From: Iningainema tapete BLCC-T55
GTDB taxonomy: Bacteria > Cyanobacteriota > Cyanobacteriia > Cyanobacteriales > Nostocaceae
Reading direction: 5' to 3'
Assembly (NCBI RefSeq): GCF_014698965.1
Contig: NZ_JACXAE010000093.1
Span: 1 to 64,000, forward strand
DNA length: 64,000 nt
Under the pieces are notes generated by a model. That model did not search any database. It was not told the DNA's origin and saw nothing but the letters and a program-made list of their open reading frames with translations. Position 1 is the first letter of the stretch, and each line of letters begins with the position of its first letter. Below are positions 1 through 64,000 of the stretch, piece by piece. A program made the translations under genes and the position numbers.

Positions 1-78
1 TTACTGTACCGTATATAGTGTCCCTTCTTCATAATCCTTTGTGAGTAAGCTTTTCGAGACTTAACGGGAAAAGTCAGT

Positions 79-1995
79 TTGGCTTACTTGTACGATGGAC
101 AGGGAAATTATCAAAAAGCAGAGCATTTGTATCAGCGCTCACTCGCTATTCGTGAGAAAGTACTAGGTAAAGAACATCCTTTAGTTGCACTAAGCTTCAA
201 CAATTTGTCTGGATTGTACTGGGCAAAAGGCGATATCACCCGTGCTACTGATTTCTTTGCTAGTGGGCTAGCAATTGAAAACCAGAATTTAGCACTCATT
301 AAAGCTGTAGGTTCAGAGCAAAGAAAACAAGACTATGCCAGAACATTTACATCGTCAACCGATGGTATCATTTCCCTGTCCTTCCAAAAAGCTTCTCACA
401 ATCTGAAAATACCACGCTTAGCACTTACCACAGTACTACGCCGTAAGGGGCTGGTACTAGATGCTGTTACAGAAAGCATACAAACATTACGCAATCAATT
501 AGCTTCAACGCCAGAAACACAAAAATTATTTGATGAGTGGCTGATGGTTCAACAGCAACTATCAACATTAGTATATAAAGAACAGGGAACGCAAAGTGTG
601 AGTGATTATCAAGCGCAGTATCAGCAACTGGAAGCTCAAAAAGAACGTTTAGAAGAAGTTATCAGCGTTAAGAGTGCTGAATTCCGTAATGCAACACAGC
701 CAGTGGAGTTAGAAGCTATTCAAGCTAAGATACCTCAAGATGCAGCAATAGTTGAAATTGTGCAGTATCAGCCGTTCAATCCTAAAGCTAAACAAAACCA
801 AAGAAAGGGCAACCCGCGTTATGCTGCTGCTGTATTGCGCTCATCCGGTGAACCAAAGTGGGTTGATTTAGGAGATGCTGCAACCATTGATAAGTCGATC
901 ACATCTTTGAGAACAGCTTTGGCACGTTTAGGCGCTCGCGGAATTAATGTTGAACATGTTGAGGGTGCAAACAAAAATGCTATCCCACAAATTCAGCAAC
1001 TTGCTCGTAGTGCAGATAAACTCATTATGGCACCGATTCGTCCATTGTTGGGAGATGCGCGTCACTTACTACTATCACCAGATGGGCAATTAACGCTGAT
1101 TCCTTTTGAAGCACTACAGGATGAGCAGGGTAAATACTTAATTCAACGTTATGCGTTCTCTTATCTTACCAGTGCTAGAGATTTGCTACAGTTACAATCT
1201 GTTGCCAACAGCCGCTCTAGTCCAATTGTGTTTGCCGCTATTGACTATGATCAACAGCAGACAGTAGCCACTGCACCGAAGTCAAATACAGTAAGAAGTG
1301 TGGAAAATCGACGCTCTAATGACTTAGCTTCTATAAGTTTTACACCACTAACCAATACCAAAGAAGAAGCAGAAAAAGTCCAAGCTATTTTTCCTAACAC
1401 TACACTCCTGCTAAGTCAAGAAGCTACGGAAACTGCGATTAAACAGCTTACTGCTCCCAGTATATTACATCTTGCTACCCACGGTTTCTTTCTACCTGAT
1501 ACTGAAGTTAAACCCGTCAATGATGAATTGGGCAAACCTTTAAAAGTTTTGAATCTGGAAAATCCCTTGTTGCGTTCAGGATTAGCCTTAGCTGGTGCTA
1601 ACAATCGTAATCAAGTTTTGGCTGGTGCTAACGACGGTGTACTTACAGCATTGGAAGTCGCTGGACTAAATTTACGTGGTACTCAATTAGTTGTGCTATC
1701 CGCATGTGAAACAGGGTTGGGTGATGTGAAGGTGGGGGATGGATTGTATGGATTGCGTCGTGCTTTAGTGATTGCTGGTGCTCAAAGTCAGGTTTTGAGT
1801 TTGTGGAAAGTGGACGATAAGGGGACAAAGGAACTAATGGTGAAATATTACCAGGGATTGAAGGCAGGTAAGGGCAGACATGAGGCATTGCGAGCTGCAC
1901 AACTTGAGATGCTCTCCAACCCAAGTTATCAGCATCCTTACTATTGGGCAAGTTTTGTCCCCTCTGGTGATTGGACTCCACTCCACAAATGGTAA
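79..1995 (+). CDS. TPR-CHAT domain protein, apparently 5'-truncated
   Basis: CHAT-domain (caspase-HetF-associated with TPRs) peptidase-like protein. One to two TPR units remain at residues 1-70 (typical LY-x-GQGNYQKAE pattern), followed by a helical linker and a CHAT domain at about residues 300-635. The family's catalytic His lies in ATHG (His468) and the Cys in LSACETG (Cys543); both are present. The only start is a TTG that falls inside a TPR motif. An in-frame TAA stands at 46-48 and the codons between it and the TTG do not resemble TPR sequence. Family members usually carry a longer TPR array and often a signal peptide, so the gene looks cut at its 5' end and may not be expressed, although the enzymatic half is intact. 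It converges with the ATPase gene downstream. The CHAT call is certain; whether the gene functions is not. Confidence 0.8.
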   Translation: MAYLYDGQGNYQKAEHLYQRSLAIREKVLGKEHPLVALSFNNLSGLYWAKGDITRATDFFASGLAIENQNLALIKAVGSEQRKQDYARTFTSSTDGIISLSFQKASHNLKIPRLALTTVLRRKGLVLDAVTESIQTLRNQLASTPETQKLFDEWLMVQQQLSTLVYKEQGTQSVSDYQAQYQQLEAQKERLEEVISVKSAEFRNATQPVELEAIQAKIPQDAAIVEIVQYQPFNPKAKQNQRKGNPRYAAAVLRSSGEPKWVDLGDAATIDKSITSLRTALARLGARGINVEHVEGANKNAIPQIQQLARSADKLIMAPIRPLLGDARHLLLSPDGQLTLIPFEALQDEQGKYLIQRYAFSYLTSARDLLQLQSVANSRSSPIVFAAIDYDQQQTVATAPKSNTVRSVENRRSNDLASISFTPLTNTKEEAEKVQAIFPNTTLLLSQEATETAIKQLTAPSILHLATHGFFLPDTEVKPVNDELGKPLKVLNLENPLLRSGLALAGANNRNQVLAGANDGVLTALEVAGLNLRGTQLVVLSACETGLGDVKVGDGLYGLRRALVIAGAQSQVLSLWKVDDKGTKELMVKYYQGLKAGKGRHEALRAAQLEMLSNPSYQHPYYWASFVPSGDWTPLHKW

Positions 1996-2006
1996 AGTTA
2001 TACAAA

Positions 2007-2055
2007 GTGCATAGCTAAACTCTACTAAGTAAATCAGTTGTTTGGGGCTATGCAC
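2007..2055. terminator. Inverted repeat between convergent genes
   Basis: GTGCATAGC at 2007-2015 is repeated inverted as GCTATGCAC at 2047-2055, between the convergent CHAT gene and the ATPase gene and overlapping the ATPase stop codon. The loop is about 31 nt with no clear T-run, so a bidirectional terminator is only a possibility. Confidence 0.35.
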
Positions 2056-3598
2056 GCACAACTGTAATGGAGCGTCCATTTTTGGTGGTGGCAATTTGTG
2101 TTGTTAAACGCTCTTCGATTGGTGGTGCTTTGGAACGTTGATCAAAAATAATTAGCCAACCAAAATCTACTCTCAAGCGTGCTAAATAAGAGTCTAATTG
2201 TTCTAAACCGCTTTCAAGTGGGTCTCCTTTTTTATTATGCCAAGCTTTTAACTCGATTCCTAAAGTGAGATTTTTATATCTTAGACATAAATCCATGCGA
2301 TCTCGTCCAATTGCATATTCACGTTCTAAGGTTCCACTTGCGTTGACGACGCGGTGTAAAAATGCCATTAATACTATATGCGGTGCGATTTCGTGGTATG
2401 GTGCACTACTGAGTAATGGTTCTCCGTGCTGGAGCCAAAAGGCGATGAAAGCTTGCAATAAGGCATCGGTGTCAATTTCACCGTTTGAAGTGAGCCAACT
2501 GGGACTAATGTATGGTAGACTGTCTTGAGTACCTTGGACTAAAACACGGGGTATTACCTCGCGATAAATAGGATTTGCTATTGTCAATCCGGCTGTTGGG
2601 TCACGTCGCAATAATCCTAAATCAATCAAGTATTGTCGATCATCCGATGGTGTATCTCCTAATGTAAGTCCGGCAAGAATTGGCTCAATAATCGCTTTAA
2701 CTCTTGGTTCTCTAAGTTTTTCAGCTAGAGAATCTAGATGAGTATCTTGACGTGCTATTAATACTTCTTTTGCTGTTAATATATGTTCTGGTGTAATTGC
2801 AACACTTGTATCCGTCACCATCTCTTCGACAATTTCTTTGGCTAGGGCATTCACTAACCAAGGTTGTCCCTGAGTCAAATCAAATGCCATCTGAGTTGCA
2901 GCTTTCGTGCAAACTTGTCCGGTATCGTCGGTATGTTGTTGGTATAGTTCTTGTACCTCTTTGGCATGAAAATTTCTCAAGGTTATTGAGCGCACTTTGA
3001 TATTGAAGGGGCTTGAGGTATTCAATCGCTCACTCCCCCCAGATGCTACCTTGTAATCGCGCACATCTCGTAAACCAATCAACCCAACAGAAACTGGAAA
3101 ATTGTCGGGGCGACTACGATAGCCATCGCGTAACTGTCGTAAAACAGATATTAAAGCTTCATCTTGTAAAGAGTCAATTTCATCAATAAACAGCACCAAT
3201 GGGCGCGGTGAAGTTTGCGCCCATGTCTGTAAAGCCGCTTGAATTTTTTGTCCTGGCTGCTCTTCATTCCAAACAGGAGGGTGTAAATCTGGAGGTAAAT
3301 CGAATCTCGCATTCGCTCTCCAGGCTGCTAGTATAGCATTTTCTGCTGCTCCTGGGTCATGACTAAAAGGTGCTCCCACTTCTACCGATACCAAAACTGC
3401 TGTGTAACGTCCACTAGTCGTCAGTTGTTTGGCTAAGGCTAGCATCGCGGTGGTTTTACCTGTTTGACGCGGTGCATGAATCACAAAATAACTACGTTGT
3501 TCAATCAGCCGCTCCAAGTTCGGCACTCGACTGGTTGGTGATAGCATATAGTGAATATCAGCTTGGCATGGACCTGCGGTGTTAAACCAACGAGACAT
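2048..3598 (-). CDS. AAA-type ATPase with C-terminal nuclease-like domain
   Basis: Predicted cytoplasmic P-loop ATPase of 516 residues. The Walker A motif APRQTGKTT is near residue 43 and Walker B LVLFIDEID near residue 135, followed by a Lid/winged-helix-like region. The C-terminus (about 400-516) carries an E-x10-20-ExK-like pattern (REYAIGRDRMDLCL, then GIELKAW), resembling the PD-(D/E)XK fold seen in this cyanobacterial AAA-ATPase family (related to AAA_35/ATPase plus nuclease proteins). No partner gene is adjacent on the same strand. The function of this family is not established; roles in DNA repair or defence are guesses. The start MSRWFN is the usual one for the family, since the N-terminal NTAGPC motif is conserved among homologs I recognise. 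Confidence 0.78.
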   Translation of the reverse strand: MSRWFNTAGPCQADIHYMLSPTSRVPNLERLIEQRSYFVIHAPRQTGKTTAMLALAKQLTTSGRYTAVLVSVEVGAPFSHDPGAAENAILAAWRANARFDLPPDLHPPVWNEEQPGQKIQAALQTWAQTSPRPLVLFIDEIDSLQDEALISVLRQLRDGYRSRPDNFPVSVGLIGLRDVRDYKVASGGSERLNTSSPFNIKVRSITLRNFHAKEVQELYQQHTDDTGQVCTKAATQMAFDLTQGQPWLVNALAKEIVEEMVTDTSVAITPEHILTAKEVLIARQDTHLDSLAEKLREPRVKAIIEPILAGLTLGDTPSDDRQYLIDLGLLRRDPTAGLTIANPIYREVIPRVLVQGTQDSLPYISPSWLTSNGEIDTDALLQAFIAFWLQHGEPLLSSAPYHEIAPHIVLMAFLHRVVNASGTLEREYAIGRDRMDLCLRYKNLTLGIELKAWHNKKGDPLESGLEQLDSYLARLRVDFGWLIIFDQRSKAPPIEERLTTQIATTKNGRSITVVRA

Positions 3599-3699
3599 GG
3601 TATGCTTTCAACTGTGTTTGGTGAATGCCCTCATTGTAAGTCTAATTATCCTGATTCTCATTCAATTGGTGTACGGTCGGCGTATTTGATTAATATTAG

Positions 3700-3760
3700 A
3701 GTATCAAAAAGTAAAAAGTAAAAAGAACCAAACATTATTTCTTTTCACTTTTTACTTGAT
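3700..3760. repeat. AAAAGT / ACTTTTT inverted repeat
   Basis: Runs of AAAAAGT at 3708-3725 face CTTTTCACTTTTTACTT at 3741-3757 and could form an AT-rich hairpin. The region lies upstream of the ATPase gene and downstream of the PEP-CTERM-like gene (both minus strand), so it may terminate the latter. Words of this kind recur in cyanobacterial intergenic DNA. Confidence 0.35.
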
Positions 3761-3811
3761 TCCCTTACAACTCATGTCCCAATGATTTTTTCTAATCTAA
3801 TAGCAGAACGT

Positions 3812-4426
3812 TTAACTATCCGACTGGGCAGGCTCAAACCGTTTCCATCGTGAACCTGTAAACAAAGTTGCTAATCCCAATCCAATCACAGAGGCAAAGG
3901 TAGTTGCAGGTTCAGAAACTTGCCTACTAACAACCGCTCCTGCTGAAACAAAGCGCACAAAAGGTCCACATCCGCCGGGATTAGATCCCAGAGTTTCAAT
4001 ACATCCAACAGTCACAAGACTAGACTCTCTTCCTGAAAGAATTTCACCCCCATTAAATCCAACAGGAGAACCAGGAAAATTTAAAAATAATTCGTTGATG
4101 ACTCTCGGTCCCACCGGAAAAAATGAAGTTCGGAAAGATACTTCAAAGCTATCAGGAAGTATACTTAACCTCGACGTTGCATTACCCAATTCCTCAGCTA
4201 ACTTTATGTAATTCAGACCGCTATTTCGAGTACGGCTGGTGGCGATATTGTAATCACCAAGTGTCCCTGTCAAAGGGTCAATTTCAAAATTTCCAGAAAA
4301 AGTAGTACCATCCTCAAACTGTCCTCCCACAATCTCAAAAGATGCAGCAGATGCAGCACCTGCACTAATCGTTGTAGTCAGAATAACTGTGGCGAGAAAA
4401 AGACTTTGTGATTTGAAAAAGTTCAT
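3812..4426 (-). CDS. PEP-CTERM-like exported protein
   Basis: Exported protein of about 204 residues. The start at 4426 (Met-Asn-Phe-Phe) is preferred over the upstream ATG at 4453 because a strong ribosome site, GGAGGGAAAGAG (4431-4442), sits just before it and a signal peptide (basic N-terminus, hydrophobic stretch, AASAASF) follows at once. The C-terminus has the tripartite PEP-CTERM pattern: SEPATTF, a hydrophobic segment (VIGLGLATLF) and a basic tail (RWKR). In families with exosortase this tail is cleaved after envelope sorting. No exosortase is visible here. The central region has the XYPPY-free beta-rich look of secreted cyanobacterial proteins and no enzyme motif. Confidence 0.75.
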   Translation of the reverse strand: MNFFKSQSLFLATVILTTTISAGAASAASFEIVGGQFEDGTTFSGNFEIDPLTGTLGDYNIATSRTRNSGLNYIKLAEELGNATSRLSILPDSFEVSFRTSFFPVGPRVINELFLNFPGSPVGFNGGEILSGRESSLVTVGCIETLGSNPGGCGPFVRFVSAGAVVSRQVSEPATTFASVIGLGLATLFTGSRWKRFEPAQSDS

Positions 4427-4453
4427 TGAACTCTTTCCCTCCTGATGTTTCAA

Positions 4454-4870
4454 GATGTTAGTTGTCTACACCTATTTAATCCTATAATCTTTTCAATCAC
4501 ATTAATATCGCATCTCCAAATCAGGACTTTTAGGTAAATTTTTTATAAGTAATGTTACACAGTGCAATAATTTTACCATCATGAAAGATAAAAAAATCAG
4601 CTATTATGTAATAGTTAATTTATAGGCTACTTGCTCTAAAGATATTCTCCCGTATATTTGATGATAAGTTGTTCTTTTGCGAACGCGCAGTACCGGAGGC
4701 GATCACCACTCTTTCTTATGCGTTCTTCTCTGCCTCCGCGTCTTTCTTATTGCTTGAGTGTCTTTTATGACAAAACACTCTCTGCTGCTTTGGTTTCGCC
4801 TAAAATTTTTGCTTAATTAAGTGCCGTTTTATAAAAAATATGTGTAGTTAAGCACTGTTTTACTTTCTGG
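4454..4870. other. Intergenic region, AT-rich
   Basis: About 417 bases between divergent reading directions. It presumably holds the promoter of the PEP-CTERM-like gene. A stretch at 4680-4760 has words such as TGCGTTCTTCTCTGCCTCCGCG that are commonly repeated in cyanobacterial intergenic DNA. I see no RNA gene. Confidence 0.4.
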
Positions 4871-4888
4871 TTGGGAAGCATTGATGAC

Positions 4889-5068
4889 ATGAAAAAACAA
4901 ATCACCCAGCCAAAATACCAACTCAAAAGTGGCATAAAATGGTTGTCGAAATCAGTTTCAGTTGCTGTTGCTTACGCTTTACTAGTAAACATTCCGGCAA
5001 TAGTAAGCAGAAGCGATCGCTACCATGTTCTCGATCTGGGGGTATTATCCAAGAAACAGGGTTTCTGA
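4889..5068 (+). CDS. Small ORF with signal-like N-terminus, possible gene remnant
   Basis: Open frame of 59 residues from ATG 4889. It has a basic N-terminus (MKKQ), a hydrophobic segment (VAVAYALLVNIPAIV) and then YHVLDLGVL, which resembles the first unit of HAF-type extracellular repeats (Y-x-V-x-DLG-x-L), before a stop. A HIP1 site (GCGATCGC) lies in the frame. It may be the first part of a broken exported repeat protein, or a chance frame. There is no strong ribosome site. Confidence 0.3.
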   Translation: MKKQITQPKYQLKSGIKWLSKSVSVAVAYALLVNIPAIVSRSDRYHVLDLGVLSKKQGF

Positions 5069-5091
5069 TAGCTGCAACGCTAAAATACAAT

Positions 5092-5108
5092 ATATAATTA
5101 TCACCTTA
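5092..5108 (+). promoter_or_regulatory. 17-nt element shared with the Rpn-type gene at 33 kb
   Basis: ATATAATTATCACCTTA occurs exactly here, just before the Uma2 start, and again at 33059-33075 before the Rpn-type nuclease. It contains a TATAAT -10-like hexamer. It could be a common promoter or leader of such selfish-type nuclease genes. Confidence 0.4.
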
Positions 5109-5121
5109 ATCTTAACAGCAA

Positions 5122-5700
5122 ATGAACGCATTTACTATAGATATCTCAGATGTAATTAAACTAACCGACGATCAATTCTACGAACTTTGTCTGAAAAACC
5201 CTGATGTGAAATTTGAACGCAATGCCAAGGGAGAACTGATTATTATGGCTCCAACGGGAGGAGAAACAGGAAACTGTAATGCTGAAATTACAGCTGATTT
5301 TGGAATCTGGAATCGACAAACAAAACTTGGTAAAGTGTTTGATTCTTCAACTGGCTTTAAACTCCCCAATGGTGCCGTTCGTTCTCCAGATGTAACTTGG
5401 ATAAAACAAGAAAGATGGGATTCTCTCACACCTGAACAAAAGGAGAAATTTCCTCCCATTTCTCCCGATTTTGTCCTAGAGTTAGTGTCGCCATCTGATA
5501 CTTTACAAAAGTTACAAGAAAAAATGCGAGAATACATGAATAATCAAGTAAAACTTGGTTGGTTAATTGATCGAAAAACACGCCAAGTAGAAATATATTG
5601 CCAGGGGCAAGAAGTAGAAGTTTTAGAATCGCCAAAAGAATTATCAGGGGAAGATGTCTTACCTGGTTTTGTCCTGAATATGGAAATCGTGTGGGGATAA
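5122..5700 (+). CDS. Uma2 family endonuclease (DUF820)
   Basis: Protein of 192 residues from the Uma2/DUF820 family, a restriction-endonuclease-like PD-(D/E)XK fold greatly expanded in cyanobacteria. Family hallmarks visible are ERNAKGELIIMAPTGGETGNCNAEI near the N-terminus, VRSPDVTWI (acidic catalytic residue), FVLELVSPSD (ExK-like core) and GWLIDRKTRQVEIY near the C-terminus. Length is typical. It ends five bases from the convergent ccmK paralog. The biological role of the family is unknown; many copies are dispersed and mobile-like. Confidence 0.9.
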   Translation: MNAFTIDISDVIKLTDDQFYELCLKNPDVKFERNAKGELIIMAPTGGETGNCNAEITADFGIWNRQTKLGKVFDSSTGFKLPNGAVRSPDVTWIKQERWDSLTPEQKEKFPPISPDFVLELVSPSDTLQKLQEKMREYMNNQVKLGWLIDRKTRQVEIYCQGQEVEVLESPKELSGEDVLPGFVLNMEIVWG

Positions 5701-5704
5701 ATTT

Positions 5705-6043
5705 TTAAGCTGATAACGGTGGTGGAAAGCGGATATCTGAATTGAATTGCTCAACCAAAGCCGAGTGATAAATTGGTAAAGCATATTCTAAATTTTCATG
5801 GGGACGGGGAATAGTATGATATGAAAGTAACTCGCCACCATTAACTCGTGACACTGCTGTAATTCCGGCGGCTACAGCAACCTTCACCTCTCCTACTTGT
5901 CCCCGAATCAAAACAGTAATTCTTCCCAAATCCGTATTTTCATACCCGACAAGGATTACGCGGGCAGCTTTGCACATAGCGTCCCCTACTTCAAGTGCTG
6001 TGGGAACGCCATAAACTTCAATCATGCCAAGTGCCAGTGTCAT
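5705..6043 (-). CDS. ccmK: Carboxysome shell hexamer protein, CcmK paralog (CcmK5/6-like)
   Basis: BMC-domain shell protein of 112 residues, which would form hexameric tiles of the beta-carboxysome shell. Conserved BMC features are GMIEVYG near residue 6, DAMCKAARV, VRGQVGEVK-like strand (IRGQVGEVKVAV) and RPHENLEYALPI. At the central pore, CcmK1/K2 carry KIGSG; here the equivalent is NTDLG, so the pore lining differs strongly. It is encoded away from any ccmKLMN operon, 26 bases downstream of a P450 gene, which fits a satellite copy (the CcmK5/CcmK6 classes of heterocystous and other cyanobacteria). The exact subclass needs a tree. Confidence 0.85.
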   Translation of the reverse strand: MTLALGMIEVYGVPTALEVGDAMCKAARVILVGYENTDLGRITVLIRGQVGEVKVAVAAGITAVSRVNGGELLSYHTIPRPHENLEYALPIYHSALVEQFNSDIRFPPPLSA

Positions 6044-6069
6044 TCAGATACGCGGATTTTAGGACGGTT

Positions 6070-7452
6070 CTAATTTATTAAAGCAGCTTGGGGAGACTGC
6101 GATCGCACACGCTTTCCTGTAATTACCATCTTGACTCCACCAGCAGGCGCAAGCGTAACATTTTGTCGCCTCGGTTTTTCTGGTCGATGATCTGCCAGCG
6201 CGAGTTGATAGCGTGATACGATGGTTGCCAAGACTAGCTTCATTTCAAAGGGTGCTAAAGCATGACCAATACAGCGACGCACACCAGCACCAAAGGGCAT
6301 AAATTCATAGGGAGAAAACTGTCTTTCCAGAAAACGTTCTGGTTTAAACTGCTTGGGTTGTGGATATAAATCCTCACGTTGATGCAACAGATAAATACAG
6401 CCAGCGAGTAAAGTACCAGGCTCTAAGTGATGTCCCAGCAGTTCTACTGGTTCTTGCACTTCCCTAGCAAACGTCATAATAGCAACTGGGTAAATCCGTA
6501 AAGTTTCATTACAGACAGCGGTGAGATAAGGTAGCCGAACTATGCTTGTGGGATCTGGGCAATCGCCAAGAGTATCTAGTTCTTGGAGCAGTTTTTCACG
6601 GACTTCTGGTAAATGGTGAATCCAATACAATCCCCAAGCCATTGCTGATGCTGTACTATCGTGTCCAGCCAATAGCATTGTCATCATCTCGTCGCGCAAT
6701 TCTTGATCCGTCATCGAATTACCCTGTTCATCCTTAGCTGACATCAGCAAGGAGAGAATATCAACGCGATTTGGATCTGGATGCTCCCGACGTTCAGCAA
6801 TTACCGCGTAGAGTAATTCATCAATAGAGGAGCGTAGGTGCACAAACTTTCCCCAAGGACTCCAAGCACCTAAATCTTTTTGTAAAAAGGGGAAATAAAG
6901 AAGGCTAGCATTCAGGGGAGAGCTAAAAATCTCTGTTATTGATGTTAGTAAGCGTTTGATCTGTTGGTAACGTTCACCTTCATACAAGCCAAAGACAACC
7001 TGTAATATGACTTGCAGGGAAATATCCTGCATGGCTTTACGAGCTAAGAAGGGTTTACCTGGTGGTATCTGACTAAAAACTTTTTCCGCTATATTACAGA
7101 TATTCTCTCCGTAGGTACGCATCCGCTCTCCATGAAAGGGGGGCATCAAAATTTGTCGCCTCCGTTTGTGGGATTCTCCTTCCAGCATGATCACAGAATA
7201 ATCCCCGATTAAAGGTTGCAAAATTTTGTTTTCTTCACCTACAGCTATAAACTTCTTTCTATCGTTGGTAAGAATTTCTTGAAGTGCTTGGGGATTGTTT
7301 ACAACTACTAGAGTGTCACCAAAACCAACTATCTCCGCTGTGAAAATGTCGGGGTACTGCTGAGCCGCTTTTTCCATGTATCCTACAGGGTTAGTAACCC
7401 ACTGAAGCTTCTGGAAAAAAGAGGGAGTTTGAAGAGTATTAGGTAGCTGCAT
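6070..7452 (-). CDS. Cytochrome P450, CYP110-like
   Basis: Heme mono-oxygenase of about 460 residues; it oxidises an unknown lipid, alkane or terpene-like substrate using ferredoxin-type electron donors (known for cyanobacterial CYP110). The start at 7452 (MQLPN) is chosen because GGGAGGA lies just upstream (about 7463-7469) and homologs begin with M-x-LPxGPxTP; an open frame continues to 7557 but adds an atypical extension. Motifs: I-helix oxygen site AGHDSTAS, K-helix ETLR, and heme loop FGAGVRRCIGHALAPFE with the thiolate Cys. Length is typical. It lies downstream of a small membrane protein and upstream of the ccmK paralog on the same strand, so co-transcription is plausible. Confidence 0.92.
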   Translation of the reverse strand: MQLPNTLQTPSFFQKLQWVTNPVGYMEKAAQQYPDIFTAEIVGFGDTLVVVNNPQALQEILTNDRKKFIAVGEENKILQPLIGDYSVIMLEGESHKRRRQILMPPFHGERMRTYGENICNIAEKVFSQIPPGKPFLARKAMQDISLQVILQVVFGLYEGERYQQIKRLLTSITEIFSSPLNASLLYFPFLQKDLGAWSPWGKFVHLRSSIDELLYAVIAERREHPDPNRVDILSLLMSAKDEQGNSMTDQELRDEMMTMLLAGHDSTASAMAWGLYWIHHLPEVREKLLQELDTLGDCPDPTSIVRLPYLTAVCNETLRIYPVAIMTFAREVQEPVELLGHHLEPGTLLAGCIYLLHQREDLYPQPKQFKPERFLERQFSPYEFMPFGAGVRRCIGHALAPFEMKLVLATIVSRYQLALADHRPEKPRRQNVTLAPAGGVKMVITGKRVRSQSPQAALIN

Positions 7453-7556
7453 ATAAATTTTTCCTCCCGAAATCTTGCTAGCAACAGGCTCAAGCGATCC
7501 ATACACATGGTTGCCTGTTGTAATAAACATTCTAGCTATTCCCTTTGGTATCTCCA

Positions 7557-8012
7557 TTAATCATCAGCTAGAGCGAAAGGTTTTATCCAACCGAGATGTA
7601 TAGCTGTATCAAGAGCGATCGCTGCTACACTAAACCACAAAACACTCTCCAAACCCAGCACTACAAAAGGTAAAACGTTACTGGTACAACAAAGCCCCAC
7701 ATCCACCTGGGCTAAACCTCGCACCAAGCCAAAAGCAAGCACTCCCCCAGTTTTCAGTTGCGGATTTTGATCATCCCGTATGATATAACGATAGGTGACA
7801 CCAAACAGCAAGCCAGAGAAGCTAGCGATCGCACCACTCACCCACCAGTGCCAATCTAGAGTATTAACTTGCAGATTGCTGAGTATCTCAAAATACTTGG
7901 CTACTACGCTATTGAACCAAGAGGTGAGGATGAAGGCTAAAGTAAGGCACAAGCTCGCGGTTAATCCGGCTTTGAGAGATTCTAAGCGTTCTGCCATCAG
8001 GTTAATAGACAT
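7557..8012 (-). CDS. Conserved cyanobacterial membrane protein
   Basis: Hydrophobic protein of 151 residues with about four membrane segments (near residues 14-35, 53-75, 90-105 and 112-135) and short soluble ends. I do not recognise a named domain. It precedes the P450 gene with about 100 bases between its stop and the preferred P450 start, in the same direction, and is divergent from petN. It could be transcribed with the P450. The start could also be Met6. Confidence 0.65.
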   Translation of the reverse strand: MSINLMAERLESLKAGLTASLCLTLAFILTSWFNSVVAKYFEILSNLQVNTLDWHWWVSGAIASFSGLLFGVTYRYIIRDDQNPQLKTGGVLAFGLVRGLAQVDVGLCCTSNVLPFVVLGLESVLWFSVAAIALDTAIHLGWIKPFALADD

Positions 8013-8124
8013 CTTGTAAAAATTCCATTAGCATAAAGCCCGAAAATTGATTTCATCTGGGCGGCGGGTTTCTCGTATGATAGAAAATAGAGTCGTTTTC
8101 TAAACTTACTTGAGAAGTACCGCT

Positions 8125-8214
8125 ATGGATATTTTGTCATTGGGTTGGGTTGCTTTACTGGTTGTTTTCACCTGGTCAATTTCAATGGTAGTTTGGGGTC
8201 GTAACGGATTGTAG
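8125..8214 (+). CDS. petN: Cytochrome b6f complex subunit VIII, PetN
   Basis: A 29-residue membrane peptide beginning [17 protein letters not shown] and ending [10 protein letters not shown], essentially the standard PetN sequence. PetN is a single-helix subunit needed for assembly and stability of the cytochrome b6f complex in thylakoid membranes. It is too short for routine gene calls, but identity to the family is clear over its whole length. It is preceded by a GAG-type ribosome site and followed after 7 bases by a small membrane protein on the same strand. Confidence 0.96.
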
Positions 8215-8221
8215 AAAAATC

Positions 8222-8449
8222 GTGGAAAGTCCACTCCTTCTAGATAGTTTGGCTGTAATCGCTTTGGTACTGCTTCTAGCAGTAACAGGTGGTGTTGGTT
8301 ATTTGACACTAGCAGGTTGGCGCGATCGTCGTCGCGAAGATCAAGAAAAACGCGAAACGCGACGCACCTCTCCTGCCAAGAAGAGCCGCGAAGAAAAAGA
8401 AAAACGCGACGAAGCGCGACGCACCACTGCTCCCAAGAAGAAGCGATAA
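8222..8449 (+). CDS. Small membrane protein with charged tail
   Basis: Open frame of 75 residues from a GTG start, directly downstream of petN. It has one hydrophobic helix (about residues 9-32) followed by a very charged Arg/Lys/Glu tail. The tail consists of two related units (EKRETRRTSPAKKSR and EKRDEARRTTAPKKKR), mirrored by a DNA-level near-duplication at 8341-8440. Comparable short proteins with a helix and basic tail follow petN in related genomes. Function is unknown; the start codon is uncertain. Confidence 0.55.
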   Translation: MESPLLLDSLAVIALVLLLAVTGGVGYLTLAGWRDRRREDQEKRETRRTSPAKKSREEKEKRDEARRTTAPKKKR

Positions 8450-8472
8450 TTCTTGAAATCTCATCCGAATGT

Positions 8473-8500
8473 GTAGAGACGCGAAATTTCGCGTCTCTAC
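8473..8500. repeat. Palindromic repeat P1 (GTAGAGACG family)
   Basis: Perfect 28-nt palindrome: arms GTAGAGACG / CGTCTCTAC, inner stem CGAAA/TTTCG. It is one of ten copies in this window, here just upstream of the coupled gene pair at 8520-9565. Confidence 0.85.
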
Positions 8501-8519
8501 AGTACTCTTACTATTTGCA

Positions 8520-8915
8520 ATGACTGTCAATTTGGGTGGAGGACGCTTATTTAGCCACTTTACTGATGCTAATGGCATAAAAGGTATTACAGGAATTGAC
8601 AGTGATAATCTTGAAGTGGGTGAGCAGGTGATTGTCACCGAACTCAGGTTTGCACAAGGCATCAATTCCTTTCTAGCCAGTGAACCAGGTAGAATATTTG
8701 TTACGCTTTTGGGTACTGATGCTACTGATAGTCAACTGATGAATATTGGTGTCTTTGGGGATAAGCAGAAGTTTGTAATTCAGTTTTCGGAAGAAACAGC
8801 ATTTGTATTCAACGGCATTAGAATACTTGGAGAAGTTCCTTCCAGAAGTATATTTTCTATTCCTGGTGGCACTAATCTCAAAGGTGAGTTTTTAGTTACA
8901 AGGGTTAGGTTATGA
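8520..8915 (+). CDS. Possible HYD1-like ADP-ribosyltransferase fold protein
   Basis: Protein of 131 residues from ATG 8520; a longer frame from 8469 would read through palindrome P1 and is less likely. The N-terminus LFSHFTDANGIKGITG resembles the H-x-T-x(3)-G-x-x-GI opening of HYD1-type ART toxins and related RES/ART folds. Later come a GINSFLAS-type strand and FVIQFSEE. The match is weak and no biochemical motif is conclusive. It overlaps the HEAT-like gene by ATGA (8912-8915), so the two are translationally coupled. A toxin/immunity pair is one reading; an uncharacterised pair is equally possible. Confidence 0.5.
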   Translation: MTVNLGGGRLFSHFTDANGIKGITGIDSDNLEVGEQVIVTELRFAQGINSFLASEPGRIFVTLLGTDATDSQLMNIGVFGDKQKFVIQFSEETAFVFNGIRILGEVPSRSIFSIPGGTNLKGEFLVTRVRL

Positions 8916-9565
8916 GCAGATTTAACCTCGATTCAGTTATCGAAAATTTAGACACTAATCAAGTTGAAAAGCAGGTTCCGGCGTTAGAAGAGGCAACAGA
9001 AATTGTTAATTCTCTTGCCCGCAAAGCTGTTGATGCTTTAATTCGGGGACCAAACCGTTTTTTGGTGGCAGAAAGATTGCAACTTTTGGGTTCAGTGGTT
9101 GTTCCACATTTAGAGAAACTTCTTCAGGAATCGGATGATTTAGAGACGAAAATTTTAGCAGCACTAGTACTTTTACAATTTAATTCCAGAGTAGGAGTGC
9201 CTTGTCTGCTTGATGCAATTGCCAATAATGAAGAATACGGTGGTTTGGTAGCTGAGCATCTAGCTAAAAAAGGAATTAAGGAAGCTATAGCGCCAATTAT
9301 AAATCGTCTTTCAACTTGCGAACTTAAAGAGGTGGATTTAATCGTTAATCTTCTCGACGCTTTAGAGAAACTCGGTGGTGAGATTCCCTTGGAGTTACGC
9401 CAACGTCTAGCTGCGCCCAATATTCCTTGGCAGATTCGTACAATGATTGATGACACTCATATAAGTGTAAGCTTAGCAAACATAAGTAGAGACGCGAAAG
9501 TTGAGCCAGCGCTGCATCCGGGTTTCCCGACAGAGACGACTGGCGTCGCGTCTCCACCAAGATGA
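8912..9565 (+). CDS. HEAT-like repeat protein with repeat-derived C-terminus
   Basis: Helical-repeat protein of 217 residues. Residues 45-175 show HEAT-like helical pairs (VVPHLEKLLQESDDLETKILAALVLL, then GVPCLLDAIANNEE, then IAPIINRLS). HEAT proteins often act as binding partners, including immunity proteins. It is coupled to the upstream gene by an ATGA overlap. The last 26 or so residues (SRDAKVEP to the end) are encoded by palindromic repeat P2 and the junction to duplicated Rpn DNA, so the native C-terminus has probably been replaced by about residue 190. The core call is firm at fold level only. Confidence 0.6.
   Translation: MSRFNLDSVIENLDTNQVEKQVPALEEATEIVNSLARKAVDALIRGPNRFLVAERLQLLGSVVVPHLEKLLQESDDLETKILAALVLLQFNSRVGVPCLLDAIANNEEYGGLVAEHLAKKGIKEAIAPIINRLSTCELKEVDLIVNLLDALEKLGGEIPLELRQRLAAPNIPWQIRTMIDDTHISVSLANISRDAKVEPALHPGFPTETTGVASPPR
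9486..9558. repeat. Long-loop palindromic repeat P2
   Basis: Starts GTAGAGACGCGA and ends in TCGCGTCTCCAC, with a loop of about 45 nt. It is a longer member of the GTAGAGACG family, located inside the end of the HEAT-like gene and directly before a duplicated Rpn fragment. Confidence 0.65.
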
Positions 9566-9569
9566 TGGC

Positions 9570-9854
9570 TTTAACGAAAGACTCAGACGTTATGAGGAGG
9601 AAAGAATAATGCCATTACTCAGCAATATGGAATTGAGAGGAATAGAAAAGGGAACTAGACAAACCCTTCAATCTAATATCATAAGTATTTTGCTTTATCG
9701 GTTTGAAACAGTACCAGATGAGTTAGTTGAAGCTATTAATAACATTGAGGATATTTCTGAATTGCAAAGGCTGCATTTAGAGACGGTAAGTGTCAACTCA
9801 GTAGCCGATTTTCAGCAATTACTTTCACAAAATCCCGATAGTCAGGAAAATTAG
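9570..9854 (+). pseudogene. 3' fragment of Rpn-family nuclease gene (duplicate)
   Basis: Codes for 94 residues that match, with few changes, the C-terminus (FNERLRRYEE to the end) of the complete gene at 33103-34062. Both the coding part and about 94 bases of 3' flank are duplicated: 9570-9948 and 33778-34156 are the same length (379 bases). The nuclease core is absent, so this is a remnant. It begins right after palindrome P2, which may mark the recombination point. Confidence 0.85.
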
Positions 9855-9897
9855 GACTCAATCGCGATTCTTAATTACGTTCAATATAGTTCTTCTA

Positions 9898-9919
9898 GGG
9901 TGGGTTGTCCTGCCCACCC
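9898..9919 (+). terminator. Hairpin GGGTGGG / CCCACCC
   Basis: GGGTGGG-TTGTCCTG-CCCACCC followed by TTATTTTA: a rho-independent-like terminator behind the Rpn fragment, identical in position to that of the full copy (34106-34127). Confidence 0.65.
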
Positions 9920-10019
9920 TTATTTTAGGACAGACGAGACGCGATCGCAATAAGTGGGTGATTGCTGGTTTTTGAGATTGTTGACCCCACAGGCGGCGCA
10001 AGCATGAGCGCCCCTATCC

Positions 10020-12176
10020 CTACCTCTGCTTCACAGCCTGCACCGCAGCATCAGCATTAACTAAACCACGACCGAAGAAATACTCTTGGGCTGACACTGG
10101 TTTCGCCTTTGGGAAAATACCGGAAGGTCGTGAAACTGGAGTATCTACAACAGTTCCAAAACCGACTTCTTTTTGCAGACGATAGCGATTAGCATCCGCT
10201 TTAGAAAGGTTGAGTCCATCATAGGTAGCAGTCTTTTTCAAAATTGACACCATTTCCTCCCGACTCAAACGTCGTTTCGGGTCTTCCCCCTTCATGAGTG
10301 CCACCACTGCCGATACAATGGGAGCCGAGAAAGAAGTCCCCTGTACCTGAACGTACTTACCTACAGGGTCTAAAGCCACACCCCAAGAATTGTCTGGTAC
10401 GGAGATTCCTTGCCAAAAACCATCCAGCCAAGTGCCACCTGTAGTTAAAATACCCCCACTCATACCATTTTGGATTTCTCCCCCTGGTGCAACTACATCT
10501 AATCCCCCACCATAACTGCTGTAGTAGGTACGATTACCCGTCATATTTGTAGCACCAACCGATACAACCCCAGGAATACCAGCAGGGAAGGCAACACCAT
10601 CTAAATTTTCATTCCCCGCAGAAGCGATCATGACTAAATTGCGGTTAGTATCCAATACATCAAAAATTTGTTCGGTTAGTCCCTCATCGGGAAGCAAACC
10701 TGCCAAACTCATATTGATGACATCAACATTTCTACTGGCAGCATAACCAATTGCTTCTACCAAAGAAGCGGAATTAATCGCACCACCCAAGCCAAACACC
10801 CGCACTGGTAAAATTTGGGTATTGGGTGCAACTCCGAGAACACCAGCTTTATCTGGAGAATTGGCAGCAATTACCCCCGCAGACCAAGTACCGTGAAACT
10901 CGCTACTGATTTGAAGACGAATGTAATTCCGAATATAATGTGCTATTTCACTGGGAGAAGCTTTAGGATTGCGTTTTTTGAATGTATCGGCAAGTTGTTG
11001 ATATTTCTTTAATAATTGGTCAGTAGGTAATTTAAAAGTATCTTGAAATTCTGTTTGAAGGAGCGCTAATTCTTGAGAATTCAAGCGTGTGTCTGCATCT
11101 CCTTTTCCACTGCTAGAGAAGTCCCAACCGTATTCTTCGTCAGGTAACTTATCGGGATGATTTCCAGATTTATAGGTATTCTGTACCAAATCGGGATGAT
11201 CCCATTGAATCAAGCTATCGATTACCGCTACCACAACCCCACGTCCACCATTACTGTGCTTCCATGCTTCCGTTGCGCGAATATCAGTACGGGCTAACAG
11301 TTGACCGCGTTTTGGGGTACTATTTAAATGCCATTGCAAGGGCAGTAATTTTGCACGGACAGGTGTGTCTTTTGGTTGGGGTAACTGTGCTAACTGCTGT
11401 TCCAAGCGTTGATTGGCGTTCGGGGTTTCTGGTAAATTAGCGAGATTCGCCAATAGTTTCGATTGTTGGTATGATGTGGCTTGAATGAAATTTGGTGTAG
11501 CAGATTGCACTCCTGTCACCAATTCTAATTGATTCGCCACATTTAAAATCTCTGTCCCGGATACCGACTTAGAACGGACTAAATAGCGATTTTTACTAAA
11601 CCTCAACGGGCGAACCACTTCTAAATCGTGACGCAATAATACCATTTGTCTTTGACTTTCAGACATATCCCGGTCAAAGCCGATCGCAATCTCATTGGGT
11701 AGAACAATAACTTGCTCAGATTCTTTTTCTCTGGATGTTTCCTCCGATTTGCGCGTTAAAATAGGTAGAGTTTCTTTTACGTAAGACTGCTTTTGAATCT
11801 GCTGTTGAACTGAATTTAAGGAACTACGAGTGCCGTTCGTTACATTCACCAGGGCAATATTTTCTCCCAAAGGTTTTACATCGATATCAAAGCCATTATT
11901 GTTAATACTGCGAGTATTGCCACCACCACGTCTTAAATCCTGTTGTAACTGTAAGTGTAAAGGTTGGATGGAGCGAGAGCGGGTGTTAGTTGGTTTAAAG
12001 CTGACAGCAATGCGATCGCGTCGCAAGTTGAGAGGAATTTTTTGACCGTAAAATGTATAAAACAATTCATCTGTTGTTTGGGCTTGCGCGAGTTCCCGGT
12101 ATTGGTGAGGGATGAAGGGAAGATTGGTGGAACAGAGACAAGCTGCTAAAACCAGACTTGAGAGGAAACGTTTCAT
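10020..12176 (-). CDS. Exported S8 family (subtilisin-like) serine protease
   Basis: Subtilase of 718 residues. A signal peptide at 1-33 (MKRFLSSLVLAACLC...AQAQT) is followed by a long prodomain-like region (about 40-290) and the S8 domain (about 300-700). The catalytic triad is Asp320 (VVAVIDS), His428 (FHGTWSAG) and Ser615 (GTSFSAP). The oxyanion Asn region SAGNEN is present. It should act in the periplasm or outside the cell on proteins, after prodomain removal. It is transcribed divergently from the sigma-like operon, and its promoter region carries the shared bipartite island element on the minus strand, about 30 bases before the start. This links it to the CHAT/caspase genes that follow. 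Confidence 0.92.
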   Translation of the reverse strand: MKRFLSSLVLAACLCSTNLPFIPHQYRELAQAQTTDELFYTFYGQKIPLNLRRDRIAVSFKPTNTRSRSIQPLHLQLQQDLRRGGGNTRSINNNGFDIDVKPLGENIALVNVTNGTRSSLNSVQQQIQKQSYVKETLPILTRKSEETSREKESEQVIVLPNEIAIGFDRDMSESQRQMVLLRHDLEVVRPLRFSKNRYLVRSKSVSGTEILNVANQLELVTGVQSATPNFIQATSYQQSKLLANLANLPETPNANQRLEQQLAQLPQPKDTPVRAKLLPLQWHLNSTPKRGQLLARTDIRATEAWKHSNGGRGVVVAVIDSLIQWDHPDLVQNTYKSGNHPDKLPDEEYGWDFSSSGKGDADTRLNSQELALLQTEFQDTFKLPTDQLLKKYQQLADTFKKRNPKASPSEIAHYIRNYIRLQISSEFHGTWSAGVIAANSPDKAGVLGVAPNTQILPVRVFGLGGAINSASLVEAIGYAASRNVDVINMSLAGLLPDEGLTEQIFDVLDTNRNLVMIASAGNENLDGVAFPAGIPGVVSVGATNMTGNRTYYSSYGGGLDVVAPGGEIQNGMSGGILTTGGTWLDGFWQGISVPDNSWGVALDPVGKYVQVQGTSFSAPIVSAVVALMKGEDPKRRLSREEMVSILKKTATYDGLNLSKADANRYRLQKEVGFGTVVDTPVSRPSGIFPKAKPVSAQEYFFGRGLVNADAAVQAVKQR

Positions 12177-12207
12177 AATTGCGACTGGATTAATTTTGCT
12201 GGATATG

Positions 12208-12237
12208 TGTATTTCTCAGCTTTTGGAGGATATGCAA
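12208..12237 (-). promoter_or_regulatory. Shared bipartite element, copy 1 (subtilase promoter)
   Basis: On the minus strand: TTGCATATCCT, then a spacer, then CTGAGAAATACA. It has the same spacing and words as the copies before the TPR-CHAT and TPR genes, and sits about 30 bases before the subtilase start. It can be read as -35 TTGCAT and -10 AAATAC with a 17-nt spacer, with extra conserved bases. Confidence 0.6.
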
Positions 12238-12255
12238 TTTTCCAAAATTGCATAA
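12230..12255. promoter_or_regulatory. Palindrome joining two divergent promoter elements
   Basis: ATATGCAATTTT-CC-AAAATTGCATAA is a near-perfect inverted repeat. Its two arms are the TTGCATAW halves of copies 1 and 2 of the shared element, back to back. It may be a single operator serving both the subtilase and the sigma-like operon. Confidence 0.55.
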
Positions 12256-12279
12256 GGTCAATTTCCTCAGAATTATGAA
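12248..12279 (+). promoter_or_regulatory. Shared bipartite element, copy 2 (sigma-like operon)
   Basis: TTGCATAA, 9 nt, then CCTCAGAATTATG on the plus strand. It lies about 120 bases before the sigma-like start, implying a leader of about 115 bases. It is the least conserved full copy (GGT instead of CCT after the first block, AATTAT instead of AAATAC). Confidence 0.55.
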
Positions 12280-12400
12280 AAGATGACAGGAGTTGTTGTC
12301 AAATCAGATACTTAGTATAAAATGTATCAAGATATAAATTCTTGCGTATAGGAGCAGTTGCTATGTGACAATTAACAATGATGTTTAAATAAAAGTACTT

Positions 12401-13819
12401 ATGGGTAATGCTTCAAGATATTGGAACTTAGTGAGGATTGATGCGGGAGGTAAGCAGAAAATTCTGGAAATACCTGCTGCTATGTCTTTTTTCACACAGA
12501 TGTTTGCCCCTTTGGTACTAGATGATGATGTACCTGACAGGGATATTCAGTTTCAACTGTTACATTTATATAATAATGCACTTAGCGAAACAGCTTTGGT
12601 TGCAGAGCGTTGTTTACTTTGCTTTCTTTCTTGGATTTTAGAGCAAGGGTGTGTGCAATTAGCCAGGAAATTTGGTGAAAAGCATAATTTTCGTTGCAGT
12701 GATTTGTTACCTTTTGTCCTAGATGATGATGGTAAATTATCATCAGCAAGTAAGTATAAATGTTTTGCTCGGCAAATTCTTCAGAGTTTTGATTCGCAGC
12801 AAAGTAGCTTGACTACTTGGGCGACGATCAAGGTAAAACAGCATCCCGAATTAAATAAATTTCTATTGGAGTGCGGTCTTTATTTGATTAGTGATTGGGC
12901 TATTTTAAATGATACTCAACTTAAGCAATTGGAGCGTATTCTCAAGGAATTCTATACTTTGAGTGATATAGAAATTCAAGAAACACAGCATCTTCTCCAG
13001 AGTTATCATACTATATATCGCGTTCAAAGGCTACAACAAATTAGAAAAAAGGTAAGAAGTATATGTCCCGAACCAACTACTGAACAATTAGAAAATATTG
13101 CCCAATATATCATGAATAAAACGGGTCGATTATTTGATGCTGAAACTGTGAGACGAAAGTTGAAAAAGCTAGCTTCTCAATTACGAGAGTATCGAATTTA
13201 TGTTCGGGGTGGTTCTTTAGCAATAGATTCTCTAGATGCTGTGAATCCGGGCAAGTTTAATTCCTTATTAGAAGAAAAAATTGATACCTCAATAATTGAT
13301 ATTGTTGAATCAAAGGACGAACAAGTTGAGTTTTTGCAGTTTTATCGTCATCAATTTCAAATTTCTTTACAGCAAGCTTTAGCCAAAATTACAGAATCAA
13401 GAGTAAGACAATTACAGCATAAAAAAGGAAATAAAGCACAGAAGTTTTTAACTGCTCTCGAACTATCTCAATGTCAGAAGTTAGCAATGAAGGAAATCGC
13501 CGAGCAACTGGGAATGAGAGCGCAAGATGCAGTGACGAAGTTATTGAAGTTAAAGGAGATTCGGACTGATGTACAACAGGAAATGTTGATGGCTTTAAAG
13601 GATTTGGTGAAAGAAAAAGCTAAAGTATATGCAGATGTCAAAGCTTTGAAGCAATTAGATGAGCAACTGACAATTTTACTTTCGTCAGAAATCAGCAAGA
13701 TTATCGAAAATGCAGAAATTCAATCTCGAACGATGAAAAGCAATTTAAAAACAGATATTTTTGCAGAACGTTTATGTGAATACCTCGATATTAGAAAACA
13801 AGACAATAATCAATTATGA
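12401..13819 (+). CDS. Sigma-70-like regulatory protein, divergent
   Basis: Protein of 472 residues. A C-terminal stretch (MKEIAEQLGMRAQDAVTKLLKL, about residue 363) looks like a helix-turn-helix of sigma region 4. The middle (ILQSFDSQQSSLTTWATIKV, then LISDWAILND) parallels the conserved core of a cyanobacterial sigma-70-like family that is usually encoded next to DUF1822 genes. Classical sigma region 2 is not obvious. Its stop overlaps the DUF1822 start (ATGA), so the pair is translationally coupled. Its own promoter region has the shared island element. It may direct transcription of the island; this is inference. An alternative is a non-sigma DNA-binding regulator. Confidence 0.6.
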   Translation: MGNASRYWNLVRIDAGGKQKILEIPAAMSFFTQMFAPLVLDDDVPDRDIQFQLLHLYNNALSETALVAERCLLCFLSWILEQGCVQLARKFGEKHNFRCSDLLPFVLDDDGKLSSASKYKCFARQILQSFDSQQSSLTTWATIKVKQHPELNKFLLECGLYLISDWAILNDTQLKQLERILKEFYTLSDIEIQETQHLLQSYHTIYRVQRLQQIRKKVRSICPEPTTEQLENIAQYIMNKTGRLFDAETVRRKLKKLASQLREYRIYVRGGSLAIDSLDAVNPGKFNSLLEEKIDTSIIDIVESKDEQVEFLQFYRHQFQISLQQALAKITESRVRQLQHKKGNKAQKFLTALELSQCQKLAMKEIAEQLGMRAQDAVTKLLKLKEIRTDVQQEMLMALKDLVKEKAKVYADVKALKQLDEQLTILLSSEISKIIENAEIQSRTMKSNLKTDIFAERLCEYLDIRKQDNNQL

Positions 13820-15174
13820 ATAACCTAAAAAGTAATATTTTACCCATGTCTTATCTAGATTTTGAAACATTACCAACGTCAGCGATCGCTTTATCATCTA
13901 ATGATATTGAGGGAGCCGCAGAAATTAGCGATCGCATTCCTGATGAATTGAAGCAATGGCAAGTTTATCTCAATTGTTTGGCTTTATCTGCTTTTGAGCA
14001 ATGGTTAGAGGAAAGGACAGAATTAGTAGCGACTAATCGAGATAAATGTACGATTTTACAACCAGCTTTGGCGAATTTTATTAATGGTGTTGCTAATTTA
14101 CAAGTTGGTGAATTTAAGGTTTGTCTGATTGCTACTGGTAGTCTCAGCGATGAAATGGTGAGTTTACCCAGAGTCGTTATTGATTTACCTGAGTTTATTC
14201 CCCATTTTTATGTTTTGGTGGAGGTGTTAGAAGAACAAGAAGCAGCGAATGTTTATGCTTTTTTATCCTATCCAGAATTGATGGAGACGTTAGATGTAAC
14301 GTCTCTACAGTCGGATTGGAATTATCAATTACCAATATCGTGTTTTGATGATAATCCAGACCGTTTGTTGCTATATTTCCGTTGTCTGGAAGTATCAGCA
14401 ATATCTTTACCAGCAATTCCCACAAACCGAACTGGGATTTTAGCAACGGTACAAAATCAATTACTGGAATTATTACCTGAGTTGCGATCGCCTGAACGAG
14501 AATTATCCAATATTTTAACCTGGGAACAAGCAACTGCTGTGTTTACTAATCCAGAATTACTGAATTGGGTTTATACCTTACAAAAGCAACATTTAGAAAC
14601 ACAAAATCAGCCTTCAGTCAATACTTCTCTACAGGATTTAATCAAATTAATTACCCAACCAGCACTCAACGCTGGACGTTGGTTGTGGAATGAGTTAGAT
14701 GAATTAGCGCAGGAACTTTCTTGGGTGCTGTTACCAATTGCATCAGCTTCCGCAATGCGTTCAATGCGTAGTCCAGCGGAAGAGTTTGAGGTAATTGTTA
14801 CTCAACTACGACAGAGGGGTTTGGAAATTCCCATACAAGCAAGGGGTGCGTATCAGGATTTACTGTTAGCTGGGATACCTCTACGGTTGTATGCGGTAAC
14901 TTGGCATTTGGTAGCAGAATCTGAGCAACCGAAGTGGAGTTTATTATTAATTTTAGGCGCACCTGCTTTAAGTAATTTACCTTCTAATATTAAACTTAGG
15001 GTCAGCGACCAAACGGGTATTTTAGAGGAACTGGGATTAAATGTGGAAAGTAAAGATTCTTACATCTTTACCTGTGTAGTGGGTAATTGGGATGAAAAGT
15101 TTTTGGTGAGTGTAAGTTTGATGGATGGGGTTGAGGTTACCTTATTACCGTTTGCGTTTGATTTGGGGAGGTAG
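13816..15174 (+). CDS. DUF1822 family protein
   Basis: Protein of 452 residues of the cyanobacterial DUF1822 family (conserved opening with FETLPTSAIAL; central LQNWL-like and ARWLWNELDELAQELSWVLLP regions; C-terminal FIFT-like strands). No catalytic motif is known; the family commonly sits between a sigma-like gene and CHASE2/CHAT genes, as it does here. A palindromic repeat (P3, 14282-14308) is embedded in frame at about residues 156-164 (METLDVTSLQ), apparently as a tolerated insertion. It starts inside the upstream gene's stop (ATGA), so expression is coupled to the sigma-like protein. It may be its regulator, but no data show this. Confidence 0.75.
   Translation: MNNLKSNILPMSYLDFETLPTSAIALSSNDIEGAAEISDRIPDELKQWQVYLNCLALSAFEQWLEERTELVATNRDKCTILQPALANFINGVANLQVGEFKVCLIATGSLSDEMVSLPRVVIDLPEFIPHFYVLVEVLEEQEAANVYAFLSYPELMETLDVTSLQSDWNYQLPISCFDDNPDRLLLYFRCLEVSAISLPAIPTNRTGILATVQNQLLELLPELRSPERELSNILTWEQATAVFTNPELLNWVYTLQKQHLETQNQPSVNTSLQDLIKLITQPALNAGRWLWNELDELAQELSWVLLPIASASAMRSMRSPAEEFEVIVTQLRQRGLEIPIQARGAYQDLLLAGIPLRLYAVTWHLVAESEQPKWSLLLILGAPALSNLPSNIKLRVSDQTGILEELGLNVESKDSYIFTCVVGNWDEKFLVSVSLMDGVEVTLLPFAFDLGR
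14282..14308. repeat. Palindromic repeat P3 inside the DUF1822 gene
   Basis: GGAGACGTTA-GA-TGTAACGTCTCTAC: GTAGAGACG family with one worn arm, in frame within coding sequence. Confidence 0.7.
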
Positions 15175-15194
15175 AAAATTTTGGAACATTTTCA

Positions 15195-15569
15195 CTAGAC
15201 ATAAGTAGCAGGTTGAATGCCTAGTGTTTTCATGAGTTCTGATAGGGAGACTTGACGAAGTTGAGCGAGGTTGGCGAGGGCTTCGAGGCGTTGGGCACCG
15301 AATTGTTCGATTTGATTGCTGAGTTGGATCAAGGTGTTGTATTCAGCGTCCGTGAGAGTTTCAGCTTCTTTTTTCGCACGAAGCGTTTGGTACTGAGCGC
15401 GGAGTTCTGGGTCGATACATTGGTTAATTTTATGGAGCAGTTGAGCTTCTTCTAATGGCAGGACGTTTGCTTTGCGGTAGGCACGAAGGATGACAACCTG
15501 CTGGACGAGGCGATCCAGGTCTGCTTCGTCCAGTTGATTGGCTGCCTGGATGAGTTCGTCGAGGCTCAT
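15195..15569 (-). CDS. Cyanobacterial helical protein, usual partner of an HNH endonuclease
   Basis: Protein of 124 residues from Met MSLDEL at 15569 (a longer frame to 15581 exists). It is highly helical: ELIQAANQLDEADLDRLVQQVV at the start and LEALANLAQLRQVSLSELMKTLGI at the end. I recognise this pattern as a cyanobacterial family normally followed by a small HNH endonuclease gene. Here no HNH gene follows; the DUF1822 gene converges on it within 21 bases. So it appears to be an orphan half of the pair. Function unknown. Confidence 0.6.
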   Translation of the reverse strand: MSLDELIQAANQLDEADLDRLVQQVVILRAYRKANVLPLEEAQLLHKINQCIDPELRAQYQTLRAKKEAETLTDAEYNTLIQLSNQIEQFGAQRLEALANLAQLRQVSLSELMKTLGIQPATYV

Positions 15570-15581
15570 AGCGGCTTCCAA

Positions 15582-15878
15582 AGGATATTACGGAATTTTT
15601 TCTATTATAAAGGACTGCCTAGCCCAACGCTTGGGGCTGAACCTAGACCCATACATTTGGGTATACCTCAAAAAGACTTTTTTGGCTTTTCTTCACAATA
15701 TCTTTACTTTACAAATGACTAGCAGTGTTTCTACGGAATATCTCCTCAAGGTATCGTAACTATGCTGAGGTGAATTTTCGAGTTTTGCATCAATTTTTGC
15801 ATAACCTGGGTTGCCCTCAGAAATACAAGAGATTGAACAAGCGATCGCCTGTAGCCATACATACAAGAGGAGTAACCA
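15582..15878. other. Promoter region of the giant TPR-CHAT gene
   Basis: About 297 bases with a GC-rich inverted repeat, AGCCCAA-CGC-TTGGGGCT, near 15619-15637, two HIP1-like sites and, near its end, copy 3 of the shared element. No RNA gene seen. Confidence 0.4.
15797..15828 (+). promoter_or_regulatory. Shared bipartite element, copy 3 (giant TPR-CHAT)
   Basis: TTGCATAACCT, spacer, then CCTCAGAAATACA, ending about 50 bases before the ATG at 15879. Spacing is one base longer than in copies 1, 2 and 4. Confidence 0.65.
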
Positions 15879-18800
15879 ATGTCTAACCGTTTGAAGGGTT
15901 TCGCCCTAGCTACTTTAGTGTTTTCACTGACTTGTGGTGTTGGAGTGGCAGCAAGTGATGTGGTAGTCAAGCATACACTGGCACAAACTGCGACAAGTTC
16001 AGATCGGAAAGCGGAAGCGGATAAGTTGTTTCAGGATGGGGTGCAGCAGTTTCGGCGTGGAGAATATCCCAAGGCGTTGCTGACTTATCAACGGGTGTTG
16101 GAGATCCGGCGACAATTGGGGGATAAACCTGGGGAAGCGGCAACTTTAAATAAATTGGGAGAGATTTACAACGGATTGAATCAACCTACACAAGCTTTGG
16201 AAGTTTTGCAGCAATCTGTAAATCTGTATAAATTAATTAAAGATAAAGGTGCTGTTGGCGAAGTTTTGGATAATATTGGCACAAGTTATAGATTAAAAAT
16301 TGATACTACCAAAGCGTTAGAATTTTACCAACAAGCTTTAGCAATTCGTCTAGAAGTAAAAGATAGAGAAGGTGAGGGTAAGACACTAAGTAATATTGGA
16401 TTTGCTTACAGTAATCAAGAACAATATCCTAAAGCTGTAGAAACTTTACAACAAGCTTTGGCTATTCATAAAGAAGTCAAAGATAAATATCGCGAAGGGT
16501 ATACATTACTTAGAATTGGGATAGTTTATGGGAATTTGCGTGAATATAAACGTGAATTTGAATTTTATCAACAATCCTTAATCTTAAATAGGGAATTGGG
16601 AAATAAAGATGGGGAGTTTCGCGTTCTATTAAATATTGGATGGCATTATAACAGTCAACAAGATTATGTTCGTGCTGTAGAATTTTGGCAGCATTCATTG
16701 GTAATTGCGCGAGAAGTTCAAAATAAATCACTAGAAGCTATCATTCTTAATAATATTGCTGATGCTTACTCCAGTCAAAAAGAATATGGCAAAGCGATTG
16801 AATTTTATCAGCAAGCATTAACCTTAGCTAGAGAAGTCAAAGATAAATCAAAGGAAGCAGATATTCTTCAGATGATGGGGAATATTTACTTTATTCAGAA
16901 ACAGTATAAGCAAGCTAGTCAAATATATGAACAAGCATTAGCCGTAGCTAGAGAAGCTAGAGATAAATCACGAGAAGCTAATATTCTGACAGAAATTGGA
17001 AAAGTTTCTTTTCAACAAAAACAATATCCACAGGCGATTGAAAATTATCAAAAAGCACTTATTATTGCACAAGAATTAAAAAAGAAGCCTCTAGAATTAG
17101 GTATTCTTAGAGCATTAGGAAACATTTACTTCCGGCAAAATCAGTATGAACAAGCAATTAAAATCTACAAACAAGCATTAGGTATTGCACGAGAGGAAAA
17201 AGATAAATCTCTAGAAAGTCGTATCTTAGCAGAGATTGGAGATACTTATAATGAGCAAAAGATGTATGACAGCGCTCTTCAATTTTATCAGTCAGCCCTA
17301 CCACTTCTAACAGAAATAGAAGATAACGCATACAAGGCTAATTTCTTGATTGTTATAGGGCAAACTTATTTATTTCAAAATAAAGATGACCAGGCAATTG
17401 AATTATTTCAACGAGCGTTAAAGATTTTCCAAACGCTTAAAGATAAAGAAGGACAAATGACTGCTTTGTATAAAATCATTGCAGGTCATAATTCTAAAGC
17501 TGTAGACTTCTTTATTAGAGAATTATATAGTCAGGCGAAAGTAGAATATTCTCGTGTAATAGAACTAGCTCCATCAGTTATTAATCTTGCAAAAGAATTA
17601 AATAAGCCAGAAATTCAAGCATCGACTTTAGGTGACTTAGGTGCTGCTTATGCTTTTTTACGTGAAAATAAAAAGGCAATTGAAACTTTACAACAAGCTG
17701 CCAGAATGGCTCGTGATTTGAAAGCATTAGTGACTGAAGCAACAGCTTTAGGTGCCTTAGCCAACATTTATCGATATCAAGGAGAACATCATAAACAATT
17801 AGAAGTTAACCAGCGATATTTAGAAATAAAAAGAGAAGAAAAATCCAAATTACCCCAAGAATATGGTTTATTGGGAGAAGTAATTGCATTAAAATCTCTA
17901 GCTAGTACTTATAATATTTTGGGTGAGCATGAAAAGGCAGTTGAGATATACCAGCAGGCTTTACTTATAGCCCAGCAAATTAAGATTGATAAATTACCAT
18001 CTAATCTTCGGGATAATGGTGTCCAAGCAGAAATTTCTTCTTTGGGCGGCTTACAGACAAGTTATAGTGTCCTTGGGAAATCGAATCAAGCTTTAGATTT
18101 TGCTCAACAGGCAGTCAAAAAAGCTCAAGCATCAGGTATAAAAGAGTATTATGCAGAAGCTTTGATTGACTTAGGTGAATCACACACTAATGATTTCAAA
18201 GATTATCCCCAGGCAATTAAAGTTATTAACCAGGCTCTAATTATAGCACGGCAAATAAAAGAACCTAAAATCGAGGCACAAGCATTAAAACAACTTAGCG
18301 ATACTTACACAAAACAAGGTAATCACGCTTCTGCACTAGAATCTGCACAGCAACTGTTAGCTATAGCCACGCGGGTAGAAAGTCCTTCTCTAGAAGAAGA
18401 TGCTTTAAATAATCTACGAGCCATTTACTTTAGTCAGGGAAACTATAGTAAATCTCTAGAAATAGCACAGCAAAATCTGCAAATAGTACAAAGCAAAATG
18501 GTTGGAACTGAAATTATTGTTTTGCTCAATCTTATTGAGAATTACATTTATGTAGGAGATACGAATCAAGCATTTGAGACAGCACGACAAGCTTTAGCTT
18601 TAACAAGAAAGCAGTCAAATTTATTTTTTGAAGTAGGTGTTTTAATATACCTTAGTAAAGTATATAAATTCCAAGGAGAATATGACAAGGGTATTAAAAT
18701 AGCAGAGCAAGCATTAAGCATTTCACGTCAAATAAATAATTTCACTTTAGAAATAGAATCGATAGCTGCCTTGGCTAGCATTTATGAAGCTACGGGACAA

Positions 18801-21362
18801 TATCAACAAATTACATCCCTTGGTGAACCTCTACTTGGTAAAATCCAAAAGTTAAATAATCCAGTTAAAAAGGCAGAAGTTTTAATTGTTGTAGGTAAAG
18901 CATACGGATTAACTGGGCAGTATACTAAAGGGAAACAATTAGTCGAGCAAGGTTTAGCAACTGCCCGTGAGTTGAAAAATCCACTATTGGAAGTCCAAGC
19001 TTTAACAGCATTAGGTAGTATTTATAGTTCCCTTAATAATTATGGGCAAGCTTTAGATTTAAGACAGCAAAGTTTAAAAATTGTACAGCAACTCAAAAGT
19101 CCTATCCTTCAAGTTGATACCTTATACTTTTTGGGAGACATTTATAGCAAACTAGGAGACTACAAAAGTAGTGCTAAGTATTATGAACAAGCATTGGCAA
19201 TAGTCAAACAGTTCAACAATCGACAGGGTGAAGGTACACTTTTATTAGCTCTAGCTAGTAATTACTTTTATCAAGGAGAAGCGAATAAAACGATAGATTC
19301 AACAACAAAAGCATTAGCAATTTTTACAGATATTAAAGAACCACGCTTAGAAGCGTTAGCAAAATTAGTTCTTAGTGCTGGCTATAGTGAATCTAATAAT
19401 GATGCTAAAGCGATGGAATCTGCTCAAGCATTTTTGGACTTTGCTAGAAAAAACCAAAATAGTGTTTGGGAAAAGTTAGCACTCAGCAATATTGGAAGTC
19501 TGCATCGTAAGTTTGGCAGAACAGAACAAGCAATAGTTGCCTATCAGCAAGCATTGGCAATTCAAACTGATAATCAAGTAAAAGGTGCAGATGCTGGTAT
19601 TTATGCTGGTTTAGCACGGGTTTATCAGGATTTAAACCAACCTAACATTGCCATTACCTACTACAAGGAGTCTGTTAATAGACTTGAAGAAATTCGTCGT
19701 GGTATCGAAGGTTTACCCAAAGAATTACAAAACTCTTTCTTGAATTCAACTATTGATTTCGACAAAATGAAGGTATCGGATATATATGCTCAACTTGCAG
19801 GTTTGTTAAATTCTCAAGGAAGATATAAAGAAGCATTCCAAATACGGTTACTCATCGAAGAACAAGAAATTCGAGAAGCAAGAGGTTCTAGAGGAGTCGC
19901 AGAAGGTAAATTAAATATCCCTCTGACTCCCACAGAAGCAAAGATTCCCGAACAAGGAAAAATAACAATTGCTTTAGCAAGTCAGATAAGTGAATGCGAA
20001 AGAACTAATTGCAGTCAACGCACTGAACTTAATAATAAGCTTACTGATTCAATCCAACAGTCTCTTAAAGAATTGCAGAAAATTGATAAAGAAATTCGGA
20101 ATGATCGTGCTAAAGACGATCAATTCTTTAATCCGACAGGATTTGCAAAAGCCCAAGCAATTGTTGAAGCCCAAGCAAAGGAAACACGGGCAAACACCGT
20201 GATGATTTATCCTTTGGTATTGGAAAATGAATTGTGGTTACAAGTATATGGCGAAAAAGGTCTAGTCAAAACAGAGAAAGTCCCAGTATCAAGGAAGGAA
20301 TTAAGAAATACAGTCAAAAAATTTCGTGAGTTAATGGGAAAATGTGAACCAGAAGGTTATTACTGTGGTGTAAAAGATATTGCCGAAATACAGCCAGTCA
20401 GCCAACAACTCTACAAATGGCTAATTGAACCATTAGAGGTGGAATTAAAGGATAATCAAGTAAAGAATCTGATTTTTACCCTTCATAGAGAAATTCGCTA
20501 TATTCCCATGAGCGCACTTCATGATGGCAAGCAATACCTAATCGAAAAATACACAATTCATAATGTCACTACAGAAAGCTTTAACGAGCAAGAGAAACCA
20601 CCTACTAATATTCAAACTACTCCCCTTTTAGCAATGGGATTATCGGAATCTGCTCCCGATTCAAATCCTAATTCCAATAAGCATTTCCGGGCTTTACGAT
20701 ATGTACCCAAGGAATTAGACGCTATTGTTCGTGAAAATACCAACGATAAGCAAGGAATTTATCCAGGAAAAGAGTATTTAAATAAAATATTCAATTTTGA
20801 AATATTGCGAGATAATTTGAACAAATACAAAATTCTTCACCTTGCTACTCACGGTGTATTTGACTCCACAAGCCCAGAACAATCTTATATCTTAATGGGA
20901 ACTGGTAAGCCATTAACACCGATTATGATTTCTAGCTTGATAGGATTAAAGGATATTCATTTAGTTGTTTTGTCAGCTTGTCAAACAGCCCTTGCTACTT
21001 CTAAAAATCAAGATGATCCTCAAGACGGTGTAGAAATTAACACCCTTGCTTACGAGTTTATGAATCGAGGCGCTAAATCGGTAATGGCTTCTCTGTGGAT
21101 AGTTGATGATCTCAGTACATCTCAACTAATACAACTATTTTACAAAAATCTTGCTACTGGCAAAATGACGAAATCTCAAGCATTACGTCAAGCCCAATTA
21201 AGTTTGCTCAAAGGTAATCACTATACAGGAGAAAATGATGCTAAACGTGGTGTCCATTTAGAGAGAGAACTTGGTGCATTACCCAGGAAAGAACAACGAA
21301 AAAGTAGTTACTCTCACCCTTACTACTGGGCACCATTTATTTTAATTGGTAACGGTTTATAA
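15879..21362 (+). CDS. Giant exported TPR-CHAT protein
   Basis: Protein of 1827 residues. A signal peptide is visible (MSNRLKGFALATLVFSL, cleavage region LAQT near 39), preceded by a good ribosome site (AGAGGAG). Residues about 45-1370 form an array of about 25-30 TPR units of 40 residues (pattern KAIEFYQQALAIAREVKDK-S-EA-ILxxIG-Y). The C-terminal CHAT domain (about 1490-1825) has its His at 1658 (ATHGVFD) and Cys at 1701 (LSACQTA), the caspase-fold dyad. The TPR array should bind protein partners; CHAT members such as separase and the bacterial CHAT proteases cleave proteins. A signal peptide places it in the periplasm or outside. It is 72 bases upstream of a CHAT-CHASE2 gene and likely co-transcribed, with a perfect 24-nt palindrome in the gap. 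Confidence 0.93.
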   Translation: MSNRLKGFALATLVFSLTCGVGVAASDVVVKHTLAQTATSSDRKAEADKLFQDGVQQFRRGEYPKALLTYQRVLEIRRQLGDKPGEAATLNKLGEIYNGLNQPTQALEVLQQSVNLYKLIKDKGAVGEVLDNIGTSYRLKIDTTKALEFYQQALAIRLEVKDREGEGKTLSNIGFAYSNQEQYPKAVETLQQALAIHKEVKDKYREGYTLLRIGIVYGNLREYKREFEFYQQSLILNRELGNKDGEFRVLLNIGWHYNSQQDYVRAVEFWQHSLVIAREVQNKSLEAIILNNIADAYSSQKEYGKAIEFYQQALTLAREVKDKSKEADILQMMGNIYFIQKQYKQASQIYEQALAVAREARDKSREANILTEIGKVSFQQKQYPQAIENYQKALIIAQELKKKPLELGILRALGNIYFRQNQYEQAIKIYKQALGIAREEKDKSLESRILAEIGDTYNEQKMYDSALQFYQSALPLLTEIEDNAYKANFLIVIGQTYLFQNKDDQAIELFQRALKIFQTLKDKEGQMTALYKIIAGHNSKAVDFFIRELYSQAKVEYSRVIELAPSVINLAKELNKPEIQASTLGDLGAAYAFLRENKKAIETLQQAARMARDLKALVTEATALGALANIYRYQGEHHKQLEVNQRYLEIKREEKSKLPQEYGLLGEVIALKSLASTYNILGEHEKAVEIYQQALLIAQQIKIDKLPSNLRDNGVQAEISSLGGLQTSYSVLGKSNQALDFAQQAVKKAQASGIKEYYAEALIDLGESHTNDFKDYPQAIKVINQALIIARQIKEPKIEAQALKQLSDTYTKQGNHASALESAQQLLAIATRVESPSLEEDALNNLRAIYFSQGNYSKSLEIAQQNLQIVQSKMVGTEIIVLLNLIENYIYVGDTNQAFETARQALALTRKQSNLFFEVGVLIYLSKVYKFQGEYDKGIKIAEQALSISRQINNFTLEIESIAALASIYEATGQYQQITSLGEPLLGKIQKLNNPVKKAEVLIVVGKAYGLTGQYTKGKQLVEQGLATARELKNPLLEVQALTALGSIYSSLNNYGQALDLRQQSLKIVQQLKSPILQVDTLYFLGDIYSKLGDYKSSAKYYEQALAIVKQFNNRQGEGTLLLALASNYFYQGEANKTIDSTTKALAIFTDIKEPRLEALAKLVLSAGYSESNNDAKAMESAQAFLDFARKNQNSVWEKLALSNIGSLHRKFGRTEQAIVAYQQALAIQTDNQVKGADAGIYAGLARVYQDLNQPNIAITYYKESVNRLEEIRRGIEGLPKELQNSFLNSTIDFDKMKVSDIYAQLAGLLNSQGRYKEAFQIRLLIEEQEIREARGSRGVAEGKLNIPLTPTEAKIPEQGKITIALASQISECERTNCSQRTELNNKLTDSIQQSLKELQKIDKEIRNDRAKDDQFFNPTGFAKAQAIVEAQAKETRANTVMIYPLVLENELWLQVYGEKGLVKTEKVPVSRKELRNTVKKFRELMGKCEPEGYYCGVKDIAEIQPVSQQLYKWLIEPLEVELKDNQVKNLIFTLHREIRYIPMSALHDGKQYLIEKYTIHNVTTESFNEQEKPPTNIQTTPLLAMGLSESAPDSNPNSNKHFRALRYVPKELDAIVRENTNDKQGIYPGKEYLNKIFNFEILRDNLNKYKILHLATHGVFDSTSPEQSYILMGTGKPLTPIMISSLIGLKDIHLVVLSACQTALATSKNQDDPQDGVEINTLAYEFMNRGAKSVMASLWIVDDLSTSQLIQLFYKNLATGKMTKSQALRQAQLSLLKGNHYTGENDAKRGVHLERELGALPRKEQRKSSYSHPYYWAPFILIGNGL

Positions 21363-21370
21363 AAATCACC

Positions 21371-21394
21371 AGAGATGCAATTAATTGCATCTCT
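21371..21394. repeat. Perfect palindrome between two CHAT genes
   Basis: AGAGATGCAATT / AATTGCATCTCT, perfectly self-complementary over 24 nt, without a T-run. It could be an mRNA processing or attenuation hairpin in the operon. Confidence 0.5.
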
Positions 21395-21434
21395 CCCAAC
21401 TCATAAATAATGAATTACCAATCAGCAATCACAA

Positions 21435-23969
21435 ATGACTAATTTTTATCTCAAAGTTAAACACATCGAAAAACTTTGTTTATTTGAACTCACTTGGGGA
21501 AAAGGACAGCAGCTAAACGTCACAATTCCCTATCCTCAAAATCTCACTATCCTCTATCAAGATTGGCAACGTTCCTATCTAAATTATTACAATAATTACA
21601 CAACACAATCAGTACGTGGTAGGATTGCAGATAGTGGTGTCATTGCAACACCTCCTACTGACTGGCACGCAAAATTAGTCCAAGCTGAAGCTAAATTTTT
21701 ACCAGAATTTCATAAATGGTTGCGCTGCGGAGAATTATATGAAATTCGTATGGTATTAGCTAATGTGGCAGGGGAGAAAGGAAAAATAGAAACGCTTTCT
21801 GATTCACCGCAGACTATAAATCTTTTCCTTACTTGTAATACCATAGATTTAGAACGCTTTCCTTGGGAATCGTGGGAAATTGGTACAGAATTTGCACTTT
21901 CTTCTAGTAAGGTTCGCATTGTTCGCACACCGATAAATATTCATCAAGGATTTCGACAGCAAAATCATAGACTCACCCGCAAAGTTCGCGTGTTAGCAAT
22001 TTTAGGTGATGAAAGTGGCTTAGATTTTAAGGCTGAAAAGGAAGCAATACGTAAACTAAAACACATTATTGATGTGGAATTTGTAGGTTGGCAACCAGAA
22101 AAAAGTGTTCCCGACTTAAAAACTGAAATCAAAGATGCTATTACCTCAAACTTAGGTTGGGATATCTTATTTTTCGCTGGACATAGTAATGAAAACAATT
22201 TAACAGGTGGAGAAATTAGTATTGCCAAAAATGTCAGTTTATCGATTATTGAAGTAGCACCATTATTAGCGATCGCAGTAGAACGAGGTTTACAATTTGC
22301 GATTTTTAATTCCTGTAAGGGTTTGAATATTGCCAACTCCTTGATTGACTTGGGTTTGAGTCAAGTGGCTGTGATGCGCGAACCCGTTCATAATGCTGTA
22401 GCAGAGGAATTTTTACTACGATTTTTACAAGCTTTGGCTGAATTCAAAGATGTTCATGAAGCTTTATTATTAGCATCTCAATATCTGAAAACAGAGAAAA
22501 ACCTGACATATCCAAGTGCTTATTTAATCCCTTCTTTATTTCGTCATCCAGAAGCGCCTCTATTTCGGATTGAACCATTTGGTATTAAACAAAGGCTCAA
22601 AAAAATTATCCCAACTCAAAAAGAAGCTATAGCACTTGCAGCTTTATTCTTAATGAGTTTACAAATTCCCATCCAAAATAACTTATTAGGACGTAGATTG
22701 TGGGTGCAAGCTGTTTATAGACAACTAACAGGAAAATTTACTCAGCAGGATATTCCACCAGTTTTATTAGTACAAATTGATGATGAATCAATTACAAAGT
22801 CTGAAGGTAAAATTACTAATCCCAGACCGATGAACCGTGGATATATTGCGAGTTTAGTTGATAAACTAGTAGAAAAAGGAGCGAGAGTAGTAGGTGTTGA
22901 CTTTGTTTTAGATAGATATCATCCACAAGACGATAAAACTTTAGCTCAGTCGATAAAAAATGGGGTTAGTGCGTCTCCCAATCCAACTTGGTTTGTATTC
23001 GCAGGAACTATGCCTGATGGGGGAGGATGGCAGACTGTTATACCAGATATCGCTAATTTAAACTGGAGTTTAGATGGGGAAATTAGCCTATTATTTTGCG
23101 ATGAGATAAAACGTATACCTTGTTATATGACACTTTTCCCATCATTATTACCATCCTCAAGTTCTCATTCAAAACCATTAGGTTTTTCCAGTTTATTGGC
23201 TTTATCGCATCAGCTAGAAAATCCTACATCTACTTCATTGAAAGCTAGTGAAAATAATCCGCAAGTTCCCCAACCCAAACTAGATAGTCAAAGCAATTTT
23301 TGGCAGCAGTTAAATAATTATCTCAGTCATAATAAACATAATACAATTTTGCGATCGCCCCGTTCTCGGTTGCAACCAATCACAGATTATAGTACTATAA
23401 TTGCCCAAATGTGGCTGCATCCTATCATTGATTTTTCTATCCCTCCAAATCAAGTCTATGAATCTGTCCCAGCTTGGCAGCTTTTAGATAAAGACACTAA
23501 AAATTCACCTTTAGCAAACATACAAAAACAAGTAGTTATCATCGCGCCAGGGGGATATGGGGAAGCAGGAATGTCAATAGATAAAGAAGATAATTTCGAT
23601 TTACCCCCAGCACTAGATTTTTGGCGACTTCAACAAGGAAACAATCGCAGAATTATACCTGGTGGAGAAGTTCATGCATATATGGTGCATCATTTCCTCA
23701 GGCAGAGATTAGTCATACCCATTCCCGATGTCTGGATATTGGGGATTGCTGTCTTGATGGGAAAATATCTCTACTACTTATTACGCAAAAATCTCCAGTA
23801 TCGCTGGCAATGGCTGATGTTACTTACTTTACTAACAGGAGTTTATGGAATTATCAGCTTGGAAATCTACATATCATCCCTAGCTATTATTTTACCTTGG
23901 TTTTTACCATCTGCCACCGTTTGGACATATTTCATAACAGCTTTTTTACGGAGAAAAGTTCATGAATAA
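21435..23969 (+). CDS. CHAT-CHASE2 membrane protein
   Basis: Protein of 844 residues. N-terminal CHAT-like domain (about 130-380) with His250 (FFAGHSNENN) and Cys294 (FNSCKGLN). A hydrophobic segment at about 395-415 leads to a CHASE2 sensor domain (about 420-740; LVQIDDESI, MNRGYIASLVDKLVEKGARVVGVDFVLD), which in known proteins lies outside the membrane and senses unknown signals. Two to three C-terminal membrane helices (about 765-835) end the protein, with no cyclase, kinase or phosphatase output domain. So the only output module is the CHAT domain on the cytoplasmic side. It overlaps the next gene by 8 bases. Sensor-linked peptidase is an inference from domain order. Confidence 0.88.
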   Translation: MTNFYLKVKHIEKLCLFELTWGKGQQLNVTIPYPQNLTILYQDWQRSYLNYYNNYTTQSVRGRIADSGVIATPPTDWHAKLVQAEAKFLPEFHKWLRCGELYEIRMVLANVAGEKGKIETLSDSPQTINLFLTCNTIDLERFPWESWEIGTEFALSSSKVRIVRTPINIHQGFRQQNHRLTRKVRVLAILGDESGLDFKAEKEAIRKLKHIIDVEFVGWQPEKSVPDLKTEIKDAITSNLGWDILFFAGHSNENNLTGGEISIAKNVSLSIIEVAPLLAIAVERGLQFAIFNSCKGLNIANSLIDLGLSQVAVMREPVHNAVAEEFLLRFLQALAEFKDVHEALLLASQYLKTEKNLTYPSAYLIPSLFRHPEAPLFRIEPFGIKQRLKKIIPTQKEAIALAALFLMSLQIPIQNNLLGRRLWVQAVYRQLTGKFTQQDIPPVLLVQIDDESITKSEGKITNPRPMNRGYIASLVDKLVEKGARVVGVDFVLDRYHPQDDKTLAQSIKNGVSASPNPTWFVFAGTMPDGGGWQTVIPDIANLNWSLDGEISLLFCDEIKRIPCYMTLFPSLLPSSSSHSKPLGFSSLLALSHQLENPTSTSLKASENNPQVPQPKLDSQSNFWQQLNNYLSHNKHNTILRSPRSRLQPITDYSTIIAQMWLHPIIDFSIPPNQVYESVPAWQLLDKDTKNSPLANIQKQVVIIAPGGYGEAGMSIDKEDNFDLPPALDFWRLQQGNNRRIIPGGEVHAYMVHHFLRQRLVIPIPDVWILGIAVLMGKYLYYLLRKNLQYRWQWLMLLTLLTGVYGIISLEIYISSLAIILPWFLPSATVWTYFITAFLRRKVHE

Positions 23970-24645
23970 TTACAACTTGATTTTATCTAGCTTGATGATA
24001 TCTATGATGACTGCTACGCTCATCCCCGCTTTACCACATCAAGCATCCCATGCAGAAAACCGTTCACTACAGCCATCTTTTTCTTGGTGGAATATTTTTA
24101 GGAGAAAACCTCCCGTGGGAAGGGGACCTGGTGGAGCGCGTCCAACAATACATGGTATTTGTGTTGCTGCACCAGATTTTGGCGAAACGATTTGGAGCGA
24201 TCGCCCATTTATAATTTGGCAGGGAAATCCTAAAAAAATCGGACTTTCTCAAGGTATTCCCGATCCGACTGCAACTGAAAATATTAAAATAGGAAAACTT
24301 TATGCAACTTACACGGGAAAACCCTTGCAACTTGGTCAAACCTACAGTTGGTTAGTAGCTGCTATTGACCAATCGTGGACGGGAAATATCCGGTTTAAAA
24401 TCATGGAACCGCAGCAGAGACAGCGCATCACCAATGATTTACAACAATTGGAGCAGCAAGAAAAAAGCAAAGGAACAACTGCTGAGGGTATAGCTTTTGC
24501 AAAAGCGAACTATTTTTTAAAACAAGAACCACCATTGTGGTCGGATGCATTGCAGCAAGCTTACTCAGTGGAAAACCCTTCACCGGATTTAGCCAAGATG
24601 CGGGAAGAGATTGTGAAGGATTGGTGTAAATCCAATCAACCATAG
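23962..24645 (+). CDS. DUF928-like exported protein
   Basis: Protein of 227 residues with a signal peptide (MNNYNLILSSLMISMMTATLIPALPHQASHA). The motif GRGPGGARPTIHGICVAAPD resembles the opening of DUF928 proteins, followed by beta-strand-rich sequence (ERPFIIWQG; LQLGQTYSWLV) and a helical C-terminus. DUF928 genes are regular neighbours of CHASE2 and CHAT genes in cyanobacteria. It overlaps the CHAT-CHASE2 gene by 8 bases and so is translated with it. It may be a periplasmic partner of the CHASE2 domain. The family match is moderate. Confidence 0.65.
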   Translation: MNNYNLILSSLMISMMTATLIPALPHQASHAENRSLQPSFSWWNIFRRKPPVGRGPGGARPTIHGICVAAPDFGETIWSDRPFIIWQGNPKKIGLSQGIPDPTATENIKIGKLYATYTGKPLQLGQTYSWLVAAIDQSWTGNIRFKIMEPQQRQRITNDLQQLEQQEKSKGTTAEGIAFAKANYFLKQEPPLWSDALQQAYSVENPSPDLAKMREEIVKDWCKSNQP

Positions 24646-24814
24646 ACTAAGAATTTTTAACTTTTTGAGAAGTGGGACATACCACATCTTTAAGATGCCT
24701 GACATTAAGCCCCAAACTGTTGTTATACAAGAGTTTGGGCATTTATATCATGAGCGGTATCGTAAATACTGGCATAGGGATTATGATGGAAACAATAAGT
24801 TGCGATCGCTGTCT

Positions 24815-25153
24815 ATGAATCTTCAATCCGTTGCAAATTTAAACAAGCTGCCTCTTCATGTCCTAGTTGAACGGCTAGATTCAGGACATTTTATAGCATC
24901 AGTGTCAGAGTTAGCTGATTGTGTAGCCGAAGCTGAAAATCGTGAGGATGCGATATCTTCGATGGGCTTCGCCTACGCATCTGTACAGGAAAAAATTAAA
25001 GCAAGGCTAGCAAATATTGAGATTTTGACGATAGAAGTTTCAAATAATCCCTGGACAGATTTTATTGGTATGTTTGAGGGAGATGAGGAGTTTGCCGAGC
25101 TTGCTGAGGAATTGCGGACAGAGCGCGAGTTAGATACAAATGGTGCAGCATGA
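24815..25153 (+). CDS. Antitoxin-like protein upstream of broken vapC
   Basis: Protein of 112 residues from ATG 24815 (MNLQSV); an open frame extends upstream but lacks family character. The N-terminal half has the HicB-like strand pattern (LPLHVLVERLDSGHFIASVSELADCVAEAENREDAI). The C-terminal NPWTDFIGMFEGDEEFAELAEELRTERE is typical of antitoxin-type proteins encoded in front of PIN-domain toxins in cyanobacteria. It overlaps the vapC remnant by ATGA. Because the toxin is broken, this antitoxin is now orphan. Confidence 0.75.
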   Translation: MNLQSVANLNKLPLHVLVERLDSGHFIASVSELADCVAEAENREDAISSMGFAYASVQEKIKARLANIEILTIEVSNNPWTDFIGMFEGDEEFAELAEELRTERELDTNGAA

Positions 25154-25297
25154 GCCTGTGGTTGCTAGATACTGACCATGTATCTCTTTGCTGCAATTGG
25201 CTTAGTGAATGATGCAGTTGTGGTGACACGAAACTACCGAGATTTTTCTCAGGTACCAGGTTTAAAAATTGAGGATTGGTCACGGCTGGATAGATAA
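25150..25297 (+). pseudogene. VapC-type PIN toxin, internally deleted
   Basis: The reading [13 protein letters not shown] (start of a PIN domain with the first catalytic Asp) stops being PIN-like after 13 residues. In another frame the sequence [20 protein letters not shown] then [12 protein letters not shown] (PIN C-terminus) follows immediately and ends at 25297. The middle of about 80-90 residues is missing and the frame is shifted. PIN toxins are Mg-dependent RNases; this one cannot be active. Confidence 0.85.
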
Positions 25298-25379
25298 TTC
25301 CTTGGAAATGGCTTAAGTAAAGGGATTGTAGATAAATCAACTTCCCAGAACAAAAAAATTTCACCAAAGCGCAAAATTT

Positions 25380-25410
25380 TTGCATATCCTCCTTTCCCTC
25401 AGAAATACAT
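25380..25410 (+). promoter_or_regulatory. Shared bipartite element, copy 4 (TPR gene)
   Basis: TTGCATATCCT, spacer, then CCTCAGAAATACAT, about 120 bases before the ATG at 25534. Together with copy 3 this is the best-conserved pair. Confidence 0.65.
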
Positions 25411-25533
25411 AAACACAAGAGAAGAAAAGAGACTTCCAGAACGCGAAAAAACATTGTAATTCACTCTGCGATCGTATCTATTCCTCTTGAGCAAACATCA
25501 CTCAACAATTATCAATATCAAGGACTCAGAAAA

Positions 25534-26193
25534 ATGAAAAAATTCACATTAGCACTTGGCATGGCTGTATTAGGTACAATTGTTTCCAGTCCCAAAGTAT
25601 TCGCAGAAAACCTCGAACAACCCGAACCAGTGCTCATTGCTCAAGCTAACCCTCAACTCAAGCCACAACTACAACTACCCTCAATTAAACTCCAATCTAC
25701 ACCTAACTCCAACCCTGAAAATAGTAACAATATCGAGACATTACTAAATCAGGCAGAAGAGTACCTAGAAAAGGGTAATTATGACAAAGTGGTTGAAAAT
25801 TGTAACAATGTCTTAGAACAGGATAAGAATAATTATGGAGCCTATATAATGCGAGGTTTAGCATACACCCAGCTAGAACAATACCAACCAGCAGTCAAGG
25901 ACTTTAACCAAGCAATTAACATTGAACCCAAATCTTATTACTCATACTTTGGGAGAGGTTTTGCTCGCTTCCACTTAAAAGAATACGAACAGTCACTAGC
26001 AGATTTTAATCAAACAATCAAACTGGAACCAGACTTTGCCCATGCTTATTTCTGGCGCGGTATTACTCAAGGTTATTTAGGTAATAAACAAGGAGCAGTT
26101 GCAGATTTACGACAAGCTGCGGAACTGTATAAGAAAGAAGGTAAAACCGACAATATGAAGACAGCACTTGACCTTTTAAAGCAAATTAGTTAG
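25534..26193 (+). CDS. Exported TPR protein
   Basis: Protein of 219 residues with signal peptide (MKKFTLALGMAVLGTIVSS...FAEN), a Pro/Gln-rich linker and three to four TPR units of 34 residues (AEEYLEKGNYDKVVENCNN; GLAYTQLEQYQPAVKDFNQAI; GFARFHLKEYEQSLADFNQTI; GITQGYLGNKQGAVADLRQAA). TPRs bind proteins. It carries the island's shared promoter element. A strong hairpin follows at 26210-26242. A role as partner to the TPR-CHAT proteins is inferred from position and promoter only. Confidence 0.88.
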   Translation: MKKFTLALGMAVLGTIVSSPKVFAENLEQPEPVLIAQANPQLKPQLQLPSIKLQSTPNSNPENSNNIETLLNQAEEYLEKGNYDKVVENCNNVLEQDKNNYGAYIMRGLAYTQLEQYQPAVKDFNQAINIEPKSYYSYFGRGFARFHLKEYEQSLADFNQTIKLEPDFAHAYFWRGITQGYLGNKQGAVADLRQAAELYKKEGKTDNMKTALDLLKQIS

Positions 26194-26209
26194 TGCAAAT
26201 ACTAAGCCA

Positions 26210-26242
26210 AGATTCCCGACTTTTGAAAAAGTTCGGGAATCT
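26210..26242 (+). terminator. Hairpin after TPR gene
   Basis: AGATTCCCGA and TCGGGAATCT enclose CTTTTGAAAAAGT, which is itself partly self-complementary; a stable stem of about 15 pairs directly after the TPR gene. Confidence 0.6.
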
Positions 26243-26246
26243 GTAG

Positions 26247-26705
26247 CACTACCAAAAGGCGCAAAAAATAGAACATGCCAAAATAATTCACTTAGCAGCC
26301 AATGCTTTTCCTAATAATTGTCAGAAGGGAGACTCTCCTGATGCGATTGCGCTTGCTTCTTCGGATCGAGATGACGGTTGGTTGAGAACTGAAGAAATCC
26401 AGAATATGAAGCTCAAAGCTGATTTAGTTGTCTTGACTGGTTGCGATACAGCTTTAGGAAAAATTACTGGTGATGGTGTGATTGGGCTTTCCCGTGCTTT
26501 TTTAGTGGCTGGTGCAGATAGCGTCATTGGTTCCTTGTGGGCAGTGGATGATATGGCAACGGCATTTCTGATAACTGAGTTTTATGGTAATTTAAGCAAA
26601 AACACGGATAAAGCGGGTGCGTTACGTCAAGCGATGTTGGAAACGATGAAAAAGTATCCAAATCCTCGCAATTGGGCTGCTTTTACGCTGATTGGTTTGT
26701 TGTAA
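26247..26705 (+). pseudogene. CHAT domain remnant with lost catalytic His
   Basis: In-frame sequence from after a TAG at 26244 to 26705 is a C-terminal CHAT piece of about 152 residues. It is related to the CHAT end of the next gene (KITGDGVIGLSR; SLWAVDD; NWAAFTLIG). Where the family has IIHLATHG it reads IIHLAANAF, so the His-Gly is gone; the Cys motif is LTGCDTA, keeping Cys. No start codon or TPR array precedes it. It lies 12 bases upstream of the intact TPR-CHAT gene and is probably left from a tandem duplication. Confidence 0.8.
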
Positions 26706-26717
26706 TGGTGTGGGGTT

Positions 26718-29507
26718 ATGACTATGCGTTCCTGCAAAATTGGGTTAGGTGTGTTTATTTGTTTGTTGGTTGTTTCTTCAACTTCATTAAGTTCTAGCTT
26801 GCCGATGGTATTTACAGCGTCGCAGGTGTTAGCGCAGACTAATACTGACCGCAAAGCAGAAGCAGATAGGCTATTACAACTAGGTATACAGCAGTTTCAA
26901 GCCCATCTACTTGAAACTGCATTACAATCTTTTCAAAAAGCACTTATTATTTACCGGAACATCAAAAATCGTAGAGGTGAAGGTTTTGCCCTGCTTGGTT
27001 TGGGATTGGTTAACTCTAGGTTGCCGGATTATCCTAAACAGATGAATTACTACAAACAGTCTTTAGCAATTGCACGGGAAATTAAAGACTCAGAATTAGA
27101 AGCGCTAGTGCAGAAAATGCTTGCAGATGCAAAAATCAGGAGTAATCCTCAGAAATCAGAAGCAGATAGACTAAACCAACAAGGTATTCAGCACTCTCAA
27201 AATGGTCAATTTAAAGCAGCTTTGCTATCTTGGGAACAAGCATTACAGATATATCGAGAAATTAAAGATCGCCCTGGTGAAGGTGGTGTTTTGGGTAATC
27301 TGGGAGCTACTTACGGTTCGCTAGGAGACTATCAAAAAGCTATTGATTTCAACCAACAAAGTTTAGTGATCGCCAAAGAATTAGGCAATCGCGCTGATGA
27401 AGGTGGTGCGCTGGGTAATATGGGAATTGCTTACCGTTACCTGGGAGACTATAAAAAAGCTATTGAATTCCACCAACAAGAATTAGCAATTGCCACAGAA
27501 ATCGGTGATCGTGATTCTGTCGGTCGTGTTCTGGGGAATCTAGGGGTTGCTTATTATAACCTTGGGGACTATCAAAAAGCCATTGAATTCCACCAACAAC
27601 GTTTAGCAATCGCTAGAGAAATCGGCGATCGCGCTGGTGAAGGTCGTGCGTTGGGTAATCTAGGAAATGCTTACTTTGAACTTGGGAACTATCAAAAAGC
27701 TATTGAGTTTCACCAACAAAATTTAGCAATTGCCAAAGAAATTGGTAATCGCGCTGCTGAAGCTCGTGCGCTAGGTAATCTAGGAAATGCTTACTCTGAA
27801 CTTGAAAATTATCAAAAAGCTATTGAGTTTCACCAACAAAATTTAGCAATTACTAAAGAAATCGGCAATCGCGCTTTGGTTGGTGTAAGATTGCTTAATC
27901 TAGGAAATGCTTACTCTGGACTTGGGAACTATCAAAAAGCCATTGAGTTCTACGAACAAAGCCTAGCAATCGCTAAAGAAATCAGTGTTCGTAAAGTTGA
28001 AGGTGTTACGCTGAATAATCTGGGAGCTGCTTTGTTCTACTCTTGGAAGTTTGCAGAAGCGGAAAAAGTCCTAAAACAGGGGATTGAGGTTTGGAAGTCT
28101 CAACGGAGTAGATTAGGTAATCGGGATGATTTTAAAATTTCCATTTTTGAGCAACAAGCACGCACCTATCGTATCTTACAAAAAGTGCTGATCGCCCAAA
28201 ATCAAACCGATGCAGCCTTAGAAGTTGCAGAAAGTGGACGCGCAAGGGCTTTTGTCGATTTACTGGCTAGTCGTCTTGACCCTAATGGTAATGTTTCTTC
28301 CTCCACAGACGCAACAATTGAGCAAATTAAACAAATTGCCAAATCACAAAATGCTACCCTCGTTCAATATTCTATTATTTATGATAGTTTCAAAACTGCA
28401 GGTAAACAACAAGCCAAAGAATCAGAACTATACATATGGGTAATCAAGCCCACAGGTGAAGCGATCTTCCGCAAAGCCGACTTCAAACCTTTATGGCAGA
28501 AAGAAAAGACAAATTTAGAGCAATTAGTTAAAATCAGCCGTCGCTCAATTAGTGTCAGAAGCGTTGAAATTGAAAACGTACCTAAACCAAATCCAGAAAA
28601 TCAAAAGAAATGCTTACAAAAACTCCACGAAATATTAATCTCACCCATCGCTGACTTGTTACCGAAAAAAGAAACCGACAGAGTAGTATTCATCCCTCAA
28701 GAATCATTATTTCTAGTTCCCTTCCCTGCATTACAAAACGAAAACGGCAAATATCTGATAGAAAAACACACCATCCTCACATCTCCATCAATTCAGGTTT
28801 TAGATTTAACAAAAAAACAACATCAAAAACTTGGAAACAAACCCATACAGACTAATAAGATGCTGATTGTGGGTAATCCCATCATGCCTAAAGTCCCAAT
28901 AAAAGTTGGCGAAACGCCGCAACAATTACCACCTTTAGCTGGCGCAGAAAAAGAAGCAATAGCGATCGCCAATTTATTTAAAATCCAACCCTTAATTGGC
29001 AAGCAAGCTACAGAATCCACCGTAGTCGAACGCTTACCCCAAGCACAAATTATTCACTTTGCCACCCACGGATTATTTGATGATATTCGGGGTTTAGATA
29101 GTTCCATTGCTCTAACACCAGAAAATCCTACCTCCCTCTCATCCCCTCTAAGCAAAGAAGATAAAAAACGCGATGGACTCCTAACAGCAGACGAAATTCT
29201 CGATCTAAAACTCAACGCCAATTTAGTAGTTCTCAGTGCTTGCGATACAGGTAGAGGAAAAATTACAGGGGACGGTGTTATCGGTTTATCTCGCTCTTTA
29301 ATCAGCGCAGGTACACCCAGCGTCATCGTCTCCCTGTGGTCTGTAGATGATGGTTCAACCGCATTTTTAATGACCGAATTTTATCAAAACTTGCAACGAA
29401 AAATGGACAAAGCCACAGCATTAAGAAAAGCTATGCTTGACACCAAGAAAAAATATTCAAGTCCATCACAATGGGCAGCTTTTACTCTCATTGGGGAGGC
29501 TGAATGA
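26718..29507 (+). CDS. Exported TPR-CHAT protein
   Basis: Protein of 929 residues. Signal peptide at 1-40 (ending VLAQT), as in the giant CHAT protein. Eight or more TPR units lie at about 45-450; those at about 190-430 are almost identical 40-residue repeats (GNYQKAIEFHQQNLAIAKE type). The CHAT domain (about 600-925) has His784 (ATHGLFD) and Cys842 (LSACDTG), both intact, and GDGVIGLSR and SLWSVDD motifs. Predicted exported caspase-fold protease whose TPR array binds a target or inhibitor. No shared promoter element is visible directly upstream, because a CHAT remnant occupies that space; it may be read from the TPR gene's promoter or a hidden one. Confidence 0.93.
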   Translation: MTMRSCKIGLGVFICLLVVSSTSLSSSLPMVFTASQVLAQTNTDRKAEADRLLQLGIQQFQAHLLETALQSFQKALIIYRNIKNRRGEGFALLGLGLVNSRLPDYPKQMNYYKQSLAIAREIKDSELEALVQKMLADAKIRSNPQKSEADRLNQQGIQHSQNGQFKAALLSWEQALQIYREIKDRPGEGGVLGNLGATYGSLGDYQKAIDFNQQSLVIAKELGNRADEGGALGNMGIAYRYLGDYKKAIEFHQQELAIATEIGDRDSVGRVLGNLGVAYYNLGDYQKAIEFHQQRLAIAREIGDRAGEGRALGNLGNAYFELGNYQKAIEFHQQNLAIAKEIGNRAAEARALGNLGNAYSELENYQKAIEFHQQNLAITKEIGNRALVGVRLLNLGNAYSGLGNYQKAIEFYEQSLAIAKEISVRKVEGVTLNNLGAALFYSWKFAEAEKVLKQGIEVWKSQRSRLGNRDDFKISIFEQQARTYRILQKVLIAQNQTDAALEVAESGRARAFVDLLASRLDPNGNVSSSTDATIEQIKQIAKSQNATLVQYSIIYDSFKTAGKQQAKESELYIWVIKPTGEAIFRKADFKPLWQKEKTNLEQLVKISRRSISVRSVEIENVPKPNPENQKKCLQKLHEILISPIADLLPKKETDRVVFIPQESLFLVPFPALQNENGKYLIEKHTILTSPSIQVLDLTKKQHQKLGNKPIQTNKMLIVGNPIMPKVPIKVGETPQQLPPLAGAEKEAIAIANLFKIQPLIGKQATESTVVERLPQAQIIHFATHGLFDDIRGLDSSIALTPENPTSLSSPLSKEDKKRDGLLTADEILDLKLNANLVVLSACDTGRGKITGDGVIGLSRSLISAGTPSVIVSLWSVDDGSTAFLMTEFYQNLQRKMDKATALRKAMLDTKKKYSSPSQWAAFTLIGEAE

Positions 29508-29532
29508 CCTAACCCACTTCCCACCCTGCACT

Positions 29533-29548
29533 GGAGGCAGAGCCTCCG
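29533..29548. repeat. Short hairpin GGAGGC-AGA-GCCTCC
   Basis: Sits 26 bases after the TPR-CHAT stop; perfect 6-bp stem with 3- to 4-nt loop, of a type often repeated in cyanobacteria. Possible weak terminator. Confidence 0.4.
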
Positions 29549-29560
29549 GAAATACGTTAC

Positions 29561-29666
29561 AAGTCAGAGCCTTGTAACGAGAGAGAAGTCAGAGCTTTGT
29601 AACGAGAGAAACAAGTCAGAGCCTTGTAACGAGAGAAACAAGTCAGAGCCTTGTAACGAGAGAAAC
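29561..29666. repeat. Four-copy tandem repeat, about 27-nt unit
   Basis: Unit AAGTCAGAGCCTTGTAACGA with GAGAGAA(AC): four consecutive copies, one slightly shorter and with CTTT for CCTT. It lies between the TPR-CHAT and caspase genes, just before the second half of the shared promoter element. Confidence 0.85.
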
Positions 29667-29671
29667 TCCCT

Positions 29672-29690
29672 CACTCCCAGAAATACAAAT
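29672..29690 (+). promoter_or_regulatory. Shared element, second half only (caspase gene)
   Basis: CACTCCCAGAAATACAAAT matches the CAGAAATACA block of copies 1, 3 and 4 and lies about 45 bases before the caspase ATG. The TTGCATAW half is missing; the tandem repeat occupies that place. Confidence 0.45.
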
Positions 29691-29733
29691 AACCAAACAA
29701 ACCAAAATCGCGCAACTAAGATCCAAAATCACC

Positions 29734-32004
29734 ATGTCCCACATCAAACGCCGTCAATTCATCCAATTCGCTGGTTCTGCTATAGCCACAATGGGTATTA
29801 GCCAGTTAGATATTATGCGTCAAGGAAAACGTTACGCAAAAGCTCTAGCACAAGATACACCCCGCAAACTGGCGTTACTTGTGGGAATTAACGATTACAA
29901 AAATGGCATACCCCCTCTAGGTGGTTGCGTAACCGACGTTTCCTTACAACAGGAGTTACTAACCAACCGCTTTGGTTTTAATGAAAAAAATATTCTCACT
30001 TTGATCAACGCACAAGCCACACGCCAAAACATTTTACAAGCATTTGACGAACACCTGATCAAGCAAGCCAAACCCGGTGATGTAGTGGTATTCCACTTCT
30101 CCGGACATGGTTCGCGGGTAAAAGACAGAGACAAAGATATGCCCGATGGAGTCAACGGTACAATTGTCCCCGTTGATAGTTCCTTACCTCCAAATGGTGG
30201 TGTAGTACAAGATATCATGGGACACACGCTGTTTTTACTCATGTACGCATTGCAAACCGAAAACGTCACCGTGGTGTTAGATTGCTGTCACTCAGGGGGT
30301 ACAAAACGGGGAAATTTTGCTGTTCGATCCCGCGATGGTGGAAGTAATTTCTTACCCAGTGATGCAGAATATGAGGAACAGCGTAAATTGTTGGCGAAAA
30401 CCAGACTTTCACAACCAGAATTTATCAACAAACGCCGCAAAAACGTTGCTAAAGGAATCGTAATTGCAGCTGCAAAACGTGACCAATTTGCTGTAGATGG
30501 TCAATTTAGTGATTTCAGTGCAGGGGCTTTTACCTACGCTTTAACTCAATATCTTTGGCAGCTAAATAGAAATGAATCTTTTGCAAGAACTTTCGCAGGT
30601 GTTAGCCGCAATGCTCAGAATTTAGCATCGAACACAGGTGGTTTTCAAGAAGCAGAAATAGAAACAAATATCAAAAATGCTAACACCCCATTATACTTTT
30701 TACCTCCAAGAAAGATTCCTGCAGAAGCCGTAGTCACGGGTGTGAATGGCAACCAAGTCAATTTATGGTTGGGTGGAATTGAATCACAAAGTATAGAAGG
30801 TTTTAACAAAAGCGCAACTTTAACAGTTGTCGATGAAAAAGGAGAACCACGCGGACAGGTGCAAATTGAATCACGCAAGGGCTTATTTGCTAAAGGTAAA
30901 TTACTCGATACCACGCGCACACAAACAACATTAGCTAAAGGAACACTTTTACAAGAACGTATCCGCACTATCCCAAAAAATATAACTTTAAAAATCGGAC
31001 TAGATGACAGTTCTCTTGATAGTAATACTATTACTCAGGCGAAACAAGCACTACAGGCAATACGCAGCATCGAAGCCCTACCTCTACGACAAAAGGAAGT
31101 GCAATATATATTTGCTCGCATGACTCAAGCCAAATATCAGGAATTACAGAAACAACGCATACCAAATTTACCTGCGGTGGGTAGCTTTGGTTTATTTACA
31201 CCTTCCTTAGATGCCATTATTGTTAACTCCTTTGGCGATGCAGGAGAAACAGTAACTACAGCAGTTAAACGCTTACAACCAAAACTTCAATCATTCTGGG
31301 CTGCTAGAATTGTTAAAGACATTCTTGGCAACAAAAATACATCAAAAATAAATATTTCTGTTTCGATGATTATTGCTGATAGTCAAGAACTCCTTGCCGA
31401 GACTTTTACAACTCGTGGTGCCAAGCTAAATAATGAAACGGGAAACCAATCAACACCAACCAAACCAGTAAATATTTCCGTCGGTATACCAAAATTACCC
31501 TTGAAAACGAAAATTGCCTTCCAGATTCAAAATAAAGAATCAGTACCCCTTTATGTCAGTATTTTAGGTATAGATAGTGCTGGAGACATGGCGATTCTCT
31601 TTCCTTATGATTGGATGGAGGACACTATACTAGCCGCATCAATAGAAGCAGGAAGTAAAGTATTAATTCCCAAGCCCGAACATCAACGAACCGGAACAAG
31701 GATGAATATTGGTGAACCATTGGGCTTTTCAGAAATACTTATCATCGCCAGTCCAATACCTTTACGCGATTTACTTGACAAACTACAAACACTCGCGGCT
31801 TCTCAAGGACAAGCTGGTAAACGCAGTCCAATAACAGCAACCGGAGATGAATTTTTAAATTTAACTAATAACCTACTTGATGATTTAGATAGAAGCACTC
31901 GCAGTGCAACTAGTGCTGATAATATCCAACTTCCTGACGGAGAACGTGGAGTTGATACAAATAAATTAGCCGTGATGTCGATTCCATTTGAAGTAGTGCG
32001 TTAG
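29734..32004 (+). CDS. Tat-exported caspase family (metacaspase-like) protein
   Basis: Protein of 756 residues. Twin-arginine signal peptide (KRRQFIQFAG, cleavage region ALAQD near 40). The peptidase C14 p20-like domain (about 42-320) has His125 (FHFSGHGSR) and Cys185 (LDCCHSGG), the dyad of caspases and metacaspases, which in the latter cut after Arg/Lys. Residues about 600-680 (PLYVSILGIDSAGDMAILFPYDW then AGSKVLIP) look like DUF4384, often fused to bacterial caspases. Tat export means the domain would be folded in the cytoplasm before transport to the periplasm. It follows the TPR-CHAT gene with its own promoter element half. Confidence 0.92.
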   Translation: MSHIKRRQFIQFAGSAIATMGISQLDIMRQGKRYAKALAQDTPRKLALLVGINDYKNGIPPLGGCVTDVSLQQELLTNRFGFNEKNILTLINAQATRQNILQAFDEHLIKQAKPGDVVVFHFSGHGSRVKDRDKDMPDGVNGTIVPVDSSLPPNGGVVQDIMGHTLFLLMYALQTENVTVVLDCCHSGGTKRGNFAVRSRDGGSNFLPSDAEYEEQRKLLAKTRLSQPEFINKRRKNVAKGIVIAAAKRDQFAVDGQFSDFSAGAFTYALTQYLWQLNRNESFARTFAGVSRNAQNLASNTGGFQEAEIETNIKNANTPLYFLPPRKIPAEAVVTGVNGNQVNLWLGGIESQSIEGFNKSATLTVVDEKGEPRGQVQIESRKGLFAKGKLLDTTRTQTTLAKGTLLQERIRTIPKNITLKIGLDDSSLDSNTITQAKQALQAIRSIEALPLRQKEVQYIFARMTQAKYQELQKQRIPNLPAVGSFGLFTPSLDAIIVNSFGDAGETVTTAVKRLQPKLQSFWAARIVKDILGNKNTSKINISVSMIIADSQELLAETFTTRGAKLNNETGNQSTPTKPVNISVGIPKLPLKTKIAFQIQNKESVPLYVSILGIDSAGDMAILFPYDWMEDTILAASIEAGSKVLIPKPEHQRTGTRMNIGEPLGFSEILIIASPIPLRDLLDKLQTLAASQGQAGKRSPITATGDEFLNLTNNLLDDLDRSTRSATSADNIQLPDGERGVDTNKLAVMSIPFEVVR

Positions 32005-32106
32005 TGAAAATTAACCCATTAAGCTCAGATTTACTGGAGAAATTGTCCTAGCGATCGCCCACTAGCTTCGATAGAATAAGCATACTGTTTTAGTCAGGAC
32101 GACACC

Positions 32107-32739
32107 ATGCCCAAGGTTTTAGATCCAAAAGAGTCCTATACCTTTAGCAAGTATTTTGATTTGCCTTACTCACCTGAAGATATTTTGGCAGATTTGGGCT
32201 GTACGATCGAGCGCAGCGATCGCGAAGATCTCCCCTACACGCAATGTGAATTAGATTGGTTAGCTGAACTCACACAGAGTATGCGGCGCAGACTGAAACG
32301 GGTAAATACAACCACTGAACAAGCCCGCCGGGAGGCATTGATTTTTCCGTTGCTCGATCAGATTTGCGATTTTTTAGACTATTCAATCAATATTGAGTAT
32401 ACGGTTAATGTGAGCAATTGGTTAAAAGGCTCCCTTGATTACTATATTCCCAGTCCGAGTAATCTTCTGATTATTGAAGCAAAACAATCGGATTTGACCA
32501 AAGGTTTTACTCAACTTGCCGTTGAATTAATTGCGCTTGATCGCTGGGTAGAAAGTGAGAATCCAATTTTGTACGGTGCCGTTTCAACCGGGGAAATTTG
32601 GCGATTTGGTCTGTACGATCGCGCAGCACATCATGTGGTAGAGTATTTACCACTGCATCCAGTACCGCAGGATTTGGAGTTTGTCACGCGGACGATTATT
32701 GGGATTTTGCAGGGAGAAGCAAAGAAGATGCAGTCTTGA
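32107..32739 (+). CDS. Restriction-endonuclease-like (PD-(D/E)XK) protein
   Basis: Protein of 210 residues. The motif GSLDYYIP followed by LLIIEAKQSDLTKGFTQLAVEL is the D-x(n)-E-x-K core of PD-(D/E)XK nuclease-fold proteins. A helical N-terminal part precedes it. Such stand-alone cyanobacterial proteins have unknown DNA targets. It stands alone on the plus strand between the caspase gene and a decayed region. It has a HIP1-type GCGATCGC inside the coding region. Confidence 0.75.
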   Translation: MPKVLDPKESYTFSKYFDLPYSPEDILADLGCTIERSDREDLPYTQCELDWLAELTQSMRRRLKRVNTTTEQARREALIFPLLDQICDFLDYSINIEYTVNVSNWLKGSLDYYIPSPSNLLIIEAKQSDLTKGFTQLAVELIALDRWVESENPILYGAVSTGEIWRFGLYDRAAHHVVEYLPLHPVPQDLEFVTRTIIGILQGEAKKMQS

Positions 32740-32811
32740 GCAATCAATAATAGGCGTTTTCTCTAAGTACTCCACCTTTTTTATTGGTATCCATTAGCCT
32801 CAATACAGGGG

Positions 32812-33054
32812 GTATTAAGTTTTGGTGCTGATTCAGGTTTACCGCAACTAATACCGCACCGACGGTACAGTAATCTGGCGCAGTCACTAGATGGTACGAT
32901 TTACGCCATTTCTCTGGGTTCAGGAGGAGGTACAACTTTGGTAACGTTAGACCTAGTGAACAAGTCAATTATCAATTTGTTACCATTACGCTTCAACTTT
33001 GTTTCCCAAGGTAACGCACTGGCTCAAATTTCGCGTCTCTCTTGCGTGTTTTGA
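32812..33054 (+). pseudogene. Possible remnant of an exported repeat protein
   Basis: An open frame of 80 codons without start gives SNLAQSLDGTIYAISLGSGG and TTLVTLDLVN, which looks like the blade repeats of secreted cyanobacterial proteins. Upstream, another frame (LLVSISLNTGG at 32779) may belong to the same broken gene. It ends with TTTCGCGTCTCT, an arm of the palindromic repeat family. Low confidence. Confidence 0.3.
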
Positions 33055-33058
33055 GGTA

Positions 33059-33075
33059 ATATAATTATCACCTTA
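33059..33075 (+). promoter_or_regulatory. 17-nt element shared with the Uma2 gene
   Basis: Exact copy of ATATAATTATCACCTTA as at 5092-5108, about 28 bases before the Rpn start. Confidence 0.4.
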
Positions 33076-33102
33076 TTTCCGGTACCGCTTTTAACTAAGG
33101 TG

Positions 33103-34062
33103 ATGAAAGAACCCAATGCCAACTATGATGAACCGTGGAAAGAAGCTCTAGAAGAATATTTTGAGCCTTTTTTAGAGTTCTTTTTCCCTCAAGTTCATGC
33201 TTTGATAGACTGGAGCAAACTCCCGAATTCACTAGATAAGGAACTCCAACAGATTACAGCATCATCTGACTCTGGTTTACGTTTTGCCGACAAATTGTAT
33301 CAGGTGTGGCGACATAATAATCAAGAAACTTGGATCTTAATTCATATTGAAGTGCAAAGCCAAGAGGAGTCAGAATTTGCTAAACGCATGTATATTTATA
33401 ATTACCGTGCCTTCGACCTTTACGAAAAGCCTGTAATTAGTCTAGCAATATTAGGAGATGAGCGCTCTAATTGGCGACCTTCATCTTATGGTTATACTTT
33501 AGGTGGTTGTGAAGTTAGTCTAAAGTATCCAATTGTTAAACTATTAGATTATGAGTCACAGTGGCAGGATTTAGAGGCAAGCACAAATCCCTTTGCTGTC
33601 ATTGCAATGGCGCACTTGAAAACAAAAGCCACAGGGGGCAAATCACCAGAAAGAGAACAGTGGAAATGGAGTTTAGTTCGCGGATTATATGAGCGAGGTT
33701 TTGAGCGACAGGAGATCATCAAACTCTTTCAGATGATTGACAAGATGATGACATTACCAACAGAGTTACAGCAAAAGTTTAACGAAAGACTTAGACGTTA
33801 TGAGGAGGACAGAAAAATGCCATTACTCAGCAATATGGAATTGATGGCAATGGAAAAGGCAACTAGACAAACCCTTCAATCCAACATCATTAGTTTGTTG
33901 CAGAAGCGGTTTGAAACAGTACCAGATGAGTTAGTTAAAGCTATCAATAACATTGAGGATATTTCTGAATTGCAAAGGCTGCATTTAGAGACGGTAAGTG
34001 TCAATTCAGTTGCCGATTTTCAGCAATTACTTTCACAAAATCCCGATATTCAGGAAAATTAG
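33103..34062 (+). CDS. Rpn family (PD-(D/E)XK) nuclease/putative transposase with DUF4351
   Basis: Protein of 319 residues from ATG 33103 (a GTG three bases earlier is also possible). The N-terminal nuclease fold (about 10-130) contains RFADKLYQVW, ILIHIEVQSQEE and YRAFDLYEKPVISLAIL, typical of Rpn/PD-(D/E)XK transposase-like proteins; Glu-x-Gln in EVQ is the active-site position. The C-terminus (from KATRQTLQSNIISLLQKRFETVPDE) is the DUF4351 region. Rpn proteins promote recombination through DNA cleavage in E. coli. Its last 95 codons and 3' flank are duplicated at 9570-9948. Confidence 0.88.
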   Translation: MKEPNANYDEPWKEALEEYFEPFLEFFFPQVHALIDWSKLPNSLDKELQQITASSDSGLRFADKLYQVWRHNNQETWILIHIEVQSQEESEFAKRMYIYNYRAFDLYEKPVISLAILGDERSNWRPSSYGYTLGGCEVSLKYPIVKLLDYESQWQDLEASTNPFAVIAMAHLKTKATGGKSPEREQWKWSLVRGLYERGFERQEIIKLFQMIDKMMTLPTELQQKFNERLRRYEEDRKMPLLSNMELMAMEKATRQTLQSNIISLLQKRFETVPDELVKAINNIEDISELQRLHLETVSVNSVADFQQLLSQNPDIQEN

Positions 34063-34105
34063 GACTTGATCGCGATTCTTAATTACGTTCAATATAGTTC
34101 TTCTC

Positions 34106-34127
34106 GGGTGGGTTGTCCTGCCCACCC
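34106..34127 (+). terminator. Hairpin GGGTGGG / CCCACCC
   Basis: Same terminator-like hairpin as at 9898-9919, followed by TTATTTTA, 43 bases after the Rpn stop. Confidence 0.65.
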
Positions 34128-34219
34128 TTATTTTAGGACAGGCTTGATGCGATCGCCCTCGAGCGAGTACTTGGAGATGTTCCTGAAGAAGCAACAGAAA
34201 TTTTAACAGGACTTAGAAG

Positions 34220-34251
34220 CCTACACCGTATTGCTTTGCAATCGGTGTAGG
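34220..34251. repeat. Hairpin CCTACACCG / CGGTGTAGG
   Basis: A stem of 9 pairs extended by TTGC/GCAA around a TTT loop, between convergent genes. No T-run on the plus strand. Just before it, GCGAGTACTTGGAGATGTTCCTGAAG may be the tail of a lost gene, too short to judge. Confidence 0.45.
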
Positions 34252-34307
34252 AGTGTCACACTGGAATCCTTACGCTTTTTTTAAAAAGTAGTAAAGAAGT
34301 AAAAAAT

Positions 34308-34850
34308 TTATTTACTTTCTTCTATATATTTCAGAATTCTCAAAGGAAGACGAGGGTTTCCTTTTAGTGCTGTAGGGTCAGTATCTTCATACACTACCGT
34401 TAAAAACTGAATAAACTCTTTTTTACAATTAAGTTCCCTTTTATTTTCAGACGCTTGCCACATTTCATCTAGTAATTGACTAGCATGATGATGAATTAAA
34501 GACACTAGGGGTAAGGGCATATTTGGATAAAATTCTTGAATTCTATTTCTTAGTTCATCAATTTCTTCTAAAAATTTTTCATACTTTTGCATAGTTTTCT
34601 TTGCTTTAAGTTTGGCGTTCTCCATCTGTTGATCATATGTTATTTTCTTAAGAGCTATTTCCTGTTCAAAATCTTGCACTGATTTTTTGATTGCTTGTTC
34701 AATCTGTACTGAAGATAATTCATTTTTCTCTTTAAGAGCTTTCGTTCTATCTGCTGTTTTCTCATACCATTCTAAATTTTTGTCTCGAATAGCATTAATA
34801 AAATCCATTAAAAATATACCAAAATATTTAGAACTGGGTATCTCATTCAT
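34308..34850 (-). CDS. Coiled-coil hypothetical protein
   Basis: Protein of 180 residues, very rich in Lys and Glu at 30-115, which predicts a long coiled coil (KKSVQDFEQEIALKKITYDQQ and MQKYEKFLEEIDELRNRI). The C-terminal 65 residues are globular. No family recognised. It is 30 bases downstream of the membrane-anchored gene at 34881, and both diverge from the vWA-PP2C-kinase operon, so they may be part of that system. Confidence 0.6.
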   Translation of the reverse strand: MNEIPSSKYFGIFLMDFINAIRDKNLEWYEKTADRTKALKEKNELSSVQIEQAIKKSVQDFEQEIALKKITYDQQMENAKLKAKKTMQKYEKFLEEIDELRNRIQEFYPNMPLPLVSLIHHHASQLLDEMWQASENKRELNCKKEFIQFLTVVYEDTDPTALKGNPRLPLRILKYIEESK

Positions 34851-34880
34851 TTAGTAATTTTTACTCCTAAAAAATCAAAT

Positions 34881-35231
34881 CTATTCAAATTTATTAAAAT
34901 ACTTTTCAATTTCCTTCGCTTCTTTTGGAAAGAGAAGACAGTAAAATTTTGTTAATTCCTTTAAATTGTTTTCATCTAGGCATCTATCTATAACTTGTTT
35001 TATTTTTTCAAGTTCTTCATCAGACCTTATGCCCTTATATTTATCTAGTTCTTGTTTTAATATCTCTGCCAATTGGATTAGTTGTTTTTTCTTACGAGCC
35101 TTTAGTAAAATTTTTTGCTTTCGCTGAGTTTTGTAATTTAAATACCATTTATAACAAGTAACTAATCCTAAGCATACTGTAGATAATACTGATAAGACAA
35201 TTTTGTTAAATATTATCAAATATTTATTCAT
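34881..35231 (-). CDS. Membrane-anchored hypothetical protein
   Basis: Protein of 116 residues with one N-terminal membrane helix (about 6-26) followed by a strongly basic, then acidic helical cytoplasmic part (KTQRKQKILLKARKKKQL). No family recognised. Transcribed with the coiled-coil gene downstream and divergent from the vWA gene. Confidence 0.55.
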   Translation of the reverse strand: MNKYLIIFNKIVLSVLSTVCLGLVTCYKWYLNYKTQRKQKILLKARKKKQLIQLAEILKQELDKYKGIRSDEELEKIKQVIDRCLDENNLKELTKFYCLLFPKEAKEIEKYFNKFE

Positions 35232-35429
35232 ATATCTTTACTTTACTAAATATATCTAAGACAATAGAATAACTTTTGTTACTAAATAGGCTGTTATCAT
35301 TATAAGTAACATAGATTAATTGCCATGCTGTTTATACTTACGTAAACTAGCCTGAAAAATTATTGACTAATTGCCTTATAATTTACCTGTGTATTCGGTA
35401 ACAGATTAACATAATAGAGGCAACTATCG

Positions 35430-36116
35430 ATGACTACAGCCACTAATACTCCAGGTGTAAGATATGCTGTTGATTTGGTAATGTGTATCGATGGCACAGG
35501 CTCAATGTTTCCCATAATAGAGGAGGTTAAGGCATCAGCACTCAGCTTCTATGATAAGCTAGAGGCGAAGATGGCAGAAAAAAACAAAAGAATCGATCAA
35601 CTTCGAGCTAAAGTAATAGTCTTTCGAGATTATTGGGCAGATCCAGCAGAAAAAGTAATGGTCTGTTCCAATTTTTTAAACTTGAGAACTCAAGCCTCTG
35701 ACTTTGCCGCTTTTATATCTGAAATTGTAGCGGAGGGAGGCGGGGATGAGCCGGAAAACGGTCTAGAAGCTTTGGGATTAGCTCTGACGTCAAACTGGGA
35801 AAAAGCACAAGATTTTGCAAAGCAACGATACGTTATATTGATGTGGACTGATGCCAGCGCTCATAGTCTGGATAAAGGATTAAAGCCAAGCCACTATCCT
35901 CAAGAGATTCCGCAAACATTCGATGAATTAACCGACTACTGGTCTGAAATACCAAAAAGTGCCAAACGTCTAATTTTATATGCGCCAGATACAAATCCTT
36001 GGTCTGTAATTGGTTGTAGCTGGGATAACGCTATACATTTTCCTTCTAAAGGGGGGTCGGGTTTGGAAGAATTTGAGTTTTCAGAAATCCTAGACGCGAT
36101 CGCTAGCAGTGTCTAA
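35430..36116 (+). CDS. von Willebrand factor A domain protein (TerY-type)
   Basis: Protein of 228 residues, a single vWA domain. The metal-ion adhesion site reads D21-G-T-G-S (CIDGTGSM), a TerY-like variant of DxSxS, and a later GGGDEPENGLEAL gives the third metal contact. It is cytoplasmic; vWA domains bind partners through a metal ion. It is the first gene of an operon followed by PP2C and kinase genes, the composition named the TerY-P triad (TerY-like vWA, PP2C phosphatase, kinase) in work on ter-linked stress systems. It has a good ribosome site (AGAGGC). Confidence 0.88.
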   Translation: MTTATNTPGVRYAVDLVMCIDGTGSMFPIIEEVKASALSFYDKLEAKMAEKNKRIDQLRAKVIVFRDYWADPAEKVMVCSNFLNLRTQASDFAAFISEIVAEGGGDEPENGLEALGLALTSNWEKAQDFAKQRYVILMWTDASAHSLDKGLKPSHYPQEIPQTFDELTDYWSEIPKSAKRLILYAPDTNPWSVIGCSWDNAIHFPSKGGSGLEEFEFSEILDAIASSV

Positions 36117-36152
36117 GATTTCTGACATAATTTACTAGCTCATATATGTTTT

Positions 36153-37823
36153 GTGTTACCAACGCCCTTTGTTAATATTTTGAGCCTTGAACCCATGAAT
36201 TGTGAATTTGGTTTATGTGTTTTTCTCGAAGCCATCAACGAGCGAGGCGAAGATGGCGAACCTGTAGTTGTCCCATATCAAAAAACAGTAGCGATGGGTG
36301 TTTTTGATGGATTAGGTGGTAGGTCTGCTGGATATGATGGAATGACAGGAGGGAAGATTGCTTCTAGTTTGGCTTCTCGGATTACAAAACAATTTTTGCA
36401 ACAAAGATATGGACATTTTAATGAGCAGGATATTACTCAGCTTCAAAAAGATATATGCAATCTATTAAAAACCAACGCAGATACTAAAATTAAACAATCA
36501 AGGCTACAAGGCACGATGGCTGGCAAACGCTTGTGTACAACTCTAGCGCTTGTTAGTATATCCTATATAACTCCAGCCAATAATTCATTCCGGTTAAGTT
36601 TAGGTTGGATAGGAGATTCCCGCATTTATTTTTTAAGTCCAACAAAAGGGTTACAGCAGCTGACAAAAGATGATCTGACGATAGAAAATGATGCATTCAA
36701 GTTAATACGTGAAGATCCACCAATGTCTCAATATTTAACGGCAGATATGAATGCTAACTGGCGAATTAATTTTAAAACTGAGGAGTTTTCAGAAAATGGC
36801 TGTGTCCTTGCTTGTACAGATGGTTGTTTTCAATACTTAGAGTCACCTTGGGCATTTGAAAAGCTACTTTTAGAGACTTTGATTCAGTGTCAGTCGTTTA
36901 CTGATTGGCAAAATTTACTGTTAGATGCTTATACAAAGATTAAGCAAGATGATGTTTCTCTTGTCTTACGATCTGTTGGCTTTGAGAGTTTTCATGCTTT
37001 GCAAGATTCGTATAAACAACGTTTCGCAATAATCAGAGATCGTTTTAGCTACCAGATTGATGATTACCAAAAACTAGAAACACATTGGAGCATTTATAAA
37101 CAGAATTATGAAGAAAAAATAAAAAGTGAATATTTGACAACTAAATATAATCAAGAACCTTTAGTTTCTCATCATAAACAATCTCAAAAAGTGGTGAAAA
37201 CATCAGAATATGAAGATGAGCAACAAGTAAAAGTAAATGATACTTTTCAGCAAAAATCTTTCGGTGAAGATAGAGAGCAATTAAACAAAAAGGAAGTAGT
37301 AAAATTATTAGAACAAGGTGACAAATACTGGAAAATGAACTCATATCAACTAGCAATTTATCAATATAGTAATGCATTACGATTAGATCCAGATAATTGT
37401 GATACTGAATGGAAACTCGGTTGTGCTTACACGGAATTAGGTTTCTTCGAGCAAAAAGTTTATGTTAATATCTTTAAATCTAGACATCACAAGACAGCTG
37501 TTAATTTTTTTGAAAAAGCGCTTTCTAATCCATATATAACTAAAACTAGCGAAGATAAATACATATATTTAAAAGCTCTGCTAGGAGATCGTAATTACGA
37601 TAAAGTAATTCAAGTATGTCATGAAATCATTCAAAACGTTCCCAACTGCGCTTATGCTTTTCATGTTATTGGATATAGCCAAAAGCAACAAGATTTATTA
37701 GAAATCGCTTTAGAAAATTTACTTAAAGCAAAGGAGTTATATCAAGTAGAACAAAAATATCAACAGGTTCAAGAAATTGATAATTTATGTAATGAGATTG
37801 AAAAGAAATTAAAGGCAACATAA
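36153..37823 (+). CDS. PP2C-family phosphatase with C-terminal TPRs
   Basis: Protein of 556 residues from GTG 36153; a start at ATG 36195 (542 residues) is equally possible, neither having a clear ribosome site. The PP2C-type Ser/Thr phosphatase domain lies at about 25-285: MGVFDGLGG (metal-binding Asp), LGWIGDSRIYFL and LACTDGCFQYL (metal Asp), with IKQDDVSLVLR at the end. A charged, coiled linker follows, then three to four TPRs at about 385-550 (GDKYWKMNSYQLAIYQYSNALRL). It should reverse phosphorylation by the kinase next door. Confidence 0.88.
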   Translation: MLPTPFVNILSLEPMNCEFGLCVFLEAINERGEDGEPVVVPYQKTVAMGVFDGLGGRSAGYDGMTGGKIASSLASRITKQFLQQRYGHFNEQDITQLQKDICNLLKTNADTKIKQSRLQGTMAGKRLCTTLALVSISYITPANNSFRLSLGWIGDSRIYFLSPTKGLQQLTKDDLTIENDAFKLIREDPPMSQYLTADMNANWRINFKTEEFSENGCVLACTDGCFQYLESPWAFEKLLLETLIQCQSFTDWQNLLLDAYTKIKQDDVSLVLRSVGFESFHALQDSYKQRFAIIRDRFSYQIDDYQKLETHWSIYKQNYEEKIKSEYLTTKYNQEPLVSHHKQSQKVVKTSEYEDEQQVKVNDTFQQKSFGEDREQLNKKEVVKLLEQGDKYWKMNSYQLAIYQYSNALRLDPDNCDTEWKLGCAYTELGFFEQKVYVNIFKSRHHKTAVNFFEKALSNPYITKTSEDKYIYLKALLGDRNYDKVIQVCHEIIQNVPNCAYAFHVIGYSQKQQDLLEIALENLLKAKELYQVEQKYQQVQEIDNLCNEIEKKLKAT

Positions 37824-37869
37824 GTAGGATAGACTTTAAATAGATTTTTAAATACAGGAATAGGAAATC

Positions 37870-38994
37870 ATGTCGTATAAGATTGGAGATGTAATTGCAG
37901 AAAAATATGTAGTAACTCGTGATTTTGATAGTGCTAATGCAGGTCAATGCCAGTGGGGTTTTGTAGAGTATAACGGTACAGAATATTTTATTAAAAAGTT
38001 TTTAAATCCTGTCTACCCTGGTGTAAGCGCACCTGGAAGTGAGAAAAATAAACAGAAAAGAAGAAAGCAGTGTGAGGAATTTGCTAAAAGACATATAGCT
38101 ATTCAAGAAGCGCTTTCTAGCTGCGGTGAAGGTGGTTTAGTTGTAACAACCGTTGATTTTTTTGCTGATGGAAAAGATCCAGATATAGGTAGTCACTTTT
38201 TCAAGGTTTGCCAAAAAGTTGATACTAGTTCGATGTCTGGCAAAATTCACACCTTGAAAACTAAGGATCGTTTATTTGTAATGTTAACCGCAGCTTTTGC
38301 ACTGAAGATTTTGCACTCGAAGGGAATTATTCACTTAGACTTGAAGCCAGATAATATCCTAATTCAAGAATTCAGCAGTAATCTAATTGCTAAGATAATA
38401 GATTTTGACAGCAGTATACTTGAAGGTGAGTCAATAGAAGCTGATTTACTTGTTGGTGATGCAGCTTACTATTCACCTGAATTTAGTAGATATGTTGCTA
38501 CTAATGGTGCAACTCCAATACCTACAAAAAGCTCTGACATATTTTCACTTGGTTTAATCTTTTGCCAATACTGGACTGGTAAACTGCCAGTTTTTTCTAG
38601 TACCTATCCTTATGCGTATGAAGCAGTTCTTAATGGAGAAAGACTTATAATTCCTATCTATGGAGATGATGATAGTAGGAAGTCTAAAACACCTGGATCT
38701 TCTCGATTAAAAGGAACGGGTATTAAAACAAAGACGATTATTAACTCTGGTAAAGATTTAGTCGGAGTAGGGGTTTATAAATTAATTGATACAATGCTAG
38801 ATTTAGATCCAAATAAGCGTCCACTAATTGCTGATGTGCATCGCATTATTAAGAATCTCTACGACAATGGTATACCACTTGAACATGAGTTAAGTGAATC
38901 AGATGAAGATAAAAGCAAGTTTAATGGATCTGGGAAAAGTAGACTACACGGAACTTTAAAAAGTAGCAGAATTCGTGGAACTCTTAAACCATAA
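37870..38994 (+). CDS. Serine/threonine protein kinase with atypical DFD
   Basis: Protein of 374 residues, a Hanks-type kinase domain at about 8-345. The catalytic loop is HLDLKPDN (Asp157, Lys159, Asn162); the metal motif is DFD instead of DFG (Asp178); a Lys-Lys pair at 42-43 fills the VAIK position. The glycine-rich loop is poor. No transmembrane helix. The short motif SR-[LI]-x-GT occurs three times: once inside the domain near residue 280 and twice in the last 22 residues, suggesting self-phosphorylated or docking sites. It follows the phosphatase by 46 bases with its own ribosome site (GGAA). It is the third member of the vWA/PP2C/kinase set. Confidence 0.88.
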   Translation: MSYKIGDVIAEKYVVTRDFDSANAGQCQWGFVEYNGTEYFIKKFLNPVYPGVSAPGSEKNKQKRRKQCEEFAKRHIAIQEALSSCGEGGLVVTTVDFFADGKDPDIGSHFFKVCQKVDTSSMSGKIHTLKTKDRLFVMLTAAFALKILHSKGIIHLDLKPDNILIQEFSSNLIAKIIDFDSSILEGESIEADLLVGDAAYYSPEFSRYVATNGATPIPTKSSDIFSLGLIFCQYWTGKLPVFSSTYPYAYEAVLNGERLIIPIYGDDDSRKSKTPGSSRLKGTGIKTKTIINSGKDLVGVGVYKLIDTMLDLDPNKRPLIADVHRIIKNLYDNGIPLEHELSESDEDKSKFNGSGKSRLHGTLKSSRIRGTLKP

Positions 38995-39006
38995 GAATTT
39001 AGAGCA

Positions 39007-39936
39007 ATGCCAAAATACAAGTGTATAAGATGTAGTCATGAATTTATCTCAGAAGATTTACCTTCTGGCTGCGAGTGTTGTGGTAGACAAGATCTATTCA
39101 TAGAATATTTAACTTATAAAAGTTTGTTGGAGGAAAAGTCGAGTGTAAAAACTGAAAGTGTACCAAAAATGTTAACAGAATTAGAAACTGAAAATTCTAA
39201 ATTAAATAAAAAAGTTTCTGAATTAGAATCAGAAATAAAAACTAAAAAATCTAAATTAGATAAAAAAACATTTGAATTAGAATCAAAAAATAAAGAATTT
39301 ACTACTTTAAAAACTCGTTTAGAATCAGAAGTAACAGCAATTACAAGATATAAAAATAGTCTGTCAGCAATTGCTTCAGTAACTATTATAGGATTAGGGA
39401 TACTTTGTTTCAATCAGTATCAAAAAGCTAATAGACTTGAAAGAGAAATTTCTTCATCAACAGGAGATTATAAAGAACAAATTAAAGAACTACAAAACAA
39501 AATCGAGCAACTATCAGCAGATAGGGAAAAACTTGTCACAGAAGGCGGAAAACTAGGAGAAAAAGTAAATTATTACAAGAATTTGCTATCTTACTATCCA
39601 TTTTCATTATCTACAGGTCAACAGGTTATTTACCAAGGTAATTTAGTCTCTGGTAGTACAAGTACAGGCAAACAAGAATATCAAATTTGGGTTCAGACAG
39701 CAAGTAAATTTGATATTTCACTATACAATTTAACTGCTGATGCTGATTTAGAAATTGTCAAAGAAAATGGAGAGCCTTTGAAAACTTCCCAGAGAACAAA
39801 TAATAGTGGCACAGCTAGTGAGTTTCTAAATAACTTTTATCTTAATCCTGGTAGCTATTTTATCAGAGTAAAGCTGTATGGAAGTAGTCCTTCAACATCT
39901 TACAGCTTAAAAGTTTATAGACGACCTAATTTGTAA
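39007..39936 (+). CDS. Zinc-ribbon, coiled-coil membrane protein with C-terminal PPC-like domain
   Basis: Protein of 309 residues. An N-terminal zinc ribbon (Cys6-x2-Cys9 and Cys22, Cys24, Cys25) is followed by a coiled coil (about 50-110), one membrane helix (about 119-138, SAIASVTIIGLGILCF), a second coiled coil (about 145-190) and a beta-rich C-terminal domain (about 200-309) with features of the bacterial pre-peptidase C-terminal fold (GSTSTGKQEYQIWV, LEIVKENGEPLKTS, LNPGSYFIRVKL). So the ribbon faces the cytoplasm and the PPC-like part the outside, linking the operon to the envelope. It is 12 bases after the kinase. Confidence 0.75.
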   Translation: MPKYKCIRCSHEFISEDLPSGCECCGRQDLFIEYLTYKSLLEEKSSVKTESVPKMLTELETENSKLNKKVSELESEIKTKKSKLDKKTFELESKNKEFTTLKTRLESEVTAITRYKNSLSAIASVTIIGLGILCFNQYQKANRLEREISSSTGDYKEQIKELQNKIEQLSADREKLVTEGGKLGEKVNYYKNLLSYYPFSLSTGQQVIYQGNLVSGSTSTGKQEYQIWVQTASKFDISLYNLTADADLEIVKENGEPLKTSQRTNNSGTASEFLNNFYLNPGSYFIRVKLYGSSPSTSYSLKVYRRPNL

Positions 39937-40070
39937 GAACTTATCCCTCTTCATTACGCTCAATCTTTTATTCTTTTGCCGTTTTCAGTGTCTTGGCGGT
40001 TCCTTACAAGTTCATCTATCTTACAACCTTTTTCCCTTTTCCCAAAGGTTCAAAAAAATTAATTACAGCC

Positions 40071-40184
40071 TTAAGATGACTGTTTATCAACAAAATTATT
40101 CAAGGTAGTTACCCAATCAACTACCTCTAACTCATTATTTACTGCAAAACGTTCTATATGTTTAACATTAGTCGTAATAACATT
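40071..40184 (-). pseudogene. C-terminal PIN toxin remnant
   Basis: In frame directly after the TGA of the next gene (40185): NVITTNVKHIERF and then AVNNELEVVDWVTTL, the C-terminal strand and helix of a VapC-type PIN domain (usual pattern IVVTTNVRHFERF), ending in TAA at 40071. The rest of the toxin is absent. It looks like recombination joined it to the preceding gene. Confidence 0.65.
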
Positions 40185-40583
40185 TCAATCTTGAATTAAA
40201 CCAACTTCTATTAGAGGATAAACTTCCTCGTCATATCCTGAATCATCTTGTAGCCACTCATCTACAAGCTTAATCATTGAATCCAAAGCTTGCATGTCAT
40301 TTTGGTCGTTCACCTGATTTATTGATGAAACAACAATGTCACTATCTTGAGCTATTCCAGAGTAATGCCCCTTAAAGAAGAATACTTCGACATTTTTATG
40401 GTCGGGATGTTTAGTGTCCGTGTAATCACCCGTTCGATGCGGAGGAGTTATATTTCCAAAAACAGCAACATTAGAGGTTTTTGACTGTATTAACTTATCA
40501 ACCTTTTCTTTGACTTCTAGTAATTCTTCTAAGCTAAGATTATCTAATTCAGTCAGAAGCCCTAATAATGTGTAAAATTTCAT
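40185..40583 (-). CDS. Hypothetical protein within toxin-antitoxin debris
   Basis: Protein of 132 residues from ATG 40583, preceded by TTTGAGGCT as a ribosome site; a longer frame to 40616 would overlap the HicB-like remnant. The N-terminus is helical (LLTELDNLSLEELLEVKEKVDKLIQ) and the C-terminus acidic (WLQDDSGYDEEVYPLIE), the latter resembling antitoxin or small-partner proteins in cyanobacteria. No enzyme motif. It begins 6 bases after the HicB-like remnant and ends where a PIN toxin remnant begins. Confidence 0.5.
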   Translation of the reverse strand: MKFYTLLGLLTELDNLSLEELLEVKEKVDKLIQSKTSNVAVFGNITPPHRTGDYTDTKHPDHKNVEVFFFKGHYSGIAQDSDIVVSSINQVNDQNDMQALDSMIKLVDEWLQDDSGYDEEVYPLIEVGLIQD

Positions 40584-40588
40584 AGCCT

Positions 40589-40731
40589 CAAAACCCCAAA
40601 CACTCTTCAATTTCATGAATTTCTACATCTTGTAATCTATCTTCCAATGCTACCAAATATTCACGAATGGCGTCTTGAATATTAGCCAACGCCTCATCCA
40701 GAGTAATTTTGGATTTGAAAATAACCGAATG
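40589..40731 (-). pseudogene. HicB-like antitoxin remnant, 5' end missing
   Basis: The frame reads SKITLDEALANIQDAIREYL and VALEDRLQDVEIHEIEE, the C-terminal half of HicB-type antitoxins (T-x-EEAL-x-NI-x-EAI). It has no start codon and lacks the N-terminal half. It ends at 40589, six bases before the next gene. Confidence 0.65.
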
Positions 40732-40778
40732 TGGCTTGGGGGATCGACGCCATGCGCTTCACGTTGTTGATCCCCCCA

Positions 40779-40799
40779 ACCCCCCTTATAAAGGGGGGC
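40779..40799. repeat. CCCCCC / GGGGGG hairpin repeat
   Basis: ACCCCCCTTATAAAGGGGGGC, nearly the same as the copy at 50519-50541. Placed downstream of pntB; may also act as terminator for it on the minus strand. Confidence 0.6.
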
Positions 40800-40835
40800 T
40801 AGGAAGAAAAAGGGCGATCGCTCAATCCAAAATGC

Positions 40836-42242
40836 TTAAAGTTGCTTCACTTCAGAAACCAACTTTGCCACCATATCCTTAGCGCTACCAAAGAGCATTG
40901 TGGTTTTATTCTTGTAGAACAGATCGTTATCCACACCAGCAAAACCTGCACTCATGCCGCGCTTAATCACAATAGTTTGCTTCGCCTTATCTACTTCTAA
41001 GATCGGCATTCCATAAATCGGACTATTCGCATCACTCCGCGCCGCTGGGTTCACTACATCATTTGCGCCAATCACCAACGCCACATCAGTTTGATCGAAC
41101 TGGGGATTAATATCATCCATGTCATGCAGTTGCTCATAAGGCACATTCGCCTCAGCCAGCAACACATTCATATGTCCTGGCATTCTACCAGCAACCGGGT
41201 GAATGGCATACTTCACATCAACGCCCATGCGTTCCAGTTGATCCGCTAACTCACGCACACTATGCTGCGCCTGAGCTACTGCCATCCCATATCCAGGAAC
41301 AATTACCACAGAACGAGCATAACCTAACATCATTGCGCCTTCTTCTGGATCGATGCTGCGCACACTCTTATCAGTTGCACCACCGGAAGCAGCAGCTCCA
41401 CCACCAGCAGAGCCTGTGCCAAAAGCACTAAACAGCACACTGAATAGAGAGCGGTTCATCGCCTTACACATAATTTCGGTAAGGATTAAACCAGAAGCTC
41501 CTACCAAAGCACCAGCGATGATCAACATGTTGTTCATCACCACAAAACCAGCAGCAGCAGCAGCGATCCCCGACAACGAGTTTAACAGCGAAATTACCAC
41601 GGGCATATCGCCGCCACCGATGGGGATGACGAACATCACACCCAGCACTAGGGAAACAGTAACTACTGCCAAGAATACAGGTAGGTTACCAGGTGAGATT
41701 AATAGAAAGGCACTGCCTACTACATAGGCAACTAGCAGCAAAGCATTGAAGGGTTGCTGGAAGGGAAATGTAATCGGGGAACCACTCATGATTCCTTGCA
41801 ATTTCGCAAAGGCAACGAAGCTACCCGTGAAGGTGACACCACCAATTAACACATCTAGCAGCATGGAGATGTTGACATCAAGAGGTATTGGCTCTGAGCC
41901 TGCCAACAACCGCCAGAATTCAGCTACGGCGACGAGGGCAGAAGCTGCACCTCCCAATCCGTTGAGTAAACCCACCATCTGGGGCATTTCTGTCATTTGG
42001 ACTTTATAAGCTGCGATCGCGCCTATTGCCGAACCAATCGCCAATCCCAACAAAATCATCTCATAGTTCAACACCTGCCGATCCAGCAGTGTTGCCACAA
42101 TTGCCAAAAGCATTCCAACAGCTGCTACTACATTACCTTGCCGCGCTGTTGCGGGTGAACCTAGCTTTTTCAACCCCAGAATAAATAGGGATGCTGCGAC
42201 TAAGTACGTTAGTTGAATTCCAGTTGGTAGAAAGTCAGTCAT
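40836..42242 (-). CDS. pntB: NAD(P) transhydrogenase subunit beta
   Basis: Membrane protein of 468 residues. Proton-translocating transhydrogenase transfers hydride between NADH and NADP+ using the proton gradient in the cytoplasmic or thylakoid membrane. Residues 1-270 contain eight or nine membrane helices. The C-terminal NADP(H)-binding domain III (about 290-468) has GYGMAVAQAQHSV (Rossmann glycine motif), MPGHMNVLLAEANVPY, and GANDVVNPAARSD. Length is typical. Part of the operon with pntA2 and pntA1, which are upstream on the same strand. Confidence 0.97.
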   Translation of the reverse strand: MTDFLPTGIQLTYLVAASLFILGLKKLGSPATARQGNVVAAVGMLLAIVATLLDRQVLNYEMILLGLAIGSAIGAIAAYKVQMTEMPQMVGLLNGLGGAASALVAVAEFWRLLAGSEPIPLDVNISMLLDVLIGGVTFTGSFVAFAKLQGIMSGSPITFPFQQPFNALLLVAYVVGSAFLLISPGNLPVFLAVVTVSLVLGVMFVIPIGGGDMPVVISLLNSLSGIAAAAAGFVVMNNMLIIAGALVGASGLILTEIMCKAMNRSLFSVLFSAFGTGSAGGGAAASGGATDKSVRSIDPEEGAMMLGYARSVVIVPGYGMAVAQAQHSVRELADQLERMGVDVKYAIHPVAGRMPGHMNVLLAEANVPYEQLHDMDDINPQFDQTDVALVIGANDVVNPAARSDANSPIYGMPILEVDKAKQTIVIKRGMSAGFAGVDNDLFYKNKTTMLFGSAKDMVAKLVSEVKQL

Positions 42243-42352
42243 AGTCAGTGGTATTTGCTAATTGTTAATTGCTAATTGCTAATTGCTAATTGTTAATTGC
42301 TAATGGTTAATTGAGTAATTGCTATTAACTATTAACCATTAACCATTAACTA
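42243..42352. repeat. Heptamer tandem repeats (STRR) in the pnt operon
   Basis: TTGCTAA / TTGTTAA / TGGTTAA units repeated about ten times with small changes, of the short tandemly repeated repetitive sequence class in heterocystous cyanobacteria. They fill the gap between pntA2 and pntB. Confidence 0.85.
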
Positions 42353-42643
42353 TTAGTTGGTTGCCTTTTTCTTGAACATTTGCAACATTCGATCTGTGAC
42401 TAGGAAACCACCCACCACGTTGACGGTTGCTAGTACCACAGCAATCAAACCGAGAATCACTGATAAATTTGTGTCTCTTGCACCAGAAGCTACTATTGCC
42501 CCAAGTACAGCGATGCCAGAAATCGCATTTGAACCCGACATTAAAGGGGTGTGCAAAGTAGGTGGTACTTTGTTGATCACTTCAAATCCAGTAAAAGATG
42601 CCAAAACAAATACAAACAAAGCTGCTATTAATGCTTCTGTCAT
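42353..42643 (-). CDS. pntA2: NAD(P) transhydrogenase subunit alpha 2
   Basis: Membrane protein of 96 residues with three hydrophobic segments (about 4-22, 38-57 and 62-85). It corresponds to the membrane domain of PntA that is split off as a separate subunit in cyanobacteria (also called PntAB). It includes the typical PLMSGSNAISGI motif. Located between pntA1 and pntB. Confidence 0.95.
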   Translation of the reverse strand: MTEALIAALFVFVLASFTGFEVINKVPPTLHTPLMSGSNAISGIAVLGAIVASGARDTNLSVILGLIAVVLATVNVVGGFLVTDRMLQMFKKKATN

Positions 42644-42794
42644 TCTGGGAAAAACTCCTACGTGCTAATTGCTCTATCACCTATTAGCCAGTCTTCTATA
42701 GCAGTCCTAAATGATTTGCAAACACAACAATTTCCTCTTGGCGCTCTTGGCGTCTTGGCGGTTCATAACTCAAATAGGATTGCTATATTCCTAA

Positions 42795-43955
42795 TTACTT
42801 AACACCACTTAAAGCTTGAAGGGAATCTTTAACCCGTTGGTTGCGAATTTCACTTTCGTGGGTAATGCAAGCCGCATTGATGATGTCGTCGGCAAAGTTG
42901 ATTTGCAAAGCTTTGTCTTTAATCAGCAGTTGCAGCAACGATGTAAGGTTCTTAGCGTACAATTGGCTGGCATGAACGGGCATCGAAGATGGTAAATTAA
43001 TCGGGCCGATAATTGTAACACCATTCCAGACAATATCTTTACCGGGATCGGTACAGGCGCAGTTACCACCTTGTTCGGCGGCAAGATCGACAATTACCGA
43101 ACCTGGTTTCATTTGTGCCACCATTTCCTCTGTTACCAGAATTGGTGCTTTTTTACCAGGTACTTGGGCTGTAGTAATTACTACATCAGCATTCTTAACG
43201 TGTTCGGTAACAACTTCTTGTGTGCGCTGTTTGCTAGCCTCAGAAATTTCTTTGGCGTAGCCTCCGGCTGCTGTTGTTTCTTCCTCTAGTTTGACTTCAA
43301 CAAATTTTGCCCCCAAGCTTTGTACTTCTTCTTTAACAGCAGGGCGGATATCAAAGGCTTCTACTACTGCTCCCAAGCGTCTGGCGGTTGCTATTGCTTG
43401 TAACCCAGCTACGCCTGCTCCCATGATAAACACTTTTGCTGGGGCGATCGTACCTGCTGCTGTTGTCAACATGGGGAAGTATTTTGGTAATGCTGCTGCT
43501 GCAATCAGTACCGCCTTATAACCGGCGATTGACGCTTGTGATGACAATGCATCAATACTTTGCGCTCTGGTAGTACGGGGGATCAGCTCCATACTGAAAG
43601 CAGTTACTTTGCGTTCTACTAGTTGCTGTGCTACAGATGGATTTCCTAAAGGATTGAGAAATGCGATTAGTACAGCCCCAGGGCGAAGCATGTCAATTTC
43701 CGAGCGTCCGTTTTCTCGCTCTTGGGGTGGGCTAACTTTGAGCAAAATATCTGCTTCGCCCCACAATGTGGTAGTATCAGCAATAATTTTGGCTCCTGCC
43801 TTCTCATAAGCCTCATCACTAAAGAAAGCTCGCTCACCTGCTCCAGCTTCTACCCATACCTCTACACCTTGTTTTACCAATTTGGCAACTGTATCAGGAA
43901 TGAGGGCAACACGGCGTTCACAAACTTCTATTTCTTTGGCAACTGCTAATCTCAT
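42795..43955 (-). CDS. pntA1: NAD(P) transhydrogenase subunit alpha 1
   Basis: Soluble NAD(H)-binding subunit of 386 residues, of the alanine dehydrogenase/PNT family. The N-terminal MRLAVAKE, SSQASIAGYKAVL, and the Rossmann motif VFIMGAGVAGLQAIATARRLG with acidic end of strand (VEAFDIRP) are present. It forms the complex with pntA2 and pntB and binds NAD(H). First gene of the operon; the ribosome site AAGGAG is visible upstream of its ATG. Confidence 0.96.
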   Translation of the reverse strand: MRLAVAKEIEVCERRVALIPDTVAKLVKQGVEVWVEAGAGERAFFSDEAYEKAGAKIIADTTTLWGEADILLKVSPPQERENGRSEIDMLRPGAVLIAFLNPLGNPSVAQQLVERKVTAFSMELIPRTTRAQSIDALSSQASIAGYKAVLIAAAALPKYFPMLTTAAGTIAPAKVFIMGAGVAGLQAIATARRLGAVVEAFDIRPAVKEEVQSLGAKFVEVKLEEETTAAGGYAKEISEASKQRTQEVVTEHVKNADVVITTAQVPGKKAPILVTEEMVAQMKPGSVIVDLAAEQGGNCACTDPGKDIVWNGVTIIGPINLPSSMPVHASQLYAKNLTSLLQLLIKDKALQINFADDIINAACITHESEIRNQRVKDSLQALSGVK

Positions 43956-44532
43956 GAAATCTCCTTGAGATAAATACCTATTATTTGCAAGGTGGGAAAT
44001 TTTTCTAGTGAGGAAGTGTACTCATTCGTGGACGTGACGGCTATTAAACCTGGTTTTTGCCTAGTATATTGAACCATTAGATCGCATTTACTTATCTAGA
44101 CCAAGCCTAATGGCTCTGGCTGGATGTTGCGCTTTAGGCAATTTAAGGAAGGTCTTCTATTGCACATCCTATGTTAATCCCTTGATCTTGCTTGTTTGTC
44201 TTCAACTTCTTTTAGGGATTTAAAAATTTTCTTTTCAATTTTTTACATGGTGCAATATTTTTTAATTCTCAATATCTTATCCCAGTCATGTTTTCATCAT
44301 TCCTGCTGTGATTCAAGCTTTTTTGCTCGACATAGCCCAAGTTTACTAGTGATGACCCAGGCTGTTGTTCAATTTTTACAACAAATGTATTAAATTTAGA
44401 TACACTTAGTTCATATTTTGAAATACAATCCCATCAAAGGACACTTTTTACAGGCGTTCCACGTCTCAAACAGTTAAGTAGTACAGTTTAATTACGAAGC
44501 ACGAGCTGTTATACAGACAAATTTTCTACCCC
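43956..44532. other. Intergenic region between pnt operon and DUF2808 gene
   Basis: About 577 bases between divergent transcription units. AT-rich, no repeated element of the families listed and no RNA gene recognised. It must contain the pnt promoter (reverse) and that of the DUF2808 gene (forward). Confidence 0.5.
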
Positions 44533-44547
44533 ATGAGGAGCTTAACT

Positions 44548-45060
44548 ATGCGACGTTTACTTTCTGCCATAGCTGTTAGTGGCTGTTTGCTAGCTGGGAT
44601 CCCAGCTATTAGCTGGGCGCAGAGTTTACCAGGTTTGACACTATTTAGTGGTGTTAAAGGTGAGAATCAGTTGCAATATCGCTTGGATTTTGGTGGTCAG
44701 ATAAATGGTTGGGATCGTTACAGATTAAGAATTTCTAATAAGAAGCTGAGAATAGCTGTTGCTCATTTTGTCATTAGTTACCCTGAATATTATAAAGGAA
44801 GCTTTGATACCAAGAATGTTGAGGTGAGAGTTAAAGATAAAAAAATTCCTTTGTCTGATGTGAAGTGGGATAAGGATAATCGCGTAATTGAAATTTTCCC
44901 GGCTGAGGCGATTCCCGCAGGTAATAACGTTGAAGTTGTGCTCTCGAATGTGAAAAACCCAGCATCTGGTGGAATTTTCTACTTCAACTGCTCGGTGCAA
45001 TCTCCGGGCGATGTACCATTAACCCGTTACATCGGTACTTGGATTATTAGTATTTCTTAG
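44548..45060 (+). CDS. DUF2808 domain exported protein
   Basis: Protein of 170 residues. The start at 44548 is preferred to the ATG at 44533, because GAGGAG inside the latter's first codons is the ribosome site at the right spacing. A signal peptide (MRRLLSAIAVSGCLLAGIPAISWAQ) is followed by the DUF2808 domain (LTLFSGVKGENQLQYRLDF, then FFYFNCSVQSPGDVP-like end: GIFYFNCSVQSPGDVPLTRYIGTW). DUF2808 proteins are conserved in cyanobacteria and located in the periplasm or envelope; function unknown. A palindrome (P4) follows the stop. Confidence 0.88.
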   Translation: MRRLLSAIAVSGCLLAGIPAISWAQSLPGLTLFSGVKGENQLQYRLDFGGQINGWDRYRLRISNKKLRIAVAHFVISYPEYYKGSFDTKNVEVRVKDKKIPLSDVKWDKDNRVIEIFPAEAIPAGNNVEVVLSNVKNPASGGIFYFNCSVQSPGDVPLTRYIGTWIISIS

Positions 45061-45064
45061 CAAT

Positions 45065-45091
45065 CAGAGACGTTCCATGGAACGTCTCTAC
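45065..45091. repeat. Palindromic repeat P4
   Basis: AGAGACGTTCCA / TGGAACGTCTCT, GTAGAGACG family, after the DUF2808 gene and before rpmH. Confidence 0.85.
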
Positions 45092-45176
45092 AAGGGTTGC
45101 AGACAAATAAGACATATGATATAATTATAAATCGTGATTTTTTATAAAAATCGTCTACAAGTAAGAGGCAAGAATT

Positions 45177-45311
45177 ATGCAAAGAACCTTAGGCGGAACT
45201 AACAGAAAAAGAAAGAGAACTTCTGGATTTAGAGCCAGAATGCGGACACCAGATGGTAGAAACGTGATTAGAGCGCGGCGAAGAAAGGGGCGTCATCGTT
45301 TAAGTGTCTAG
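45177..45311 (+). CDS. rpmH: 50S ribosomal protein L34
   Basis: Peptide of 44 residues starting [20 protein letters not shown] with the family motif [16 protein letters not shown]. Component of the large ribosomal subunit. It is too short for a length cut-off but its whole sequence is diagnostic. It is 8 bases upstream of rnpA, the standard arrangement. Confidence 0.98.
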
Positions 45312-45319
45312 TTGCAGTT

Positions 45320-45742
45320 GTGGCTCTGCCCAAAGCATATCGGCTAAAATCCCGAAAAGATTTCCAGGCAGTTTTCACTGAAGGAATTCGTCGTCATGGT
45401 TCTCACTTAACATTGAGAGCTTTAAGACCATCAGCAAAAACATCTTCCTCTCAGGATACTGCCCCGAAGATGCCGCCACAAACAGAGCGATCGCATCTTC
45501 CTCCCGTCAAAATTGGTATTACGATTAGCACAAAAGTCAGCAAAAGAGCAGTAGTACGCAACCGGATCAAGCGTCAAATTGCCGCACTCATGTATGGATT
45601 ATTGCCCAAATTATCACCGGGATGGCGGCTAGTAGTTGTTGTAAAACCAACAGCAGCAGAACTTGAGTGCGGAAGCCAACAATTTCTGCAAGAATTAGAG
45701 CAGTTGTTGGCACAAGCGGAGGTGTTCAATGGGCATTCGTGA
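45320..45742 (+). CDS. rnpA: Ribonuclease P protein component
   Basis: Protein of 140 residues from GTG 45320, the basic protein subunit of RNase P that helps mature tRNA 5' ends. It has the RNR-like motif KRAVVRNRIKRQIA (about residue 85-98) and the N-terminal LKSRKDFQAVF. A low-complexity insertion (about 38-60, SAKTSSSQDTAPKMPP) lies between strands, as is often seen in cyanobacteria. It overlaps the next gene by 14 bases. Confidence 0.97.
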   Translation: MALPKAYRLKSRKDFQAVFTEGIRRHGSHLTLRALRPSAKTSSSQDTAPKMPPQTERSHLPPVKIGITISTKVSKRAVVRNRIKRQIAALMYGLLPKLSPGWRLVVVVKPTAAELECGSQQFLQELEQLLAQAEVFNGHS

Positions 45743-46121
45743 AGAAGTTTATTTTGAAGGTGGGCCTCATATTGGGGATCTAATTATCAATATCCTCATT
45801 GGATTAACTATAGTGGGCTTACCCTTGACTGTGGGCGCAATTGTGAGAGCATTGTGGCTACGCTTTCGCATTACCGATCGCCGAGTTTCCGTAACAGGCG
45901 GATGGCAAGGACGCGATCGCTCTGACGTAATCTACTCAGAAATTGTCAAAATCGTTAAAGTTCCCCGTGGTATTGGCATGTGGGGAGATATGGTACTAAC
46001 TTTAAGAGATGGTAGTCGTCTGGAAATGCGGGCTATTCCCAAGTTTCGGGAAATCTACGACTATATTGAAGAAAAAGTTGCAGCAAAAAACCCCAACTAC
46101 AGCAGTGGAGCAAAGAAATAG
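45729..46121 (+). CDS. PH domain membrane protein
   Basis: Protein of 130 residues with a membrane hairpin (about 14-44, IINILIGLTIVGLPLTVGAI) followed by a bacterial PH-like domain (RITDRRVSVTGGWQGRDRSDVIYSEI, LRDGSRLEMRAIP). This small gene regularly lies between rnpA and yidC in cyanobacteria. It overlaps rnpA by 14 bases. Function unknown; membrane insertion-related context. Confidence 0.85.
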   Translation: MGIREEVYFEGGPHIGDLIINILIGLTIVGLPLTVGAIVRALWLRFRITDRRVSVTGGWQGRDRSDVIYSEIVKIVKVPRGIGMWGDMVLTLRDGSRLEMRAIPKFREIYDYIEEKVAAKNPNYSSGAKK

Positions 46122-46242
46122 CTCCCCTGCTCTGTTTCCTCTTTGTGCGGCTATCCGTAGTGTGACTATAGTCGCACCTCAATCACGATTTAGATAAATT
46201 AGATTCAGTTAAATTACATTACCTCGGTTGAATTGGTGAATA

Positions 46243-47388
46243 ATGGACTTTGGTATCGGGTTCCTCTCAAATAATGTAATGCTGCCAATCATAGACTTGT
46301 TCTATAGCATTGTGCCTAGCTATGGATTGGCAATTGTGGCATTAACATTATTAATTCGCTTTGCGCTCTATCCTTTGAGTGCAGGCTCAATTCGCAACAT
46401 GCGACGGATGCGCGTTGTACAACCGCTAATGCAAAAGCGGATGCAAGAAATCAAAGAGCGCTATAAAGACGATCCGCAAAAACAGCAAGAGGAAATGCTC
46501 AGCGTCCAAAAAGAATTTGGCAATCCATTAGCTGGATGTTTTCCCTTACTGTTGCAGATGCCAGTTTTGTTAGCGCTATTTGCTACATTACGGGGATCGC
46601 CTTTTGCCTCAGTTAACTACAATTTAAATTTACAAATTTTACCTACTGAACAAATCGAACGAATTCAACCCCAAGCCTTTGCGACTCCTCCCCAAAACGT
46701 TTACATTGCTGAAGGGGAACACGTTCAGGTAAGTGCTATTCTTCCCGGAGGTAATAAATTAGCGGTAGGAGAACACACCAAGATTGTGTATCAAACTACC
46801 GTTGGCAAGCCATTTCAGGAACTTTTGGCAGAACATCCTGAAACTAAATTAATCCCCGAATGGAAAATTACCAAAGGGGAAGACAGGATCAAAATAGATC
46901 CCGAAGGTAACATAGAAGCTTTGCAACCGGGAGATGTAACAATTCAAGCAACAGTTCCCGGATTAGCCTCAAACCAAGGATTTTTGTTCATTGATGCTTT
47001 AGGCAGAGTAGGTGCAATTGATCCAGACGGCACAATCCACTGGGATATTGTCTCAATGGTTGTCTTGTTTGGAATCACCCTCTACGTTAGCCAAGTACTT
47101 TCTGGGCAGAATTCTACAAGTGCCAACCCACAGCAAGACACAGTAAACAAAATCACTCCAGTTATATTTTCCGGAATGTTTTTGTTCTTCCCCTTACCTG
47201 CTGGGGTGCTGATGTATATGGTTATAGGTAACATTTTCCAAACTCTACAAACCTATATCCTCTCTCGCGAACCTTTGCCAGAGGAATTACAAAAAATTGT
47301 AGAGCAACAAGAAAAAGAGGCAGAAGGCACACAACAAAAAGCGTTGCCATTTGAACCAAAAAGTTCTAAGAAAAAGGCTACAGGTTAA
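46243..47388 (+). CDS. yidC: Membrane protein insertase YidC/Alb3/Oxa1
   Basis: Insertase of 381 residues that inserts membrane proteins, including photosynthetic ones, with or without Sec. Membrane segments lie at about 5-40, 100-120, 265-285 and 300-335. The cyanobacterial type has a periplasmic insertion between the first two helical regions and lacks the large E. coli P1 domain: [24 protein letters not shown] is the coiled coil, and [16 protein letters not shown] the second helix. The hydrophilic groove Arg is expected in [13 protein letters not shown]. It abuts jag: the last base of its TAA is the first of the jag ATG. Confidence 0.96.
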
Positions 47389-47909
47389 TGATGACCGATA
47401 CTCGGATGCAAAGAGGTGAAGAGTGGTTAAAAACACTCCTGCAACTAACTGGCGTATCTGTTGAGATTAAGAGCGAGTTGGAAACAAACACTTTTGGTTA
47501 CGGGGATACTCAAGAACCAGAACCAGATAGCTACTGGTTGACAATTGATGACAGTAACCTCACGCCAGAACAAATTCGGACTTTTATTGGTTCCGATGGT
47601 TCAGTGCTAGATGCCATTCAGTATTTAGCTAATTCTATTCTCAATTTGAACCAAGCATATGAGCAGCAAGCTTCTTACACTGTTGAGTTGAATGGCTACC
47701 GTGTCAAGAGACAAGCGGAAATTCGTGATATGGCTTTATCAGCCGCCGAACAAGTACGTTCCTCTGGGCAAGAAGTAGAAATTAAATCCCTCAGTTCGGC
47801 AGAGCGTCGTCAAATCCATACCTTTTTAAAGGACTTTGATGATTTGGAAACTTTCAGCCGAGGCAAAGAACCTCACCGTCATCTAGTTGTACGCCGTGGA
47901 TTCAGATAG
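47388..47909 (+). CDS. jag: Jag/KhpB family RNA-binding protein (KH-R3H)
   Basis: RNA-binding protein of 173 residues. A KH-type domain (about 55-115, FIGSDGSVLDAIQYLANSIL) and an R3H domain (about 120-172, SSAERRQIHTFLKDF, then SRGKEPHRHLVVRRG) are visible; the KhpB N-terminal Jag domain appears short. Known partners bind sRNA/mRNA in other bacteria. Start TAATG overlap with yidC; a second ATG follows at once. Palindrome P5 begins directly at its stop codon. Confidence 0.92.
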   Translation: MMTDTRMQRGEEWLKTLLQLTGVSVEIKSELETNTFGYGDTQEPEPDSYWLTIDDSNLTPEQIRTFIGSDGSVLDAIQYLANSILNLNQAYEQQASYTVELNGYRVKRQAEIRDMALSAAEQVRSSGQEVEIKSLSSAERRQIHTFLKDFDDLETFSRGKEPHRHLVVRRGFR

Positions 47910-47935
47910 TAGAGACGCCCCGGTGGGGCGTCTCC
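47909..47935. repeat. Palindromic repeat P5
   Basis: GTAGAGACGCCCC-GGT-GGGGCGTCTCC; it overlaps the final base of the jag stop codon. Confidence 0.8.
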
Positions 47936-48068
47936 GTCTCCAAACAATTCGGCAATCCGAATCAAATAATTCTTAAAAGTGCATAGTAAAAAAGCTAAAC
48001 TTAAAGATGTATTTTCAGCCGAGCGCTGATGATAGATAAATTTCAAGTGAGGATGTCTCACAAATCCT

Positions 48069-48575
48069 ATGGACGCAATTTTTATTCCGCAGCTAACTAA
48101 AGCCCCGGAGCGGACAGAGGAGATTCAGGTTCAAGAGTTTCTCCCTGGATTGGAAACTTTAACGCCTGTTCGCGGTAGCTTACGTGTTCAGCACAACGGC
48201 AATTACCTGGAAGTATCCGGTCAAGCAGAAGCAATCATTACTTGCACTTGTAACCGCTGCTTGCAAAATTATAATCATCGTTTGGTTGTTGATACAACAG
48301 AAATTGTCTGGTTAGATGAAGCAGCTAACGAAACAGATAACTTGCCCTTAGAGCGAGAAGTAGCTCTGGAAGATTTGGTAGAAACTCTTTCACCTCACGG
48401 ATATTTTTATCCCAGTGAATGGTTGTATGAGCAAATGTGCTTAGCTATACCCCAACGACAATTATGTGATAACAAGTGTCCTGGTATTCAACCAAGTTCC
48501 GCTAATAATTCCAATCAACCTGTTGATCGCCGTTGGGCTTCTTTGCAAGCTTTGAAAAACCAAATTCAAGGGTGA
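48069..48575 (+). CDS. DUF177/YceD family protein
   Basis: Protein of 168 residues, homolog of YceD, a protein needed for 23S rRNA accumulation in plants and bacteria. Visible conserved parts are SGQAEAIITCTCNRCL (the CxxC-type knuckle) and the C-terminal CDNKCPG. It follows yidC-jag in many cyanobacteria, which fits the ribosome/membrane-biogenesis theme of this cluster. Confidence 0.9.
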   Translation: MDAIFIPQLTKAPERTEEIQVQEFLPGLETLTPVRGSLRVQHNGNYLEVSGQAEAIITCTCNRCLQNYNHRLVVDTTEIVWLDEAANETDNLPLEREVALEDLVETLSPHGYFYPSEWLYEQMCLAIPQRQLCDNKCPGIQPSSANNSNQPVDRRWASLQALKNQIQG

Positions 48576-48606
48576 TTGATTTGTACAAATTGCCCATTCC
48601 AACAAG

Positions 48607-48630
48607 CCCGGTTTCTCCTGCGAAACCGGG
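48607..48630. repeat. CCCGGTTTC hairpin
   Basis: CCCGGTTTC-TCCTGC-GAAACCGGG. A second member with a worn arm is at 52273-52300. Placed after DUF177, it may serve as terminator. Confidence 0.6.
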
Positions 48631-48768
48631 ATAGGCATCTCAATATCCTCAGATCTTGCATCTGCGTTCTTATCCGCCTAGAAATAAATTTCTAGGCTGC
48701 ATAGCTCAAGTAAGAAGACAGCTCACTATATATATCTTTTGTAAATATGTGATTCAGTTAACTACAGT

Positions 48769-48993
48769 TTAATTTCCAGAATATTTGTCAGTCTGAATTG
48801 CTTGCGTATCAGCTCGAATATTTCTAATTTCGGTCATGAGAACTGTAAGCTTGTTATTATTAGACTCAAAATTGCGCTACATCCTTTCAAAATTGCGCTG
48901 ATGATAAGTAACAGTTTCGAGAAAAGCGCTCACCACTAAGCGCATATCAATTAGCTGGTTTTCTATTCTGTCCATCCGGTTGCTTTCTGTCAT
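48769..48993 (-). pseudogene. Small coiled-coil protein gene with one in-frame stop
   Basis: The frame from ATG 48993 gives MTESNRMDRIENQLIDMRL and continues to a TAG after codon 38. It then goes on in the same frame (RNFESNNNKLTVLMTEI, then RADTQAIQTDKY) to TAA. The pattern is that of the small cyanobacterial MTESNR-type coiled-coil proteins, whose function is unknown. The stop sits between two copies of CGCAATTTTGA, so it is a single base change or slippage away from an intact gene. Confidence 0.6.
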
Positions 48994-49303
48994 TGTTTAA
49001 GGAGTCAATAGCAGAGTCTGGCTATTTCTATACACGATCGCCATGTACTCAAGTACAGGGCTGCATAGCTCAAGTCGGTTAAAACCGACTAAACAGTTGC
49101 TTTTTAGTGCATTAAAACGGACTTAAGCTGTCCAGCCCAGAACTGCAGTTCTAGGCGGATTGCTGGGAATTAGCGAATTTTTAACCCATCTATAACCTAA
49201 CTGTCATCAACAATCCGGTATTCTAATTTACTGACTCGAATGGCATGGGCAGGGGCTAACAATCAATGCGCTTGCGAAACCAAAGAATAATTAAGGATTA
49301 TAA

Positions 49304-50449
49304 ATGATGACAAATAGCTACCCAGTGTTTCAACGTATCACCAATGCACGTTTGCTACGTAAAATGTGCTTAATAGCACTGACTGTACCGTTCCTAGCAA
49401 GTTCTACAATGGCTACTGCCAGCAAGAACAAGAACGAGAGTGAGAACAAGTCATACGCGATCGGACTTTGGGGCGATTTACCATACTCAGATATACAGGC
49501 GACGACGGGAGTCCCGAACTTGATTGCTGACATGAACGCGCAAAACCTTGCCTTCACAGCCCACAATGGCGACTTGAAAGCGGGCAACTCTACACCCAAC
49601 TCGATCACGCCGACTACCTGCGACGATGCTCTCTACACCCAGTCGCTCGGCTACTTCAATGCCCTGAAAGCACCAGCAGTCTTCACACCAGGTGACAACG
49701 ATTGGACAGACTGCGATCGCCCCTCCAACGGTGGATTCAACTCCCGCGAACGCCTTGACTACGAGCGTCAGGTATTCTTCAGTACGAATTTTACCCTTGG
49801 ACAGCGTCAACTAGCCCAAGAGGTGCAAACCTCCGCATCATGCCTGAGTGCAAACAACACTGCTGTACCCTGTGTTGAGAACCGCCGTTGGAAAGTCGGT
49901 AAGGTTACTTATGCCACACTCAATGTCCAGGGTTCGTGCAACAACCTATGCGACACTGCACCTGATCCCGAAGAGTACGAAGCGCGAAACGCAGCTAATA
50001 TTGCATGGTTGAAAGAAACTTTCCGAGTGGCAAAAGCAGACAATTCGGTAGCAGTCATGTTGATCTCCCAAGGCAATCCAGGATGGGATCTCAGCGATCC
50101 TACTAGAGCACCTGTGCGCGATCCGAAGACACTTGCCCAAACCGATGGGCAGCCTGATGGGTTCCAGAGCTATTTATTAGCATTGCGCGATGAGGTAATT
50201 GCTTTCCGTAAACCAGTTGCTTACGTACACGGTGACTCGCACTACTTCCGCATTGACAAACCATTTCAGGATGCTCAAGGCAGACGCCTTGAGAACTTCA
50301 CTCGTGTCGAGACATTTGGCAACAGTGCAGCGAACGATAACAACGATGTGCAATGGCTGAAGGTAACCGTAAAACCCAACAGCCGAGAGGTTTTTTCCTA
50401 TCAGCCACAGATTGTTCCCAGCAATCGAGTAGCAGTTCCGTCTCCTTGA
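49304..50449 (+). CDS. Exported metallophosphoesterase-like protein
   Basis: Protein of 381 residues with an N-terminal hydrophobic export signal (about 17-42, ending ATASK). The calcineurin-like fold is shown by GLWGDLPYSD, AHNGDLKAG, TPGDNDWTDC and HGDSHYFR, in the order of the metal-binding loops, with DLPY in place of the usual DxH in the first. It would hydrolyse phosphate esters in the periplasm or outside. Alternative start Met2 is equivalent. GC content in this gene is visibly higher than in its neighbours (many CCAAC/GCGAAC codons), which may point to transfer. Confidence 0.8.
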   Translation: MMTNSYPVFQRITNARLLRKMCLIALTVPFLASSTMATASKNKNESENKSYAIGLWGDLPYSDIQATTGVPNLIADMNAQNLAFTAHNGDLKAGNSTPNSITPTTCDDALYTQSLGYFNALKAPAVFTPGDNDWTDCDRPSNGGFNSRERLDYERQVFFSTNFTLGQRQLAQEVQTSASCLSANNTAVPCVENRRWKVGKVTYATLNVQGSCNNLCDTAPDPEEYEARNAANIAWLKETFRVAKADNSVAVMLISQGNPGWDLSDPTRAPVRDPKTLAQTDGQPDGFQSYLLALRDEVIAFRKPVAYVHGDSHYFRIDKPFQDAQGRRLENFTRVETFGNSAANDNNDVQWLKVTVKPNSREVFSYQPQIVPSNRVAVPSP

Positions 50450-50518
50450 TGTCACATGCACATAAGTAGGTTGGGACAAATAATCGTTTTCACACATCTG
50501 ATCTCTCCAACCCCCCCA

Positions 50519-50541
50519 ACCCCCCCTTATTAAGGGGGGGT
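50519..50541. repeat. CCCCCC / GGGGGG hairpin repeat
   Basis: ACCCCCCTTATTAAGGGGGGG, the second member of the family seen at 40779. Located after the phosphoesterase gene; possible terminator. Confidence 0.6.
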
Positions 50542-50590
50542 AAGAGGGGATCGTATGTAGCCAGTTTTTGGAGAAACGGTATAACTCTTT

Positions 50591-50642
50591 TAGTCCGTTT
50601 TAAGGGACTTGAGCTACTAGCCTTGAACTTCAGTTCAAGGCT
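50591..50642. repeat. Dispersed double-hairpin repeat (AGTCCG... / TTGAACTTCAGTTCAA)
   Basis: TAGTCCGTTTTAAGGGACTT followed by GAGCTACTAG and CCTTGAACTTCAGTTCAAGG: two adjacent hairpins. Related words are found at 49110-49160 and 52570-52590. Here it provides the stop codon and last codons of the glycosyltransferase gene at 50630. Confidence 0.7.
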
Positions 50643-52207
50643 TTCCATAAACCCAACTCAGTGGGGTAAATATCTTTCTCTATTTTGTAGTGCTGTTTCT
50701 CCAATTTATACTGTAGTGTTGTTGAGAGAGGATTGGTGGGAGAATTATATAAAAAAATATCAGTAAAACCAGGAGAAATTTGGAGCGGGTTTGACTGTTT
50801 CAAAAATTGAAATCTTACTTTTGGTTCCAGCCAATAACTTAAAGATAGTTCACTTGCTAAAGACCAAATTCCGTCACAAGAACTAATTATTAGTGGACGG
50901 GTAGTCTGATTGATAATATTAACTACTTGAGGAGTATACAAACCGCTATATTTAAGCCACCAAGTTTCTGCTTGAGAACTGATTGCACAAGATATAACTC
51001 CAGATGATATCAGCGCAACTGTAATAAGTTGCCACGTTCTGATCGAAATGGAACTCATCTTTGTCGCTAAACAGTAAGCAACAGCTAGCTGAATACCCAA
51101 ATAAGCTGGGATGAGATACCGAGGAGATTGCGATCGCACCCCGCCCAAAATTACATCTGGTATGATCAAAGGTAGCGCTGTCACACCAATTAATGTTAAG
51201 ACAAATAACCAAATTTGCTTAGGAGTATTACGACATAGAAAATAAATTGAATATCCTACTAAAATTAAGCTGAGTAAAATCGAAACACCTATAATAATTT
51301 TCCAAACAAAGTTATTATTTTTATGAAATAACTCATAACCCAAGTCAATAAAAAAATGGCTAAGATTGATCCCCCATATCATTATTAGTTTGAACAGCGA
51401 AATCTTCTTATCTGTCCAACTGATTGTATTTTTAAATTGTTCTGAATGAGTAATAACCACTAAAACCCAAGGTAGGAAAGCTAAAGCTCCCAATAAAGAA
51501 GCCCCCAGATAAGCAATAACCTTCTTGCTGAATCGAAATTTTTCGTAAGTAATTATATAAATACCATGAGCAATTGTCACAAACCCAGAAAACAAAAATG
51601 TATATAATCCTAATGCCACTGTTACTGTATACATTCCCCAACTAAGCTTTGTGTTGATTCGCATTGACCTGAGTACAGTTGCACTTGACAGTAAAATTGT
51701 CACAATCCACAAACTGTACTCTCGTGCTTCCTGTGCATACAACACATGAAAAGGCGACACAGCCAGCAGCATCACGGCTACCCATCCAATCAGTGATGAC
51801 TTAAATAATTCCACGCATAGCCAATATATGCATGGAAACGCTAGTAAACTAATCACTGCAGACAAACTTCTGATTACCGCGACTGAACTGCCAAAATTTT
51901 GCACCCAAAATCGCGTCATTAAATAATATAGTGGAGGATGTTGAGGATCTTCTACTGCCAAAGATTTAATAGTATCTGTTAAGGTTTTTCCTGGAGCAGG
52001 ATGCTGATATTTCTGTAAATCTTCGATACTAGTTGCATTACCATTGCAAAGTCCAACTACTTCTGACATTGTGTAGCCAGAAGTCCTTAATGATGTATAA
52101 GTTTCATCAAACCAATAAACTTTTTTGTCCAGATTGACAAAGCGAAAAAATATACCAATGATTATCACAGCGATCGCCAAAAACTTGAACCCAGTTTTAG
52201 GAATCAT
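50630..52207 (-). CDS. Glycosyltransferase family 39-like membrane protein
   Basis: Protein of about 525 residues from Met 52207 (MIPKTGFKF); the frame runs on to 52255 with a less likely start. It has about twelve membrane helices. The first periplasmic loop contains VYWFDETYTS, where Asp-Glu is the catalytic acid pair of ArnT/PMT-like (GT39) enzymes that transfer sugars from lipid-linked donors. HPPLYYLMTRFWVQ is the second family motif. It is related to the protein at 57474 over the whole length. The last residues derive from a dispersed repeat. Acceptor unknown, probably envelope polysaccharide or protein. Confidence 0.88.
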   Translation of the reverse strand: MIPKTGFKFLAIAVIIIGIFFRFVNLDKKVYWFDETYTSLRTSGYTMSEVVGLCNGNATSIEDLQKYQHPAPGKTLTDTIKSLAVEDPQHPPLYYLMTRFWVQNFGSSVAVIRSLSAVISLLAFPCIYWLCVELFKSSLIGWVAVMLLAVSPFHVLYAQEAREYSLWIVTILLSSATVLRSMRINTKLSWGMYTVTVALGLYTFLFSGFVTIAHGIYIITYEKFRFSKKVIAYLGASLLGALAFLPWVLVVITHSEQFKNTISWTDKKISLFKLIMIWGINLSHFFIDLGYELFHKNNNFVWKIIIGVSILLSLILVGYSIYFLCRNTPKQIWLFVLTLIGVTALPLIIPDVILGGVRSQSPRYLIPAYLGIQLAVAYCLATKMSSISIRTWQLITVALISSGVISCAISSQAETWWLKYSGLYTPQVVNIINQTTRPLIISSCDGIWSLASELSLSYWLEPKVRFQFLKQSNPLQISPGFTDIFLYNSPTNPLSTTLQYKLEKQHYKIEKDIYPTELGLWKALN

Positions 52208-52272
52208 AGTATGCAATAACTTATTTTTGATATAGCAATCCCATGTGAATTGCAAATGCTAGCTATCACAAA

Positions 52273-52300
52273 CCCGGTTTCTTTGAGAAACCTGGTTTCT
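52273..52300. repeat. CCCGGTTTCT repeat, worn copy
   Basis: CCCGGTTTCTTTGAGAAACCTGG, a second copy of the hairpin at 48607. It lies just upstream of the glycosyltransferase on the minus strand. Confidence 0.5.
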
Positions 52301-52668
52301 CTATCTTCGATTTCTTGCTAATTAAAGCTTTATACCTATAAGATGCTGAAAAATCTGGATTAAATTTTTTGTTTTTATTGACTAATACTTGTTGGTTGGA
52401 AGTTTGAATCCTCAACCAATTGATGCTGCGTTCTGAGTCCTGACAACTAAGTTTTTTTAATGCTTTCAAAAATATGATGAAGTACAATCAAAAATCAAAC
52501 GTCATACTTTTGATAGATTTTTCATAAAAACAAATAAATACGCCTTGACTTATGTAAGGGCTAAGAGCGCAAGTCCATTAAAACGGACTGAAAGAAAGTA
52601 TTATCTGCAATCTTTGTAGAGACGTTCCGGCGGAACGTCTCTACATTATTTTTTGGATATGTCTATTA
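52301..52668. other. Intergenic region
   Basis: Between two minus-strand genes. It contains a word of the AGTCC-type double hairpin (52571-52590), palindrome P6 and AT-rich sequence. The small reading frame at 52266-52487 has no coding character. Confidence 0.5.
52616..52644. repeat. Palindromic repeat P6
   Basis: GTAGAGACGTTCCG-G-CGGAACGTCTCTAC, perfect arms, GTAGAGACG family, 24 bases downstream of the GH10-like gene stop. Confidence 0.9.
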
Positions 52669-54129
52669 CTACAGGCGGCAGAATTTGCGATTGTTATCGT
52701 GATCGGGTTCTTGCCAAGAGTAAGCAAAATGACTCACTCCTCTTAATTGTGGTGCATATTGGCGAAGTGCTTGCATTTGCGCTTCTAGAGATGGACGCCC
52801 AGTAATTGACTGTCCCCACTGACCGGCTAATGCTGGAATTACTTGAGTACCTGGTTTTGCTTGGTTGATGACTCGCTGTACTTGCGCTAATATACAATTA
52901 ACATTCCCGCAATTTCCGTAAGCCATTGGATGCCATTCAAAGGTACTTGGAAATCGATCCCAAGGTTGTAAGCGTGAATCAAAGCCTTGACCGACCATTT
53001 GGTTGCCGTCAGAGAAAAATACAACTCCTGTGGGGACACCTTGTTGCTGTGCTGGATAAGCAGCTAAATTGACAAAATCAAGGATACCTTGCATGGCGTG
53101 GGCGACTGCAAGCTGCCACAATTCAAGTTGCAAATTTGGTTGTCTACTAGTAACAGGAATGATCGCCTTTTGTTCAGAAGGCGGAATACGTCCTTGCCAT
53201 AAAGGTTCTGCTTCTTGAGGATAAAGTTTATCAGCTTCTGCTACATCTCCTGCGGTAATATGTCCTTTACTCAAATAGCGACGAATTAATTCCAATCCTT
53301 TTTCATTTAACGCCCGACGAAATAAAGCTTGCTGAGTGGCTTCACTGTATAACCATAAATCTGTGACTTTCGTGGCAATAGAATCGCTGCCTGCTTGGCG
53401 TGGATAGCGCACGTAGTCAAGTAGCAACCCATCCGGGCGACGACGCATCACTTCCTGTATCATTTGGTAGTAGTCACGTTTTGCTTGCAAGTTGTAGGGA
53501 TCGATAAATACCTGAGAGCCGTTATCGACAACATATAAACTAGTTTGACCTTTGCCATTACGGGCGATCGCTCGTTCTCGATCTTGACGCTGAGCGTAAG
53601 TATAGCCGAAATTAGTGGTAAAAGCCCAAGCATAAACTTTCAGACCGCGCTCGCGCCCTTTTTGAATTGCCATCGCTAGCAAATCTACATTTTCTGTGCC
53701 TGCGCTACGAACCACAGAAGGCCAAGCCGTCGGGTTAGCTGCTTTGGGCAACAGTACTTGCCCATCATAAAAAGCTTCCAAATATACTTGATTATACCCT
53801 CTGTTGACAATGCGATCCATAACTTGATCGATTGCTCCCGGTTGAGCATCACAAGGATACAAACGTAACCAAATTGCTTGAACTTGCGGCCAATTGCGCG
53901 TGCGGCATTCTTGCAAAGCTTGTGCTTGTTGTTGCAGCAATTGTTGGTAGCGGCTTTGTGCTTCTTGATTGCCTTTGGTTGCTGACAACCGTAAGTTTTC
54001 TTTTTCTTGCGCTGCCTGGGGTGATAATTGACACAACTCTGTTAACTGCGCCTGTGCTGGTTGAATCTTGACGTGGGTAGGCAGCAGACAACTGCTCACA
54101 AGAACAACCAACAGGCGTCGCCAGAACAT
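52669..54129 (-). CDS. Family 10-like glycosyl hydrolase (GHL10), exported
   Basis: Protein of about 486 residues from Met 54129 (MFWRRLL); a longer start at 54159 is possible. Signal peptide (VVLVSSCLLP...AQAQ), a coiled-coil stretch (about 40-85), then the (beta/alpha)8-like hydrolase region: IWLRLYPCDAQPGAIDQVMD, YLEAFYDGQVLLP, KVYAWAFTTNFGY, GLLLDYVRYP (a family signature with acidic residues) and FEWHPMAYGNC. It acts on envelope or extracellular polysaccharide. Substrate unknown. Confidence 0.85.
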   Translation of the reverse strand: MFWRRLLVVLVSSCLLPTHVKIQPAQAQLTELCQLSPQAAQEKENLRLSATKGNQEAQSRYQQLLQQQAQALQECRTRNWPQVQAIWLRLYPCDAQPGAIDQVMDRIVNRGYNQVYLEAFYDGQVLLPKAANPTAWPSVVRSAGTENVDLLAMAIQKGRERGLKVYAWAFTTNFGYTYAQRQDRERAIARNGKGQTSLYVVDNGSQVFIDPYNLQAKRDYYQMIQEVMRRRPDGLLLDYVRYPRQAGSDSIATKVTDLWLYSEATQQALFRRALNEKGLELIRRYLSKGHITAGDVAEADKLYPQEAEPLWQGRIPPSEQKAIIPVTSRQPNLQLELWQLAVAHAMQGILDFVNLAAYPAQQQGVPTGVVFFSDGNQMVGQGFDSRLQPWDRFPSTFEWHPMAYGNCGNVNCILAQVQRVINQAKPGTQVIPALAGQWGQSITGRPSLEAQMQALRQYAPQLRGVSHFAYSWQEPDHDNNRKFCRL

Positions 54130-54250
54130 TGTTGCAACATTCAAGACACTTTTGGACATAAGTAAAACTACAAGGACAAAATTAATTTTTACTTTAACTC
54201 ACACCTAGTTGGGTGCAATTTTGTTTGCGTGTATAAAATTTTAAACTAAC

Positions 54251-54297
54251 AATAGGGGTTTTGAAGCCCACACATAAGAGACTTCATTACCCCTATT
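54251..54297 (-). terminator. Terminator-like inverted repeat after psb27
   Basis: AATAGGGGT at 54251 and ACCCCTATT at 54289, with inner GAAG/CTTC pairing. Downstream of psb27 on the minus strand and followed there by a T-rich stretch (GTTTAAAATTTT). Confidence 0.5.
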
Positions 54298-54347
54298 TCT
54301 GTTGCCAAATTTACTGATTTACTCAAAGGCAGAATGTAAAGAGTTGG

Positions 54348-54743
54348 TTAAGCCTCTCGTTTTAGTGCCGCTTCTACTTGATCAAACTCTTTTTTCAAAC
54401 GGTTCTTGAGCTTTTGTGGCACAGGACGATTGGGGTAAGAACTATAATGTCCAGCCAGAGAGTTTAGGGCTGTACGTATAGTTGTAAAAGAACTCAAACC
54501 AGCAACGGAACTATTGCGCTGGTAGCGTGCGGCAAAATCATTAATTTTTTGCCGCGCCAGTGCTTGTTGTGATGTTTTATCAGGCGAATCTTGTGACAAC
54601 TCAAGGGTATTGCGCAGGATATTAAGAATATCTAAAGTGTCTTGGCGATAATTCCCTGATAAACCATCTGGACTAGAGCAGCCCACTAAGCCAATCACCA
54701 CAACCAGAACCAGGGCAAGCAAACGTGACCAATAACGCTTCAT
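54348..54743 (-). CDS. psb27: Photosystem II assembly/repair lipoprotein Psb27
   Basis: Lipoprotein of 131 residues (start Met 54743; a Met two codons earlier is also possible). The signal ends with the lipobox LVGC. The mature four-helix part begins GNYRQDTLDILNILRNTLEL and includes the conserved region GLSSFTTIRTALNSLAGHYSSYPNRPVP. In the thylakoid lumen it binds CP43 during photosystem II assembly and repair. It lies 31 bases downstream of the cofH stop on the same strand. Confidence 0.96.
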   Translation of the reverse strand: MKRYWSRLLALVLVVVIGLVGCSSPDGLSGNYRQDTLDILNILRNTLELSQDSPDKTSQQALARQKINDFAARYQRNSSVAGLSSFTTIRTALNSLAGHYSSYPNRPVPQKLKNRLKKEFDQVEAALKREA

Positions 54744-54773
54744 AAACATGAGTGTGAAATACGTAAATCAACG

Positions 54774-55994
54774 TCAATGGTATCCTGGATTGGGATCGTA
54801 GGGATCATCATCGTAGAGACGCCCCGCCGGGGCGTCTGTACAGGGATTAGAAGTGAAATAATTCGTAACTCTTCGATAAAGAGTATCACGTTGTTGATAA
54901 GGTCGCTTGAGGGAAGCGATCGCACCTTGCAGAGACTCTACCGACATGCAAGTACCACCAATCGCGCCTGCCATTGTCGTGATGTGTTCTTCCATCAATG
55001 TACCACCAATATCGTTACAACCCCAACCTAAAGCTTGAGTTGCACCTTCTAAACCTAGCTTTACCCAACTTGGTTGATGATTTTGAATCCAATTGCCCAA
55101 AAAAATTCTCGCTACAGCGGTAAGTAGTAGTGCATCTGCTAAAACTGGCTGATCTCTTCCCACACGGCGACGTAATGGTTTGGGCGCTTCTTTGCCAACA
55201 AAAGGTAATAAAATAAACTCACTAATCTGACTGGGATACTCTCGCTGAATAGCTGTTTGTTGAAGACTGCGCAATTTTGCCAAATGTTTGATTTGTTGTT
55301 CTTTTGTCTCTATATGCCCCGATAACATTGTACTGGTGGTAGGCAAACCTAACTGATGAGCAGTACTGACAATCTCCAACCAAGTCGCCGTATCAATTTT
55401 TTCTGGACAAATAACATGCCGCACCTCATCATCCAACACCTCAGCTGCTGTTCCCGGCATTGAGTCAACCCCAGCATTCTGCAAAGCTGCAATTACATCA
55501 ATATACTCAAGTCCATCTTCTCGTGAGATAAATTGTACCTCCTGAGGAGAAAAAGCGTGTAGGTGTAATTGGGGAAATTCCTGCTTAATAGTTTCCACTA
55601 ACTTTAGGTAATAAAGTAAAGATTTACCATTCACCTTTGCTTTTTGATTCAATCCCCCTTGCATACAGATTTCTGTTGCACCCTGCGCTACAGCATCTTT
55701 TACCTTTGCTAAAATTTGCACTTCTTCTAACGAGTAAGCATCCTCTTCACCTTCATCTCGACGGAAAGCACAGAAACTACAGTGCTGCTCACAAATATTG
55801 GTAAAGTTAATATTACGGTTAATTACGTAGGTAACAGTGTCGCCCACTTGTTGTTGACGTAGTTTATCAGCTCCATCACGAATAGTAGCGATCGCACTTG
55901 GGTCAGTTTGTTGTAATAATACCACTCCTTCTTCAGGAGATAAATCATTGCCCATGAGGGCACGCTCAAGAATAGCATCAATTGCGGTAGACAC
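54774..55994 (-). CDS. cofH: FO synthase subunit 2 (deazaflavin biosynthesis)
   Basis: Radical SAM enzyme of 406 residues. With CofG it makes 7,8-didemethyl-8-hydroxy-5-deazariboflavin, a photolyase antenna in cyanobacteria. The [4Fe-4S] motif CEQHCSFC (Cys-x3-Cys-x2-Cys) is near residue 68, with QGGLNQ and the C-terminal [16 protein letters not shown] typical of CofH/MqnC-like enzymes. The final 24 or so residues ([15 protein letters not shown]...) contain a palindromic repeat (P7) in frame, so the native C-terminus has been replaced or extended. Located upstream of psb27. Confidence 0.94.
54813..54841. repeat. Palindromic repeat P7 inside cofH 3' end
   Basis: GTAGAGACGCCCC-GCC-GGGGCGTCTGTAC. 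It encodes [10 protein letters not shown] of CofH on the minus strand. Confidence 0.8.
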
Positions 55995-56067
55995 AGATAA
56001 TTGTTAGCCAAACATATATACCATTTTAGATTATAATTCTTGCCATTTGATTAATGAATATTTTTAA

Positions 56068-56183
56068 CCACAGATGCACACAGATAAACACCGATAAATT
56101 AACGGACATATGCCTCAACAGGAGGGGGAACTCCCGCAAGATAGTGTCCTCATCTGTGTGCATCTGTGTTAATCTGTGGTTAA
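56068..56183. repeat. Long interrupted inverted repeat (ACAGATGCACACAGAT)
   Basis: AACCACAGATGCACACAGAT at 56070-56089 faces ATCTGTGTGCATCTGTGTT and TAATCTGTGGTTA at 56151-56182, with a central 60-nt loop. Common in cyanobacterial intergenic DNA. It separates cofH from the GT87 gene (both minus strand). Confidence 0.7.
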
Positions 56184-56186
56184 TTT

Positions 56187-57446
56187 TCAAATCTCCGTCC
56201 TTGTTAGACGCTGGCTATTAGCTCGTAAATTGATATGTGGACGGTTATCTAAAAATACCCATATACTTAATCCTAATATTAAAAAATTGCGTAAATTTAG
56301 CCATAATACTTTTGCATAATCTAGCTGCCGAAAACTCCCGACTGACAGCATTATGTAGGTAGTGATACAAACTGCCAACATTAAAAATGCTTGACGTAAA
56401 TTCAAAAGTGCTGCCAAGGGAATTATCCAGACAAGATATTGAGGAGAAAATACCTTATTAGTAATAATAAATATTAACAAAGCCAGCATTGTATATATTA
56501 TCAAACTATTACTTTTTACCAATTCGCTTGTGAAACGTTCTTGTCTAAATCGGTAAAAGCAATTGATTAACATTACACCATATATAACAATAAAGAACCA
56601 AGGCAGTAAATGCAGCACCGTATTACTTAGAGGAGAAACTATATCTCGCGAACCGTAACTAGCAACTGTTTTAGCTTCTATTAATCCCCACCTATGCCCA
56701 AAGGCAATTATACCAGCGAAAAAAGATTCTATTTGCAAACCACGTGCTTTATGGTAGCTCAAAAAAGAAAATAGCCGCTCATGAGTTACTATAAAAAATG
56801 GTAGTAAAATTAGACCTACTGTACCTATTGTTCCTATCCATAAATTTAACAAGGCACGGTGTGCTTTGTTAGCAAGATAGTATACAGTAAATATAGGTAG
56901 CAAAATTACCGGATAAAGTTTAGCCGCAATCCCAAATCCAAGAGAAATACCAGCTTCTGTTGGGCGAGTAGATATAACACTTACTAAACCTAAAACAGTT
57001 AATACTGTAGGAAATAAGTCATATCGCCAAAGCATAACTGGTGCAATACAGAGAGCAAACAGTGTATAAAATGCTAACGCTATTATTTTTTTTCGTTGAG
57101 AGTATGATGACATAAGTTTTAGCATTAACAACATATTAATGGTGCTAAATACTATATTTTCTAATAAAAAGAAAAATGCATATATATAGTAATTATTAGT
57201 TAATCCCAATGTAAAAATTCGCGGTATTGCAAAAGCCACCAAAGCAAAAGGAGGATACTCCAACGCAAAATCTCTGTAAGGTAACTTACCTTCTATTAAA
57301 TAAAGCGAAGATTTATAATATAAACTCAAATCATGAGTACTCAAATTACCACGAAGAGTAAAAATACCCACAATCAACAACCCTACAAATTGAATAACTA
57401 AAATCCGCAAAATCCAATTATTGAATAATTTTTTTGGCGCTAACAT
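56187..57446 (-). CDS. Glycosyltransferase family 87-like membrane protein
   Basis: Protein of 419 residues with about ten to eleven membrane helices. The first loop contains DLSLYYKSSLYLIEGKLPYRDFALEYPP, the pattern of GT87 (DUF2029) polyprenol-phosphate sugar transferases, whose Asp and Tyr-Pro-Pro are conserved. HKARGLQIESFFAGI is another family feature. It is probably involved in envelope glycan or glycolipid synthesis. 27 bases downstream of the GT39-like gene at 57474 on the same strand, likely one operon. Confidence 0.85.
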   Translation of the reverse strand: MLAPKKLFNNWILRILVIQFVGLLIVGIFTLRGNLSTHDLSLYYKSSLYLIEGKLPYRDFALEYPPFALVAFAIPRIFTLGLTNNYYIYAFFFLLENIVFSTINMLLMLKLMSSYSQRKKIIALAFYTLFALCIAPVMLWRYDLFPTVLTVLGLVSVISTRPTEAGISLGFGIAAKLYPVILLPIFTVYYLANKAHRALLNLWIGTIGTVGLILLPFFIVTHERLFSFLSYHKARGLQIESFFAGIIAFGHRWGLIEAKTVASYGSRDIVSPLSNTVLHLLPWFFIVIYGVMLINCFYRFRQERFTSELVKSNSLIIYTMLALLIFIITNKVFSPQYLVWIIPLAALLNLRQAFLMLAVCITTYIMLSVGSFRQLDYAKVLWLNLRNFLILGLSIWVFLDNRPHINLRANSQRLTRTEI

Positions 57447-57473
57447 ACTAATTGCTCCTTCTGCCCTCTGCCT

Positions 57474-59069
57474 TTATTGACTCACTCGCCATAATCTACC
57501 TTTTTTGTAAACACTATCAAGCTGAGCTATCTTCTCAAGCTCAGATTTAAATCTTGGCGAAGGATTATATAAAAACACATCGCTAAACCCATTAGGAATA
57601 TTAGGAATATTTGGTTCAATTACCAACTGCATCTGTACTTTTTGCTCAAGCAAATGACTGAGAGATAGTAAATCACCGATATTGAGGGAATAATTACTGC
57701 TAATTAACAGAGGTTTGCTAGTATTATTAATGATTTGTGCTATTTGCGGATTGGCATGACTACCTTTATTCCACCATGTTTGTGCTTGGGAACTAATTGT
57801 AATTGAGATAACTCCAATAGAAATTATCGCTACCATTAAAAATTGCCAAAACTTGCGACTGGCTAGTTTAGCAGAGATAATTTGAGTTGATAACAAGTAA
57901 GTGACAGCTAATTGAATGCCTAGATAACAAGGGATGATATATCTAGCTCGTACACTTAACTTACCGCCAAGAATTAAATCAGATAAAATCAAAGTTAAAG
58001 CTGGCACGAATGTCAATGTGAAAACAAACAACCATTGCACTTTTGTGGCGCGGCGGTAGAGAAATACAAATGAAAATACTACTAAGATTAGTATGAGGGG
58101 AATTAAATATCTACCCCAACGTAAAAGCGGAATCTGTAAATCGGGAAAAAATGGTTCGTAACGCCAAAAATCGCCAAATAAATTAGTGATATTAGTAATC
58201 CAACCAGAAACTAAATTAGATAAAGATTGTCTTTTTTGGGCGCTGGCTGTTGTGTCATCAATTTGAGCAAAGTTACTGATGAGTACTACTATCCAAGGTA
58301 GAAAAGTCAGAAATCCAGCACTAGTAGCAAGCAAATAAGCTCTGACTGTTTTGGTGAAACGACGCTCCAGGGCAAATACGTATATAGCATGAGCGATCGC
58401 CACCAATCCTGAGAACAAAAAAGTATATAATCCTAGTGCTACTGTAACAGCATAAATTCCCCAAAGCTGCTTGTTACCCAGTTGGATGCAACGTAGCAGT
58501 GTAGCACTTCCTAGCAAAATAATTACAGTCCATAAACTGAATTGTCGTGCTTCTTGGGCATATAATACGTCGAAAGGAGAAACTGATATAATTCCTATGC
58601 CCACCCATCCTGCTAATGGTGTTTCAAATAATTCTCGGCAAAGCCAGTAGAAGCAAGGAAAAACGAGTAAGCTGATAACAACTGATAGGCTTCTTGATGC
58701 GGCGACAGAATTACCAAAAATTTGTACCCATAATCTGTCCATTACGTAATATAGTGGAGGATGTTGAGCATCTTCCACTGCCAAAGATTTGACGGTATCT
58801 AATACACTTTTATCTGATGGGTACTGATACTTCTTGATGGATTCAACAGCAATTGTTCTGCCATCAAAAACATTTTGCACAAATTCCTGCTTTGTATAAC
58901 CAGAAATTCGCAACCCGGTGTAAGCTTCATCATGCCAGTATACTTTTCGCTCAAGATTACAAACGCGAAAAAAAACTCCCAGTAGTAGGACAATAATGAT
59001 GAATAACCTGAGCCATTTTGGTAAAAGCCTTTGGGAAAAGACTTGTTGTCTTTTTGCCGTCGTTAGCAT
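57474..59069 (-). CDS. Glycosyltransferase family 39-like membrane protein, paralog
   Basis: Protein of 531 residues with about twelve membrane helices. VYWHDEAYTGLRISGYT carries the GT39 Asp-Glu pair, HPPLYYVMDRLWVQIFGNS the next family motif, and VSPFDVLYAQEARQFSLWTV the third. Strongly similar to the protein at 50630-52207 in all three. First gene of a probable two-gene operon with the GT87 gene. Acceptor unknown. Confidence 0.88.
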   Translation of the reverse strand: MLTTAKRQQVFSQRLLPKWLRLFIIIVLLLGVFFRVCNLERKVYWHDEAYTGLRISGYTKQEFVQNVFDGRTIAVESIKKYQYPSDKSVLDTVKSLAVEDAQHPPLYYVMDRLWVQIFGNSVAASRSLSVVISLLVFPCFYWLCRELFETPLAGWVGIGIISVSPFDVLYAQEARQFSLWTVIILLGSATLLRCIQLGNKQLWGIYAVTVALGLYTFLFSGLVAIAHAIYVFALERRFTKTVRAYLLATSAGFLTFLPWIVVLISNFAQIDDTTASAQKRQSLSNLVSGWITNITNLFGDFWRYEPFFPDLQIPLLRWGRYLIPLILILVVFSFVFLYRRATKVQWLFVFTLTFVPALTLILSDLILGGKLSVRARYIIPCYLGIQLAVTYLLSTQIISAKLASRKFWQFLMVAIISIGVISITISSQAQTWWNKGSHANPQIAQIINNTSKPLLISSNYSLNIGDLLSLSHLLEQKVQMQLVIEPNIPNIPNGFSDVFLYNPSPRFKSELEKIAQLDSVYKKGRLWRVSQ

Positions 59070-59177
59070 TACGCTGGAACAATTTGTTTAGCTCCAGTTA
59101 TTGTCTGTGTTTTCCCCAGGTATGTCAAATGTATAACTATAGCTTGAGGTATACTACTTTAGTAAGAAAATTATGAC

Positions 59178-59205
59178 GTAGAGACTTCGTATTTCGCGTC
59201 TCTAC
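59178..59205. repeat. Palindromic repeat P8, worn
   Basis: GTAGAGACTTCGTATTTCGCGTCTCTAC-type: arms intact, inner stem imperfect. It lies between the divergent glycosyltransferase genes. Confidence 0.7.
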
Positions 59206-59298
59206 AAGATTTGTAGATAACCCATAATCAACAAACGAGAACTTAAACACCAAATTTAACGTCTGATGTCTGTAAATTAAAGTGTAAATAACATAGCT

Positions 59299-61002
59299 AT
59301 GGCGGCTCTACGCGATTCCCGGTGGCTTCATCCCTTACTACTGTTAGGTTGGCTAGCCATCGGTATCGGCTTGCGCTTAACTAACTTGACAGCTAAACCC
59401 CCTTGGACTGATGAGTTTTCTACTCTAGTATTTAGCTTAGGCAATAGTTTTTTGCCAGTACCGCTAGATCAACCCATTTCTGTAGATGTTTTATTGCAAC
59501 CACTGATACCACAAGTTAGTAATAGTGTCAAGGATGTATGGTTACATTTGTTTACTGAAAGTAACCATCCACCACTATACTTTATACTTGCTCATGGGTG
59601 GATGCAATTGTTTCCGAAACAAGAGGGTTTAGTATCATTATGGGGAGCGCGATCGCTTGCTGCCATAATTGGTGCATTATCCATCCCAGCTATTTATGCT
59701 TTGGGTTGGGTAGCATTTCGCTCCCGGATAGTCAGCCATATAGCTGCGGCAATAATGGCAATCTCACCCTATGGAATCTTCTTAGCACAAGAAGCGCGTC
59801 ATTACACTTTAGCAATTCTTTGGGTAATTGCTTCCTTTACTTGCCTAGTAATTGCTACTCGTCACATCCAAAATCGTACTGAGATACCGATTTGGATAGC
59901 ACTTTCATGGGTAGTAATTAATGCTTTAGGCATTGCCACTCATTACTTCTTCACCCTCACCCTCTGTGCCGAAGCACTAGTTTTGATTTTTTTTGCTTGG
60001 CATCCCCTCTTTCTGTCTCCCCCTTGGCGTCGTATCTACGCCGTCGCTGCTGGTACATCTGTATCAGGGTTAGTTTGGCTACCAATGTTTTTACAAAACA
60101 GCTATGGGGGTAAGTTGACAGAGTGGATTCAAAGCCCTCGTAGTGGCTTAGCTTGGTTAAGTCCAATTTTTCAAGCTTTTGCTGCTTGGCTTACCATGCT
60201 TTATTTACTACCAGTAGAATCACCACACCTTGCGATTGTGATTATCTCTGGGTTAGTAATGTTGATTTTCTTGATTTGGGCTTTGCCAATTCTGATTCGT
60301 GGTTGGAAAATACAAGCGGAGGAACCACAAACCCGTCTGATGACTATGGTGTTGAGCGGAGTGGTGTTGGCAGCAGTTTCTTTGTTCTTTATCTTTACTT
60401 ACTTTTTCGGAATTGATTTAACAAGAGGCGCACGCTATAACTTTGTCTATTTTCCGGCTGTGATAGTTTTGCTGGGAGCAAGTCTTGCTGTTTGTTGGTG
60501 TGGCAAGAATAAGATTAACAGATGGGGAGTAAATGGAAAAACAACTGTTGCGATCGTTTTATTGATGGGATTGGCAAGTGCTGTCACAGTTGTTTGCAAT
60601 CTGGGTTATCAGAAATATTACCGCCCAGATTTATTTGTGCAACTAATTCAAGCACAATCTCGTGTACCAGTTTTAATTTCTACGACTCAGAAAACTCATG
60701 TACAAATTGGGGAAATGATGGGGGTGGCAAGGGAGTTTAAATTTCAAAATTCCGAATCCCGTAGAGACGCTCCGCCGGAGCGTCTCTACAGTATGCCCCA
60801 ATTTCTCCTCGCACATCAAGACAAAGATCCTAGTACTTCGACGACTGCTGTACAAAACGCCTTAAAGTCGTTACCTCGTCCTTTGGATTTATGGTTAGTA
60901 AATTTTTATGCCAATGAACCCGAAGAAGTGAAAAATTGTGTTGCCGAAACTCAATTGCCACCAATCAATGGATATGAGTATAAGTTATATCATTGTACAT
61001 GA
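59299..61002 (+). CDS. Glycosyltransferase family 39-like membrane protein
   Basis: Protein of 567 residues with about eleven membrane helices. The first loop motif is PPWTDEFSTLVFSLGNSF, with Asp-Glu, and HPPLYFILAHGWMQLF follows; ISPYGIFLAQEARHYTL is the third motif. It is a more distant relative of the two minus-strand GT39-like genes. It diverges from the gene at 57474. Palindrome P9 is inserted in frame near residues 488-497 (RRDAPPERLYS), in the soluble C-terminal region after the last helix. Confidence 0.85.
   Translation: MAALRDSRWLHPLLLLGWLAIGIGLRLTNLTAKPPWTDEFSTLVFSLGNSFLPVPLDQPISVDVLLQPLIPQVSNSVKDVWLHLFTESNHPPLYFILAHGWMQLFPKQEGLVSLWGARSLAAIIGALSIPAIYALGWVAFRSRIVSHIAAAIMAISPYGIFLAQEARHYTLAILWVIASFTCLVIATRHIQNRTEIPIWIALSWVVINALGIATHYFFTLTLCAEALVLIFFAWHPLFLSPPWRRIYAVAAGTSVSGLVWLPMFLQNSYGGKLTEWIQSPRSGLAWLSPIFQAFAAWLTMLYLLPVESPHLAIVIISGLVMLIFLIWALPILIRGWKIQAEEPQTRLMTMVLSGVVLAAVSLFFIFTYFFGIDLTRGARYNFVYFPAVIVLLGASLAVCWCGKNKINRWGVNGKTTVAIVLLMGLASAVTVVCNLGYQKYYRPDLFVQLIQAQSRVPVLISTTQKTHVQIGEMMGVAREFKFQNSESRRDAPPERLYSMPQFLLAHQDKDPSTSTTAVQNALKSLPRPLDLWLVNFYANEPEEVKNCVAETQLPPINGYEYKLYHCT
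60761..60789. repeat. Palindromic repeat P9 inside glycosyltransferase gene
   Basis: GTAGAGACGCTCCG-C-CGGAGCGTCTCTAC; perfect arms, 29 nt, in frame (adds Arg-Arg-Asp-Ala-Pro-Pro-Glu-Arg-Leu-Tyr). Confidence 0.9.
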
Positions 61003-61036
61003 GCGGTAGGGGCACGGCTAGCCTTTGCCCCTACGG

Positions 61037-61627
61037 TTAATTTTCGGGCAGAGGTGAAGAACTTGCGATCGCTCGTAAATTTTGACAGCGAATTAATTCG
61101 GTAAAACTTAATCCCGAACGTCCTTCAATTTTTGCCGCTGCTTCAATGGCGGATAATAAATGTTGAGCTGCTTGTGCTTCTGAGTAACCCCGGCGCTGGG
61201 CGACACGAATAGCGGTTGTGTCAGCAACAATTTCTGACTCTTGAGAACGATTACCGCGCCAGATGCGTAGTATCGCTAGAGAAGTTAAACCTAATGCTAC
61301 AACTATACCCACCGCATCTTTTTGCGCTGATTCGACAAACCCGCCTAAAAGCCCAGCTAAGGCAACACCTTGATAAATATCTGGCTTAAACCACTTAACT
61401 CCTGTTAACCAACTAACTGTACGTAACAGTAGTAAATCGCGTTGGGGCTTTGTCAGACGACGCCACAAATCAAAATTAATCTTAATTGGTCGATCTTGTT
61501 CCCAAGGTAGCGGAAATGAGGCATCAATAACTTTTGTCTGCTCCGGCTTGCTGACAATTTTTGTTGTCATGCGTCCAGAAGCAGGCATGATATCTAACAA
61601 ACGGCGAATTTCAACGTTGGACTCCAT
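61037..61627 (-). CDS. DUF3318 membrane protein
   Basis: Protein of 196 residues of the cyanobacterial DUF3318 family: N-terminal RRLLDIMPASGRM, central region with one or two hydrophobic stretches (about 85-118, including VALAGLLGGF and AVGIVVALGLTSLAIL), then EIVADTTAIRVAQRRGYSEAQAAQHLLSAIEA. Function unknown. Divergent from the small zinc-ribbon gene. Length is typical. Confidence 0.88.
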   Translation of the reverse strand: MESNVEIRRLLDIMPASGRMTTKIVSKPEQTKVIDASFPLPWEQDRPIKINFDLWRRLTKPQRDLLLLRTVSWLTGVKWFKPDIYQGVALAGLLGGFVESAQKDAVGIVVALGLTSLAILRIWRGNRSQESEIVADTTAIRVAQRRGYSEAQAAQHLLSAIEAAAKIEGRSGLSFTELIRCQNLRAIASSSPLPEN

Positions 61628-61673
61628 GAAATAATTGTATATTGGTTTGAGTATGAAATAGTACTATTCCTTC

Positions 61674-61931
61674 ATGGATGCTTTTGCCCCTTTACCACCT
61701 GAATGGACGAACAAAGCAACTCACGCCTATGAGTTTTGCTGTCCTAGCTGTCATTCAAGTAGCCGAGAAGCTATAAAAGTCTGGATTAATCGGCGATCGC
61801 CTGTAATTACAGAAGATCATCGCCGCAAATGGCAGGAGTTTTACCATTGTCACTGCGGTTGTGCGTGGTGGGCTTGGAGTAGCGATCGTCCCCCTACCGA
61901 TTTGTCACAACGCGATTACCACCCCACATAA
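61674..61931 (+). CDS. Small conserved cyanobacterial zinc-ribbon-like protein
   Basis: Protein of 85 residues with two Cys pairs (CCPSC near 22-26, and CHCGC near 59-63), which suggests a zinc ribbon. Trp-rich end (AWWAWSSDRPP). Conserved in cyanobacteria as far as I recognise; function unknown. Followed by palindrome P10. Confidence 0.72.
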   Translation: MDAFAPLPPEWTNKATHAYEFCCPSCHSSSREAIKVWINRRSPVITEDHRRKWQEFYHCHCGCAWWAWSSDRPPTDLSQRDYHPT

Positions 61932-61937
61932 TATAAT

Positions 61938-61965
61938 GTAGAGACGTTACATGTAACGTCTCTAC
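61938..61965. repeat. Palindromic repeat P10
   Basis: Perfect 28-nt palindrome: arms GTAGAGACG / CGTCTCTAC, inner TTACA/TGTAA. Between the zinc-ribbon gene and the convergent porin gene. Confidence 0.9.
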
Positions 61966-62002
61966 ATTGTGGCCCCCAACAGGGCGTCTTCACATTAACC
62001 TA

Positions 62003-63697
62003 TTAGAACGTGAAAGTAGTACGCAATGTACCTACATAAATTGTGTCGTTTCTGCTGTTGTGTTCAGGATTAAATATCACCAGCACACCTGGTGTGATTT
62101 GAATATTGTTGGTTAGCTGCAACTTGTACAGTGCTTCCAAGTGATATGAAGTATCCACATCTCTTTGGGATCTGCTCACCCCAGCTGTAGTAATCCTGTA
62201 ATCATTGTTGCTGACCTTAGGTGGTTGACCAAAGATTACACCAAGTGCGTTACCTTGTCTGATAAAGTCTTTAATCGTCAAAGTAGCACCCCAGTAGTAA
62301 ATTTCGGCTTCACTACCCCTTGGAACACCAGCGGCATTTGTCTGCGCCTCAGCTTGAGTGTAACCACCCCAACCAGTGATAGCGAAATTCGGGCTAGGTT
62401 GGAAAGTTGCTTCTAAACCAAAATTGTTAGCGGTAGTTGCAACGTTGGTAGTAAAAGGAGCGCTAGCAAAAGCACTACCTGTAGATTCAAACAGGTTCAC
62501 ACCACCAGTAGGATTCTGGTATGTGCGTGCATAGGTTAGACCAACGTTAAATGCTTTGGCTGGTTTGATAGCTATCTGAGCAAGAGCTGAATAGTTACCT
62601 TCTAAAAACCCTGTTTTTTGGGAAGGATTGTTAGAGACGTTATTACGTCCACCTGCTAGATAGCCCACAGAAACAGTGAAAGGTCCGTTGGGATTCAAGG
62701 AGATTGTCGCACCTGCACCACCTTGACCTTGGCGGTAAATCGGGCTAAAACGACCATAGCGTGTCAAAGCACCTCTACCGCTACTTGCGAAATCTGGGTT
62801 GAAGTTGTTAATGTTTTCCCAGAATTCACCATTGTTAGCATCAACCTTAACGCGGATGGCATCGCTTAAGTTGAAAGCGTAGTTGATTTTATCAATTTGA
62901 ACGGCATTGCCAGTATCATTGTCAAATGCCAAGCGGGTCATGTTGGTACCCGTTGAAGCGTTACCGAAGGCGGTGTTGTTGTTGTTATTGAGAACGTTAC
63001 CTGCTTGCAAACGAATTTGCAACAAGTCTTTCCCTGTAAAGCTGGAGTTCAAGGAAAGACGAATCCGGTCAGAGAATGTTAAGTTGCTGTCTAAGTCTGG
63101 TCTTGCAGCATTTGGGTTGTTTCTCAGTGTCCGAGCATCAACTGCTCTAGTGTCACCAAAAGGATTAGACAAAGCGAAAATTGCTTCCCCAACTAACTTT
63201 GTGGTGGTAGAGAATTGATTTGCCTCTAATTCAGCAGTACGGGCTTCTAAAGCATCTACCCTTCCGCGCAAAGTTGCCAATTCAGCGGAAAATTCTTCTT
63301 GCAAACGCTGTAGAGTTGCCAAGTCTTCTTTTCTTACCAAGTCAGCTGTTGCGGTGGCAATCAATTCGTTAACTCGGTCTAAACAGGCATTCAAACCAGC
63401 AGCAAATTCATAACGGGTCATCGCACGATTACCGCGATAAGTACCGTTAGGATAACCTGCGATACATCCGTAACGCTCTACTAGAGATTGTAAAGCTTGG
63501 AATGCCCAATCTGTAGGCTGTACATCGGAAAACTGAGAAACTGATGTCACCTGTCCCAAGTTATCTGACGAAGCCAACTGAGAAACAGAAGTTGTCTGCC
63601 CTTGAGGTTCAGCCGCCCAAGCACTGTTTGCAGTACAAAATGTAGCAGCTAGTAGAACTGGACTTAGCTTTAATAGGTTCCAGAATGGTTTTGTCAT
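62003..63697 (-). CDS. SLH-OprB family porin
   Basis: Outer-membrane protein of 564 residues from ATG 63697 (a GTG at 63712 would add five residues). Signal peptide (LSPVLLAATFCTANSAWAA), an SLH domain (about 55-115, FSDVQPTDWAFQALQSLVERYGCIAGYPNGTYRG) that anchors it to the cell wall, a coiled-coil stalk (about 120-160, LQRLQEEFSAELATLRGRVDALEARTAEL) and an OprB-type beta-barrel ending in aromatic Phe (TFTF). This is the standard cyanobacterial porin; the class includes iron-uptake porins. Substrate not readable. Confidence 0.93.
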   Translation of the reverse strand: MTKPFWNLLKLSPVLLAATFCTANSAWAAEPQGQTTSVSQLASSDNLGQVTSVSQFSDVQPTDWAFQALQSLVERYGCIAGYPNGTYRGNRAMTRYEFAAGLNACLDRVNELIATATADLVRKEDLATLQRLQEEFSAELATLRGRVDALEARTAELEANQFSTTTKLVGEAIFALSNPFGDTRAVDARTLRNNPNAARPDLDSNLTFSDRIRLSLNSSFTGKDLLQIRLQAGNVLNNNNNTAFGNASTGTNMTRLAFDNDTGNAVQIDKINYAFNLSDAIRVKVDANNGEFWENINNFNPDFASSGRGALTRYGRFSPIYRQGQGGAGATISLNPNGPFTVSVGYLAGGRNNVSNNPSQKTGFLEGNYSALAQIAIKPAKAFNVGLTYARTYQNPTGGVNLFESTGSAFASAPFTTNVATTANNFGLEATFQPSPNFAITGWGGYTQAEAQTNAAGVPRGSEAEIYYWGATLTIKDFIRQGNALGVIFGQPPKVSNNDYRITTAGVSRSQRDVDTSYHLEALYKLQLTNNIQITPGVLVIFNPEHNSRNDTIYVGTLRTTFTF

Positions 63698-63852
63698 AAA
63701 TATTTTTCTCACTCACACCTACTGGTACATTCGTGATATAATCCCCAGAATTACTATTCATGTTCAGGGAATCCACTCATGCTTACTAGTGGAAATTGTA
63801 CCAAACTTGAGGGTGATTAACACAAGTCAATCACCACTATTTTTCCTAATAT

Positions 63853-64000
63853 CTATTTTTTGCCTGGTGGATTGTCCAAACGCAAAATAATCCGGCGTTT
63901 ATATCGTAAAAGTGTTCCTTGTTCTTCAAACTCTTGTAGAAGCCGAGTTACAGTTACTCGTGTTGTATTCAAAACCTCTGCCATTTCTTGATGAGTGACA
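63853..64000 (-). CDS. Crp/Fnr family regulator, C-terminus (partial)
   Basis: The last 49 codons of a gene running past the window end. VTHQEMAEVLNTTRVTVTRLLQEFEEQGTL is the helix-turn-helix of Crp/Fnr-type regulators (similar to the DNA-binding helix region of NtcA but not the same). The tail RYKRRIILRLDNPPGKK ends at TAG. The effector domain is not visible. Confidence 0.85.
   Translation of the reverse strand, partial: VTHQEMAEVLNTTRVTVTRLLQEFEEQGTLLRYKRRIILRLDNPPGKK

What the first reader, a model, noticed from the sequence alone, without database searches (positions are those of the whole stretch)
12230..12255. Back-to-back promoter halves form one palindromic operator
The TTGCATAW blocks of the subtilase promoter and the sigma-like promoter are fused into a near-perfect 26-nt inverted repeat (arms ATATGCAATTTT and AAAATTGCATAA around CC). 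It lies between divergent genes, so one bound dimer or shared factor could set both directions.
Basis: partly seen in the sequence, partly recalled or inferred. Interest (0 to 1): 0.55.

Follow-up and report, generated by a model that had tools for sequence, protein, structure and literature searches.

The report
Two back-to-back promoters, one hidden regulon
The palindrome is where two outward-facing gene switches of the same type happen to touch, and that switch type recurs across cyanobacterial genomes in front of exported caspase-like and related proteins, probably read by an unrecognised sigma factor encoded next door.

Summary
The inverted repeat is real (perfect 11-bp arms, 12231-12254; about 0.08% in simulated intergenic regions) but is not one operator. 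Each half is the -35-like block of its own outward promoter, TTGCATA-N12-TSAGAAWTA, for the subtilase (12237-12210, -) and the 12401 gene (12248-12275, +). Over 14 places in ten genomes both promoters persist while the gap between their -35 blocks is 10, 25, 28 or 54 bp; either also occurs alone.

The promoter occurs 13 times in this genome (reversed control 0) and 150 times in 217 family genomes (control 4). It follows close 12401 homologues: 3.4 (2.3 without this genome) and 1.3 sites per genome against 0.27 without. A C-variant gives 75 sites against 0 control in 243 order genomes, 66 in the 30 with a close homologue. Here 12 of 13 sites precede TPR-CHAT (6), TPR (4), subtilase or the 12401 gene; elsewhere also C14 caspases.

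12401 matches no Pfam sigma model, yet its predicted fold aligns best with sigma-70 subunits. Best reading: an unrecognised sigma-like family, usually near DUF1822, driving this regulon. Binding by 12401 is inferred.

The parts
12231..12254 (.). Inverted repeat, 11-bp perfect arms around CC, formed by two -35-like heptamers plus their A/T tracts
   Evidence: spacing not conserved in orthologues
12210..12237 (-). Outward promoter of the subtilase: TTGCATA (12237-12231), N12, TGAGAAATA (12218-12210); 33 nt to the ATG
   Evidence: conserved in orthologues
12248..12275 (+). Outward promoter of the sigma-like gene: TTGCATA (12248-12254), N12, TCAGAATTA (12267-12275); 125 nt to the ATG
   Evidence: looser form YTGCATA-N11..13-NSAGAR in 27 of 59 homologues' upstream 350 nt, reversed pattern 0 of 59
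10020..12176 (-). Subtilase (Peptidase_S8) with export-like N-terminus, left target
   Evidence: E 4e-46
12401..13819 (+). Sigma-like protein, 472 aa, no Pfam match; candidate reader of the motif
   Evidence: no family for it, E up to 1; predicted fold aligns to sigma-70 subunits
13816..15174 (+). DUF1822 protein overlapping the end of the sigma-like gene; candidate partner or anti-sigma (inferred)
   Evidence: DUF1822-like sequence in 52 of 60 homologue loci
15797..15825 (+). Third copy of the promoter (13-nt spacer)
15879..21362 (+). TPR-CHAT protein, 1827 aa, export-like N-terminus
   Evidence: CHAT E 9e-60
21435..23969 (+). CHASE2-CHAT protein; no promoter copy directly before it in the window scan
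25380..25407 (+). Fourth copy of the promoter
25534..26193 (+). TPR protein, 219 aa, export-like N-terminus
26718..29507 (+). TPR-CHAT protein, 929 aa; no promoter copy found before it here; a TPR protein with a like N-terminus in G407 (L243) has one 307 nt upstream
29734..32004 (+). Caspase-family protein (Peptidase_C14 + DUF4384); no promoter copy found before it here; C14 proteins in other genomes stand behind one

Best explanation
The 26-nt palindrome is the contact point of two independent, divergent promoters of one class. Each reads outward as A/T tract, TTGCATA (-35-like), 12-13 nt, TSAGAAWTA (-10-like), then often a start codon within about 15-130 nt. The class defines a regulon rich in proteins with export-like N-termini: TPR-CHAT and C14 caspase-fold proteins, TPR proteins and a subtilase. 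It is most likely read by the sigma-like family to which 12401 belongs, whose own gene often carries the motif. Shown: motif, spacing, enrichment, recurring target families, co-occurrence with the sigma-like gene, structural likeness of a predicted model to sigma-70. Inferred: that 12401 or a paralogue binds it, that the blocks are -35 and -10 elements, and that DUF1822 controls the sigma-like protein. With -35 blocks 10 bp apart, two holoenzymes probably interfere upstream; this too is inference.
For: TTGCATAN{11,13}TSAGAAWTA: 13 sites in own genome, 0 reversed control; 150 in 217 family genomes, 4 control. Sites per genome: 3.4 in 10 genomes with a homologue at E<=1e-180 (2.3 in 9 without the own genome, from which the motif was drawn), 1.27 in 59 at 1e-180..1e-80, 0.32 in 28 weaker, 0.27 in 120 without one at 1e-20 (Mann-Whitney p about 8e-13, without own genome 2e-12, relatedness not corrected). 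Variant CTGCATAASN{10,12}YSAGARWTA: 75 sites and 0 control in 243 order genomes; 66 lie in 15 of the 30 genomes with a homologue at about 1e-80 or better. PWM scan (trained on 90 sites that include these): four window sites at 32-44 bits, nothing else at 9 or more; six Markov controls reached 11.6 at most. Own genome: 12 of 13 sites precede TPR-CHAT (6), TPR (4), subtilase or the sigma-like gene. Other genomes: 54 of 83 sites in homologue-rich genomes precede an ORF with export-like N-terminus or of the own-target families, against 1 of 15 in genomes without. Halves persist at variable gap or alone. Own-gene motif in 27 of 59 homologue upstreams, reversed 0. Fold: the 50 rows listed for residues 40-272 are, by title, sigma factors, many about 3 A over 91-96 residues.
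Against: No wet-lab data. 12401 has no Pfam, NCBIfam or PDB sequence match to a sigma; profile-profile against 14 of the 16 sigma factors found in this genome is weak (8-10% probability), though it falls on the C-terminal HTH. Foldseek alone gives no significant match (best E 0.16, a sigma-A chain, and 1.4, a globin); the aligner's Z of 6.6-8.5 lies in the range its notes call ambiguous for helical models. 32 of 59 homologue genes lack the own-gene motif, including the own-genome paralogues on C31 and C80. Half of the 30 genomes with a close homologue show no C-variant site. Genomes without a detected homologue also have sites, three of them before a target-type gene (L270, L319, L325). 29 of 83 sites in homologue-rich genomes have no recognised target, and some of these sites repeat a background site also seen in genomes without the gene. 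Which paralogue reads the motif is unresolved.
Confidence: 0.78

Rival explanations
1. One palindromic operator: a dimeric regulator binds the whole dyad and sets both genes.
For: Perfect 11-bp arms, rare by chance; four genomes share the 10-bp gap.
Against: The gap is 25, 28 or 54 bp in six other genomes, differences that are not whole helical turns (arithmetic); three of the four 10-bp genomes carry TGGCATA on one side; sites stand alone elsewhere, and none of the other 11 exact own-genome sites has an opposed heptamer within 60 nt.
Confidence: 0.05
2. The bipartite motif is a site for a conventional activator (possibly 12401 acting as one) working with a housekeeping sigma.
For: 12401 has no recognisable sigma sequence profile; activator sites can overlap the -35 region (general knowledge).
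Against: Both blocks are conserved at 12 or 13 nt (62 and 28 of 90 sites) and are neither direct nor inverted repeats of each other, as expected of -35/-10 reading; predicted sigma-2-like fold.
Confidence: 0.13
3. The motif is a sigma promoter read by another sigma of the genome; 12401 is merely a target that travels with the clusters.
For: 16 Pfam-type sigma factors in the genome; some motif genomes have no detected 12401 homologue.
Confidence: 0.12
4. A palindromic mobile repeat or RNA hairpin without promoter role.
For: The window holds other palindromic repeats.
Against: The dyad occurs once in the genome; halves are oriented toward genes and carry a second block; no terminator-like site in 12100-12500.
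Confidence: 0.02

Closest known systems
Alternative (ECF-type) sigma-70 regulons with autoregulated -35/-10 promoters
   Same: Bipartite promoter with near-fixed spacer, motif before the regulator's own gene in many genomes, regulator gene beside targets, a partner gene overlapping its end
   Different: The protein is invisible to Pfam sigma profiles, is 472 aa long, and the motif (YTGCATA...SAGARWTA) is unlike the GGAAC/CGTC type of many ECF promoters (that type recalled, not from a call)
CASP-sigma / Csx30 / Csx29 of type III-E CRISPR (PMC10028731, passages read)
   Same: A sigma factor linked to a TPR-CHAT protease; there the protease cleaves an inhibitor of the sigma
   Different: No CRISPR protein turned up among the proteins I scanned; most CHAT proteins here have export-like N-termini; DUF1822 as inhibitor is untested
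EACC2-caspase neighbourhoods with ECF sigma and DUF1822 (PMC8195603, passages read)
   Same: Caspase, ECF-type sigma and DUF1822 in one neighbourhood
   Different: The passages seen name no promoter motif or regulon; whether its sigma is this family was not determined
Metacaspase operons with sigma-70 genes in Myxococcus (PMC3501461, passages read)
   Same: Sigma genes beside caspase homologues
   Different: Different phylum; no promoter class in the passages seen

Membership tests
Sigma-70 family | Sigma-2 (and 3/4) fold | tested here: inconclusive
   Predicted model of residues 40-272 (pLDDT 88): the 50 listed aligner rows are by title sigma factors, Z 6.6-8.5, e.g. 8b3z SigE N-terminal domain, 79 aligned at 2.8 A; full model likewise, but many rows at 17-21 A; Foldseek E>0.1 and Z is in the ambiguous band
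Sigma-70 family | Match to sigma-70 sequence profiles | tested here: not met
   No family for the window protein at E<=1 and none among the 25 of 73 families shown for 40 members; profile-profile with own-genome sigmas 8-10%
Sigma-70 family | Binds core RNAP and directs initiation | not testable with these tools
   needs biochemistry
Sigma-type regulon | Two-block promoter with near-fixed spacing before many genes | tested here: met
Sigma-type regulon | Regulator gene carries the promoter itself | tested here: met
   here, and in 27 of 59 homologue upstreams, reversed 0 of 59; 32 of 59 lack it; near-identical relatives included
Sigma-type regulon | Sites co-occur with the regulator across genomes | tested here: met
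   relatedness not corrected
Palindromic operator of a dimeric repressor/activator | Conserved dyad with fixed spacing | tested here: not met
   gaps 10, 25, 28 and 54 bp over 14 places
CASP-sigma/Csx30-type protease-released sigma | Inhibitor cleaved by CHAT protease | not testable with these tools
   DUF1822-like neighbour in 52 of 60 loci; function untested

The most novel reading that the evidence does not exclude
A sigma-factor family that profile-based surveys miss, usually near a DUF1822 gene, runs a widespread cyanobacterial regulon of exported caspase-fold (CHAT, C14) and subtilase proteins; DUF1822 is its anti-sigma, released by one of the regulon's own proteases, giving a self-amplifying proteolytic response like CASP-sigma without CRISPR.
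Probability: 0.25. Interest if true: 0.85.

Novelty: new variant of a known kind. Interest (0 to 1): 0.62.

Why it matters
Cyanobacteria carry many CHAT and caspase-like proteins, and I found nothing in the passages read on when they are made. A readable promoter class predicts their joint control and names a candidate regulator that a sigma census built on Pfam sigma domains would miss (PMC11119718, passages read, classifies by such domains). It makes the question of what switches prokaryotic caspase-like proteins on directly testable.

Tried and rejected
Single dyad operator: rejected on spacing and free-standing sites. Terminator: none in 12100-12500. Consensus sigma-70 promoter scan: 2 hits against 1.3 by chance, uninformative. 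The looser pattern without WTA had a sizeable background in genomes lacking the homologue, so counts rest on the stricter pattern; the reversed-pattern control is imperfect, since sites in genomes without the gene (32) exceed all control hits (4). Viral contigs: four pattern candidates, none a relative. The first alignment of intergenic regions mixed strands because loci come in contig orientation; redone by site. In one search hits were keyed by locus and overlapping loci counted twice; one search replaces it. In one search I had added by hand a homologue place on G280:C39 that no search listed; it is only a 69-residue fragment, and recounts without it (52 of 109, not 54). The panel came from this genome's own targets, so it tests recurrence of the same families. 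The export test is a crude hydrophobicity rule. Sites read for targets: 83 plus 2 too near a contig end, of 96 in homologue-rich genomes other than the own; 15 of 32 in genomes without a homologue (17 repeats of two orthologous sites in two genera left out) and 9 of 9 weak ones (4 of 9 with a target). Of 75 C-variant sites, 30 were read. Foldseek lists globins and reaction centres for the domain model; not taken as relatives. Paper searches showed no report of this promoter class in the listings and passages I saw; papers outside that library were not searched.

Full report
Observation. The sequence at 12230-12255 is as stated. Arms of 11 bp are perfect around CC; the twelfth pair mismatches. 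Such a repeat arises in about 0.08% of first-order simulations of this intergenic region, and the dyad occurs once in the genome.

Anatomy. Reading outward from the centre, both sides show the same two blocks at the same distance: TTGCATA-N12-TCAGAATTA toward the 12401 gene and TTGCATA-N12-TGAGAAATA toward the subtilase. The palindrome is the meeting of the two upstream ends: the heptamers plus four bases of A/T tract each.

Orthologues. Protein and DNA searches of 217 family genomes and one scan of named genomes gave 14 distinct divergent places in ten genomes, the window included. One search was given 26 loci: 14 places, nine rows repeating a place under another locus, and three without a pair (L043, L073, L074). 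The gap between heptamers is 10 bp in G000, G311, G220 (two copies) and G270 (two copies); 25 or 28 in G256 (three copies); 28 in G257, G403 and Tolypothrix L032; 54 in G337 and G343. In the other 10-bp cases the subtilase side reads TGGCATA. Single sites: in G254 a full-length 12401 homologue has its site with no subtilase in the 13 kb held; in G280 the site stands before a 69-residue fragment of the gene; in G297 a subtilase homologue (44% identity) has a CTGCATA site with no opposite site and no 12401-type gene in the stretch held. A DNA match ending at the dyad in G423 is a motif site with no subtilase in the locus. The single promoters are therefore the conserved units.

A promoter class. 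TTGCATAN{11,13}TSAGAA occurs 18 times in the own genome against 1 reversed control; with WTA added, 13 against 0. Twelve of the 13 stand before a clear target: six TPR-CHAT genes (C9, two on C72, C76, C93 15879, C98), four TPR genes (C5, two on C31, C93 25534), the subtilase and the sigma-like gene; one C72 site has only an 89-aa ORF. In the window a weight-matrix scan finds only four sites: 12237 (-), 12248, 15797 and 25380 (+). In 217 family genomes the strict pattern has 150 sites against 4 control. Targets elsewhere include six scanned C14 caspases (L186, L191, L230, L232, L266 and, behind the C-variant, L335), a CHASE2-CHAT protein, WD40 and TPS proteins and a histidine kinase.

Link to the 12401 family. 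Site counts rise with closeness of the homologue: 34 sites in 10 genomes (13 of them in the own genome), 75 in 59, 9 in 28, and 32 in 120 without. By eye, 19 of those 32 are two orthologous sites repeated within two genera; a few sites in homologue-bearing genomes are repeats of the same background. In the order sample, several homologues at about 44-54% identity carry CTGCATAA...SAGAR before their own gene. The matching pattern gives 75 sites and no control hit in 243 genomes: 66 sites in 15 of 30 genomes with a homologue near 1e-80 or better, 3 in 43 weaker, 6 in 170 without. These tests are not corrected for relatedness or genome size.

What 12401 is. No Pfam, NCBIfam or PDB sequence match to a sigma. 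A 40-sequence alignment gave a model with pLDDT 81. The full model's 50 listed rows look by title like sigma subunits (Z 6.6-8.0), though many have rmsd of 17-21 A, as when domains are placed differently. Residues 40-272 alone (pLDDT 88) again give sigma factors, by title, in all 50 listed rows, many about 3 A over 91-96 residues, Z up to 8.5. Foldseek's own scores are not significant. Profile comparison touches only the C-terminal helix-turn-helix, residues 351-395. I take it as sigma-like, with membership in the sigma-70 family likely but not proven. DUF1822-like sequence was found in 52 of 60 homologue loci; that search did not test gene order.

Mechanism. Most likely each promoter is used independently by the same holoenzyme. 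The divergent pair couples the regulator's own expression to that of a protease. Where the blocks are 10 bp apart, simultaneous occupancy may be hindered; the wider gaps elsewhere show that this is not essential. The genome has at least two further 12401 paralogues (C31, C80), and the C31 one lies near two sites on its contig (1836 and 4083 against 8796-10166). Which paralogue reads which site is open.

Known work. In held papers I saw passages linking ECF sigma, DUF1822 and caspase neighbourhoods (PMC8195603), sigma genes in metacaspase operons (PMC3501461), and a TPR-CHAT protease relieving inhibition of a sigma (PMC10028731). None of the passages seen describes this promoter class.

Noticed in passing
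8472-8501, 45066-45089, 52615-52645, 60761-60789, 61935-61968: A family of long perfect palindromes (AGAGACG...CGTCTCT) scattered through the window.
   Followed up: no
21371-21394: Perfect 12-bp inverted repeat AGAGATGCAATTAATTGCATCTCT just after the TPR-CHAT stop codon; perhaps an intergenic hairpin.
   Followed up: no
L166 (G000:C31:1-14000): Second cluster in the genome: a 51%-identical sigma-like paralogue with two promoter copies before TPR genes.
   Followed up: partly
L177/L178, L179/L180, L069/L085/L087: The subtilase/sigma-like divergent unit is present in two copies in G220 and G270 and three in G256.
   Followed up: no
L167 (G000:C72, 289225 and 295092): Two tandem, alike TPR-CHAT genes of 1587 aa with identical promoters.
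   Followed up: no
L181 4701-4901 (G280:C39): A 69-residue fragment of the sigma-like gene that still has an intact promoter copy before it.
   Followed up: partly
29734-32004: Caspase-family gene in the same cluster without a promoter copy found directly upstream, while C14 genes elsewhere have one.
   Followed up: partly
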